Part shown: positions 1-64,000 of the stretch, piece by piece | Layout of the letters: every line of letters starts with the position of its first letter | Numbering within the stretch: the first letter of the stretch is position 1 | From: Apteryx mantelli | Taxonomy: Eukaryota > Chordata > Aves > Apterygiformes > Apterygidae | Assembly (NCBI RefSeq): GCF_036417845.1 | Contig: NC_089979.1 | Coordinates: forward strand, 51,064,275 to 51,128,274 | Reading direction: 5' to 3' | Length of the DNA stretch: 64,000 nucleotides | Program-made: the position numbers and the translations under genes | The notes under the pieces: model-generated | Databases searched by the model: none | Seen by the model: only the letters and a program-made list of their open reading frames with translations | Told to the model about the DNA's origin: nothing

Positions 1-2671
1 ATTTAGCCAGCAAGTTTCATTATTTTTCCTGCTTACCTTGCTATTTATAAACTTCTGCCTTCAGCAATGCTAAAATTACAGGCTCAAAATACAAAGCCTT
101 TGGGCAGGGTACAACCTCTTTGAAACTTCTGTTTGACATACATATGCCAACAGAAGCATGTAATGCAGAAATAATCTAAGCCATTTCTACTCAAGGAGGA
201 GCTTATCGGTATAGGAATACTAGTACACTATACTGCAAACTCCTTCTAGTGAGGATGAGACTATATCAAAAGATATGCTGTACACCAGTACATTAAAACC
301 AGCTTCGTAAGTAAAACAAACCTACACTGGGAAAAACAAAACTTTACCAGTCTTACTGCATCAACATTGCAACAAGCAGCCTACTCTGACTGTCAATTCT
401 GAAAAACACGATTTTTCTTCACAAGTGAAAACCAATTGCTGTATGAGCTTTTGCACTTTCTTTCTGAGTTTGGGGGACCATAGTTATAGTTTTTAATTTT
501 TTTGTGGATTTCAGCATATTATTAGATTAGGATCACTCTAATTAAATGCAGCAGGCATTCATCTTGGGCACTTCCCAGTGTGATGAGGGAATCTGCCACT
601 ACAACTCACAGAACTTGTGATTTAGTAATCCTATCTCCTGCCTCTTGTGCATGGAACAGAAATAGACCCTAACAGAATGTAAGAACTCTGCCATTCTGAA
701 GAAAGTTAGCCAAAAGCATACTTTTTCAAGAGCACATCCATGGGACTAGAATAGTAATTACTATAACTGCCATCTATTATTTTTCCAAGGGATATTGGTA
801 ACAAAACATATTGGTTAATATACAATAAAGAAATATGGTCTGACTGAAGTAATTAAAATATAGAAAAATGAGAAGTAATTTCTGGTATTAAACTTTCTCT
901 TGAGGGTAAATGCTTAAAAATTGCATTATAATTTCCTATTATTGTATGACTAAGACATATAAATAAAAGAAAACACTGATCAGGTGACAAGAAGGGGAAT
1001 CAGTAAGTATATACAAACACCTCTAAAATGCAAAAAGCAAATAACTGACAAGTGCAGGCAGAGGAATTGGGAAGAATGTTCAGCATCCAGCCACAACAAC
1101 CTTAGATGCTTTTATGTAAACAGGAAAACTTCAGACAGTTGCATATTTTTTTCAGATATCCATTTGTAATTATTTCCTCATGTCTTAAACTTTCTACTGT
1201 TAGCAATTATGTATTTTAATGTACATACACATATTTAATATGCTCCTGAGAGGAAGAAGAATAGAAATGTTGAAAACCAGGAATATTAGCTGAATAAATG
1301 ACCTAAGTCCCTTCGGAGGTAAAATGCCACTGAAAGACTTTTGGGACTTAGTCTCCTGAATCATTTAGGTCTCTTTGAAACATTTCCCTGCAACAATTAA
1401 TGTTACTTGCATTCCCCTAGTCTAGCTTTAATTTTTTTTTTAATAGTACCTATTGCCTACTCTTTTAGTAGTATTTGCTGTTGCTATGAAGCTGTAGTAT
1501 GTTCTATTCTATAATTCTGAAAACTTCTTTGGGTCTAATAAAGTTTTGACTTTTTTAAGTGTCTACTGGTTACAGGAATTCCCAAGCTCAGTCTGCCCAC
1601 ACACTAGCACTGGCAGTGGCGGCACGTGTAACCATAAGCACCAGCAGCAGGTCCCAGTCCCTGGCATGTGCAGGAGCCATATCACTTTCCCATCTGCCCC
1701 CAAACCTTAAATTCAGGTTTTAGACTGATCTCAACTGCTGCCGCCCTTCCGTTGCACACCTCACACTTATAAAGCAGGTCTCTAACTTCATTCCCTTTAT
1801 TTGCTGTATTCTCTCACCCAAGCGTTCTGTGGAAGATGGGTAGCAGGCACCTGTATCTCCTTAAAGCCACCTAATGCAACAGGAAATTACTGATGGGAAC
1901 TGAAAGACAGCTCCCAACTCTGCCTGGAGGCAGGCACAATACTGGCAAGGACACGGAGTCAGCCTCTCAGGTTTGCCTCTGTGAAGGTATTTAAGAAAAG
2001 CACAGCTGTGCTGTATTTTCTTTTTAAGGTGGACCCCATACAAGGCATATAAGGGAACCCATGGTATAATATTAATTCTGTCAATTCTGAAAAACATCTC
2101 TGTTGCTAAACAGTACCTAACAAGAAATAAGAAGAACATCAAAAAAGTTAGTCAAAGAAAATAGCTTTAAACCCCAGTCTCTTTCAAGTCAGTACTGCTA
2201 CACACACAACTTAACATGGAGTTCCTACTAGCAGTGACTTCATGAAAATTTATTTTCCCATCTGCATCCGTACGTTACTTGAGGGAAAAACAGCACCCAT
2301 TTTATGAGATTGGTTTTCAAGAAATATACCATAAGACAGGGATCTCGCACACCACCTAGGACCATCAAGTATTTTTTATTTAGAGGTTTCTTCAGTTTTG
2401 TCACCTTTTTGTTTACTATTAGCACTATTGTATTCCCAAACAAGTGACAAAATTACACAAATTTTAAAGAGAACAATGATAATTTACGCAATTTGAAAAA
2501 GGAAAACAATTCTTAGTTAGTCTTTGCAATGATCCTATGCTTACTATGAGTGCATCAAAGCAACGAGAAGATGACACAACTAGTATTACTTCTCTTCTGG
2601 CTTCATTTGAACAGTGAGAGTTTATGTAAGTTATCATATAAATACCTTCATTCTAAACAGCAGTAACTTAC
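1..2671. other. IMPACT intron 10 / no coding sequence recognised
   Basis: AT-rich sequence with short chance frames. I looked on the minus strand for the lysine-rich terminal exon of IMPACT and did not find it, so this is probably the last intron. Confidence 0.6.
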
Positions 2672-2806
2672 CACTGAATGTACATAGTTGTATTCCACAA
2701 GTATAGTTCTTGCACAATTATTGATGTGTTTAAAACGATCTGGTCCTAACAGAATACCTCCATACCAGCGGGATACCACAACTAACACATTGTGGACATT
2801 CAAAAT
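2672..2806 (-). CDS. IMPACT: IMPACT exon 10 (last exon visible)
   Basis: Encodes [20 protein letters not shown] then [20 protein letters not shown] and YVHSV, ending at a GTAAGT donor. One more exon, the basic C-terminal tail, is expected; no candidate was seen in bases 1-2671. Confidence 0.95.
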
Positions 2807-5800
2807 CTGTTAAAAAAAAAAAAAAAGGAAAAAAAAGTGTTTTTTGTTTTTTATTAAGCTAGTTTTGCTGTTGACATCTGTCTTAAACATAGAAAGAGCC
2901 TACTTTTTTGTGCTTTTAGGAAGAATTTACAGTCAGCTCTGTTTCACACAGAGAAGTTATCACAGGGTAACAAATAAAGACAAGTCAGCAATTCTGTGGT
3001 AACTGTCCCTTTCTGAGCTTTTACCCAAAGGTGAATTCAAAGTAGAATGAGTCAATACTTCCCTCAGAGAGGGGTAAAGCTAAGTGGTAAAGCTGTCTCA
3101 TGTACACTGCAGTTGCCCGTCCACGCATCAAAGGCCACAGATACTATTTATAGGGACACTTACTGAGTTACGCTTATTATTTTTTGATATGATGCATTAT
3201 TATTTCCAGAAAACCTCTGTTACTAAGCAAATCATCTATCCACATTTTGGAATGTCAGTGTATGCAGTTAATGACAGCTAGGGAACAAGCAAATGAGGCA
3301 TGGATTATATGGATACTTGAAATGCCATAGCTAGTACTGTTGCCATTTGCAGGATTTCAGCAACAGCATCTGGAGAATACACAAAAACCTCTGAATCTTC
3401 CAGATTTGAGTCATGATTTCTTGCCCGCTAGCAGAAGCTTTCCAAATTCCAAACAGCACATATATACATACTTCATGCTGATGATCTTTATTAGCAAATA
3501 GGACTGAAAGGAACTAAACCTTTATATGGTGTTTTCAAAACTATAAGTACTCAAGGAGAGAATTAAACAGAAGATAAAATTATGATTTCTTTTACTGTCA
3601 TTTAAGGCAAGAAACATGGAAAATCTTCAACAGTTTTATTTTTCACAATATCTAAATGTGACTTGACAAGACTTGAAAACTATCATTTATTCCACCTTAG
3701 AGCAAATCTCTCCTCAAGGAGATCTCCATTGCCAGCAGCAAACAAACATTAGAAAGACAGTGAATACCAATTGTCTAAATATAGGAGAGAAACATACGTC
3801 TTGCCAAAATATCGACTCCTTGCTTCCTTTGAAATATCCCAGTTCCCAAGTTACCCTGAAGTCTCAAAGATCAAACTGCAAGTAATGATCAGTATTGGTT
3901 TAGTTCATCACTTGTATAAAACCATCAGCTTGTGTAGATTTACCATATCTGATCAAAGCACAGAGCTAGAAATTGCCCAGTCAGAATCAGCTTAGGAAGC
4001 CACATGAAAGCTAACACAAATGGAAGCACAAAGGCCCAGGTATCCCTGTTTAAGTCAGATCTATATTACCACATGGAAACATGTAGCAACAATCCTGAGC
4101 TATCATTTTTGCTCAAATTAGTCTTGCATGAATAGTGACCACGATCCTGAATTTGGCCCTCAAACTGAGAAGTCTAAAATCTCTGTGGAAAGTCTTCACT
4201 TAAAAACAGCTTACTCTTAGATCCCGCACAGCACTACACTGATGCCCACAGATGGCTTGGAGCCAGACAGCGCAAACACAGTTTTATTTGCATGCGGCTA
4301 AGCAAAAATACCATGCTCTGCAAGTTACATGGTGGTTTGGTGGAGTGGAAGAGGTGGAAAACCCCTTAAGAGGTAGCTATCAATAAGCAGATAAATACCA
4401 TTCATAACCTCCATTAAGGAGAAGAAAAAAAAAAGCATCTGGGTAATCTGAACAATAATATCAGAAGATTCTACCATTGTGAAGAGAGAAATATTCTTAG
4501 AATTTTAAAATAAAAAGGATAATGTAAAAAACATAAAGTTTCTGTGACAGGCATCTTCTACTCTACATTTACACATTAGCAATAAAGTGCATTTATAGCA
4601 ATTGTTCACGGTAAACAGGATGCTAAACACAGCTGGGAAATTTTTTTAACTTTAACTGTAAATTTTAAGAGTTAATCTACAATACTGTTTCTTGTAACCG
4701 GAAAATGCTATCTTGACTGAGTGTTAGGTTTATCTGAAACAAGATAAAATTTCTACTGCAGAGAAGAACTATAACTACGGTAGCAATAAGTAGACTAAAC
4801 CACCTCATTTTCAAGCCCATATCACCAGTCCTAAGTATTTATACAAGAAAACTGAAGAGAAATAAGCCCATAAACTATTTTAATCATTTCCTAGTTGTGG
4901 AAATTCAGCTTTTCTGATCCCTACAGAAGTACTCTCCCAAAACAAATACACTCCAGTAATTAGGACGACAGATGGAAAGAAATGATCCATGTGATTTAAA
5001 CACATTCACATTTGCAAGGCAGCACTTCATGTCATTTTCTAAACTGGATTTTTATGGAATGTTAAGAGCCTAGACACTGTAAATTTGACAACTTTCAAAA
5101 GTATACATTAGCAGACTGAAAAAACCCTGTGCTCAATATAAGCTCAGAATAGATCAGGTACCTCTGAGAACAGTAACTGCAAAGTTGTTTCTTTACATTA
5201 CTTTTTATTATAATAACGTTTTCACACCTACCACCTATGCTTGCATATATTACATAAAATAAGATTTGGCTTCCCAAGTCAAGTTTCAGTTATTTTGGAA
5301 GTTTCAAAAAGTTCTAAATGAAAATTGTCAAAGTACTTCCATCAGTTACAACTGGTTTCAGAAACAAACTTTGAAATCAAAAATTAAGCTTTAAAACAGT
5401 CTCCAAGAGTAAGTGGTAGAAATGGTGTTGCTTAACGTGCTGTACAGCACGTTAAGCAAAAGAATATGCAAGCTGGAAAAGGATGGAAAAAGAAAACCTG
5501 TGTTCTGAAGGTGAGAGCAATCTAAATAAAAGCAAAAAACAATAATTATTGTGCCCATATAGTTAAATAACTTAAGGCACAGCATAAAATGTACTTAGTT
5601 GTTCCCTGTAGTTAAGATATTTTACTTGGGGTACTACTGATGGGCTTGCATCACGCTGGTGAATCACAATTTATCAATCTCAGTTCACATTTAATAGTAA
5701 CTTTGCTGAGGGAATATTATTTCAATCCCGAAAACTAAGAAATATGTGAACATGAGGGCTAAGAACCCAGAACTGGAAACAGCACAAAGAAATAGATAAA

Positions 5801-8800
5801 ATTATCATAACAGCTCCCTCATCCCCACTACCTTTTCCATTTGAAGGCCAACTCTGCAAGCTCAAATAGTATTGCTTTTTTATTAAGAATAATAAAAGGA
5901 AACGGAATGAAAGACTGAGCTTAGGTCAGCTCTTCTGTCCTGTCCATCAGTTTGTTTCAATCTTCATTCTCTGTATACTTACACCACATAGTGAGCATAG
6001 GAATTAAAATTTAATTCCCTTTTGAACTGTTCAAACTATTAATACAGTCTACGAACAGTACTCATTTTTATGATCGAAGAGTTGGAAGACTTAATTTATT
6101 ATATTCATGCAGCAGTCAATACTTCTCTCTTTCATGTCCAAGAAAGCAATCATCTATTGGGCTAAGAGCAGAGCAAGAATTAAATAAACTTGTACAAATT
6201 TATTTACACTGCTGTGATTTTAAAAATCTATTCAAGACTGCCAGAAGTCAAAGTTTAATTCCTATAACCTGCATAAGATGAAGAAGGCGTCCTCCTGCTG
6301 CTGTCTCCCCATCATCTTCACAATCCTGTAAGAAGGTCTGCTTATCTTCACAGTATATTCTTAAAAAAAAAAAAAAAAAAAGTGAAAATAGGATGTCAAA
6401 ATGAATTCAAATGAATTAAAAAATGTCAATCAATTAACATTTTCACATGATTACTGAAGTCTCAGAAATCTTTCATAAGCATGTGCTTCCCTACCAAGGG
6501 CATTTACATGAAAACAGGATGAGGCTTAGGGTAAACCACAAATATTTATCTGTACAGTATAACATGTGTTGAGACGCTTTTACAAATACTTTTGACTACC
6601 TCAAGTTAACTCCCAACTCATTATCAGTGTAAAGTCCCTATCAAGAAAAACCCTTAGGTTTTCAGCCTAAGCTTAGCTGAAACCAATTCTATCAGACACA
6701 ATTATGAATTATGGTGTAGGAATGGATTTGGAAGAACTCTGACAAAACTACTATTAATAATTAGTTAAGTCTAGATTTCAGGAGTAGTGTGAAACTATTA
6801 CTGAAATTCATCTTCAAATTCTCCATGACATCTACCGAGCCTTCTTCCAGAGCAAAGCTGTGACAGGTTATGGCACAGCTGAAGGTTTACACAGGGAGCA
6901 CTCCAGGAGCCTTTGGAGCCTGTTGTTTCAAATAAAGGAATACAGTCTAGGTCTAATTTTCCAAAAGTAATCCTCACAGAGGTCTACTGTTGTTACCCAA
7001 TTGATTTCATAACTTCCACATTTACACATGAAAATGACAGAGGCTTAATGTACCAGATGAAAACTATGAAGCAACAAGAATGTCTCTGCTACTTTTTAAA
7101 AGTATGTTTAGATAGTATGAGCGCAAGGAGTCAGATTAGCAGCAGCAGTGACAAAATAAATCCTCTCTTTATAGAAACCTTAATTTCAGTAGACTTGTTG
7201 GTGAAGTAAGCTTTCAGTTGCTCTAATTTTCATGTGTCACTAGCATCACTCTAAGATATGAGCAAATGGATTGGTTTCCATATGTGCTGTTTCAGCTCCT
7301 TTCACTGTTGGTTAGGTTCTTCAGAAAACCTACATCACTCTACCTGGACTGAGACCTATTCATTTCACATAAGCTATGTTTGCAAAAGCTGCCAGAGACG
7401 GACCACTGCAAAATTCTTTTTACCTTTTTCTCATTTTCCCTGAAGTTTCAAGTATTTCTGCAGAAATTTCATATGCCATATGTCTGCTTCAGGCTTTTGA
7501 TTTTAATTCTTATTTGAGCTAAAACTTTTCAGTCATTTCCAAATCAGGTCAGGAATAAAAAGTTATTTTGCCCAGATAAAAAAAATAGTAATAGCAGACA
7601 TTTATTTTGGGATGATGTAGCATTTCCATGCTCACACATCCTATAGAAAGTATAACAATATGTGTTCAAATCCACTTACAAGTCTTCCTCTTTATTCCTA
7701 ATGCTGTTTTACTACCTTAACATATTTTCTACTATACGTTTTACTTTCTTGATCTCAAATTCAAAATAAAGCCTAAAACCTTTAATATACAAGAAGCCCA
7801 TTCCTGTACAGATTTATTAGCAAAGAACTTCTTTAATGGATTTTACTTTTCTCCCATCCTGCATCCACTTGTCAAAGAACCCTGAAAAATCACTGTTCAG
7901 CTCTCACCTGTATGCATATATGTTGTGGGTAGCACTTGCAATTTTCTTATTCTCATATAATTTTTCAAGAACTCTCTTTACCTTTAAAGAAAAAAAAAAC
8001 AGAAATAAATTTGCTTTTACAATGGGGTTTTTGTACACACCATCTCAATCGGACTGCTAAACAAATGCCTGCTTTTTAATAACACAATGAAACAGCTTTA
8101 AACTTTGACATATTTAGCAATAAAATAAATTAAATATTCAACATATTAACTTAAGCAGCAGCTTCTTAGTACCCTAATGCTAGTTTCAAATTATTTTTCT
8201 GGGATATTGAAAACTGCTGTTCCTTGAATTAGTACATTGCATGCTTAATTCATGTTATTGCTGAATATGTAAAAGTGCCAAACTGTTTCATTAAACAAGA
8301 GAGACAGCAAGATCTAGAAAACATTTTCAAATCAATATTAAATATAAATTGCACCTAACTACTTATTTCAAATATAACATTAAGCTGGAATAATATGACA
8401 CAACTTGACATATGTGTTCATATTACATACTGCTTTTGCCGATGCCACAAAAACACGAGAGGTTTAAAAAGTTCTACTACGTCTCACTTTGAGACTTTCC
8501 TTTTTTCAAACTTACTTTCTCAGAGTTTCCATTTCACAGAAAGAATCAGAAAAATAGATTCTCTTTAAAGGTCAGTGTCAGCATTTCCCAGACAACAGAC
8601 GTTCCCACCACATTTCTCTCTCTGCTCTTAAGCAGTATGAAATTCAAAACATTTATCAATATTAGTTCATCTTCTGTTTCTAATTAAACAAGCTAGCAGT
8701 TGTTCAACCCTTATCAGCTTGGTCTAGCAAAGAGGAGAGCTTTGATCAAGACATTGTTTTAATAGATAATACATAATTGATATTACTTTGAGCAAAGCAT

Positions 8801-11800
8801 TACTGAAGTTGAGAAAGCTTGGGAAAACATGCCAGGCAAGCAAATTGCCTTCCATTCAAAAGAAAAATGTCCCTGAGGAGTAATCAATATACATATTTAA
8901 TATCTGTCTTAGCTATAGTGTGCCATTTCCAATTCTTCTGGAAGAAATTCAAGTAATAACTTATAAAAATTACCTCAAATGTAAGACACCTCAATGAAAA
9001 AACTCCTATTATTAACTGAGAACATTGCCTTGGACACTTATTTTCTTCTTTTTTTTTCCCCCAAAGGGGAATATTGAAGAAAGACAACTTATATTACTTA
9101 ATACGCACTCATAAATACATTTCAGTAGACTCATTTAGGGTACAAAGCCTATGAAATGATCACTACCTTTGACATTAGTCATTTGTCAGCTATGATGCTC
9201 CTAAAAACGTCTTAAAGATTCATTATGTCTGTATTAGCAATGAACCTCTGACACAGGCATCTTACTGCCAAGCAATAGCCTACCCTTCTTCCTGCTGTAG
9301 CTCTTGAGCCTTTCTTTCCCTGTTTCTTCCCTCTATTATTGTTCTTTTTCAGATTAGCTGAACAATAAAGTCTCCAAATTAATGGATGCAAATTCTCTAC
9401 ATGTTAGTCAGGCACCTGTTCATAAAAGACAAAAAAGATCCTTAACCAACAGATCAGCTCTTTGTACCATCTTACAAAATCAATGTCAAGTCCAAGAATG
9501 ATGTACATTTTAAGCATTAGAATGAGCCAAAAGGAGACAAGGAAAAGCAGTGGTACTAAACCCAGCTTGCTAGCTGAAATATATCTATCGCTTTCCTTTC
9601 CCGTATGTTTTATGGTAGCATACTCTATTACTATAAATATACTGTAAATAACTACAGTATTAGTCTGGCTATCATTGAAAACTACAGTAGAAGTAAAATT
9701 TTATTATAAAAAATATTCAATAATTTACACAGCAATCTATGTACTGTATGTACTGTATTAAAAATCTGTGAACATCACTACAATATACAGTGATGCAGAT
9801 AAAGTATTATGGACACACACTAACCTCTTCACAGTTGATCAAGAAGCTAGCTTTCATTATAGGTGCAACGTTTATCCCACTCTTCACCCCTCCTGGCTTT
9901 CTCTCAGGAAAATGAGACCATAACTCCATACCAAAGCAAAAGTGCCCTGCAGTCCAGAGACCAATCAAGTCTCACTGCACAGCAAGACTCAGTGAAACAA
10001 GATGGATTTGACCCTTGGGGAATTGCTCTACCTTTATACTCACCATATACCAAGAAGTCTTGACCTGGAATTCCTAGGTCTATTGAGTTATGCTGTCTTT
10101 AAAGGGAAGTCATAAAAGAAATTAAGAATGTCTTTGTATGCAAAAAGAAAATTACTAACCTGCTTTAAGTAAATACTCTTTCTTGACACAGACATGCCCT
10201 TTTGGAAACCCATGTCTGCTGGTATGGACTTCTTCTAGGTAGGAACTGCCTTACTCATAAATCATCATCAATGAGTGACAGTATTGCAGAATGAGAAAAG
10301 GAGATTAGGCCAATGATTCTGATCTCCTCTCTTTCTGAAGCAACACTGTTCACAGGAACTGAGCACAGCTAAGAAAACTTTTGAGGTTCAGTGCTACTTT
10401 AACGAAAACAATAATGGAGTGTTTTAAACCCCTGAATTATTCCACAATAAGCCTAAAAACATAATTACTTTCACTTTACAAACAGTAAAAGAACAGTTCA
10501 AGAAAACTGAAGCTGGGTTCACAAAGCTGAAGTTATATCCAAATACAGGCATACCTCGTTTTATTGCGCTTCACTTTATTGCACTTGGCAGATATTGCAT
10601 TTTTTACAAATTGAAGGTTTGTGGCAACCCTGCGTCGAGCAAGTCTGTCGGCGCCATTTTTCCAACAGCATGTGCTCACTTCATGTCTGTGTCACATTTT
10701 GGTAATTCTTGCAATATTTCAAGCTTTTTCATTATTATTATATCTGTTATGGTGATCTGTGATCAGTGATCTTTGATGTTACTATTGTAATCGTTTTGGG
10801 GCGCCACGAACCGCACCCATATAAAACAGCAAACTGAATCGATAAATGTGTGTGTTCCGACTGCTCCACTGACCGGCCGTTCCCCTATCTCTCTTCCTCT
10901 CCTCAGGCCTCCCTATTCCCCGAGGCACAACAATACTGAAATTAGGGCAATTAATAACCCTACAATGGCCTCTAAGTGTTCAAGTGAAAGGAAAAGTCGC
11001 ATGTCTCTCACTTTAAATCAAAAGCTAGAAATGATGAAGCTTAGTGAGGAAGGCATGTTGAAAGCCGAGATGGGCCAAAAGCTCGGCCTCTTGCACCAAG
11101 CAGTTAGCCAAGTTGTGAATGTAAAGGAAAAGTTCTTGAAGGAAATTCAAAGTGCTACTCCAGTGAACGCACAAACACTAAGAAAGCACAACAGCCTTAT
11201 TGCTGATAGGGAGAAAGTTCTAGTGGTCTGGATAGAAGATCAAACCAGCCACAACATTCCCTTAAGCCAAAGCCTCATCCAGAGCAAGGCCTGAACTCTC
11301 TTCGATTCTACGAAGGCTGAGAGAGGTGAGGAAGCTGCAGGAGAAAAGTTTGAAGCTAGTAGAGGTTGGTTCATGAGGTTTCAGGAAAGAAGCCGTCTCC
11401 ATAACATAGAAGTGCAAGGTGAAGCAGCAAGTGCTGATGCAGAAGCTGCAGCAAGTTATCCAGAAGATCTAGCTAAGAGAATTGATGAAGGTGGCTATGC
11501 TAAACAACAGATTTTCAGCGTAGACAAAACAGCCTTCTACTGGAAGAAGATGCCATCTAAGACTTTCATAGCTAGAGAGGAGAAGTCAATGCCTGGCTTC
11601 AAAGCTTCAAAGCTTCAAAGGACAGGCTGACTCTCTTGTTAGGGGCTAATGCAGCTGGGGACTTGAAGTTGAAGCCAATGCTTACTTACCACTCCCAAAA
11701 TCCTAGGGCCCTTAAGAATTATGCTAAATCTACTCTGCCTGTGCTTTATAAATGGAACAACAAAGCCTGGATGACAGCACATCTGTTTACAACATGGTTT

Positions 11801-14800
11801 ACTGAATATTTTAAGCCCACTGTTGAGACCTACTGTGCAGAAAAAAAGATGCCTTTCAAAATATTACTGCTCATTGACAATGCACCTGGTCACCCAAGAG
11901 CTCTGATGGAGATGTACAACAAGATTAATGTTGTTTTCATGCCTGCTAACACAACATCCATTCTGCAGCCCATGGATCAAGGGGTAATTTCAACTTTCAA
12001 GCCTGACTATTTAAGAAATCCATTTTGTAAGGCTATAGCTGCCATAGATAGTGATTCCTCTGATGGATCTGGGCAAAGTAAATTGAAAACCTTCTGGAAA
12101 GGATTCACCATTCTAGATGCCATTAAGAACATTTGTGATTCATGGGCGGAGGTCAAAATATCAACATTCACAGGAGTTTGTAAGAAGTTGATTCCAACCC
12201 TCATGGATGACTTGGAGGGGTTCAAGACTTCAGTGGAGGAAGTAAGTGCAGATGTGGTGGAAGCAGCAAGAGAACTAGAATGAGAAGTGGAGCCTGAAGA
12301 TGTGACTGAATTGCTGCAATCTCATGATAAAACTTGAATGGATGAGGAGTTGATTCTTATGGATGAGCAAAGTAAGTGGTTTCTTGAGATGGAATCTACT
12401 CCTGGAGAAGATGCTGTGAACATTGTTGAAATGACAACAAAGGATTTAGAATATTGCATAAACTTAGTTCATAAAGCAGCAGCAGGGTTTGAGAGAATCG
12501 ACTCCAATTTTGACAGAAGTCCTATTGTGGGTAAAATGCTATCACACAGCATCACACGCTACAGAGGAATCCTTTGTGAAAGGAAGTCAATTGATGCGGC
12601 AAACTTCATTGCTGTCTTATTTTAAGAAATTGCCACAGCCACCCCAACCTTCAGCAACCACCACCCTGATCAGTCAGCAGCCATCAACATCAAGGCAAGA
12701 CCCTCCATCAGCAAAAAGATTACGACTCGCTGAAGGCTCAGATGATGGTTAGCATTTTTTAGCAATAAAGTATTTTTTAATTAAGGTATGTACATCGTTT
12801 TTTAGACACAATGTTATTGCACACTTAATAGACTGTATCGTGTAAACGCAACTTTTATATGCACTGGGAAACCAAAAAATTCATGTGACTCACTTTATTG
12901 GAATATTCGCTTTATTGCGGTGGTCTGGAACCAAACCCGCAATATCTCTGAGGTATGCCTGTAAAGAAAAACATGACAAGAAGGTATAGATGGCAAGATG
13001 GACGTGAAAAGCATAGCGAGGCAAGCCAAATTTTTTGGACATGTAAAAATGAAAGTAATAATGATTTTTTTTTCAAACACATAAGAAACAGAAGCCTACC
13101 AGAAATCTGTATTGCCAACACATAAACTTAATATAAAAGAACCACTCAAAGATACAGCTGTAGCACAAAAACTAAATGGTTGTGTAGTGTTTGTGAACTT
13201 AAACAGTCAGCCAAGGATGATACAGTGGCAACTTATTGCAAAGCCAGGTTTTAGAACAAGCTGACAAAATGAATGGAAAAAATCAGCAGAATCAGATCGT
13301 ATTTTTATTTAAAAGGAATTTGAGTATGAAGCTATCAAACTGTGACTAAGGTATCTAACCTACCAGTTAAAATTGCTTCTACAGCAGAGCAGAGGAATGC
13401 AAGGTGACTAAGTGATGTAAAAGCAACTCCAAACTAGTTATTAGCACTCAGAAAGAGATCTTGGGGTTATAGAAGACATTTCTGTGAAAATAACAGATCA
13501 GTGCTCAGCAGAGGCCAAACAAGCAAACTGAAAGGTATTACTAGGAAAAGAACATGGAAAACAGCAAACTTTACATCACTCCAAGTCCTTGGTGTGATTG
13601 CATCTTGAATGTTGTGTAGAGTTCTGGACTGCATCTCAGAAAGAACATAGAAAATATAAGTAGAAGGGAAATAAAAAAAAATATGCGTACAGAATCACCT
13701 CCACATAAGAAGAATCAAAATAGACCATGGCTCTTAGGCCTGGAAAACAGAAAAGTAAAGTCTATAAAATATGACAGATGTCTATAAAATTCAACTATAT
13801 AGAAGAAGTAAGAGGTAATTAGTATTTACTGTTTGTCATGCTACAGAAACTAAGGGGACAACAAATGAAATTATGATGGACTGATCACAGTAAACACAGG
13901 AAGGTATATTTTCATATGATGTTGTGGATTCCAAAAGTTAATTCTAGTTCAAAAAAGCAAGACAATTTCCCTAAACAACAAAAAAAAAAAGAAAAATCAG
14001 AAGTATTAAACACAAGGATACCTTCTTTGCCTTGGGTTAAATGGCTGAAAGATGGGATGTATGATGGGAAACAAAATATGGCCAGCCTACCTGGGTATAC
14101 AGCCACTACTTGTCCATATCAGAGACAGCTGCACTGATTGATGTGAACTAGTATGATACTCCTACTGACTGTAGACAAATACAACTGTATAACCATGCTT
14201 ACCCCTCTCACTTATTTCTAGATGAAGATTTGCTTATGCATTTTAACCAGTTTTATTTTTCTATAGAATTTCTTTCTGGAGAAAACATTTATAAAATCAT
14301 TTTAATTCATTTTCCAAGCAGCATATGGCAGACTCAGTAGCTTCCAAATATCATATGACAAACTATCAGCATCCAAAAGGCAAATATCAGTGTTCTTATT
14401 CTCTCTCTTACATCTATGGCACTTAAGAGAAAGAAATAGCAATACCAACCCACTTCAACAATAAAACTGGAAAACTACTGGGAAGCATTGCAGAGTAATT
14501 ATTTAGCTGATAATGAAAGCAGATAGCTGATGAGTACTCGCACAATGTTAGCACACAAAGATATAAAAAAAGAAAGAAATATGCAGCTAATTCCAAGTAT
14601 TTCAGTAGTGTTTTGTCAAAGCATAGACAAAAAACCTGTAAGAGTCTGTCCCTCAATCTCTACTAACTTGTTGAAGTGTCACCACAGGAGCCAGATGTGC
14701 CTGGAAGGTACTCCTTCGGTCTGTGATTGGGTTTCCATGATGTATTGATGGCAGTTCTTCATCTACAGAACACAAACAAGGAAATGTTTCTTTCTTTTTA

Positions 14801-17800
14801 GGATACTGAAACAATATATATGGCTACATAAGTAAAGAATGTCTTAACTTTAAAAAAGGGACTAGTTAAAGTTAAGTATACAAGCTCACATATAGAACCA
14901 CCAAAAATATGTAGTTTTTCTGTAACAGTTATTAATCTTTATTGTAATTTTTAATGTTATTAATTTGCATTACTCAAAAGCTAAGTAAAAACAGAAACTT
15001 AAGGCCTGTCTTTTCTAAACTATCTAATCAGAATTAACAAGGAAATATTCTTACCTTCTTGGCTTTCAGATGTAATAAAATTCAACATTTTAACTGAATC
15101 TTCCTGAACTGGCTGATAGTCCAGGAGAAAATCATCTTCATTATCTTCATCAACTTCTTCACTGGTTTTCTTATTATCTGGTTCTGCTAACATGTATGTA
15201 GTAGAATTTATTAGACATTTTTTGGAAGATAATTAATACAGCATTTCCAGTTGTTTTTCCTCAAATTATAAAATGTAGAATAATAATATTAATTACTGCA
15301 AAATCAGAAATGTTCAGTCCAGCATTAGCTAAAATCTTGCCTGGAATTAGGAACAGAACACTCATGGTATGGGATCCATGTGCAATCAATTACATAATAC
15401 CTTCCGCTTTAATACTAATTAACACTATTTCTAAGACAAAAAGAACATCAATGTTTACATTTTCCATTAAATGTTTCCAATGCTACTGTTAATCTAATCT
15501 GAATTTAGAGAACAAAATAGTCTCAGTTCAGAGAGGTTCAGTCATTTGTTGGTCATTTCTGGAAAAATGTAAAGCTATGGTTCAATGCTACTTAATGAGG
15601 TTATAAAATCATTAAATTTGAAACATCTCTCTGGACATTTTTCAACTGCTCTGGGAGTCCTGCAGTCGTATTTTTCTTCATGCAAAGGACATATGGAAAA
15701 TAACAGTCAATAGCAAAAGCATAAATATCATACACTTCCATTACTCAGGCAACTGGATTTAGAGGGAGTCTACCACACAGACAAGTTAGTATATAACAAT
15801 CTAGTTATTTATTTAGAGGGCCTATGACGCGGTGATGATGCAGTTTTTGTAACACAGGTGTTTTCCAATAAAAAAGAAGAGGTGCAATACAGCATGCTAA
15901 AAAGGTCTAGAAAAATTATTAGTTGAAGTAGAAGCCATAGGGTCCAAATACCCAACAAACTTCCAATATTGTCACTAAAATTTTCACTTTTTCACAGAAT
16001 CACAGAATCACAGAATCACTGAGGTTGGAAGGGACCTCTGGAGATCATCTAGTCCAACCCCCCTGCTCAAGCAGGGTCACCTAGAGCACATTGCACAGGA
16101 TCGCATCCAGGCGCATTTTGAATATCTCCAGAGAAGGAGACTCCACCACCTCTCGGGGCAACCTGTTCCAGTGCTCTGTCACCCTCACAGTGAAAAAGTT
16201 TTTCCTCATGTTCAGATGGAAGTGTCTGTGTTTCAGTTTGTGCCCATTGCCTCGCGTCCTGTCGCTCGGCACCACTGAAAAGAGTCTGGCCCCATCCTCT
16301 CGACACCCTCCCTTCAGATACTTATACACATTGATAAGATCTCCTCTCAGCCTTCTCTTCTCCAAGCTAAACAGGCCAAGCTCTCTCAGCCTTTCCTCAT
16401 AAGAGAGATGCTCCAGTCCCCTAATCATCTTTGTGGCCCTTCGCTGCACTTGCTCCAGTAGTGCCACATCCCTCTTGTACTGGGGAGCCCAGAACTGGAC
16501 GCAGTACTCCAGATGTGGCCTCACCAGGGCTGAGTAGAGGGGGAGAATCACCTCCCTCGACCTGCTGGCAACACTCTTTCTGATGCAGCCCAGGATACCA
16601 TTGGCCTTCTTGGCCACAAGGGCACATTGCTGCCTCATACTTAACTTGGTGTCCACCAGCACTCCCAGGTCCTTCTCAGCAGAGCTGCTTTCCAGCAGGT
16701 CAACCCCCAACCTGTACTGCTGCATGGGGTTATTCCTCCCCAGGTGCAGGACCCTGCACTTCCCTTTGTTGAATTTCATGAGGTTCCTCTCTGCCCACCT
16801 CTCCAGCCTGTCCAAGTCTCTCTGAATGGCAGCACAGCCCTCTGGCGTATCGGCCACTCCTCCCAGTTTTGTATCATCAGCAAACTTGCTGAGTGTGCAC
16901 TCTGTGCCTTCATCCAGGTCATTGATGAAGAAGTTGAACAAGACTGGACCCAGTACTGACCCCTGGGGGACACCGCTAGCTACAGGCCTCCAACTAGACT
17001 CTGTACCACTGATCACAACTCTCTGAGCTCTGCCATTCAGCCAGTTCTCAATCCACCTCACTGTCCACTCATCTAACCCACACTTCCTGAGCTTGTCTAT
17101 GAGGATGCTATGGGAGACAGTGTCAAAAGCCTTGCTGAAGTCTAGGTAGACAACATCCACTGCTCTCCCCTCATCTACCCAGCCAGTCATCCCATCATAG
17201 AAGGCTATCAGATTGGTTAAGCAGGATTTCCCCTTGGTGAAGCCATGCTGACTATTCCTGATCACCTTCTTTTCCTCCACATGCGTGGAGATGGCTTCCA
17301 GGATGAGCTGCTCCATCACCTTTCCAGGGATGGAGGTGAGGCTGACTGGCCTGTAGTTCCCTGGGTCCTCCTTCTTGCCCTTTTTGAAGACTGGGGTGAC
17401 ATTGGCTTTCTTCCAGTCCTCGGGCACCTCTCCTGTTCTCCATGACCTTTCAAAGATGATGGAGAGTGGCTTAGCAATAACATCCGCCAGCTCCCTCAGC
17501 ACTCGTGGGTGCATCCCATCAGGGCCCATGGATTTGTGGGTGTCAAGTTTGCTTAAATGATCTCTAACCCACTCCTCCTCCACCAAGGGAAAGTCTTCCT
17601 CTCTCCAGACTTTCTCTCTTGCCTCCAGGGTCTGGGGCTCCTGAGGGCTGGCCTGAGCAGTAAAGACTGAAGCAAAGAAGGCATTCAGTAACTCTGCCTT
17701 CTCTGCATCCTTCGTCACCAGGGCACCCACCCCATTCAGCAAAGGGCCCACGTTTTCCCTAGTCTTCCTCTTGCTGCTGATGTATTTGAAGAAGCCCTTC

Positions 17801-20800
17801 TTGTTGTCCTTGACATCTCTAGCCAGATTTAATTCCAAACGGGCCTTAGCCTTCCTCGTCGCATCCCTGCATACTCTGACAACATTCCTGTATTCATCCC
17901 AAGTGGCCTGTCCCCCTTTCCACTTTCTGTAGACTTCCTTCTTCTGGTTGAGTTTTGCCAGGAGCTCCTTGCTCATCCATGCAGGTCTCCTGCCTCCTTT
18001 GCTTGACTTCTTGCTCATAGGGATGCACCGCTCTTGAGCCTGGAGGAAGTGATGTTTGAATATTAACCAACTCTCTTGAACACTCCTTCCTTCCAGGGCC
18101 CTCACCCATGGGATTCCTCCAAGTAGGTCCCTGAAGAGGACAAAGTTTGCTCTCCTGAAGTCCAGGGTTGCGATCCTACTTGGTGCCCTGCTGCCTCCTC
18201 GCAGGATCCTGAACTCCACCATCTCATGGTCACTGCAGCCAAGGCAGCCCCCAACCTTCACATCTTCCACCAGTCCTTCTTTGTTTGTTAGTACGAGGTC
18301 CAGCAGCACACCTCTCCTTGTTGGCTCCTCCACCACCTGGGTCAAGAAGTTGTCACCAATGCTCTGCAGGAATCTCCAGGACTGTTTGTGCCTAGCTGTG
18401 TTGTCTTTCCAGCAGATATCAGGGTGGTTGAAGTCCCCCATGAGAACCAGGGCCTGGGATTGTGAGGCTACTTCCAGCTGTCTGTAGAAGGCCTCATCCA
18501 CTTCCTCTTCCTGATCAGGTGGCCTGTAGTAAACACCCACAACAGTGTCACCTCTATTAGCCTGCCCTTTGATCCTTACCCATAAGCTCTCGACTCGCTC
18601 TTCATCCACCCCTAGGCACAGCTCAATACATTCCAGTTGCTCTCTCACATAAAGAGCAACTCCACCACCTCGCTTTCCTGGCCTGTCTTTCCTAAAAAGT
18701 ACGTAGCCATCCATGACAGCACTCCAGTCATGCGAGCTATCCCACCATGTCTCTGTAATGGCAATGAGATCATGGCCCTGCGACCGCACACACATCTCTA
18801 GTTCTTCCTGTTTGTTCCCCAAGCTGCGTGCATTGGTGTACAGGCATTTCAGGGAGGTGATCGAGCATGCAGGTTTCCCAGGAGGGATACAAGAGGGTCC
18901 TCCATAGCCACATCCCATGCGCACTTCCCTGGCTGCATTCACCTGTTGGAGGCATCCTGACTTGAGCAGTCTTTTGCCAACTACCCTGTCACTATAACTC
19001 TCCCCTTCCCCCATCTTTCCTAGTTTAAAGCCCTCCTTACCAGGTTGGCCAACCTGTTGGCAAAGACCCGCGTGCCCCGCCTCGTGAGGTGGATCCCATC
19101 TCTCGCCATCAGTTGTTGATCTTCAAACAGGGTCCCATGGTCGTAGAAACCAAAACCCTGTTGCCAACACCAGCGGCGCAGCCAGTCGTTAACCTGGAAA
19201 GTCCGTCTCCTCCTCCTCTCATCCATCCCCCTCACTGGCAGGATTGAGGAGAAGATGACCTGGGCTCCCAGACCCTTGACCACCATCCCCAGAGCTCTGA
19301 AATCCTGCTTGATGGTCTGCAGTTTGCCCTTGGTGTCATTGGCACCCACATGGAAGAGCAGCAGTGGGTAATAGTCCGAAGAATGGATGAGCCTTGGCAG
19401 TCTTTGCATGACATCTCTCACACGAGCCCCCGGCAGGCCGCAAACCTCTCTAGACAAGAGGTCAGGTCGGCAGATAGATGCCTCCGTCCCCTGTAGCAGG
19501 GAGTCCCCCACAACAATCACCCGCCGCTTTTTCCGGGTGTTCCGGCAGGGCACAGGGTCTGTTGTCCCGGTTACTTCCCTGGCAGCCATGCCCATCTCCT
19601 CCTCATCCTGGAGGGCACTAAACCTGTTCTTCAGCTTCAGGTCTTCGGGAGGAGTAGGAGCCTTTCTCCTCCCACGAGCAGTGACCAGTTTCCAGCCTTC
19701 TTCTATGATGTTATGATGTACCATTTCACACGGCACAGAGCCCTCTGGCAACTCCACTGCTGCAGGGGGTTGGGACTCCCGAAGCTGCACAGTCTCCGAG
19801 AATACCCTGTCTATCTCTTGCTCTGCTTCTCGGATGCTGCGCAGCCTACTGACCTCCTCCCGTAACTCCCTTACCTGACGACACAACTCGTCAACAGCAG
19901 CACACCTCCTGCAGGAGAGCTGGCTGCCAGCCCAGGCCTCCCGGAGAGGCCCCAAGCACTCCCTGCAGCCTGAGACCTGTAGAGCTGCATCTACTGTCAG
20001 AGGGCCAGTCTGGGTCCAAGCCTCTGACACAGCAACTCCAGCAGCCGCTGGGGAACGTGCTGTGCGGCGTGTCACGACCATATTGGGGAAGTGTACACCG
20101 CAGGGAACAGAAATGAAGGTCCCTTCGCACGTCCCTTCGCACGCCCTTCTGCGCGAACTGCTGCGCAAACTGCTGCGTCTGTTCGCTGCCTCTGTTCGCT
20201 GCGCTCTGGGAGCTGCGCTCTAGGCCTGGCTCTTATATAGGCCTCTCCCTAGCACTGACTCACAGGGTGCTTGACCGCCCAATCAAGGGCCACTGGGATC
20301 AAAGGCCCCAACCCCCTCTGGTCAGGGGCAACCCAGAGAGCTCGTTAGCAGCAGCCACTCCTAGCTGGAGCTTTTCCCACGAGCTTTTCCCAGGAGAAGT
20401 CAAGGCCTCCTGCAGTTGTCCTTGCCTAGCTTCCCCTTTCCTGTTCACAGCGATCACCTTCTAGGTCCTCGGGGGTCCTCAGAAAGCCCACAACTTCCAC
20501 AAGATCCTCAAGTTCTAGTCAGAGCCCAACCACTGCTGCGCAAACTGCTGCGTCTGTTCGCTGCCTCTGTTAGCTGCGCTCTGGGAGCTGCGCTCTAGGC
20601 CTGGCTCTTATATAGGCCTCTCCCTAGCACTGCCTAAGAGGGTGCTTGACCGCCCTAATCAAGGGCCACTGGGATCAAAGGCCCCAACTCTCTTTGGTTA
20701 GGAGCACCAAGAGAGCTCGTTAGCAGCAGCCACTCCTAGCTAGAGCTTTTCCCACGAGCTTTTCCCAGGAGAAGTCAAGGCCTCCTGCAGTTATCCTTGC

Positions 20801-23800
20801 CTGGCTTCCCCTTTCCTGTTCACAGCAATCACCTGCTAGTTCCTCGGGGGTCCTCAGAAAGCCCACAACTTCCAACAAGATCCTCAAGTTCTAGTCAGAG
20901 CCCAAACACTGCTGCGCAAACTGCTGCGTCTGTTCGCTGCCTCTGTTAGCTGCGCTCATATCTATTCCTTCCCTTTCATATCTATTCCTTTAGTCATGTC
21001 AATGAGAAATGATTTTTTAAATTCTTTTGATGTAGCACCAAAATGCACACAGTCTAATGAAATACTAAAACTAGACCTTACTATGAAGGAGCACTGAAAA
21101 TACATGTTTTTTCTCTTCAGTCGTTTACTCCTCACAGAACTAAGCTAACATTTACCACAAAAAAAAAATATTTGTTTCCTTTTGCCACAAGTGCATGAGA
21201 GATGTATGTACGTCTCTCATGCATTTAATAGACTGGCATTTTAATGCAAAAGAAAAAAGCTCTTCAAAAGAATGACTGTGAATTTACACAAACTCTGTCA
21301 CTGTAAGCAACAGTATGTACCTCTTGGCAACTGCAGAAGAATCACTGCAACTCTAGTGATCATGTATGTTTTCATCCCAATATAGTATAATGCAATTCAG
21401 ATGGAATACGATGATTTGTCTGCATATTCCACTGAATTTTGTCTTCTCTTCAGGCTACTGCCAATCTTCCAAGAGTGTACTCAACACCAGAAGTTAACTA
21501 CTGCTATGAATGATTCCTCTGCAGAATAGAGGACAATGCATGATGTACCTGCATACTGAACTCTACTATCACAGAAGTAATTCAATTCCTAAGAGAACTG
21601 ATGTCCTTGTTCTAGTTCACTGACATCCTCCCTTCCTTTTTTTTTTTTCCTATTGCTTTTTAAAAAGGGAAATCATTGTGGTAAAACAATAAGCCATAAA
21701 ATTAGAGACTGCTGTTTTCTTTTATCTAGATCCAATACAAAACTGGAAATAAAGCTTTAAGTCACAGTGAAATCTTACTTTGCAATTAAATCAGAGGTAA
21801 ACAGAAAAAAAACCCAACACCCATTTTCTTAAGTACCTGGATCTGATGACTGTGCCTTTTCTATCAGAACTTCTCGTATCTTCTCCACCCATAAATAAAG
21901 AATACTTTCACCAAGGTTCTGTCTGGAAGTCATTTAAAATTCACAATGAATAAGAATTCTTTTTTGCAGATTTCACTTGGAAAGTATCTACATTAAATAA
22001 CATGCAGAGTTCAGACATGCAAAAATAGAACATTATAGTCTAGTGTGATAAAGAGTTTTGACAGGCTTGTTTAAAGGTCTATTTAGGTAGTTCACTGTAT
22101 GAAACAGCTGACTTCTGCATCATTACGTACTGTCTTTGTGGCTTTCTTTGACATTAAAAGCATCAATGATGGAGGAAAACAGGCAACTGATGGAAACTGG
22201 CCACAAAAGAAAGTGAAAGCAACTGAGAAAAGGGTAAGTTGTTCGTTTCCCCTACTGAGTAACTTTTTGCAAGAATCCTAAGCCAGGGTGTCTAGCCTCA
22301 GAGCCTTCTTCAGGTCAGTTGCTTTCTATAACAAAGTATTGTACTGCCAGTGGTGAACTCTTTCAGCCACTCTGTGGCTGTAGGAGAGTCTTCGCCTTTA
22401 TGTTTTCAGGGGCTCTTCCTTGGAAAGGTGCCCCTTCTTTTCCTGCTCATGCACTCAGTACACAAACATCTAGGGTTGAGTTTGGTGGACTGCATAGTAT
22501 GGCAGTGGCAATAGACCAAATGGAGCACTGGATGGATTTGCTAGTTTGGGTGAGAAGCAGTCCCATAGGAGGGGGAGGAGAAGCAAGGATTTAGGTCTGG
22601 GAGTCCTTAGTTAGGCGGCACCAGTGTAAACATATACTTTTTATGTGTATATTCAGAGCTAAGTAATGTTGCCTTCATGCACAGCAGGACCCAAACAACC
22701 CAAAATATATTTAAAAGTGTCCTGAAAAGTAATCTTCACAATATTTTGATGAGAGTTGTGCATGTTTGTCTCAAAACCAAAACCGAAGATTTAGAGCCTT
22801 AGCTAACTCACACTTTCTCATTAATAATTTTATACTTACTGCCACCATCTGGGGCAGCATATAAGTACACATCAATGACAAAATTACATTTTTAAATGCT
22901 TACTTTGCTAATTGTGCACAGCACTATTGCTGAACAAAATCAGAAATTCAAACAGATATACATATTTCACGAAAAATATTCAAGGAACAGTAAGAACGTT
23001 ATAAACTTGTAGCTAGGTCAAATTTGGACTCTCAAAATCTGGACAGATTCCAGAACAAGTCAGTGCCCTACTTCATGCTGCTGCTTATCATATAGAAGCA
23101 CCACTTCAATACGCAAAGAACTACATTTAATTATGACATTTTAACTACAGAATCAAGAATTAAACTTCATAGTAGTTCTCTGAAATATATTTCCCATTTC
23201 CCATCTCAGAGCATATTTCTTAATATGGAGCTGTTATTAGGAAATGCTCTGGAATGAGAGAGATAGAATGAATATGATTTCTCTGCTGTGAACAAGTAAC
23301 TAGCAATTTCTAAAGTTATAACCCAGTTTCAACTTTCACCTATTATTAGCAAGTTACACTTAGTCTTAAAGGTCTTTCGAGGCTGTTTTCTATCTTGTCA
23401 CTTAGGTATCTAAGTCCTGAAAAAAGCTTTGCACTGAATAAAATTTTTACTTTGAGAATATCTTAAAAAAAAAAATCCAAATATTTGTTACTTTTTAAAG
23501 TACTTTGGGTCTGCCCAAATTGACTTGTGATCTGTAATTATCTGCTTTTCCCACCTCATTATGCAGACTAGTGACTAACAGTATAGTTCGAACTGTTTTA
23601 GATGGAAAAGGTAGGTAGTTTAGATCCTTAGGCATTAAAAGCCAAGTAGATCGCTTAAACAATTGCTAAAAAAGCACCTGCAAACCATGCAGTGTACCTA
23701 TGTTTACCTGATAATTACCCAGATAATTACCCAGACCTTTTGATAGATCAAAGACTTTCAAGGAATACTGTGCACATCAGTGACTACTGCAGTAGTGAGA

Positions 23801-26800
23801 CACTTAGTTTAAACTGAGTTAGTGTTACATTACACTGGAGATCGTTGTTTGAAACACAGTAGGGCCTAAAGTAGAAACACATTCATTTTCTGCTGAACAA
23901 GTAAAAATGACAGGAGAGCAGGGAAGCTTCTCAACAGCAAACGATATAGACAAAACAGAGCTCCCAGGGACTGACCTGAATAGCATAACTTAACAATCTA
24001 CAAGACTGCTGCAAGTAAGAGTGCTTCAGAAGTACATTATTCCTCTCCACAGTTGTCATGTGGCAATTTGCTCCAGATGCTCAGGACAAAGTATAGGAAC
24101 AACCTGCAGCAGCTCTACCCTTGGTAGAGACTCCCACAACTCAGGTGCCTGAACAGAGAGTTAAGGTCAATCTCTGTTCCTTCTGCACCGCTGAATACTT
24201 GTGGTTCATATGATCCCATATAAATTTTCACTGAGCATCCTCTTCTATTTTTAACACTTCCATTTTGTTTGCTTAAATTATCTGCTACTTAATTAAGAAA
24301 CTCAGTTACCCAAGGTAATAGGGTAATTAGATAAAAAACCCTCATCCAAGTTAGAGTACCGCCTTCCTTATTGTATGCCATTAAAAAACAATACTTTTCT
24401 TATGTTCAGATTTCAGTATTTTGGGCATAACCATTCTCGCTTATGACATATTTCAGTTTCATTTAGTCTATATTATCTTTGGCATCTAAAAGGATTAAAT
24501 AAACTATATACAATTACTATGGTAACTACCCCAATTTCACAGCACTTCAAAACCATATAATTTAAGTATTTCTAAATGTTATGTTTATTCTCTGAGTTGC
24601 TGCTAAGTTTGCTGCATGCTGTGATAATAAACTGTCTCTGTTACTTTATAGTTAATAGATTCTACACATGGTTTAATTTACTTTAAAAACCAACTCATTC
24701 CTTAGCTGAAATACTGCTTTTTAATGCAAAATTGTTTTGCCTCTTTGCTCTAAGATATCAACAAATATTTTCACATCTTACAGTTTAATATCCAAATACA
24801 TAACAGATGCAGAAATCTCGTACTTAGTTCTCACAAAATGTTAAGTATAATAAATATAGAGCATATTTGACTGATTTATAAAAGAAACTTACTTTTGTAT
24901 GGCTGTTGCAACAATCATTTTGTAACCACTAACATGGGTACTTAAAACACACATAGAGCATGACATGAAACTGGAAATCCATTTTCTCCTGTTAATATAT
25001 TCCACTGTCTATCACTTACATGTATATTTCTTCCAAGCTATTTGCTAGTTCCATATAATCCTGTCCTCGAAGCCAAGAGGCACTAGGAAGAAAAGAAATA
25101 CAATGAAAATGGTGCCCATACACTGATTCCAGCATCTCTACTGAGCTCAACAAACGTTCATTTTAAAATAAATGTAACAGAAAACACAAAAGTAACATTT
25201 TGTCAATCATTCCTGCTGAACATGATTTCAGTTTTAAAAATCTTGGTAAAACCAGGAGCATCTAGTTTCCCTTCAAAACTCGGTCCTTGGGGTTACACTC
25301 ACCTCAGGTAAGAAAGCTGGACTCATTTTTCATTGTAGGCCATTGTCACTCCAGAGTCACCTTATGAATCACTAGCTTTCTTTTCTGGCCCATACCACCT
25401 ATTACCTTTACAGTGACCCTTCAGTTCTGTACTGGTATCCTCCTGGTCTCATGTTAAACTATACTTAGTCTCAAGTCTACTACCCCTATTTTCTATTGTC
25501 TTGCCAATAAACTAAAACTCTGATAGACATGTTCTGTATCATGCTATGCAGGCTTGGTCCCTCTATCATTGGAATCAGGGATCCAGCTGGCACATCTCCA
25601 TTGCCTTTGACTTACATATCAGGACTTCCTTCTAACAGGAACCAAGGCATGTGAGCAGCAGGGAAGGAAAAGAGTAAAATGGCTTGTATCGTTGGTTCCA
25701 TCCCAAAAGAGTCAGTGCTCAGACAAAAAACATGCCTTATAATCTGAAAGAAGGATCCAGACAAGAGGGGTACTCAAGGAAACAGTGAGACATCATTGTC
25801 TAACATGACAAGCAGCAGTCACCATATTGCCGCCTTGCAACAAAATAACATTTTTATTAGAAGAGTTCTGAGAGAAGAGAATGAATTGTCATTGAGAGCT
25901 CCATGAGGCTGGGTTGGGAGAAAGAGTAAACGTTCTTGCTTGAAACATCCTCATCCCCAGGATATTTTAATTCAAGGAGTCATCTTAACTGAACTTCAAC
26001 TTACACTTTGAACAATTAATGGTGGTAATTCAGAAAAGAGATACAAACACTTAAAAGAAAAAAAACTCGACAAGAAACTTCACTTACTTTAGTTGATAAA
26101 TAGGTGGCTCTGCAGATGGATATCCTGGAGGCAAAACTACCTGAAAAAAACTTGGTGTAAATATTCACTGGACTATTCCTCTCAACTACCTGAACTTTAC
26201 TTACAGACTCTGATGTGGAGCATTAGGGCAACAATCAGTGTTCCAAATGAAGAAAATAGTTGGCTTTGTTGTTACAGAATGAAGAAAACCTTTATGTCTG
26301 TATTTAGGATTCCAGTAACTGTTATATGTACAAATAATATATTTCGCAGTGTAATCTTTGGGGATGAAACGTCATGCAAACAAAAGCACAGAAGAAACTT
26401 GGAAGCAGCTACATGCATGGCTGCTGGATTTATTTAAGGGGCTCTGTACTTCCGTAATTAGGCACTTCAGTGTTACATCCTCTAAATAAAACTATTGTTT
26501 TCAGTGCTGTAAACACACAGTAGTAAGTTACTCAGCTAAGTTGATCTGAATTCAGTTTGTCTCCAGGCTTCACAGAAAGTAAGTCTAGAAGTGGTCACAG
26601 CTGGTTCACTCAGTTCTCCTATGCAAAGTCAATGTTAAAAAAATAATTTAAAAAGGAGACTTGGGGAAAACCACTGAAATTAGTTTTTGACAGGTGTGGA
26701 ATTAGGCTGTGTAATGTTACATAAAATGTTACAAGCACATTGATGTGTTACAGGAACCATCACTGAGAAGTCCATCAAGCATTCTGATCCAGAAGCTTGT

Positions 26801-28067
26801 TGATCCATATTGGATCCTATTTAAAAGGGCTTCATGCAGGCACAAGGTTTCGTGGGGGGGTCCAGTGGCATATTCTGTGCCAAACTTTTAACAATACTAT
26901 ACCTGCAGACAGAGGGTCCATTTAGGTTGCTCCAGACAATCACTGATCTTAATGCAATAGATTTTTTCATCTTCATCAACAACACACCAATCTTCACCAT
27001 ATATGGATGAAAGGGCTTCAATTTCATCGAGCTAGAAAAAGGGTATGTCAAAGTAAACAATAATAATTTTGTGTGCCAAGCACAATTTTAAGACATGCTG
27101 CTCTACAGTTCACTTACAAATGTGATAAGATTCACTACAGCTGACTCTACCAGAAGGCCACAAATACTGGGGCACCAATGCAGGTTCACACTGTAAGTAG
27201 ACTTTGCTCAGTTCTCCCACGCACACAAGTGTCTTTCACGTTTCTGTGGATAATCTGTAACTCTCAGCAGTGACAAGGTCCTTCAGGGAGCAGCTGCAAC
27301 ACATGCCTGCAGCTCCCAATCAGTGTAACCCCTGGCTGGGTCATCATCCAGGAGGAGAAAGACATCCAGAACTCAGCACTAACTTTTGCTGTGTAAGACT
27401 GAGTAAAATTATCCAGCAAATCCCAGTAAAAATTGGGCAGCTACATTCCACCTAGACATTTCTTGCTGCTTGCAATGCTATCTATTAAAAATCTGAAATC
27501 AACATCTTCAGTGCAAAATCATAGTCACCCCTCAGCGCCTGAGCAAAGACAATCAAGCTGTCGTGTGGGCAATATCAAGGCCTACTGGCAAGAAGCTCCT
27601 CACGGGACTTGGGGTTGTTGAGAAGCTACTTAAATCCACTCATTTTGATTTAGTGCTTACACTGACAGCACAAGGGTTTCCCCGAAAGACAGAGCACGCC
27701 GCTGCCCAGCTCAGCGAGAATGCTAAGCGGCACCGCTCCTCCATCGCCGCTGTAAGAGCCATCTCACACCTCCGCATTTCCCCACGTTTTACCCCCTTTC
27801 CCTCTGGGCTGGCGCGGCCGCTGGCGGCCGTTAGCGCCGGGCGCCCGTCTGGGGGGGGGGGGAGGGGCAGGCAGGGGGCTGCCCGCGCCCCGCGCGCCCC
27901 GCCACGTGCCGGCCCCGCCCCCCGCCATGACGAAGGGGGCGGGGCTGCACCGCCCCCGCCAGACCCTCTTCCCACACCCTGGCTGATCCCCGCAATCCCC
28001 GCACGCGTTCTTCTCCCCCACGGCCGCTCACTTGCTGCTGGGCTGTTTCCGGGTCACTCGCCGCCAT
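2672..28067 (-). CDS. IMPACT: IMPACT, RWD/Impact-domain translation regulator (spliced, exons 1-10; last exon not in window)
   Basis: In known family members IMPACT is a cytosolic protein that binds GCN1 through its N-terminal RWD domain. It competes with the eIF2-alpha kinase GCN2 and so keeps translation going during amino-acid shortage. Ten minus-strand exons join in phase to 298 codons. The start [12 protein letters not shown] is followed by an RWD domain (about residues 13-120, containing [13 protein letters not shown] and PPIYQL). An acidic linker follows (about 123-165), then the UPF0029/Impact domain (about 175-298) with [38 protein letters not shown] and [20 protein letters not shown]. 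Human IMPACT is 320 aa, so about 22 C-terminal residues (a basic tail) are missing. They lie left of base 1 or are not recognisable. The promoter is a CpG island. A Tigger transposon and an intact CR1 lie in introns 7 and 5. Identification rests on my recall of the human protein and is near certain. Confidence 0.96.
2807..6268. other. IMPACT intron 9
   Basis: AT-rich intron without recognisable exons. It holds a perfect 32-bp palindrome (listed separately) and short A/T runs. Confidence 0.8.
5428..5459. repeat. Perfect 32-bp palindrome
   Basis: Two 16-bp arms meet with no spacer at 5443/5444. The left arm is TTGCTTAACGTGCTGT and the right arm is its exact reverse complement. Symmetry stops at the next base pair on each side. 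Confidence 0.95.
6269..6359 (-). CDS. IMPACT: IMPACT exon 9
   Basis: Encodes [20 protein letters not shown] then [10 protein letters not shown], the conserved DDGEPxGTAG-like loop of this family. A run of T precedes the AAG acceptor; the donor is GTTATA. Confidence 0.96.
6360..7907. other. IMPACT intron 8
   Basis: AT-rich, no exon or mobile element recognised. Short open frames here lack splice or homology support. Confidence 0.75.
7908..7981 (-). CDS. IMPACT: IMPACT exon 8
   Basis: Encodes [20 protein letters not shown] then IYAYR, with the Arg codon split over the junction. Acceptor CTTTAAAG, donor GTGAGA. Confidence 0.95.
7982..10545. other. IMPACT intron 7, part right of exon 8
   Basis: AT-rich intronic sequence. 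Around 9600-9790 there are several short ACTGTA/TACAGT-like motifs, but no clear element boundary. The Tigger insertion follows at 10546. Confidence 0.7.
10546..12961 (+). mobile_element. Tigger1-like DNA transposon (pogo/Tc1-mariner superfamily), nearly complete
   Basis: Terminal inverted repeats are visible at both ends: the left begins CAGGCATACCTCGTTTTATT, and the right reads CAGGCATACCTCAGAGATAT on the other strand. Both are bordered by TA (10544-10545 and 12962-12963), the target duplication of Tc1/mariner-type elements. The element is 2416 bp, close to the usual length of mammalian Tigger1. It contains one transposase gene, now broken. Both ends and the 5' UTR look nearly the same as my memory of the mammalian Tigger1 consensus, which is unexpected in a bird. 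It is inserted antisense to IMPACT in intron 7. Confidence 0.93.
10965..12752 (+). pseudogene. Tigger/TIGD1-like transposase, broken frame
   Basis: From the ATG at 10965 ([12 protein letters not shown]) the reading gives an N-terminal CENP-B/pogo-type helix-turn-helix ([18 protein letters not shown]). A DDE domain follows with the Asp of [10 protein letters not shown] (the usual Glu after it is Lys), the DN of [11 protein letters not shown] and the Asp of [10 protein letters not shown]. The tail contains [15 protein letters not shown]. About 596 codon positions fit the family's roughly 590 aa. Breaks are in-frame TGA at 11292-11294, a frameshift near 11600, TGA at 12281-12283, TGA near 12335, and another frameshift near 12590. 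Around 11600 the segment CTTCAAAG is tandemly repeated, so an 8-bp duplication explains that shift. It cannot make active transposase. The frame is read in parts only. Confidence 0.93.
12964..13380. other. IMPACT intron 7, between Tigger and old CR1
   Basis: AT-rich sequence with no recognisable gene or element. Confidence 0.55.
13400..13960 (+). mobile_element. Ancient, decayed CR1-type LINE fragment
   Basis: The stretch around 13450 reads like the CR1 reverse-transcriptase end (KDLGV-type, from AGAGATCTTGGGGTT). The stretch around 13590-13620 resembles the '[12 protein letters not shown]' coding region with many substitutions. It is far more diverged than the two full-length copies and in the opposite orientation. 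Limits are approximate. Confidence 0.55.
13961..14667. other. IMPACT intron 7, part left of exon 7
   Basis: No gene or element recognised. Overlapping short open frames on both strands are chance. Confidence 0.6.
14668..14762 (-). CDS. IMPACT: IMPACT exon 7 (start of Impact domain)
   Basis: Encodes [20 protein letters not shown] followed by [12 protein letters not shown]. The segment [15 protein letters not shown] is diagnostic of the UPF0029/Impact (YigZ-like) domain. Acceptor TGTAG, donor GTTAGT. Confidence 0.96.
15055..15186 (-). CDS. IMPACT: IMPACT exon 6 (acidic linker)
   Basis: Encodes an acidic linker including [20 protein letters not shown] and [14 protein letters not shown]. It joins exon 5 across a 6.7-kb intron that holds CR1 copy 1. 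It is the least conserved exon compared with mammals, as expected for a linker. Confidence 0.92.
15187..15992. other. IMPACT intron 5, part left of CR1 copy 1
   Basis: AT-rich intron with nothing recognised apart from the CR1 junction at 15993. Confidence 0.65.
16081..19014 (-). CDS. CR1 copy 1 ORF2 protein (endonuclease + reverse transcriptase), intact
   Basis: 977 aa with no stop or frameshift. The N-terminal half is an exonuclease-endonuclease-phosphatase domain with YTNARS (Asn61), TETWWD (Glu88), [10 protein letters not shown] (193-202) and SDHEMVEF (261-268), which would nick target DNA. Residues about 530-800 are the reverse transcriptase: [12 protein letters not shown] (554-565), [40 protein letters not shown] and the catalytic FADD at 711-714. 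The C-terminal part contains [14 protein letters not shown]. The length and domain order are those of complete CR1 ORF2. The ATG lies 5 nt after the ORF1 stop and there is no start codon of its own upstream, which points to coupled re-initiation. Confidence 0.95.
19020..20081 (-). CDS. CR1 copy 1 ORF1 protein (zinc-knuckle, coiled coil, SGNH-type esterase)
   Basis: 353 aa from the ATG of [11 protein letters not shown]. The open frame continues 29 codons upstream, but only from a non-ATG codon, and copy 2 gives the same start. Four cysteines, C39, C42, C57 and C60, form a CxxC..CxxC pair that could bind zinc. Residues about 62-95 ([20 protein letters not shown]) look like a coiled coil. Residues about 185-350 form an SGNH/GDSL hydrolase domain: GDSLL with Ser194, VGANDT with Asn248, DGIHLT with Asp328 and His331. 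CR1 ORF1 proteins are known to carry such an esterase and to bind nucleic acid in the element's RNP; the substrate is not known. All catalytic residues are present. The stop codon lies 5 nt before the ORF2 ATG. Confidence 0.93.
20232..20239 (-). promoter_or_regulatory. TATA box of inner CR1 monomer
   Basis: Reads TATATAAG on the minus strand, 33 bp before the GAGCGCAG start motif at 20206. It would place a transcript start about 125 bp before the ORF1 ATG. Confidence 0.7.
20607..20614 (-). promoter_or_regulatory. TATA box of outer CR1 monomer
   Basis: Reads TATATAAG on the minus strand. GAGCGCAGCTAACAG begins 33 bp downstream, at 20581, and is the same motif with which the whole element begins at 20957. 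Confidence 0.7.
20956..20990. repeat. 15-bp direct repeat at the CR1 copy 1 5' junction
   Basis: TCATATCTATTCCTT occurs at 20956-20970 and again at 20976-20990, separated by 5 bp. The first copy starts within one or two bases of the CR1 5' end. Confidence 0.85.
20991..21836. other. IMPACT intron 5, part next to exon 5
   Basis: AT-rich intron. It holds the quasi-palindrome at 21192-21223 and no recognisable gene. Confidence 0.7.
21192..21223. repeat. 32-bp quasi-palindrome
   Basis: Arms of 15 bp (21192-21206 TGCATGAGAGATGTA and 21209-21223) with 2-nt centre TG. The arms pair at 14 of 15 positions. Confidence 0.9.
21837..21922 (-). CDS. IMPACT: IMPACT exon 5 (end of RWD)
   Basis: Encodes [20 protein letters not shown] followed by EKAQSSDP, the last RWD helix. 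The donor is GTACTT and the phase matches exon 6. Confidence 0.95.
21923..25019. other. IMPACT intron 4
   Basis: About 3.1 kb, AT-rich. Only a small tandem duplication of GATAATTACCCA near 23710-23735 stands out. No exon recognised. Confidence 0.7.
25020..25082 (-). CDS. IMPACT: IMPACT exon 4 (RWD)
   Basis: Encodes [20 protein letters not shown] after the split Asn codon and ends in a split Ile codon. Acceptor CTTCCTAG, donor GTAAGT. Confidence 0.95.
25083..26087. other. IMPACT intron 3
   Basis: No exon or repeat element recognised in this intron. Confidence 0.7.
26088..26140 (-). CDS. IMPACT: IMPACT exon 3 (RWD)
   Basis: Encodes [17 protein letters not shown] with a split Asn codon. The acceptor TTTTTTTCAG and donor GTAAGT are strong. 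It carries the proline-rich YPxxxPPIY signature typical of RWD domains. Confidence 0.95.
26141..26902. other. IMPACT intron 2
   Basis: Nothing recognised. The open frame running from exon 3 across it on the plus strand is chance. Confidence 0.7.
26903..27031 (-). CDS. IMPACT: IMPACT exon 2 (RWD core)
   Basis: 43 codons beginning [15 protein letters not shown] and ending [13 protein letters not shown] acceptor follows a pyrimidine run and the donor is GTATAG. Matches the first RWD helix and strands of IMPACT and GCN2. Confidence 0.96.
27032..28031. other. IMPACT intron 1
   Basis: Left half ordinary, right half merging into the CpG island. No coding exon recognised. Confidence 0.7.
28032..28067 (-). 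CDS. IMPACT: IMPACT coding exon 1
   Basis: Encodes [12 protein letters not shown] and ends in phase 0 at a GTGAGC donor. The ATG has G at +4 and lies inside the CpG island. The frame is open upstream to about 28184, but that stretch carries the NRF1 site and low-complexity residues, so I place the start at this ATG. Confidence 0.85.
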
Positions 28068-28114
28068 CGGTACCTGAGGGAAGGGGCCGCCAGCGGGCGA
28101 TGCGGAGCAATAGT

Positions 28115-28124
28115 GCGCATGCGC
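28115..28124. promoter_or_regulatory. NRF1-type palindrome GCGCATGCGC
   Basis: Perfect 10-bp NRF1 consensus about 50 bp upstream of the IMPACT ATG, inside the CpG island. The motif is seen directly; use as a binding site is inferred. Confidence 0.6.
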
Positions 28125-28480
28125 CGGCGGCGGAGTTTGCGCAGTAGCGGCGGCGAAGCTGGCCGCCCTTCCCCCTGCCAGCACCCCCTCCCCGTGGGGG
28201 GCGGGTCAGCGGGCGCGGGCGCAGTGCGCGTCAGTGGGAGCTGCGTCAGCATTCGCCGGCCGCAGCAGCGGAGCAACAGGGCGGCGCGTCGGCCTGGTGC
28301 GCGGCTTGTACCGCTCCTCGTTTCCCTGCCCGCCTGCGTGCTTGCTGCGCCCTGCTGTTGCCTCTGGGAGCCCGGCTCGCAACAGGCTGTCCCGTTGTGC
28401 TAGAGGGGCAAGAGGGGAGGGGCAGCTGCTCCAGAGCACTTGCAAACTCATAGCAAGAGCGAGCCTGCCTGCCCGCGGCC

Positions 28481-29479
28481 TGCGCCCCGCAAGGAACTTT
28501 TTTAATTGCTGTCCCAAATTAAATAAACTAACACATGCATACAGGAAGTGCCCCAAATACTAGGTCAAGATACAGCACTAATAAATTGTCAAAAAAATCT
28601 ACTTTGGTCCTGTGTTGCCACAGAACTAAGATTACACTAGTCAGACTGTGTTTTCACCTTATTCATGACATCCTATTCTTAAAATATGCTGTATAAGCAG
28701 TTACGATTCTGTGACAATTTTATAGATACAGTAGTTTCAACCTTGTGTTTATGTCAATCAAAATGAATGTGTGGCATTCTTATAATCACACAATTAAAAG
28801 ACAATTACAGAAACATCGTTGGTATCACATGAAATTTCCATTAGACTTACAGAAATGCAATTCATTTCTCTAACATTAAGAAGTTTCCCATATCTGTTTT
28901 AACGATAGGTCTGCTGTAAAAAATACAGGTTTTAATGTCTCTTTTTGCTTTTGTGCAAAGTATGGGTGCCACCTTTCCTTGCAGTTTGTAGTTCCTGTGT
29001 TTCTTCCAATGTATTTTTATACTGATTTAGTTGTGAAGAATTAAGCTACATTTTCCTCCTTCTCAAAAGTTGGGAGAATCTGCACATGCCTTGGAGACCA
29101 GAATTAGAATGGAGAACAATTGTGACAAATGGGACACGTTTTTCCAAAAAAAGAAAAAAAAAGGAAAGGATGTAACTGAGTAGAGACAAATACAGCACAT
29201 TGTTATCAGCTGAATAAATTCAGGATGGAAAATTACTGTTAGGTAGACTTCCACAGAAATGATTTGGAAGTTATAACGAATCCCACACTAAGTATGCATC
29301 AGCAATGTCCTGCTTTTGCTTAGAGCAGAACCATCTTATGGGGATGCCCAAATGCACGTGAGGTAACGTAAGACGTGATGAAATCCTGCTCCATATGGAG
29401 CTGCTACAGCCACAGCTGGAACTGTGTCCAGTGTTAGCACTATCTTTTAACAAGGATGTGCACTAAATGAACAAAGTCC
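28481..29479. other. IMPACT-OSBPL1A intergenic region, left part
   Basis: AT-rich, no gene found on either strand. Confidence 0.6.
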
Positions 29480-29780
29480 AGATTAAAGTGATAAAATCAA
29501 TCACAAACCTAGATAGCCTGTCATCTGCAAAGACTGGAGAGAAGGCATTTTTTTAGTTTAAAGAGCAGTCTGAGAGAGGTAGGCGTCCTTCATACACGAC
29601 AGATCGCTGCAAAGAAGAGAATACATTCTCATTGTCCACTCCGGAAAAGATATGAAGTACTAGAGGTTTAATTTGGATGTTAGGGAGGTTCAGATCAGAT
29701 GCTAGAAAGAATTTGCCAGTAGTTAAGCTAGTCATCCTGAGTAAAGGCAGGGGGGAATGTGATAGTAGTCTTTAAGTACC
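29480..29780 (+). mobile_element. Ancient, decayed CR1-type LINE tail
   Basis: The order of short matches follows the C-terminal coding part of old CR1 elements: a region like 'GVFSVLS' near 29610-29640, 'RGLIWMLGRFR' from AGAGGTTTAATTTGGATGTT, then AGAAAGAATTTGCCAGTAGT where CR1 encodes a 'RKNFF' type motif. Heavily mutated; limits approximate. Confidence 0.55.
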
Positions 29781-32700
29781 CAAACTCTGTTGCAAAGATG
29801 GAGGCAATACAGCATATTGATGAAGCAACACAATGCCTTAGATTGCAGCAAGGAAGATTCAGCTAATTACAAGGAAAAGCTAAGCACTGAACAGTTTATT
29901 TTTGTCATCATCACTGTAAAGCTCTAAGACAGAGAGGTTAGACCTGGATACAGTTAAGCCTGGAAATGCAATAGAGGAATATGAAAGCAAATTCCTATGA
30001 TGCTTGTGTACGCACCTGCTTGGGCTTGTAGTTCATTACCACTATTAAGTAAGACCCTAACCTGAGGGCAAACAGCTCACAGAGATGGTCTGGAGGCAAA
30101 ATTTTATTACACACTTGGACCTAGATTCAAGAAAATATTTAAGTTTCACACTCCTATTTCGGCTCCTAAATTTTTAATTTAAATCATTTGGAACTTGGAA
30201 GTATATTAGAACATGTCTTTAATATGCATATCAGAACTTAATGGACACTAGTATTGATGATATCTGAGCCAAAAATCTTAAATCACAGGTTCAGATGGCA
30301 GGGGCGGAAGTTTGAAAAAATGTTCTTTTTCTTAGTGAGTTAATCCAGTTTGTATTAGTTTAAACTTAAAAAAAAAATAGAACTCTGTCCTGATGTTGTT
30401 TGAGAACTAATATATGTAAATATATAAAATATATAGTTGCTCCATATTTGATAACTGGAAAGGTAATTTTTCCAAGATCAGCAAGGCTTCTGACACTACC
30501 TTTGTCATCAGAGTCATGGCCAGAGTTGATTTAATTGTTCTTTGAACAGTAGTAAAAAGAATGTACCCAGTCATGGAACATGACAGAAATGAAGACTGAT
30601 AGATATTTAACTGAATCTCATGGATACTTTGTCAGAAGTTGCCCACTCCACTTTTAATTCAAAAGAACACCCCACATTAAAAAAAAAAAAAAAACAGAGA
30701 AAGGAGTTTGTTAGCAGTTTCCTTCTCACCCCAACATAACAGAAAGATTTAATTTATAAAGACCTAGAAAAGATGGGTAGTTGGTGCTGCATCTGTTTGT
30801 CCTAATATTAAATTTTCTTATAAATTTTAAGAGGATATAATTATGACACTATGAGACAGCTTTTAACTTTATGATAGCAAACACTATATAGTGCTTGCAC
30901 TCCGTAAGTTGCTAGTTTTGACTTAGCTGAACAAATGAGTTTACATGAGTATTCACTGTATTTGTTATTAAATGATTTAAAGTTATTATTGGCAATATTT
31001 ATGACTGTTGTTGTCTATAACCCCTATAAAAGCGTTGATATGAAGGAGTTCAGCAACCTGCCATTGGATCAGAAAGAGACTGTACTGGATAAAAAAACAC
31101 AAAAGAATAAAACACAAAAACTGCATGGATTGGAGACATCTAACAGATTGATGAGGACCCTGCTATTTCCTTTCATTGTTGATTATAATTTTATAAGTCT
31201 TGCTGAATTGAAATGGAGACAAATGTAATTAGTGAATCTCCAACATGTTTATATATACTAAATTAATAACAGAGTAGATGAATTGATATGATGCACAAGG
31301 GTATTTAACAGCTGATTAATTTCTTGCCTGTCTAAAATAAATGTTCTATTAAAGCTGGATATGAAATAAATAACTTTCAAACTTGGGCACCAACACAGTA
31401 GAGTTTAGTGAAGTGTTTGGGGTCTTCTTTTACTACATAACTGAACCTCACTGTTCTTAATAGCGAGGAGCGTCCCAAACTGATATCCTTCACAGCAGTG
31501 CATGAGCTTTGACATTTAAAATAATGGCTACATCTAACCTTTGGTCTATTAGTTCTCTCTTTGTGAGCCATTGATAGCCAAAGAAAACATTCAAAGCTCA
31601 AACCAAAACAATTAAGCAAAAGAAAACCCTGAAGGTCAGAAGTGGCTTAAATTACTAGAGGGAATGCAGCTTCTTTGTTCTGTCTTGTATAGTATGCTTG
31701 GTCATTACTGCTGCTTTTTTAGAACTAAAATCTAATCCTAGAGAATCAAAGGCTTAAACCAGATAAAAATAATATTCATGAAGTTAAGGAAGAAATATTT
31801 ACACAGAAAACTTAAACAAAAAGAATGTTTTTTAAATGGAAGACATGTAAAAGCTGCCGAGAGTTTGGAAAGAAAACAATTACCAAAACTGCAGAAATGC
31901 TTTTTGATTCAATATAATAACACTTACATTCTATTACTAAATCTGCCCAAAGGGGGGAAGGTAAATAGCCATATCCTTATGTTAGTACAAAGCAAAATGA
32001 ACTAGCTGAGCACGGGTCATTCTCTCTCTGTACATAACTTTAGGTCATGTGAATTTTACTGGTCTAGCATTGCAAATTCCTTTTATCTTTGCTAGTCAGT
32101 TTTTGAACTTCATGATCCAAAGCTTATAACCCTCGATTTTTGTAATAAACCAAGCTGGTATTTAATTGATGTTAGGAAAACTGTACAGAGATTGATAGCA
32201 CACAGTAAATGCAAATTAGGTGTCAGATGCCACAATCGGTATGAATGACAAATTCTGATTTGTGATTAAGAATAACATGTATAGCATACATCACGAAATT
32301 TTAATCTCAGTGTTGTCAAAGGGAGTTTGACTATTAACTTATACGGAGCCACAATATGTAAACATAGAAGCATAGTACAGGGATAATACACAAATATGTA
32401 AAATATACAGAACTACACATTTTAGTTAAATATCAAAGATACTACTTGTTTTTGCATAGAACAACCCAAGCGGTATGGTGCATTTGCCACTTCTTTAAAA
32501 AAAATGGAAGATTAAGGACAATTTTAACATCTGCAAACTGTACCTCAAATTATCATGTGCAAATGTGTTGTTTAATTCTGCATCAGTATCAAAACATGCT
32601 TAAAGGTTCTGAGCCAAAAGTGAAAAATCAAGAATATTTGACCTTTCAGGTAAGTCTTTTAATAAAGGTAAGTCTTTAAATAAAGGACAAATTAAAAGTG

Positions 32701-35700
32701 AATAAATCCATGTGCTAGTGAATTTGATGCCTTACTACTCAGGATAAGAGTCAAGAAATGAACACCATACAGTAGTACAGACAATTACTTAATTGTCTGT
32801 TAAGTCTTCTCTTTAAGGTATAACTTTAAGCTTGGTACAGTTTAACCATCCTAATAGTTCAAAATTATTATGTCAAATCATATACTACCAATTTATGCCC
32901 TCAGTTCTGTGTTCTGTTTTTGTATAAGATTTTTTTCTATTGAGGCTACTTACTTGACAGTGCTAGTGCTGTAGCTTTATCTTAACAACAGTTCAGTGAA
33001 AGCATTTTGCTATAGAAACAGTAAACTGCTCACCAACAGGACACAGAATTTTAGATACTATTCAGCTTGCTACCAAACAACATCTAATATAAGCTCAGTT
33101 GCCACCATCCAATAAGGAACATATATGCAATTAAGCATAAAGTAGTTCAGCTGATTTCAGTTGCACAGTGCTGTATTTTGCTAGATGAGGGGTAAATTAC
33201 TGTCAATTATCTATAAGGTTTCTAGTTATAAACTCCCTGCATGCAGCCAATTTATCATCTTGGAACAAAAAACAAACCAAACTGATTCAATCACAGCAAC
33301 CAAAAAGTGCATTACACAAAGACCGAATCTTTGGCTGAGACTACATGGCTGGTAAAACACAGAAGTATATGTCACCTATGGGTGGCTTTGTGACACCTTG
33401 GGTTGTAACATTGCTTCCTTTCTCAGCCACAATCCAGTTGTGTGCTGGCTTGTATACAGCCTATAGCAGTGTACAGTTGCCTTCTGCAGAGCTAGGGAAA
33501 TTTAAAAGCTTTTCTACAGTGTAATAACTGCTAGCAGGTTATAGGAGCCTCCAGCAAAAAGAGGGTCAGCGAATCTTCATGTTTCTGTTCTGCCATGTCT
33601 GCATTCAGATAAGTAGGGCAGGTTACAATGCTCCATTGAAATAATCTCTATCATATGCTTCTTTTCTGGAGGAGGATGCCTCCAGAAGCTGCTTGAGCTC
33701 GCTTCAGTGCTGCTTTGAGCAGCAAAGAGCATTCCTATCTCAACAGTAAATCAGGGTCACACCATCTACAAATTAACCACTTCACAGGGCTATTTCCTCC
33801 CAGGTATGAAATAAATATCACCAACAAACTTGCACCCGTAAAAAATTCCTATTGCAAGCAGTTCAGAACTGCATGAAAATTTTACTTTCACTGTTCACTG
33901 GAAGTTGCCCTTGGTAATTCAAGGCAAAGATCCACAGGACTCATATCTGAGACTATCAGCACATTTGTTAATTCTGCTGTGCCTGTCTTCTGCCAGCCTA
34001 GTAAGTAAAATAGGTATAGAAAGAGGACTAGGCCCTGTGTTTGCTGTGCTGTTCTCCAAACAGTCAAGCAGGAACTTTCTCAAGAACTGCATCAGGGCAC
34101 AAATCTTGAATTTCTGTCCAACAACTGATGGTCAATTAATGAACATTTAATCATTAACCATTTTACTGTATGAAAACAGTACAACCTATCATACATACAA
34201 CCTCATCTCATACGTATCTCATATGTTACTTCACTAATCTTCTCCATCTGTGCACTTCCTTGCTGAGTTGGGTATCGCTAATGTGGCTAGTATGTTCTAG
34301 TCTGAAGTGGAAGAAAACAAAGAGTCAGAGCAATATGTGCTGATTGGGGGCACCGTATCATAAATAAAATTGCGAAGTATTTGTGGGGGATAGCAAAATA
34401 AATGGTCAGTAGTTATTGTCTCTTTCCAAGCCCAAAATACTTTCCAAAAGTTCTTCCTTACTCCAGCCTTGGATAAACGCCTAGAAGTCTAGGCTAACTG
34501 TGCAGAGGCAGAAAAGGGGGTTGTGTGTGTGGAGGGGTGCTTCTTCTTGTCTTCTCTCAGCTGCCAACAGTACCTTGCAAAATAAGGAATGATCAGCATC
34601 TGTCATCTTAGCTTGTATAGTTGCTAATGATGACTTCAGTCATAACAGTGTGGTTATTTTATTCAAATCAGGGCAATGAAGAGTGGTATTATTTCAATTT
34701 TTTCACCCAGATGCTTCTAGTCATAGGATTTGATTGCCTGCAGCAATTAATTCAGCTAGTTGATTACGCACCTCTCCTTCCCCGTGCAGGCGGAGGAACA
34801 AAGCTCTCCAGCACCGGCAGCAGCCTCCACCTCTGGGCAGCACTACAACGGCACCAGCGCCTCACTGCTGGACTCTGCCCTATTCAAAACTCAAGTGCAA
34901 TCAAAGCTCAGCTCCCCGATCTAGTTTCTACATGTTTGTTTCAGATTGAGTGCCAGAGACTAATTCTGCGGTCACTTGCTTGAAACGTTATTACTGTACA
35001 CTGAACGCTGTGCAGAGACTTGCTTTGCTTTCACAGCACGCCTGCTCTGAGACCCTGTGCACTCCCCACCCAGCTGCAGCAGGGCTCAAACCAAAGTTCC
35101 CTCCCTAAAGAAGTTTCTCCTTGGTCTGGTCTCAGGAAAGCCTGTGTCCTCACGGCTTTGAATTCTGCAGTCAGGTTGCCCCATCCTAGAATGGGAGAGG
35201 ATGTAAAATACACTCTGCTGCAAAAACCATTGACAAAAACAGTTCAGTGAGTTCTCTGCAAGGTTGTTTGCCAACGCATTCAACCCTAACACGGCAAGTG
35301 CTTCACGCTTTCTGCACCACTAATTCCAGCACGTTGCCTGAAAAAGGGAAGATATGAAAAAAAGAGAAATGACATGCTCAAAACAAAAAGAACCTATGAT
35401 ATTGGAAGAACTGTTTTCTTGTTTTCACACTTCAGAGTTACAAACTCCATGGGTGTACAAGGAGCCAAAACACTGGTAAATAACAGACACTCCTTGAAGA
35501 ACCTGGAAGCAGGAGAAGCAGCACTATAACTGGCTGAAAGGCAAAGCCCTGTGCTATAAACTCTGCACCGCATTGCAAAGATGGATGGAGTAGGGGAGCT
35601 GCTGATACTTTTACTTTTATTACATAAAATATAACAAGTATTAGAAAACATATAAATATTTATATCTAGTATTTATGTATGTAAAATATAATGAAAAATA

Positions 35701-36640
35701 AGAAAAGAGGGGGTGGCTTAATTTTATTGTTAGGCTGCTTGGAGCAGTTACAGCACTGTGAAAGAAGGCTTAAAGCCAGAAGCAAGAGAAAGAAAGTGAA
35801 AGCTTTAGTGACTGACAGAAGTGGGTAGGTGTGTAAGGAAAGACAGGAGCGGGGGCACGATACAGTTGAGGGTGCTCCGAAAGTAAGGAGAACAAGCTTG
35901 AAGAGCTGCTACTGAGGAAAGAAAGTCAATGTGATGCTGAACTCCAGCCTCTCAGATACTGTATGCTTATTGCTGAAGCATCCCTGGAAGCTCTTAGTCT
36001 CTTAGCTAAGATCAACTAACAGAAGACAATGAAAAGCAGCAGAAATCAAAACACAGTAAATTTGTGCTTTCTTTGCAGGTGAAGAACTATTTCTTTTCTT
36101 CTTTTATCATTCTTAGAATGGCTGTATGTTAAAAATATGTGTAGTTATATACAATACGCAATACTGAAGAATGCCTTATTATTTATGTCCTAAGAATTTC
36201 ACAGTAATTGCTCAGGTTGAAACTTGCCTACTCTTGGAACAAATGTCTCCTCCTAAACTTCTGAGATGTTTTCTCACGGCACCTGCAGCTCCTGCTCTGC
36301 TTTTCAGCACTCCTTCCGCATATGGCACAAGCTCGGGTATGTCTCAGCATCATAAAACTTCCATGCTATTTAACTTTTAATTTTCTGTGGGATTTCCAAG
36401 GCACTGCTGCGGGAGCTTTCAAAATGCAAAAGCCTTCACAGGTGGTAAGAGCAGAGAAGCAAGGTGCCAGCTACTGCCTTCAGCCGAAACGTGGAGGTGA
36501 CATGAGGGCAAGGAGATTTCGGGGAAGGAATGGCAGAGCAAAGGGCCCTGAACCAAAAGCTTGCCTCGCTCCCTGCCCCCCGTCATACCAAGTCCCTGAA
36601 TCTGGGGTTTCTTTTGCCTGAAGTGGTCTTGGGAGCTGTG
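29781..36640. other. IMPACT-OSBPL1A intergenic region, right part
   Basis: No gene seen. Open frames at 30935-31228 and 34621-34983 have no recognisable product or splice context. A small tandem duplication of an 18-bp unit (GGTAAGTCTTTTAATAAA) is at 32649-32684. The space may hold distal regulatory sites, but none can be shown by eye. Confidence 0.55.
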
Positions 36641-36739
36641 TGCTCGTTAGGAATTTCCTCTTACTCAAGACTTATACAAGACCGAAGGGACTTCCAGAAA
36701 CACTTTTTTTTCCTCCCCCTGGTGACTTGACATTTTTGC

Positions 36740-37720
36740 TTTCCCGGGGTCATTTTGTGCAAGCCCCGGGCGTCCCTCCGCGAAGAAAATACCGTTTAAT
36801 TCGCCTTCCCGTGCACCGCGCTGCCTTCTCCTTGCGGCAGCCGCCCGGCGGGACACGGCAGAGGCCGGAGGCGCCCGGTGAGGGGGGAACCGGGCCGCGC
36901 AGACCCGAAACTCGCCCCGGCCCCGCGCGGGCTCGTTTCCCCGAGGCCAAGAGGCCGCCAAGCGCCGCCGCGGGGCGCTGCTGCGCGCCAGCCCGCCGCC
37001 CGCCCTCCGCCCGCCACCGCCAGGCCGCGGACGCCCCTCCCCCCCCAACGGCCGCGCCCGCCGCGGGGGGGAGGGGGGAGGCAGCGCCCCCCGCGGGCGG
37101 CGGAGCGGCCCCGCCTGGCCCGGCGACGCCGCCGCCGCGGTCACGTGCGGGCCGGTGCGTACGGCGCGGGGCGGGCGGCGGCGCGGAGCGGCGCGGTGAG
37201 GCTCGGCTCGGCTCGGCTCGGCTCGGGAGAATTTGGGGATGGGAGGGGATGGGGGGCTTCGCCGCGCTGCTCCCGCCCGGGGCGCCGCGGGAGGCGGCCT
37301 GGCCTGGCCTGGCCTGCGGGGCGGCCCGCTCCTGGGCTCGGGCTCGGCTGGAGCGCCGGGCGCCGCCGCGGTGTTCCCGGGCGCCGCGGGCCTCCCCCCC
37401 CCCCACCCCGATGTGACCCGTCTTTCCTTTTGCCCCCCCAGCCCACCGCGCGATGGGGAGCGGGTGCAGGCGGCGGTCTCCGTGGCGGCGCTTGTACAGA
37501 GCGCGGTGCCCGCTGCCTGGGCCCGAGCGCCCCTTTCCTACGCGCAGGGAGAGCAACGACCGCTGCGACAGAGCAGCCGTTTAACTGCTGCTGCTGCTGC
37601 GGGAATAAGGTGTGCGGGATTGCAGAGGGCGTGCAGGGGGCTCCAGGGTGCTGCCCGAGGTCCAGCTTCGCTTGCAGCCGTGCTTGCCTGCTGGTCCGGT
37701 GAGATCTCGCGCTGGCCGGA
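36740..37720. promoter_or_regulatory. OSBPL1A: CpG island / OSBPL1A promoter and probable non-coding exon 1
   Basis: About 1 kb of very GC- and CpG-rich DNA upstream of the first coding exon of OSBPL1A. A good donor (GCGCG|GTGAGG, 37195/37196) could end a 5' UTR exon spliced to 42382. Long open frames on both strands here (up to 274 codons, rich in Arg, Pro, Gly and Ala) are stop-poor GC shadows. Simple repeats GCTCG x5 (37201-37225) and GGCCT x4-5 (37295-37316) follow the proposed donor. Confidence 0.75.
37140..37147. promoter_or_regulatory. GTCACGTG E-box / CLEAR-like element
   Basis: GTCACGTG followed by CG. It contains a perfect M-box (TCACGTG) and eight of ten bases of the lysosomal CLEAR consensus bound by TFEB/TFE3. 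It lies about 50 bp before the proposed exon 1 donor. The motif is seen; its use is inferred. Confidence 0.45.
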
Positions 37721-40700
37721 GTAGGCTTGTGCAAAGCTCCTGGGCTGAAAGGAAGTCTCTGACCTGACAGAACTAAACTACGTGCAGAAAATAGCCAGGA
37801 GATGTCCAAGAGCGGCGATTAGTTTAAGTACTCTTGCCAAGGCAAGTAGCTGTTGAACAGGTGCTGTGTTCTTGGTCCCACGTTAGTTGCTATTGAGCAG
37901 AAGTAACTTTGTTTTAGAGAGGTGGTTGTTTGACATGAAATATCAATGAAACCATATTATAGAAGCATGTTCAAGTTCTAATTTTTAGAACCTTTTACCT
38001 GGAAATTGAAATAACTATTTTTAGGTAGCATCACTGGAAGCTTGTGATACTGCAGCTCTTCCTCCTTGGAGCAACTGCTGTCAGTACAGTATGTTGTGTG
38101 GGTTTGTAGACCAGTTCTGTCTGTCTGTGCAGTTTGGGGCTTTCTGTCCTCTCCTTTATGAGCCTCGCTTCGTAATGTGTGCTTGCTGGGACAAGTAAGA
38201 AGTCTTCCTAAGCAAGTATCATCCTCTCCTACAGGAATCTAGTTTTCATTGCTAGAGGGAGATCTTCTGAAATACCAGCCAACGCCGTACTTCTGCCTAG
38301 CCTTACTACTTGTCATGAATGGAAAGCTTCCTATGCCACTGGTAGCTGCTGACTCAGAGCCTTCATGTTAATTTGGGCAGAGCCCATACTGTTTCTGCTG
38401 CTTGCAACCTCTGATAAGCTGCAGCGGAGTGAAAGCCAACAATGTTCTAGTTAACGTGCTTTGTTGCTGGTTTGGACTGTGTACATCTGGCAGGACACCT
38501 CAGAGTGGGAGAAGAAATCAAAGCAAAAGCATGCGGTTCATATCAACAGTACTGCTCCTTAGTCAGGGATGGCACTTTAGATCTTCATGGATCTCTTGGT
38601 GAGAAAGGCAGGTTTTTTGCTTGGACTCTCCTAGCAGTTAGATAAGCATAGCTTGTATATCAGCAGCTGTTAGCTGGCCTTCCCTGGTTAAGTATTCTGC
38701 AAGATTCCTTAATCAGGTGTGCAAACAGCATGCTAACTTGGGCTCTCTAGCCTGTGTTGAAAACAACCCCTATGTGAAGACAGATGCTTTAGTAGAGCGA
38801 GGAAAATCTCTCCAGTGGAGGGTTCATAGAGGAAGATAAAAGTGGAATATCTTAAATGTTATTCTTCATACTTTCTTACAGGATAAGAGTCAATTAGCAG
38901 TCAAGTACTGCTCAAGTAGTCCTAATGAGTTTAACAAAAGTGCCTCACAGTTGCATCTCAGCTATGTAGGAGATACTAAATATTGTTCCTGTGTTATTTT
39001 CTCATGACATGCCAGTGACTGTAGAGACTAGCATACAAGCCTTCCAACAGTATAAGGCATAACGATGAGCCATGAAAAGCAGTTTAATTTATATCATCTG
39101 ATTAATGGACTAATGTAATGATGGCAACATCACTGACTGAACAGATGTCAGTTCACGTAAGTGGCTAATAACTTAACTTATAAGCAGCACAGTTCATGGA
39201 GATTAACCTATTAGTAGTATCTTATGGCTGATAAATCCAAACTAAACCATTAAGTGTCTCCCTCAGTGCTGGTGAGCTGTCGTGGTACCTCAAAACTGTT
39301 GGGTAAGGATTTTGGAGCTCTTTGGATGGCAGGTCATGTGACCGAATAGTATATTCCCATCTGCTGTCGAGTGCAGGTATACCAAATAAAATTGCCAGCC
39401 TGTAGAGTTTGAGTGCCTATGTATTGATTTCTTTCAGTAATCTAAACTTGCCACTCAAAGTCTTCTGCTGGCTGTTGCTCAGCTCCATTAAAGAGCAAAT
39501 CATATTGCTTAAATCAGTATTTTCAAGATTATGCTAACTTCTGTTAAGGGCCACTTGCTGCTGGCTTCAGTTAGGCGCTAGTACTAACTTGAGCTTCTAT
39601 TAGCTACAGCTTCAGGGTCTGTATCTCTTGTTGTCCAATGAATAACTCCGGACAGATTCACTTTCCAGCCCCAACCGCAGGAGCATTTCCATGTGAATGA
39701 CCCTTCTAACTATGACTAATAGCCAGCCAGTCGTTCTTCTGCATCACTGCATACTTGAAGCTTACAAAGTGTGTTTGAAATTCAAGGCTTGGCCTAAACA
39801 GCAAAATCTCTGGGGACTGAAACACTGAAGCAAATGGACCTTTCTTAGCCATGTTACTACACATTTCACTCTACTGATAATATTTGCTGTAAGAGTTTTA
39901 AAAAAAAAAAATCAGTGATTTTAATCTAATGACTGTTAAGGAAAGAATCATACAAGTAGTTTTACCCAGTCATTCAGCTTTCTGTGTATGCTAAGCTGTT
40001 TAACATTCTGCTCATGCACATCACTGGCCCTGCTGCATACATAAGAGTTGTGCATTTGGATCAGTTTTTTGGTTCCCTTCCCAACCAGTCTTTTCTTCCT
40101 TCTCATCGATATCAAATGGGAAAAGTTCTTAATGTGTTGAATGTGCACTGCTATATGTACCTACTGTCTATGTGGGATGTTGACAAATAATATGGGGTTA
40201 TGATAAGAGTATGATTCTCATATGATACATTGAGAGATTGCTAAAGAAATATTGTGTGGGAGCAGGAGAAATGAAGGATGAGCTTTGCTTTTTTTCAATG
40301 AATAAGTCAGCAAATTGAGCTCTAACTGTGCTGTTAGCTTCTGACTGTATGATTCTCGATGCTGTGTTCTGCGGTCCACCAAATAGTATCTCTCGGCTTC
40401 AGAGAAAGTATTGCAGACTGATAATGCATCAACATATTTCATGTTGATCTTTCTCTAGGCACTGGTAAAACAGCTTCACTGGACAAATGATACATGCCCT
40501 CATAACAACAAGCTGTACTTGTTGCCTCAGACAGATGGATAGGCTCCTGTTTAGAGGAGAAGGTGGCTTCAGGGCTTGAAGGTTTACTAGAAGTACTAGT
40601 GCTATTTCTTCTAGCCAAACTGTAGACAAAAGCAGATACAGACAAGGGTATCGTTTGTGTATTAACCCTTTGTTGAAAAAGGAGGTTGTGCCTCATGTCT

Positions 40701-42381
40701 GTGGCAGGTTGCAGGTGACTGATCCAGTCTGTTCTTCTGAAGCATGCTAGAAAGGGATTGCTTGGTCTTGTCTGGCAAATTCTTCAGTTGGAAGACTGTT
40801 TCCCCTTCCCTTCTCTTCTCCTGCCCCCAAATCCTTTGCTGTTAGAACTGCAGGGGAAAACTCTCATCTCGATGTTACCAGCCCTTTGGGAGTCTGTCCC
40901 TGCTCTAGGTTTCTCTTTTCTTAGATATTCCATGATCTGTCACTGTGATGTGCTTTTCCTTGCTTACTCAGTGCTCTCATCTTGTAGATTTCCCAGAAAC
41001 AACTGCAGTGGTCACAAGAAACAGAATCGTCTCTTCTCATGTTGAGTGGCTTCTCACCTTGCGGTAGTATCTGTTGCCTGTGGAGCTATGAATGTGTGTG
41101 ATGCAACCGAGCTGCCTGTCCAGTGCAGCAGAGTGTAAACATGTTGTGGGGCCACTGGAAACCTCTGCTAGTGTAGGAAAGCTAATTTGGGGGGGGGCTG
41201 ATAATATTCTTTGCAATCATTAACTGACTTTAGAAATCTAGATTTTGCAGGATCTAATTAAGTCTGATGTGTCAGGTGAAGAAGGTAAATTGGAGGCAAC
41301 AAATGTGGGCAGCCTGTTCTTTTGCTGTTGATCTTAGCAACAGTAAACTGTGTATTGCACCACAGTCTTTTCAGGTTGCTTTTACAGCTATTTGATTCCT
41401 CTTAAAAGGTGTGTGATCCATGAAAATGGATTTTCTCCCATGATGAGCTGTGCTGCATCTGGATCTAGTTGTAGTAGCATAAAAAAAAAAGTTTGAATTA
41501 CCTATTTTAGTGTGGAAAGATTGGTCAAGACATAACTTAATAACTGACTTCAGTGAGAGACCTGATACGTAGCAGTATGAATTGCCCAAAGGTCTAATGC
41601 TTGGTTTAGTAAAGAGCTATAAAATAGCTATACTGATAAGTTTTGTTTTTCTCACTTCTTTGAAAGATGTAAATCCTCCTATTTTAGTTCAAAAGCAATA
41701 GTAATATGAGAACTAGCTAATGGTATTTTATAATTCTGTGTTAATTTCTTTATAGTGTACTAACGTGCATCTTAAGGTCAAATGTGGAAAGATGTTTCAG
41801 TATCTGTCTCCCCTTCAAATCAAGGTGAGGGGAGTCAAGTATCTGAGTTCCAATAGCTGGTTTTACCAGTCAGTGACTGGGCATCTGGGATCTCCGTATG
41901 AACATGGATTCTGTTCTCCAGGTGTTAGTAGTCAAAATGAGTCACAACTAATTCTGAAGAACTATTTTGGCTAATAGGTATACATCATAATTTTTTTTTT
42001 CCTCATTGTCTCTGAAAACCTTATGTGAAAAAGGTGAAAACCTCAAGAGGAAAAAGTAGAGGCTTACTGGTTATGCTTGTAGCAAATATATTTCTCACTT
42101 GTGTCATACAGTTTCAATACCCAAATCACCTAGAACCTAGAAAACCAAGAAGCAAGAAAACATGAGAATTATGTTATTTATCTTCTATGTTTAGATGAGA
42201 AATTTTAATGCTTCTTACAGTGGCATGACTGGGTGCTGGACAGTGAAGAACAGCTTGAACATTAAAGGTCTCTCACGTAGGAAATAACTACCTCTCTCAT
42301 GCTGTGGTTCAGACTAAATAAGGTTGAAAACTATAGCAGCATAAGACACTTGCAAAATTAGTTCTCTTGTGTCTTTGTTAG
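37721..42381. other. OSBPL1A intron 1
   Basis: No coding exon recognised. It could hold a further 5' UTR exon that cannot be seen without transcripts. Confidence 0.6.
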
Positions 42382-42383
42382 AG

Positions 42384-42504
42384 ATGAGTACAGAAGCAGA
42401 ACAGCAGCTTCTCCATGATGCTAGAAATGGAAACTCTGAAGAAGTTAAACAGCTTTTGGATACCATGGACAAAGGAGAAATAATCTTTAACATCAACTGT
42501 AAAG
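42384..42504 (+). CDS. OSBPL1A: OSBPL1A coding exon 1
   Basis: The exon begins at 42382 after TTTGTTAG and the ATG follows after two bases. It encodes [20 protein letters not shown] and on to FNINCK. The donor is GTTAGT and the Gly codon is split. The start agrees with human ORP1L. Confidence 0.95.
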
Positions 42505-45500
42505 GTTAGTAGCCCTCTTCACGTGTCTGTAACCTCACTGTTGAAGCCACAGTTAGTGAAACTGTTACTGATAGGACAACCTTACTTTCTTTAAAGTGCT
42601 TAATAGACTAATAGAAAACACTTATGCAACTGCTTTTACCATGTGACTTTTAAGGTCATACTGTGTGGGGAAGAGATCATAAAAACAGAGTATCGGTAAA
42701 TGTAGTGTACAGAGATCAGAGGAGTTCACTGAAGCTAGAAATGTCAACAAGGTAGAAGCAGTACCTCTTTCTGCCAACACCTAAGCTGATGCCAACATTG
42801 GAGCTTATAATATTAAGCAAAACAGACCAGGATGCAAGGGGTGTTTCAGGGATGTAAAGAGCCTCAAAGAAGGCTGCAGAGGAGATCAGGTACCTTATCT
42901 ATGCTCTGCTAGATCTGATTTTTAAGCCATGGTTCACTATCAATTCATTATCAGCAGCTGCATCTCTTACTGCTTGCAAAGGAGGATTGGGACAAATTTA
43001 TGTGGTTTTTTTTTTCTTTTAGATGTATACTAGATCACTTGGAAAGAGAAAGCAGAAATTGCTGGTCTGGCTCTTTGGCCAACTTTAAAATTCTGCATAT
43101 GCATATCCAACAAATAGTTAAGGCTAAGCAACTTGCTTGATGAGCATTAAAACTTCAAACTGGGGCTGGATTAGCAAGCTTGTTAGCAGCAGCAGACTGT
43201 CCTATTTTTTACTCATTAAATAGCTTTATATTTCTCTTTACTTACACAAGTGTTTCTGCTTGCTTCAAGAAAGTGGATGTATATCCCACCTTTTCTACAC
43301 AGGCTGGTGTTTCTTTGTTCAACATTCAGCTGTTAATTAGCACTGAGAAGATAGTGCTACAAAGTGTGTATGTGGGGTGGGAGGGGGGAATCATCCTTTC
43401 TGGCTCAGCCATGACAAAGGGAACACCTTGCCCTATAGGGCAGGGAAGGCTGTTATCCAAACAAGTTCTATCCCTTTCCCAACTTCAGTTCTTAATCATC
43501 AGTTTACTCATGCTGTTGTTTGACTACTCAGCCTTGTCTGTGTTTTCACAATAGTTAAAGTGCTCACCTCACAAAACAAGCTGTGCGTAAAACCAAACTC
43601 TTGATACTTCATCTTCAGGAAGCTAGTTCATAATTTAAAACTGAACTAGATGGAGCTAGAATCTTCCACCCTCACAAGTATGTCCTTTGCAAACATTCGT
43701 GACATCATCTGTAGTGCCTGTTGGAAGAAAAATCCAAAGATTCATACAACAGTGCACATAAGTAGATCACCGGAATATCCTCTGCTTGGAGTTTTCAGAG
43801 CTTCTCAGGTGTGTTCTTCTTAAACATAGTCTAAAGGCAAGAAAGCCTAATGAAATGGCATAATCTGCAGTCAAGTAGTAAATCAAGCAAATTGGTCTCA
43901 GGTTAGCATTCCTGATGAAAGTCGAGTGCTAGTATTGTGAAAGTCAGCAGATAGGTAGAAGAGACTCAGCTAATGAAGGGAAAGATAGACAGTGCTTAGC
44001 TGTTACTTTTCCAGTTTAGCAGTACATGACTGCCAGCCAGCTAATACACGCATGCTAACGGAAGATCTAGGAAACTAGAGGGAATGTGTTGGTGGTAGTT
44101 TAGATGAAACAAAGTAATTCTGAAGATGGAATCCCTACTGGATGAAATCTCTGCTCTTTAAACTCTGGTTCTTCTAAATGGGTTAATTTGTTAGACAAAG
44201 AAGTGTGACTGAAGTGCTCTCTGGAGGAACTGTTCTGGTAGTGTGAAACTTCAGAGTTAAATCTTTATTCTTGCACAGCTAGTCTTCAGAGACAACTGAT
44301 CATTTCGATTACTCTGCTTCTGTAGAGTACCCCATTGGAAATCATCTAAGACAAACTCAGGCCAGCCAGCTTCTACAGTATAACTAACTCTGCCGTTAAG
44401 CCTCCTCGCTACCAAAAACTTTGTCTTGCTGCAAATCCTGATCTATTAGGTAATACCGGATAGTAATCGCATAACCACATGATAATTAACTAAAATGAAG
44501 GCTGTAGACTGTAACATTTTGCAACTTTCAATGTTTCTGCTCTTCCCTTCAGCCTCTTGTCTTTCTATGATTAACTTCTAGATAATGATAGGTGTCCCTA
44601 GAAAGGCAGGGTGTGGGGTATCTTCAGTGCTTGCAGCCGCTCCTTCAGAACTTGCATCTGACCTGGCAGTGACGGAATAAAGTACTTTTGGAGCAGGTGG
44701 AAGGCCATACTGGAGGTAGTGTAAACTTCCCCCTAAAGCACCCTGGGAGTCTTGAGTCTAAAAGATTTATGTGCCTGAATGTCAAAACTTACCTTCAGCA
44801 TCTTGTACAGCATGTCTTCTCTTTGCAAGGGTAAACCCTTGCTGAGACTGCACATGAGATTCATAACCATGAACAGTGATTCCAACATCTCAATTACAGC
44901 AAAAATGAAGGAAGAGAAAACAAATCCAGGCTTGTCGTACTTGTTCTGTTGTGGTTGGTTTCTAGTTAATCAACACTTGCAGATAAACAAGACATGCTTG
45001 ATGAAGATCAAGCCAAATGGAGTAAACTTCAATTTCCAGTTTTCTCAGATCACTGATCGCGGAAGAGGTATCTGCACTAAAATAATACCAAACCTGGGTT
45101 TCATCCAAAACAGTCATGCTATCAAAGGCCCTGTCTTCATTGGCTTATTTTCCTCAAATACAAGAACCTTGAATATCTAGACCTTGCAAAGTGAGAAAAC
45201 TGTAAAATAAGGTGAGTGATCAATAGCGAATGTATAATGCCAAAATATATATTTGAGTGACTGCACAGCAGCCTGACAGACCACAACCCAAAGATGACCG
45301 TCTGGTTCTTGTTCATTCTCTTAACTGAATGATTTGAGATTTACAGCTAAGTGGCATCAAAGCAAGAATTGGGGGGAAAGGGGGATTGTCGAGTTTCTGT
45401 TGTGTTGGTCTATTTTCCTATCTCCTTCTTGTCTATGTTCTCATTCTCCCCAGTGCACTGATGTCCTGGTAGAAAACATAGGATGTGGTGAAGTGCAGAC

Positions 45501-48500
45501 ACTTGTGGTGACTTGAAGAGAAGTAACATATACCTCAAGAGCTTGAAGTAACTGCTCAGCTGATATCAGAAGCACAAACATTCAGAGCAGGTGCAGAGCA
45601 AAGGCCTCTGGCACTTTATTGAATAAAAACTTCTTATCTCGACAAATTTCTGATTTTTTTCATAACTGAATTCCTTGGCAGCAGCACTGTCTTGTCATCT
45701 CTGTAATTAATGCCTGTCTTGGGCTAATTGTATGAATTCAGCACAACTTTGGCCCCTTTTGCGTTCTTTGAAAGAACTTTTCATTTGTCATTTTGAGGCT
45801 GGGAAGGCTCAAATCAGGACCAGTGTTCAAGCCTTCTTACAAACAGCTTGCATACTTTGGAACTTTCAGAGGGGTGGTGTCAGTTTAGCAGAGACCTTGG
45901 CATATATACAACCCCCTGTTTTACTCCTTGGCTAAGAAGCATGGCAGGAAAGATGCAGCAATACATGTGATCCCTAAAAATGACTTGTTCATATACCTAG
46001 TAAACTAAAGGAGTGGCTTCAGTCAGTCAAAGTTCACTAGAAAGTGTGTATCATAATCAGTTTTAAAAAAAAAAAAAGAGAGAGATTTGTGATGCCTGTT
46101 TTGGTATTGAGTGGTATGATGTTCAATGGAAACTTAAAGTTGAGCTTACATCATTTAGATCTTAGTGTTACTTACTGGTCAAAATGCAAGGATTTCTGCT
46201 CTGCTAGACTGATACGGATGATCTCCATTGGTGTGCTATTCAGTATAGTCCCGGAGTTAGTGGTCCACGTGGTATGTATCTTCTGTGGTACTTCGGCCCA
46301 TCAGTCACATAGGGCAGGAACTCTGTAGGCAAGACTGGGATGAGAGGAAGGTATTGAATCTGGGGTTGGAACAAGAGAAGGAGTTGAAGAAAGAGAACCA
46401 AATAACAAAACAAATAGCCATTAGTAGGCAGAAATGTTAGCTGGAAACAATTACAAGGAATGAGGAAGTATTTCAGCTGTGAACCCTATTCTAATGTTAA
46501 TTTTTAAAATGAAAGTAAAAAGAGAATGATGAACTTGTAAGACCAGTAGTTCTCTTTATCACTTGTGCTGATGGCTTGTCTCCTCAGGACAAACTCTTAT
46601 GGTGTGCATGTTTCCAAATTCAATGCTTGAGGAGAAAACTTGATGGTGACTGTAACTTAATACATTTTAATGCCTCATGTCCCCTTTGGTTTCATAGCTT
46701 TTGGGTAGCACTCAGAATGCTGTGGGCTTGTTGCATAGTAAGCACAAAGCTTGAATCAGCTTTGTTTGATACAGTGGAGTGTTGCAGCAAGGGAAAGCTA
46801 ACATGAACTGCCAGCTTAGTAGTAATCTCCAATGGTTTTATATCCTGCTTTTAAAAGAAGTGATTGTAGGACAATTCTTGAATTTCAGTCATAGAGCCAG
46901 TCCTCTAGGAAATGCTTTAAAAGCTCGTTAAAGCATAACTGTTGTTATCCTTTAGATTGCCACTTCTGTGCCTGCTTTCTTCTACATTTGTCTTGTCTCA
47001 AAGTTTTTAAAATCATGAAACTTTCTTAGTAAGGCTTTCTGTATTTAAAAAATGAATCCAAGCACAAGGCTACAAAACCCCCCGAACTTTGGTTCATACC
47101 AACTGTTTTATTCCGAATCTCTGTTCTGAAGATGCTTTGTCCTAGCTCTCATTTGCATGCAAGAAATAAAACCAGGTAAGCCAAACTTTTTTGATTCACT
47201 TAAGAGAAATATGTGTATTTGCACTCTGCGTGCACTTTGCACACTGAATGAAAGTAACTGAAGCTTGTTGTTAGTGTCAAAGCACAAGATATTACATGAA
47301 TACAAAAGTTTTAACTGCCATCAAACAGCATGGCTTTCTTCTTCCAGAAAGATTTCGTAGATTCGAATCTGTAATTTGCTCAGACTATGGCCTGATCTAG
47401 TGATTCAGATTAAATGAATTGTAATGATGCTTCCTGGCCTCTGTGCTCCAAAAAGCAAAAGCCAAAAAATACACCAAACCCTCTCTATGTTACTATGGAG
47501 AATGATCATCCATGCCACCCCTCAAGCACATGACTCTTGTTGTATTATGTTACCAAAACTTAATTTGCCTGATTCTGTTTTGTATCTTCTAGGCAGAAGT
47601 AAATCTAATTTGGGTTGGACACCTCTTCACCTTGCATGCTACTTTGGACATGCTGTTGTGGTAGAGGATTTGCTGAAGGTATCTCTCTACTTGCCTCTCT
47701 GTATAAGGCAGAAGATTCTTCTGCTAGAATCACTTAGTATTTACTCAGTTTTTTGTGATGGAAGAAAGGCTTATTTGTAGAGACAGAGCCACTCTTACAG
47801 TTTATCTGTGTGTAACACAGATAACTAAGCTGACTGTTAAAACTAGGGAGTGGAATAGCTGTGATATTAAGAAGGTCATTCGCAGTTACAAGGACTCATG
47901 ATAAGGACACTGGAAGTTGCTGAGATGTTGCAGTAGTATACTGCTGTCACTTTGAACAGTGTTTACAGCTACCAGTAGCGAGCTAACTTTCTCATGAAGC
48001 ATGTGTGTGTTTGTCTATGTAACCATCTGAATGTCGGAATGAAAAACATTTTACAGTATATAGCTGTGCACTTGTGAAAGCTTCAGTCCTTTTCATGCTC
48101 AGTGGATATCTGCATATAATAAGCCAGCAACAGGTAGTAGTAATGCAAATACTTCAAGAGTCTGGTCTAGTTTACTGTAGTACTTATAAGTATATAATTC
48201 AGACAGTTTCACTGATTTTGTTATAGGAAAGGCTAAAGTGTTTCACATGCAAAAAAATCCGGGCTAGTTGTATGGTACAGTTGTACAAAGAAGTATGTGC
48301 AGAATTCTGGGCTAAGTAACCTGTGTTTATTTTTTTTCCCAGGGACAGACTAACATGGTTTGACTCATTGTTTCTTTCTGACTTCTTAGAAATGTTGAAC
48401 TCTTAACCTCTGTGGTCAAAGCTGACCCATTTGTATCTTCATAACAACCACTGCAGTACATTTTGAGTTATCTCTGGCTGAGGTCTTTTCTTACCCCCAG

Positions 48501-51500
48501 TCCTCAGGGTAACTTCAGCCAACCTCAACTGTGTCATTTGGACACGATATTCCTGTCTGAAAGCTTTTGCTGTAGATAGCAGGAACACTTTAAACAGGCT
48601 CAAATGCAAAGGTAGCTAATCTAAACTTGAAATCCATTTGAAATAAAGACTACCAACTGTAACTGTGACTCTAAAGCAGGAAATAAAGCTGAGATTTCTT
48701 TGGAAAATTCTTCTCTAGCCTATGCACCTGCTCAGTAGATGATGCTGTTCTCAATCCAAGAGGGCTACTTAATGCAAAAGGTAAAGTTTTGTCACTTAAT
48801 GCATTTATCAGCCCTTCCAGAGTTGAAAGAGAATATACAAATTTAAGTGCTCTTTCTTCATTGCCTGTAGGGCTTTTGAAAGGGTATTAGTTAAAGAATA
48901 AAGGTTAATAATAAAGGAGGCCACACATCTCTGGAAGCTGGCGTATAAAAGTCTCTGTATACTTGGGCCAAGATTTAATGTTCAAAGAGCAAGTCAGGTA
49001 TGATCAGAAACAGGGCTCTGCAATTATAAGAACCAGAGTCGGAGCCCGTCAGTTAACTTTAGGCCAGCAGCAGTGGTCTGGTTAAACTACATGATTGAGG
49101 CCCATATGTGATAAAGCTAAATATGTCCTGACCTCTTCTGACCTTTTGAGACACTAGGTAAAGCAGTGTAGAAGAGACTTAAAGAAAGGTAAGGTTTCTT
49201 GTTCTACTGGAACAGTGTCTATACAGTGCCAAGCACTATTCATTTCAGAGAAAGGGAATGGGATGGGGAAAGTGTAAAACAAGAGGACGGGAGAGTTGAG
49301 ACAAAGATGCTAGAAAAGAAAGGGTTAACTTTCAGGTAGTGCAATCTTAATGTTGACATTGACGTTTTCTCTTTGGGTGAAAAAGTAACAGTAGGCATTT
49401 AGAGAGAAAAAAGCTTGTTGAATCTGAGGAGGCTATGCTACCTTGTGTTGTACATCTGTAATAATAATGTATGTTTGCATGTTATCCAGTACTGTTACAG
49501 TTCTTCTAGTAATTAAAAAAAAAAAATCTGTTAAACTTGTCTTCTGTATACCTTCTTCTCAGAAATGAAAGACACTCCTGGAAAAAATAAGGGAGGCTTT
49601 TCCCTTTTGAAGCTATTTATTCTGGCTTTGAATCTTGCATATGTACTTTATCTTGGTTTCCATTGTGGCTGTGTTACAGTTCTAGTCTGATATGCCATAA
49701 GGCCTTTCATGACAGTGGCCTGCCCTCCCCCCATTAGAGCGAGCAGCTATGCAGATCTTGTTGGAAGGACATTCAGATGTCTTTTGCTGTTTAGGCTGGT
49801 GCAGATGTGAATGTGCTGAATGACATGGGGGACACTCCGCTCCATCGTGCAGCTTTCACAGGGCGGAAGGTAATGTATGTTGCCTTTTTTTTAAGCCTCT
49901 CTCATAGGATTATTAAGGAGACTCTAGCATAAGATCTCTACAAAAAGTTGTTTATACAGTGTCTCCCAGAAAATGACTTACTCTGTTTTGGTACAGTGTG
50001 TTCAAAAGAACTAGGCACATCGGACTTTTTTGCACAGCTGCTGCAACTGTGTCCTAAACAAAAACATGGTACAAATATCTTCTTTTTGAGGACAGGAGAA
50101 AACTGGTCCATCCTCTTCCTTGCTATACTCTGTCATATCTTTTTAGCTTTTTGTTGGTGAGAATGTTGCTAGCAGTGAGAGAAAGAAATCATAGTAGTTG
50201 TCTTCCACTGAAGTACCATGTGCTACTTGTGCAACTGAGTAACTGATGCTGCTTCTGTTCTCACAGAAGATCTGCTCTGTGCCAGAGGTAAAACACCTAA
50301 ACACGGCACTATCTCCAGCTGCAGGTGCTAATTATGATGTGGAAACCAGTGTAAAGATCTGTCATCTACTGCTAAAGTACAATAAATTAGTCTGCATTTG
50401 TGCTTGTATCTGTTTGACGCAGTACAAGGAGTTGAAATTTTTCCTCCTTAACTAAATGCATATCTACATAGAGAACAGCCAGCATTGTTTGAGTTTTGGC
50501 TTCTGGAGGGGAAGCAAGGGGGGAAAAATAGGCCACACCAGTCTATTTGGTGTCTGGAAGTGCTGTTTCTTTCTAGAAAGCTGGAACCAAAGAGCTTTTT
50601 ATAGGCCTGTAATGCGAGACTAGTTTGCTTGTTCCCCACTTCCTACTGTCATTTCCAAACTAATACTGCCTCTGTGGGTAACCACTCGGCCCTTCTGAAA
50701 GGGTGACTTCTTTAGTCACAAGATTACCCTTATCAAAAGTGCTGAACATACTTTTTTTTAATCTGTGAAATTCAGCATTAGCATCAGGCACAAAGATATG
50801 CTTTTAAATCAGACTGGGCTGCTTCAGCTGTAACTTGTTTCCTGTTGATTCCCTCAGCCTGACTAACATGAAAGAGGAGGTTGCAGTCAGTCCCTCAACT
50901 GAGTCCCTCAATCTCTCTAAAACATCCCTTCCTGCTCTCATAACTCAGCTGTGGTGAGAAGCTGTTCCCCAGCTAATGTTACAGGCTGTCAAAAGCTGGA
51001 AAGCCCAATTCTGGCTTTGCCATAACTGAGATAGATTAAAAAACGCTTCTCAACTTGTTTTCCAGGAGGTGGTGATGTTACTCTTGCAATGTAATGCTGA
51101 TACTTCTATTGTTAATGGGAGTGGACAGACTGCAAAAGAAGTTACTCACGATAAAGAGATAAGGAATATGTTGGAAGGTAACTTTCATAGGTCATAGACT
51201 GTTTCTAAACATTTGTACTTTCTGAAGCTGTTCTTTCCTTACAAGTTACTGAAGCTCACTTGAATTTTCTCTTTAGATTTGGTCACTTTTTAAAAAAGCC
51301 ATATTTTTTTTTCCTGCAATATTGGTAGTTTTTCCACAATATAGCTGCAATTTACTTGGAGAAATAAGTATTATAAATACCTACAGCATTATTCAAAAAA
51401 ATATTCCAATCCTGTTGGTGTGTTACATGCTACAGTTCTGAATGGTAAATGGCAGTCAAAGCCTTAGCTCACTAGAATGAAGAAAAACTAGTCAAGAATA

Positions 51501-54500
51501 AGTGGCTTTATGCCAACAAGATTGTTAAAGAGCAAAATCCTGAACACTTTATAAAGGTGACCCAGTGTTGGATCAAGTTTAGGACTTGCTGTTGCAGTCT
51601 TAGAGAGTATTTAAAAAAAAAAAAATCCTTCACATCACTTCCTCTGCCATCTTGCAGGTGGTAAAAGTGAGGGAGATGGTGCCCCGACTACTTACACAGA
51701 ACTGACTGGTTTTAAGGTTGGAGAGTTCAAGAGCTCTGTTGCCTCCTGGTATTATTAATAATGCACTGCCCCTAAATACTGCTGAAGTGTCATGTCCAAT
51801 ACAGAGACTATATGCAGAAGTTGATCTCTCTTCCAGTTCTACATGCAAGTGCACAGAAGTCCTTTCTAGACACTGATCTGCTGAATTGTTAGAGAAAAAA
51901 CAGAATTTCTGTGGGATGGTAGAAAGAATAGATGAGAAAAGCTGAGAAGAGTGCAGAGGAGATCTGATGGGGTGGGAAAGAAAGCATATATTTTACCTGG
52001 TTTCCCTTTTTCTTAGGGGGTAGGGTTGGGGGTGGTAGTATAAAATACATACTCAAAACTTTTCGAATATTACTTGTTTTTGAACATCAAATTTTGTCTC
52101 TGACACTGACTTTTCTGGAAAAATACTCTGCTTAGATGGTATCAGTACATGTCCCAGATAAATGATACTATTCTCTAGGCTTATTTTGGTACAGTTTCTT
52201 AAGTGTGCTGCTTCAGACATAAGTGTGACTTTACTGATATGACTGTTAAAATCTTTCTTTAAAAGCAGTGGAAAGGACACAAGAAAGGAAACTGGAAGAA
52301 GAGCTCTTAGGAGCAGCAAGAGAGGGAGAAACTGGGAAACTGACTGCCTTGGTAAGAATTCAAGTGCTTGTGCTACCTTTATGTCCAACACTTAAAGCCA
52401 TAAAACTAATATCACAGCATGTTCTTAGGGCTTGCATTTCAGAGTGCTGTGAATTCATAATAAGGTGCACAGCACTACTGTTCTATTGGTAAGATGAAGA
52501 AACTTCAAGTGTTTACCAATATCCTTGTTATCTAGTAAAAGCAATGGTTTTCTGCCTCTTTCAGGTTAGTTTAGAAAACTAAACTCTTCAGTTAGTTGCA
52601 AGTTCCAGTATAATTAAGTTAGATATATTGACATAAGTTTATTAAGTTTTTGTAGATGCATTAAATGTCATAAGTGTTTAAGCTTTCACCCCAGTATGGA
52701 CTATTTTCAATCTTGAAAATAAACCTGTGTCACTAGCATCCATTGCAGCTGAAGTAACTGTAGTTTGTAACAGTCATTTGCACAGCATAATTCCACACTG
52801 AACAAGACTTAAACTGTACATGCACACACACTCTCTCATATTAATTCAAACTGAATGATACCATTGTATAGTAAGGCTGTAAGAGAAGCAGGGTCTGAAT
52901 GCTTGAACTGAAGATTTTGAGAACCCTGAAGAGTTTCTTTGGAAGTAAGAGGGCAATACAGGACTTTTTCCACAAGGTTAGCACCTTTAATATTACCTTT
53001 TAAGACACCAAAACAGTCTGAAATCTTTTATTTCTAATGGAAAATTCTCAAATGTGAGATTTGTATGTTTAGAATTCTGGCATTCCCTACTTCTTTGCTT
53101 CGAAGCCACAGTTCTGTTTCTGTTATCTGCTCCTCCATGAAGTTTGTCCCTTCTGGGCTGAAGAGCCCTTGTCTGTCTAACTACTTCTTGCACGGAAATG
53201 TTTCTTAAATCTTTAGTCATCTTTGTTATTCTTATCTTTACTTTGGTACTATCCTCTCTTGAAATAGAGAGAGAGAACCAGTACTGCACAGAGTAGCTAA
53301 GATGTGGAAGAATTATGCATTAATGCATTGGCATAATTGTAATAATTGTAACTAATGCACTGGTATAACTGATCTGTTTCTGATTCTGGTAATTCTTACC
53401 CCATTGCATTTGACGTTGCATGCCTGTGGACTAAGCCTTAAACTGATCTGAAAAAGGTAACTCCTAATATTCATAAATTTATCATTAAAGAACTTGGTGC
53501 TTTCTCTCATGTGATATGTAACCATGTAGGCACATGTATCTCTTCCTGTAAGCTGTTTTCATTTGTAATTGATTTTTTTTTATGTTAGTATCATTGAGCT
53601 GTGTGTATGTGAGCACAGCTATATGTTGACCTCTAAAACTTTTTAAAGTACTTACACTTTTTCACAGAATCACAGAATCGCTGAGGTTGGAAGGGACCTC
53701 TGGAGATCATCTAGTCCAACCCCCCTGCTCAAGCAGGGTCACCTAGAGCACATTGCACAGGATTGCATCCAGGCGGGTTTTGAATATCTCCAGAGAAGGA
53801 GACTCCACAACCTCTCTGGGCAACCTGTTCCAGTGCTCTGTCACCCTCACAGTGAAAAAGTTTTTCCTCATGTTCAGATGGAAGTGTCTGTGTTTCAGTT
53901 TGTGCCCGTTGCCTCGCATCCTGTCGCTGGGCACCACTGAAAAGAGTCTGGCTCCATCCTCTCGACACCCTCCCTTCAGATACTTGTACACATTGATAAG
54001 ATCTCCTCTCAGCCTTCTCTTCTCCAAGCTAAACAGGCCCAGCTCTCTGTCTTTCCTCATAAGAGAGATGCTCCAGTCCCCTAATCATCTTTGTAGCCCT
54101 TCGCTGGACTTGCTCCAGTAGTGCCACATCCCTCTTGTCCTGGGGAGCCCAGAACTGGACGCAGTACTCCAGGTGTGGCCTCAGCAGGGCTGAGGAGAGG
54201 GGGAGAATCACCTCCCTCGACCTGCTGGCAACACTCTTCCTGATGCACCCCAGGATACCATTGGCCTTCTTGGCCACAAGGGCACATTGCTGCCTCATGT
54301 TTAACCTGGTGTCCACCAGCACTCCCAGGTCCTTCTCAGCAGAGCTGCTTTCCAGCAGGTCAACCCCCAACCTGTCCTGGTGCAGGGGGTTATTCCTCCC
54401 CAGGTGCAGGACCCTGCACTTGCCTTTGTTGAACTTCATGAGGTTCCTCTCCGCCCACCTCTCCAGCCTGGCCAGGTCTCTCTGAATGGCAGCACAGCCC

Positions 54501-57500
54501 TCTGGCATATCAGCCACTCCTCCCAGTTTTGTATCATCGGCAAACTTGCTGAGGGTGCACTCTGTCCCTTCATCCAGGTCACTGATGAAGAAGTTGAACA
54601 AGACTGGACCCAGGACTGACCCCTGGGGGACACCGCTAGCTACAGGCCTCCAACTAGACTCTGCGCCACTGATCACAACTCTGAGCTCTGCCATTCAGCC
54701 AGTTCTCAATCCACCTCACTGTCCACTCATCTAACCCACACTTCCTGAGCTTGTCTATGAGGATGTTATGGGAGACAGTGTCAAAAGCCTTGCTGAAGTC
54801 AAGGTAGACAACATCCACTGCTCTCCCCTCATCTACCCAGCCAGTCATTCCATCAGAGAAGGCTATCAGATTGGTTAAGCAGGATTTCCCCTTGGTGAAG
54901 CCATGCTGACTACTCCTGATCACCTTCTTTTCCTCCCCATGCTTGGAGATGGCCTCCAGGATGAGCTGCTCCATCACCTTTCCAGGGATGGAGGTGAGGC
55001 TGACTGGCCTGTAGTTCCCTGGGTCCTCCTTCTTGCCCTTTTTGAAGACTGGGGTGACATTGGCTTTCTTCCAGTCCTCGGGCACCTCTCCTGTTCTCCA
55101 TGACCTTTCAAAGATGATGGAGAGTGGCTTAGCAATGACATCCACCAGCTCCCTCAGCACTCGTGGGTGCATCCCATCAGGGCCCATGGATTTGTGGGTG
55201 TCAAGTTTGCTTAAATGATCTCTAACCTGATCCTCCTCAACCAAGGGAAAGTCTTCCTTTCTCCAGACTTTCTCTCTTGCCTCCAGGGTCTGGGATTCCT
55301 GAGGGCTGGCCTGAGCAGTAAAGACTGAAGCAAAGAAGGCATTCAGTAACTCTGCCTTCTCTGCATCCTTCGTCACCAGGGCACCCACCCCATTCAGCAA
55401 TGGGCCCACATTTTCCCTAGTCTTCCTCTTGCTCCCGATGTTTTTGCAGAAGCCCTTCTTGTTGTCCTTGACATCCCTTGCCAGATTTAATTCCAAATGG
55501 GCCTTAGCCTTCCTCATCGCATCCCTGCATACTCTGACAACGATCCTATATTCCTCCCAAGTGGCCTGTCCCCCTTTCCACTTTCTGTATACTTCCTTCT
55601 TCTGGTTGAGTTTTGCCAGGAGCTCCTTGCTCATCCATGCAGGTCTCCTGCCTCCTTTGCTTGACTTCCTACTCATAGGGATGCACCGCTCTTGAGCCTG
55701 GAGGAAGTGATGTTTGAATATTAACCAGCTCTCTTGAACACCCTTTCCTTCTAGGGCCATAACCCATGGGATTCCTCCAAGCAGGTCCCTGAAGAGGCCA
55801 AAGTTTGCTCTCCTGAAGTCCAGGGTTGCGATCCTACTTAGTGCCCTGCCTCCTCCTCGCAGGATCCTGAACTCTACCATCTCATGGTCACTGCAGCCAA
55901 GGCTGCCCCCGACCTTCACATCTTCCACCAGTCCTTCTTTGTTTGTTAGTACGAGGTCCAGCAGCACACCTCTCCTTGTTGGCTCCTCCACCACCTGTGT
56001 CAAGAAGTTGTCACCAATACTCTGCAGGACCTTCCGGGACTGTTTGTGCCTAGCTGTGTTGTCTTTCCAGCAGATATCAGGGTGGTTGAAGTCCCCCATG
56101 AGAACCAGGGCCTGGGATCGTGAGGCTACTTCCAGCTGTCTGTAGAAGGCCTCATCGACTTCCTCTTCCTGATCAGGTGGCCTGTAGTAAACACCCACAA
56201 CAGTGTCACCCATGCTAGCCTGCCCTTTAATCCTTACCCATAAGCTCTCAACTCCCTCTTCATCCACCCCTAGGCACAGCTCAATACATTCCAGTTGCTC
56301 TCCCACATAAAGAGCAACTCCACCACCTCGCTTTCCTGGCCTGTCTTTCCTAAAAAGCATGTAGCCATCCATGACAGCACTCCAGTCATGCGAGCTATCC
56401 CACCATGTCTCTGTAATGGCAATGAGATCATGGCCCTGCGACCGCACACAGATCTCTAGTTCTTCCTGTTTGTTCCCCATGCTGCGTGCATTGGTGTACA
56501 GGCATTTCAGAGAGGTGATCGAGCATGCAGGTTTCCCAGGAGGGATGCAAGAGGATCCTCCATAGCCACATCCCATGCGCACTTCCCTGGCTGCCTTCAC
56601 CTGCTGGAGGCATCCCGACTTGAGCCGTCTTTTGCCAACTACCCTGGCACTATAACTCTCCCCTTCCCCTGTCTTTCCTAGTTTAAAGCCCTCCTTACCA
56701 GGCTGGCCAGCCTGTTGGCAAAGACACGCGTGCCCCACTTAGTGAGGTGGATCCCATCTCTCTCCAGCAGCTGTCGATCTTCAAACAGGGTCCCATGGTC
56801 GCAGAAACCAAAACCCTGTTGCCAACACCAGCGGTGCAGCCAGTCGTTAACTTGGAAAGTCCGTCTCCTCCTCCTCTCATCCATCCCCCTCACTGGCAGG
56901 ATTGAGGAGAAGATGACCTGGGCTCCCAGGCCCTTGACCACCATCCCCAGAGCTCTGAAATCCTGCTTGATGGTCTCCAGTTTGCCCTTGGTGTCATTAG
57001 CGCCCACCTGGAAGAGCAGCAGTGGGTAATAGTCTGACAAGTGGACAAGCCTTGGCAGTCTTTCTATGATGTCTCTCATGCGAGCCCCTGGCAGGCCACA
57101 AACCTCCCTAGACATGAGGTCAGGTCGGCAGATAGATGCCTCCATCCCCTGCAGCAGGGAGTCCCCCACAACAATCACCCGCCGCTTCTTCCGGGCGTTC
57201 CGGCAGGGCACAGGGTCTGTTGTCCCAGGTACTTCCCTTGCAGCCATGCCCATCTCCTCCTCATCCTGGAGGGCGCTAAACCTGTTCTTCAGCTTCAGGT
57301 CTTCGGGAGGAGTAGGAGCCTTTCTCCTCCCACGAGCAGTGACCAGTTTCCAGCCTTCTTCTACGGTGTTATGATGTACCATTTCACATGGCACAGAGCC
57401 CTCCAGCAGCTCCACTGCTGCGGGGGGTTGGGACTCCTGAAGCTGTACAGTCTCCGAAAATACCCTGTCTATCTCTTGCTCCGCTTCCCGGATGCTGCGC

Positions 57501-60500
57501 AGCCTACTGACCTCCTCCCGTAACTCCCTTACCTGACGACACAGCTCGTCAACAGCAGCACACCTCCTGCAGGAGAGCTGGCTGCCAGCCCAGGCCTCCC
57601 GGAGAGGCCCCAAGCACTCCCTGCAGCCTGAGACCTGTAGAGCCGCATCTACTGTCAGAGGGTCAGTCTGGGTCGCAGCCTCTGACACAGCAACTCCAAC
57701 AGCCACTGGGGAACGCGTTGTGCGGCGTGTCACGACCATACCTGAGGAAGAGTACACCACAGGGATCAGAAACGAAGGTACCTTCGTGTGCCCTTCTGCG
57801 TGAACTGCTGCGCAAACTGCTGCGCTCTGGGAGCTGCGCTCTAGGCCTGGCTCTTATATAGGCCTCTCCCTAGCACTGCCTAAGAGGGTGCTTGACCGCC
57901 CTAATCAAGGGCCACGGGGATCAAAGGCCCCAACTCTCTTTGGTTAGGAGCACCAAGAGAGCTCGTTAGCAGCAGCCACTCCTAGCTAGAGCTTTTCCCA
58001 CGAGCTTTTCCCAGGAGAAGTCAAGGCCTCCTGCAGTTATCCTTGCCTGGCTTCCCCTTTCCTGTTCACAGCAATCACCTGCTAGTTCCTCGGGGGTCCT
58101 CAGAAAGCCCACAACTTCCAACAAGATCCTCAAGTTCTAGTCAGAGCCCAAACACTGCTGCGCAAACTGCTGCGTCTGTTCGCTGCCTCTGTTAGCTGCG
58201 CTCTTTGGTGACCTGGAGGCTGGATTTAAGCCAGTTAATAATTCAGTAAATTTATATAGTTTTTTCTTGGGAATCTCTAGGTGAATACTTGGACCTGTGA
58301 GCATTTAAAATTTTAAAACTCCTGCTGACTCTTGAGCAAGTCTGAAGAACTTTTTCCACCTCAAAATAGTTCTGTGGTATAAACCTCTCTGACTTTCCTA
58401 TCCTTCAGTTAGTGCTTCTTGTGAACTGCCCTTCATCTTGAGAGTTCCTTACACTTGCCTGCTGATGTTCAGGACTTTCTGCTTCTGGTGTAATTTTTTT
58501 AATTACAAGCTACTGTGCTCATGAAACATCTTTAGCTGCTTTAGTCTACTTTATTGTGAGACCTAATATACCAGAATTTGTTCTCTACTGCCCTGCTTTT
58601 GGAGCAGAGTTTCACTTACTTGTAAGATACCTCTTTATCGTTAACTCTCCTTTATTTTGATATTTTTACCAATAAAAAGATTGTACTGTTTGTTTTTAAC
58701 ACAATTTTTAGGAAGAGATGATGTAATGGTATAGTTTCTCTAAACCTTCTCATTGAACTTCAGGCTCCCCCCCCGCCCTTTCCCTGCATGCACTTTCATC
58801 TTCTAGCTGCTCCTTCTGATGTATTTTCTTAAAGTCGAATACTGGTGGTGGCTCTTGTTTTTCCCTCTTGTCAAGATTCTCATTAGATCACAATATGTTT
58901 AGCTACCAAAAGCTAGACGTTCAGTAGCTGAATCTTAACCCGAGTTCTTTAGCCTTGAGACAAAGCCAATAACTGTGTTCTTCCTGTGAGTTCTCAAAAA
59001 CTTACTGTACGCTTACTGAAATGGCTGGAGAACTTTTAGCTCAGTGAAACTATGCAAGGTATAAGCTGCTGAAAGCACAGGGATGTGGCTTAAAAGGTGT
59101 TGATGGAAGGGAGTTGGGAAGGGTAGAGATAAGACAGTTGTAAAACAGCTGGTCCGAAAGAATTAAAACCTAAGAACACTCAAGAACTCAAGTATTTAAG
59201 ATCTTAATATTAATGAGGTTATGCTTCTACAAACTATCTCTCTATGACTTATATTCTCTTCCCAGCTGTAGCAGTTTATCCTTTAGGACGAACTATTTTG
59301 CAGCACATTTAAGGTGGTTAGTGTTGATGCTGACTTAAATTGCTGCTGTGGGAATCCTGTTATTTTTGAGTAATTTCTCTAATATAGCATATGGCTCATG
59401 CAGAAGACTGAAATCGGGTTTCTCTAAGATTTTTGCCATGCACCTGTGAATTTAGTCTCTTAAAACTGCTGAAAAGCAACTTAGTCTTTCTATTAAGACA
59501 GTCCTGTTTGGAAGCTGAATTTTAATGGCTGATATTGAATGTACACATCAGATAGCCACATATTTGAGCAGAAGTGTAGTAGTATTTTAGGGGGTTTAAT
59601 AGCACCATGCTTAATAACAATGTTCTTGACAAGAAAAGGGGCAATTTCCCAAACCTTTTTTTTTCTTCTCAATTTCATAGCTGCTCTAGTCTTGAAAGTT
59701 TCCGTAATAGTTAGACATCTAGCAATATAGATGACTGAACTGTAGTGCTGGGGAATGTTCTCCGGCACTGTGTAACTTAACAATATAAATATTTCCAAGT
59801 TGTGCAGCAGAGGTGGAAAGGATGTAGGAAGTCCCCTACTGTAGCTGAATATCTTGCTTGATTGTTGTAGTTCTTGCCCTTCTCATAACATTCACTACCT
59901 GCCCTCTTCATTGCCAGGTCTACACTGAAGTGCTCTTTGGGTTTAGGAGTAGTTAACAGCCAAAAGAATGAACATGGCATCTGGGGAGTAAACAAAACTT
60001 TGGGTTTTTTTTTCAGTTAAACAAGCCAAAACCTCCTGATATCAACTGTACAGATCAGATGGGAAATACACCGTTGCATTGTGCAGCATACCGTGCCCAT
60101 AAGCACTGTGCCTTAAAACTTCTGAAAAATGGAGCAGATCCCAAAATAAGAAACAAAAATGGTGAGTACCAAATGAAAGTCTGTAAAGTGCTAAGAAAAG
60201 GCAGAAATTTAAAGCCTCTGTAAGCTATGTTACTTAGCATTTAATATTTAGGAAAAATCTTATGGTGCTTTACAAATCTTGTATTGCTAATAAAGGAAGC
60301 CTGACAGTGACTAAATTGCAAGATAATTAAGAAAATGAAAAGCTTGTGTGATAAGTATTTTGCTGCAACTCTTAACTGACCATTCCTAGAAAATTCACCT
60401 GCCTTTTTTCTTAACCACGATAACTGCGTGGTTTTTGTTTTCTTGATACTGAACATTGTATATTGGACATGGATAAACAAACAAAAAGATTGGTAGGATT

Positions 60501-63500
60501 GAAGGCCTGGCACAGACAAGTAACTCTTCAGAAGAAGGATTATAGTGAAAGCAAATCCAGGAAGACTTTACACAGATGTTATGCAGACTGTATACTTATC
60601 ATTATTAAGACGTCTCTATCTTGATATTTGTGAATGTTCTGAATTTTTTTACATAGCTGAACTGCTAAAAATTATCTTAAATAACTAAGAACAAAGGCCC
60701 CTTATACTTCCAGTAGAACTGAAGGGCAGTTCAGTGCACTGAAGAACCTTTTTCATCTTCCACCTAAGAAGCTTGTTTCTCATCCCCAGTAAGTTCAGAT
60801 GCTTGTAGGACCAAACTTTAGTGGATATGCACAGTGTCAGAGAGATTATTTTAAAAATTAAGTGCCTCTAAGTTTATTTGCATCAAATTCTCATGCCTTG
60901 TCTTGGTTACTAAACAGATCAAACACCCCTTGATCTAGCCCAAGGTGCAGAAATGAAACAGATACTGGGAGGTAAAACTGGAAAGGTAGGCACTTTTGTA
61001 TCCATTTAAAACACTGCGTTCCAAGACTGGCTAGTTGGAGCTATTTCTATAAAAGCTTTAATTTCTATGCAGGTTATCAACAAACCCCTGAGACGATATG
61101 AAGGTCTCCTATGGAAGGTATGTTTTACTTCCTTTTCTGAAAAAAAGCTTATGGTATTTCACAATAAGTTATTTTACATACTTAAGTTACAGTTGATAGA
61201 TGAAGGAGGTTTTCAGTAATACCTTTGCTAGATGACTTAACTTTTATTCTGATTAGAATAAGTTATAATGGGATATAATTGGATAAGTTATAGATGGGCT
61301 GGCCAAAGTGGAGCAGTAACTAGATTCAGGTCACTCTGATCTTAAAAACCTCAGTCCCTAAAATACATCTGACTTATTGGGGGGGAGGGTAATTTTTGTG
61401 GCATATTTTCACTGTGGTAAAGTTTTGTACCCTATCTGTATGATGGGCAGAATGCTCTTTCCTCTCCTGCATAGATGTCTTAAATCTTTAACTTATTTGA
61501 CTAACATTTTGCTACAAGTTAACCTTCTATCAGATTTTTAAAAACTTACAGGGAAGATATAAATCAAATACTTGTTTTTCTCTGATCTTCAAGCAACTTT
61601 CCTTTTTTTCCCCTTATAATAAAGAGAAAATTTTCTCCATCTTACACATGAGCACCTAATTTTGGTGTTCCTCTGTGGAATCTTTGAAGACATTCTGAAG
61701 TTTTCTTCAGTGTAAATTTTCCTATATACGCACACACAATTGTAAAATAAGGAACTGTTTTCTAAATGAGACCTATGTATTAATGCTTGTAAAAGGTAAA
61801 ATGTTGCAGTTAGCTTTCTTAACGTGTTTTTTTGTTTCTCATTTTGTTGTATGAAGTGTAACTGTGCTGTGATTAGCAACCCCTCTAATATTAAAAAATG
61901 CAGTATTTTAATACTTCAGTTCCTACTGAACAGCAAGATCAACAAAACCTTGTCTTTAGGTACTTTTTAACTTCCAAAAAAGAAAATACTGTAATTATAA
62001 AGTATTCTCAGATTGTTGTGATCACCAAGATAATATGTAACGCCTGAAATGTCCTAAAGAGAGCCAGTTTTATGTAATGGTCTTCAAGCTATCAAACTTA
62101 CTGTGAATAGCAACTGTTCAGCTGTTAACCTTCTCTCTTTTAGAGCTCACGATTTTTTGGTTGGAAACTGTACTGGGTAGTACTAGAACATGGAGTCCTT
62201 TCCTGGTATCGGAGACAGTAAGTTCTGTGTTTAAATTTCTGATAAATGAGTTAAGTAATTCCCTTCTTCACATTATTAAATCTCTTTTTCTTTCAAAGAG
62301 CTGATGCAGTAAATAATGATCATCGTCAGGGATGCAAGCATCTAACACAAGCTGTCTGCACGGTAGGAAGTGAGATGAGACTTGTAATTACTGTTTTTGT
62401 ATGTGATGGTGTTCTGTACGTAGTCAATGAAATCTTTGGCTAGGTTGGTAAGCATGCCTTTTTAAAAAAAACGCTTGTGCTGTTGTGAGAAATGCTTTGT
62501 CATTCTTATCAAGCAAAGTAATTCAATATGTAAAGTGACTGTTTAGCTCTTTCATCTCTTTCCAGTCTTGAGGATATAAATAAACATAAGGCTTCCATAA
62601 AGGATGCCTCTTCAGTTGTACAAAATGGCTGTTTGAACTGTGTGATGCAGAGTAACAAAACTTTAGTTCCTCCGGTAACTTGCACTGGCTACTTGTGAGT
62701 GAACATGTAACTTAAGTATATCTCAGAGAACTGAAATTTTGAAAGTGACTTTTGGAAAACCTTCTTACAATGAAATTCAGTCATGCTTATGGGATTCTCT
62801 TTTGGAAGGGATGGATGGAAGACAGAGCAAAAACAAGCCAGGTGTGACAGTCCAGGCAAAGAATAATTATCTCAGACCTTCTCATCACATAAGTGTATGG
62901 GAGGGAAAGAAGGGTATATAATGCAGAGGAAGATGAAAGTGTTCAAGGAGAATGAATTTAGGATCATTTCAGTACTTTCTTCTTTAGCTAACTTGTCATA
63001 GCTCTATGTATTGGCACCACAAATTCTCTGTTAAGCTATAGTTATATATACTGTTGCTATATAGAAAGTGATTCTTGCCTTTCTATATCTATAATTCCTT
63101 AATCTAGGTTGTCTTGCACTGTTGTTGAAACTGTCTGAATCCAGGGTTGCTGTGCAAATATTTCTTGACCTAAAGAACCTCGGTATTTTCATCCATGAGG
63201 TAGCAAAGTGCAAGGCAGCATGCTTTGCAAAACTGTTCTAAAGCTTCTTTACTTGTTAACTGTACTTGCTTTGCATCAAAACTGAAGCAAAAACTTCAGA
63301 GTTGACAGTAATTTTCTACTTTGCTTACTTTAACAGCAGTTTTGTCTTTTTTTTTTTCCCCAGATTCATTAAACTCATTTTTGCCACTTCTCCCCATCAC
63401 TCTAGGTAAAATCTACAGATAGTTGCTTCTTTTCCGTCAGATGTTTTGATGACACTGTTCATCGTTTCAAGATCCCTAAAAATAACATTCCTCCTCAAAC

Positions 63501-63507
63501 TAGAGAG
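42384..63507 (+). CDS. OSBPL1A: OSBPL1A (ORP1L), oxysterol-binding protein-related protein 1, long form; 5' eleven coding exons
   Basis: ORP1L is a late-endosome/lysosome protein that binds Rab7 through its ankyrin repeats. It senses cholesterol through a C-terminal ORD and contacts ER VAP proteins through an FFAT motif, so controlling endosome position and sterol transfer. Eleven plus-strand exons join in phase to 326 codons. The product starts [20 protein letters not shown]. Three ankyrin repeats follow, with [22 protein letters not shown] and [11 protein letters not shown], at about residues 47-78, 80-111 and 175-206. The first about 90 residues of the PH domain contain [20 protein letters not shown]. 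The FFAT motif and ORD are outside the window, so nothing can be said about the ligand pocket. The short form ORP1S starts from an internal promoter in mammals, also outside. A full-length CR1 lies antisense between exons 5 and 6. Identified by recall of the human sequence; near certain. Confidence 0.97.
42505..47592. other. OSBPL1A intron after coding exon 1
   Basis: About 5.1 kb. No exon or recognisable element; several short open frames with no product I can name. Confidence 0.7.
47593..47678 (+). CDS. OSBPL1A: OSBPL1A exon 2 (ankyrin repeat 1)
   Basis: Encodes [20 protein letters not shown] then AVVVEDLLK. Acceptor TATCTTCTAG, donor GTATCT. Confidence 0.96.
47679..49794. other. OSBPL1A intron after coding exon 2
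   Basis: Nothing recognised. The open frame that reads on from exon 2 is intron read-through. Confidence 0.7.
49795..49869 (+). CDS. OSBPL1A: OSBPL1A exon 3 (ankyrin repeats 1-2)
   Basis: Encodes [20 protein letters not shown] then FTGRK. Acceptor TGTTTAG, donor GTAATG; 25 codons in phase 0. Confidence 0.96.
49870..51065. other. OSBPL1A intron after coding exon 3
   Basis: Nothing recognised on either strand. Confidence 0.7.
51066..51177 (+). CDS. OSBPL1A: OSBPL1A exon 4 (ankyrin repeat 2)
   Basis: Encodes [20 protein letters not shown] then [17 protein letters not shown]. Acceptor TTTTCCAG, donor GTAACT. Confidence 0.96.
51178..52265. other. OSBPL1A intron after coding exon 4
   Basis: Nothing recognised on either strand. 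Confidence 0.7.
52266..52351 (+). CDS. OSBPL1A: OSBPL1A exon 5
   Basis: Encodes [20 protein letters not shown] then GETGKLTAL, a charged helix between ankyrin repeats 2 and 3. Acceptor TTTAAAAG, donor GTAAGA. Confidence 0.95.
52352..53662. other. OSBPL1A intron after coding exon 5, left of CR1 copy 2
   Basis: Ordinary AT-rich intron. Imperfect repeats of TAATGCA/TAATTGTA occur at about 53315-53360. Confidence 0.65.
53743..56670 (-). pseudogene. CR1 copy 2 ORF2, frameshifted
   Basis: Endonuclease and most of the reverse transcriptase ([28 protein letters not shown]) are in one frame down to about 54680. There copy 1 reads CTCTCTGAGCTC and copy 2 has lost two bases. The next frame carries [10 protein letters not shown] and FADDTKLGG down to about 54045, where a second 2-bp deletion (copy 1 CTCTCAGCC, copy 2 CTCTGTC) shifts it again. 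The final segment from about 54040 to 53743 is in the third frame. The ATG used in copy 1, 5 nt after the ORF1 stop, is changed here (ATG to ACA). Confidence 0.93.
56678..57739 (-). CDS. CR1 copy 2 ORF1 protein, intact
   Basis: 353 aa from the ATG of [11 protein letters not shown], the same length as copy 1. It keeps the CxxC..CxxC pair, the coiled coil ([20 protein letters not shown]) and the SGNH residues GDSLL, VGANDT and DGIHLT. The short upstream extension of the open frame (seven codons) differs from copy 1 and is 5' UTR. Substitutions against copy 1 include many that keep side-chain type. Confidence 0.9.
57828..58203 (-). promoter_or_regulatory. CR1 copy 2 5' promoter unit (376 bp)
   Basis: A single unit matching the outer monomer of copy 1. 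TATATAAG lies at 57860-57853, 343 bp from the 5' end, exactly as in copy 1 (20957 to 20614). Motif GAGCGCAG follows 33 bp later at 57827. Confidence 0.88.
58204..60016. other. OSBPL1A intron after coding exon 5, right of CR1 copy 2
   Basis: Ordinary AT-rich intron with no recognisable gene. A short frame at 59493-59798 on the minus strand has no support. Confidence 0.65.
60017..60161 (+). CDS. OSBPL1A: OSBPL1A exon 6 (ankyrin repeat 3)
   Basis: Encodes [20 protein letters not shown] then [20 protein letters not shown] and DPKIRNKN. Acceptor TTTTTTTTCAG, donor GTGAGT. Separated from exon 5 by a 7.7-kb intron holding CR1 copy 2. Confidence 0.96.
60162..60917. other. OSBPL1A intron after coding exon 6
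   Basis: Nothing recognised. Confidence 0.7.
60918..60985 (+). CDS. OSBPL1A: OSBPL1A exon 7
   Basis: Encodes [20 protein letters not shown] then TGK. Donor GTAGGC. A second GTAAAA site lies 15 bp upstream (about 60971) and would drop five codons; the downstream site is favoured by phase. Confidence 0.92.
61073..61117 (+). CDS. OSBPL1A: OSBPL1A exon 8 (start of PH domain)
   Basis: Encodes [15 protein letters not shown], the first strand of the PH domain. Acceptor TCTATGCAG, donor GTATGT; 15 codons. Confidence 0.95.
61118..62143. other. OSBPL1A intron after coding exon 8
   Basis: Nothing recognised. Confidence 0.7.
62144..62217 (+). CDS. OSBPL1A: OSBPL1A exon 9 (PH domain)
   Basis: Encodes [20 protein letters not shown] then WYRR and a split Gln codon. 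Acceptor CTCTTTTAG, donor GTAAGT. Confidence 0.96.
62299..62362 (+). CDS. OSBPL1A: OSBPL1A exon 10 (PH domain)
   Basis: Completes the Gln codon and encodes [20 protein letters not shown] then T. Acceptor CTTTCAAAG, donor GTAGGA. Confidence 0.94.
62363..63405. other. OSBPL1A intron after coding exon 10
   Basis: Nothing recognised. A short open frame at 62739-62921 has no support. Confidence 0.7.
63406..63507 (+). CDS. OSBPL1A: OSBPL1A exon 11 (PH domain, last in window)
   Basis: Encodes [20 protein letters not shown] then [14 protein letters not shown]. Acceptor CACTCTAG, donor GTAATA. The next exon, expected to begin with the last PH helix, is outside. Confidence 0.95.
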
Positions 63508-64000
63508 GTAATAGTGACTCTCTATTAAAGGCTTTAAGATGTAATAACTTCTATAATAAAAAATAATTTGCAAAGCTAACTATGGATGCCTAAGTAGTGG
63601 GTTCAGTATCTTGAACATCAGGATGGGGTGACATAACTGCATGTTTTGAATCTTTTAGCATGGCTATAGACTACATAGCATGTCATTCTCTTTAAAATTT
63701 GTGCCTTGTTTTCCAGCTTTGTTCCTATATTATGCCCCCTAGTCTAACTTCCTTTTTTTTTTAATTGCAACTTCCTTCTGTTGCATTTTCTTTCATAATT
63801 TGTTATCCCAAACAAAAAAGGTTTTAATGATATGTTCTACTTTTAGCCAAGCTCTAAGATGAGCTAATACATGATATTCAAAAAATAGTGGATCTGAAAC
63901 AAGAGAATGACCTCTCCCCCCCCCCCCCCCGGGCTTTTTTGTAGTGTAGTTATTACTGTGTACCTCTATAGGTGTAGTAACTAGAGATGATGCAGGGGTG
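63508..64000. other. OSBPL1A intron after coding exon 11 (cut by window end)
   Basis: Contains a run of 15 C (63916-63930), otherwise ordinary. Confidence 0.7.

Follow-up and report, generated by a model that had tools for sequence, protein, structure and literature searches.

Mammalian Tigger1, a pogo transposon and the source of the human TIGD1 sequences, is the closest described relative of the element reported here. The two have the same length, ends, TA target and pairing of CENP-B_N and DDE_1 domains, while our element differs in having a bird host; its 1.8-kb and 335-bp deletion derivatives are a candidate further difference. Horizontal transfers of Tigger elements have been described that concern the same transposon family and, as here, eutherian partners; those set out in the sections of PMC9219625 that we draw on involve arthropods, fishes, crocodilians, turtles and marsupials, and none involves a bird. 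The same source tables Tigger-family elements for crocodilians (6), turtles (24) and 1 bird species (one entry of 3808 bp, for which an intact copy was not detected), so that the original prediction, which regarded Tigger1 as mainly placental, was only roughly right; the Tigger1 status of these entries is not stated in the text covered. A spotted-owl table gives 528 TcMar-Tigger elements, among whose tabled entries Tigger1 is not named. More broadly, a survey of 307 vertebrate genomes found transfers involving birds and mammals to be rare, with 24 detected versus a minimum of 975 overall (PMC7070016, in part), and our search of openly licensed papers returned no title or abstract opening reporting a transfer of Tigger1 into birds.

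The behaviour of the bird copies after insertion is best compared with ectopic gene conversion among human LTRs (PMC4921805, in part), where conversion likewise occurs among dispersed repeats and is commoner when they are linked. Maximum tracts in the human LTRs average 99 bp, whereas two pairs of the bird DNA transposon are free of mismatches over ∼1.9–2.3 kb; the GC bias seen in the bird Tigger1 copies is a further difference from that system.

Structure and setting of the element

In the window, by which we mean the whole 64,000-nucleotide stretch of Apteryx mantelli DNA that was analysed, the element occupies 2416 bp of the plus strand (10546..12961), as delimited by the sequence, its repeat arms, the genome copies and their consensus. 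TA dinucleotides flank it on the left (10544..10545) and right (12962..12963), and the perfect cores of its terminal inverted repeats (10546..10557, plus strand; 12950..12961, minus strand) form, together with the TA, outer repeats of 14 bp that are 100% complementary (TACAGGCATACCTC at 10544-10557 and GAGGTATGCCTGTA at 12950-12963). The TA-flanked inverted repeats and 2.4-kb length of the original prediction were thus exact in their coordinates.

The transposase reading frame (10965..12752, plus strand), which runs to 593 codons in the copy consensus, is broken in this copy, as seen from the sequence, its open reading frames and comparison with the consensus and other copies. When the four pieces of the frame were scanned against Pfam, two had no match and the others yielded, above cut-off, the CENP-B_N DNA-binding domain (PF04218, E 3.7e-16; 10989..11147, plus strand) and the DDE_1 catalytic domain (PF03184, E 5.7e-49; 11636..12172, plus strand), bearing out the Tigger-type transposase first read from the letters. 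A hand count on the consensus protein separates the D of LLID from that of QPMD by 32 residues, a DD32D spacing that is shared with TIGD1 (PMC7325037, in part) and falls within the DD29-36D of the Tigger family (PMC7386202, in part); no PDB relative of the catalytic piece was found at E 0.001. The TA target, short terminal inverted repeats and CENP-B type N-terminal domain joined to DDE_1 are those of the Tigger family and pogo superfamily. We read the element as a full-length but dead Tigger1, a transposon of that superfamily that moves by cut and paste.

Relative to the copy consensus, the plus-strand frame carries in-frame TGA triplets at codons 110 (11292..11294), 437 (12281..12283) and 455 (12335..12337), a frameshifting 8-bp gain in a GCTTCAAA tandem (11596..11620) and a 2-bp loss near 12584, with four small losses outside the frame. 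At codon 455, T (giving TTA) is present in 50 of 67 bird copies and G in 15 of 67; the window copy's G agrees with the mammalian consensus, which we take to have TGA there, and the TTA of the 50 copies sets the bird element apart from it.

The element is antisense to IMPACT and inside one of its introns: tblastn with an IMPACT protein query placed the exon upstream of the intron at 14665..14760 and the downstream exon at 7907..7984, both on the minus strand, and these bracket the element as had been claimed. CR1-type LINEs also occur near the element in the window, where Rfam (gathering scores) and ARAGORN gave no match. The host's nature was examined with the alpha-globin of this genome, compared with the PDB: among the 60 of 70 matches listed, six fused two-domain chains of 283–285 residues come first, and 12 of the 15 best single chains after them bear the name alpha-A, ranking above 3at5 and the other single chains listed; the alpha-A entries are from birds and 3at5 is from a turtle.

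Copies in the bird genome

Among 914 first-look candidates in the bird's own 1.5-Gb genome, we scored 40 Tigger1 copies, including the window copy, at dispersed places on contigs of 4–223 Mb; 30 of the 40 align from base 1 or 2 through to 2415 or 2416. An exact left-end pattern matched 41 times, versus 0 for the same pattern read backwards, which together with the 40 scored copies excludes chance. The TA is kept on both sides in 26 of 39 fetched copies (left 32/39, right 33/39), and a comparison of flanks between copies detected none common to different loci. The element is therefore a genuine multi-copy resident of its host genome, as horizontal transfer requires. A 17-base probe led to 20 loci within which blastn gave no match longer than 26 bases. 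Short peptide patterns turned up no relatives in IMG/VR or GTDB genomes, and neither did blastn against phages, plasmids and E. coli genomes.

The consensus of the 40 copies is 2419 bp long with an open frame of 593 aa, from which copies differ by 4.1% (K2P, non-CpG) in one divergence peak near 4%; only two of 76 fetched loci retain a frame free of stops. Thirty-seven loci sampled by pattern comprised 15 full copies, 10 of a 1.8-kb class, five of a 335-bp class, five others and two with 49 bp only, the 1.8-kb and 335-bp classes being internally deleted derivatives, and mean divergence was 4.1–4.4% in each of the full, 1.8-kb, 335-bp and other classes. The first sample was ordered by how closely copies resemble the window copy and the second picked by intact left ends, so that the mean age given by these values may be too low.

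Identity to mammalian Tigger1 and a probable origin by horizontal transfer

As reference we used a working version of the mammalian Tigger1 consensus rather than a database record. Against it the window copy is 94.9% identical and the bird copy consensus 99.2% (19 mismatches in 2418 positions and one gap, an element difference of 0.8%), the latter identity covering the noncoding ends as well; the closeness to mammals originally predicted, against which an identity below 70% was to count, is upheld by a wide margin on this working reference. As a control on the reference, of the 117 sites at which the window copy departs from the bird consensus, the working sequence sides with that consensus at 111. 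Its base is also carried by 10 or more of the 40 bird copies at 11 of the 20 positions where it differs from the bird consensus.

An identity of 99.2% is not attainable by vertical descent over ∼300 million years, which leaves horizontal transfer as by far the best explanation: taking the working consensus for the mammalian side, we hold it highly probable that an active, nearly mammal-identical Tigger1 entered the ancestor of this bird horizontally. The identity and the dispersed copies likewise support the earlier reading of a transfer into the bird lineage or into both groups.

Instead of a transfer from mammal to bird, a third party, such as a parasite, arthropod or reptile, may have passed the element separately to birds and mammals, and we regard this as a serious possibility that falls a little short of an even chance. 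It would suit founders that are near-identical yet seem to differ in their burst dates, and Tigger transfers of eutherians with arthropods, turtles and crocodilians have been reported (PMC9219625, in part). Weighing the other way, no hosts of Tigger1 other than eutherians are known to us.

Survival of Tigger1 in both lineages from the common ancestor of birds and mammals is very improbable. As such descent would have it, turtles, crocodilians, squamates and one bird have tabled elements of the Tigger family (PMC9219625, in part) and TIGD1 sequences are widespread across tetrapods (PMC7325037, in part), but all TIGD1s are multi-copy, unlike stationary domesticated genes (PMC7386202, in part), the bird copies form a single divergence peak, and the noncoding identity that the two consensus sequences display would not have survived ∼300 million years of neutral evolution. 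Contamination of the assembly by mammalian DNA, which the mammalian look of the element by itself (against the working consensus) might suggest, is scarcely credible, as had been foreseen, given the scored copies on long contigs, the failure to detect flanks common to loci, the IMPACT exons on either side of the window copy, the CR1-type LINEs nearby and, as a weak control, 0 exact genome matches to a working Tigger2/MER28 end pattern.

Probable gene conversion between neighbouring copies

Copies that lie close together resemble each other far more than distant ones. The mean difference is 1.7% for seven pairs less than 0.32 Mb apart and 4.8% for six pairs up to 1.2 Mb, rising farther apart to 8.7% (48 pairs) and 9.2% (241 pairs), with 9.1% on different chromosomes (2098 pairs). 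Identity thus drops with physical distance while the flanks are unrelated, as expected of gene conversion. The remaining differences also collect at the ends: in four directly realigned pairs (L035/L036, L032/L034, L060/L062 and L050/L094), 69 of 92 mismatches fall in the terminal 200+200 bp, versus 19% in random pairs. All 17 mismatches of L032/L034 are at positions 12-109, followed by 2310 bp without any, and 22 of the 32 in L050/L094 are at 13-74, followed by 1886 bp without any; L060/L062 is less clear (13 of 28 terminal). In L052/L067, realignment traced differences at 300-500, which might have marked a tract edge, to misalignment next to a gap; they are not counted as such an edge, and with this block set aside the pair lacks end clustering. 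Finally, the 14 near-pair copies have more A/T-to-G/C changes than the 54 others (0.0556 versus 0.0454, p 0.003) and fewer G/C-to-A/T changes (0.0200 versus 0.0277, p 0.002), p values to be read with the non-independence of pair members in mind. Copies within ∼0.3 Mb therefore appear to fit a pattern of long-range GC-biased gene conversion.

The A/T-to-G/C changes themselves could stem from a pure mutation hotspot. Context affects which sites are hot (31 of 284 after T against 2 of 310 after G). The hot sites are also more frequent in coding sequence (56/1037 versus 5/373) and are unlinked: a linkage test, whose outcome counts against conversion, found no excess below 30 bp among the 61 high-frequency G/C sites (r2 0.0194 versus 0.0159±0.0027), with a weak excess only beyond 30 bp. 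Flank GC was not correlated with these sites.

Local hopping or segmental duplication is an unlikely source of the neighbour identity. Tc1/mariner relatives hop locally, the identical pair L029/L030 fits hopping or duplication as readily as conversion, and L052/L067 is without end clustering. Against this, the 100-bp flanks of nine realigned pairs, and longer flanks where compared, have no similarity, on which ground segmental duplication was rejected (many flanks being only 100 bp), and a recent hop would give even divergence, not the end-confined differences of L032/L034 and L050/L094. Assembly error was also considered unlikely: among the best 40 of 5119 candidates, 39 further CR1 copies are 99–100% identical to the query over 1.5 kb.

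A proposed history

Taking these results together with what is established for the family, an active Tigger1, from a mammal or an origin shared with mammals, would have entered the germline of a bird ancestor. The CENP-B-like domain of its transposase would bind the terminal repeats, the DD32D domain would cut, and the element would insert at TA, spreading widely together with the 1.8-kb and 335-bp derivatives before decaying. Afterwards, copies within roughly 1 Mb would overwrite one another by GC-biased gene conversion, a step that we infer from the distance decay, the end-confined differences and the base-change bias.

Avian substitution rates are 1.2–2.2e-9 per site per year, at which 4% non-CpG divergence would make the bird burst roughly 18–34 million years old. 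The mammalian Tigger1 burst dates to about 60–90 million years ago. The timing looks awkward, the bird burst seeming younger than the mammalian one at ordinary avian rates although the founders are nearly identical, and this combination calls for an avian clock that runs slowly, a mammalian donor that survived later or a third host.

Tentatively, and with somewhat less than an even chance of being right, we suggest that a single inter-class wave brought practically one molecule (∼99% identical along its full length, noncoding parts included) into both mammals and the bird lineage, and that concerted evolution of the bird copies followed, by GC-biased gene conversion reaching ∼1 Mb between dispersed copies, with A/T-to-G/C hot sites changed as often as CpG sites. 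A near-identical element in many copies would allow the timing and direction of the transfer to be tested with a tree and empty sites, and its dispersed 2.4-kb repeats would let non-allelic gene conversion in a bird be measured directly for range, tract length and base bias.

The Tigger1-type copy and its surroundings

The element at 10546-12961 is bounded at both ends by a perfect 14-bp inverted repeat with the TA target included, in agreement with the TA-flanked repeats of the original prediction. Its broken frame (10965-12752) encodes CENP-B_N and DDE_1 domains and, relative to a consensus built from Tigger1 copies of the same genome (the bird consensus), carries three in-frame stops, one 8-bp gain and five small losses. 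An IMPACT protein query gave exon matches on the minus strand from 27028 down to 2675, and those at 14760-14665 and 7984-7907 flank the element, bearing out the proposed location within an IMPACT intron, where it lies antisense to the gene. An ankyrin-repeat exon at 47424-47780 presumably belongs to OSBPL1A, the gene adjoining IMPACT.

Two CR1-type LINEs also lie in the window, the first (16081-20168) with GDSL ORF1 and RT/endonuclease ORF2 both open, the second (53743-57760) with ORF2 broken and 96-97% similar to the first. A 1.5-kb piece of the first had 39 further scored copies at 99-100% identity (best of 5119 candidates), so CR1 has been recently active in this genome. Among the PDB matches listed for the alpha-globin of this genome, fused chains aside, the closest form a group of 15 single chains, 12 of which carry the name alpha-A; these are bird proteins. 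Like the original prediction, we take the host to be a bird.

Tigger1-type copies across the genome

Searching the genome at the DNA level with the window copy gave 914 candidates, of which the best 40 were scored. The 39 other copies are 89-92% identical to the window copy, and in 30 of the 40 the alignment spans both ends. The element ends gave 758 (5' 300 bp) and 873 (3' 322 bp) candidates, so the genome likely carries hundreds of copies, although each search scored 40 of its candidates. The exact left-end pattern occurs 41 times and its backward control never. From 39 copies of the scored list and 37 loci with the left-end pattern, we find the whole frame still open in 2 of 76 loci; the bird consensus, at 2419 bp, has an open frame of 593 aa. 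Non-CpG K2P distance to the consensus averages 4.1% (range 2.7-6.9%, 40 copies), and in the noncoding ends only it is 4.0% (54 copies).

The 37 pattern loci comprise 15 full-length elements, ten 1.8-kb derivatives lacking about 1084-1716 (L082-L084, L087, L090, L095, L096, L101, L102 and L109), five 335-bp derivatives joining roughly 158 bp of one end to 177 bp of the other (L080, L081, L093, L103 and also L085; common breakpoints at about 158/2243), five with other deletions and two with a 49-bp match only. The 335-bp derivative and the full-length copies have diverged to a similar degree, and mean divergence is equal across the first four classes, as for one burst. In the last two loci (L079 and L106), Tigger1's first 49 bp, near locus position 303, run into unrelated sequence, and none of three right-end motifs turned up in the remainder of the 2.5-kb stretch searched.

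Comparison with mammalian Tigger1

For comparison, a provisional, non-database version of the mammalian Tigger1 consensus was used, set down with only the ends of the bird consensus translation, and none of its bases, in view. Aligned with this version, the bird consensus shows 19 mismatches in 2418 bases and a single gap; the window copy shows 124 mismatches in 2408. The provisional mammalian base occurs in 10 or more of 40 bird copies at 11 of the 20 positions that separate the two consensus sequences, so that fixed differences are fewer still. Had the provisional sequence been modelled on the window copy, it would carry that copy's private changes; its agreement with the window copy at only 6 of 117 such sites, against 111 with the bird consensus, argues otherwise. 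The evidence for near identity to mammalian Tigger1 is strong but not database-grade. The DD32D catalytic spacing counted on the bird consensus protein is the same as that given for TIGD1 in a passage of PMC7325037.

Identity of neighbouring copies

Mean divergence was computed for pairs of copies with 900 or more comparable bases; such pairs share members and are not independent. It was 1.7% for the 7 pairs less than 0.32 Mb apart, 4.8% for the 6 from there to 1.2 Mb, 8.7% for the 48 at 1.2-10 Mb, 9.2% for the 241 farther apart on the same chromosome and 9.1% for the 2098 between chromosomes. L029/L030, L032/L034, L035/L036, L060/L062, L050/L094 and L052/L067 lie 13-308 kb apart and differ by 0-2.8%. 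Such near pairs occur in both orientations, and no flank similarity was found between paired loci.

Nine pairs were realigned directly. L029/L030 is identical over 2416 bp, L032/L034 has its 17 mismatches all between positions 12 and 109 and is mismatch-free over the next 2310 bp, and L050/L094 has 22 of 32 at 13-74 (some perhaps through misalignment), then 1886 bp without any. Within the terminal 200 + 200 bp lie 11 of 15 mismatches in L035/L036 and 13 of 28 in L060/L062, and 69 of 92 when the last four pairs are pooled, against 19% in random pairs. L052/L067 has 53 mismatches and none is terminal: 51 belong to a block misaligned next to a gap, and the other two lie elsewhere; on the original alignment, all five pairs including this one gave 77 of 157. 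Tract edges are thus clear in two of the five, weaker in two and absent in one. Neighbour identity probably reflects gene conversion over long range; local hopping, an unlikely rival, gains slightly because L052/L067 gives no tract-edge evidence.

Base bias

Non-CpG changes found in at least 8 of 74 copies are mostly A/T to G/C (72 of 77; three others are G/C to A/T and two C to G), polarity being taken from the provisional mammalian consensus where its base is common and otherwise from the majority base. A/T-to-G/C changes are commoner, and G/C-to-A/T changes rarer, in 14 near-pair copies than in 54 others. At 61 non-CpG A/T sites, selected for having G or C in 15% or more of the copies, an average of 32% of 55 full copies are changed, a figure shaped by that selection, compared with 20-38% of CpG positions per copy; examples are consensus positions 736, 770, 939, 997, 1178, 1621 and 1907. 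These hot sites depend on sequence context, with enrichment after T (TA), and occur more often in the coding part, and no short-range linkage was found among them. All of this speaks against conversion in its simple form; mutational hotspots, or independent events of short-patch repair, may play a part.

Origin and age

Contamination, which the original prediction judged unlikely, is rejected since the copies occupy unrelated places on contigs of 4-223 Mb. Vertical descent since the bird-mammal split is very unlikely, as neutral noncoding DNA could not have kept 99% identity over that time. Horizontal transfer remains much the likeliest explanation for Tigger1 in this bird, and the transfer originally proposed gains support from the 99% identity to the provisional mammalian consensus. 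At typical avian rates the burst would date to about 18-34 million years ago. The mammalian Tigger1 burst was earlier, and a later burst in the bird is in tension with near-identical founders.

Searches of the openly licensed literature turned up no account of avian Tigger1. Horizontal transfer of Tigger elements is already known (PMC9219625), and we regard Tigger1 in this bird as a probable addition to those transfers, with the unusual signs of gene conversion among its copies as a further finding.
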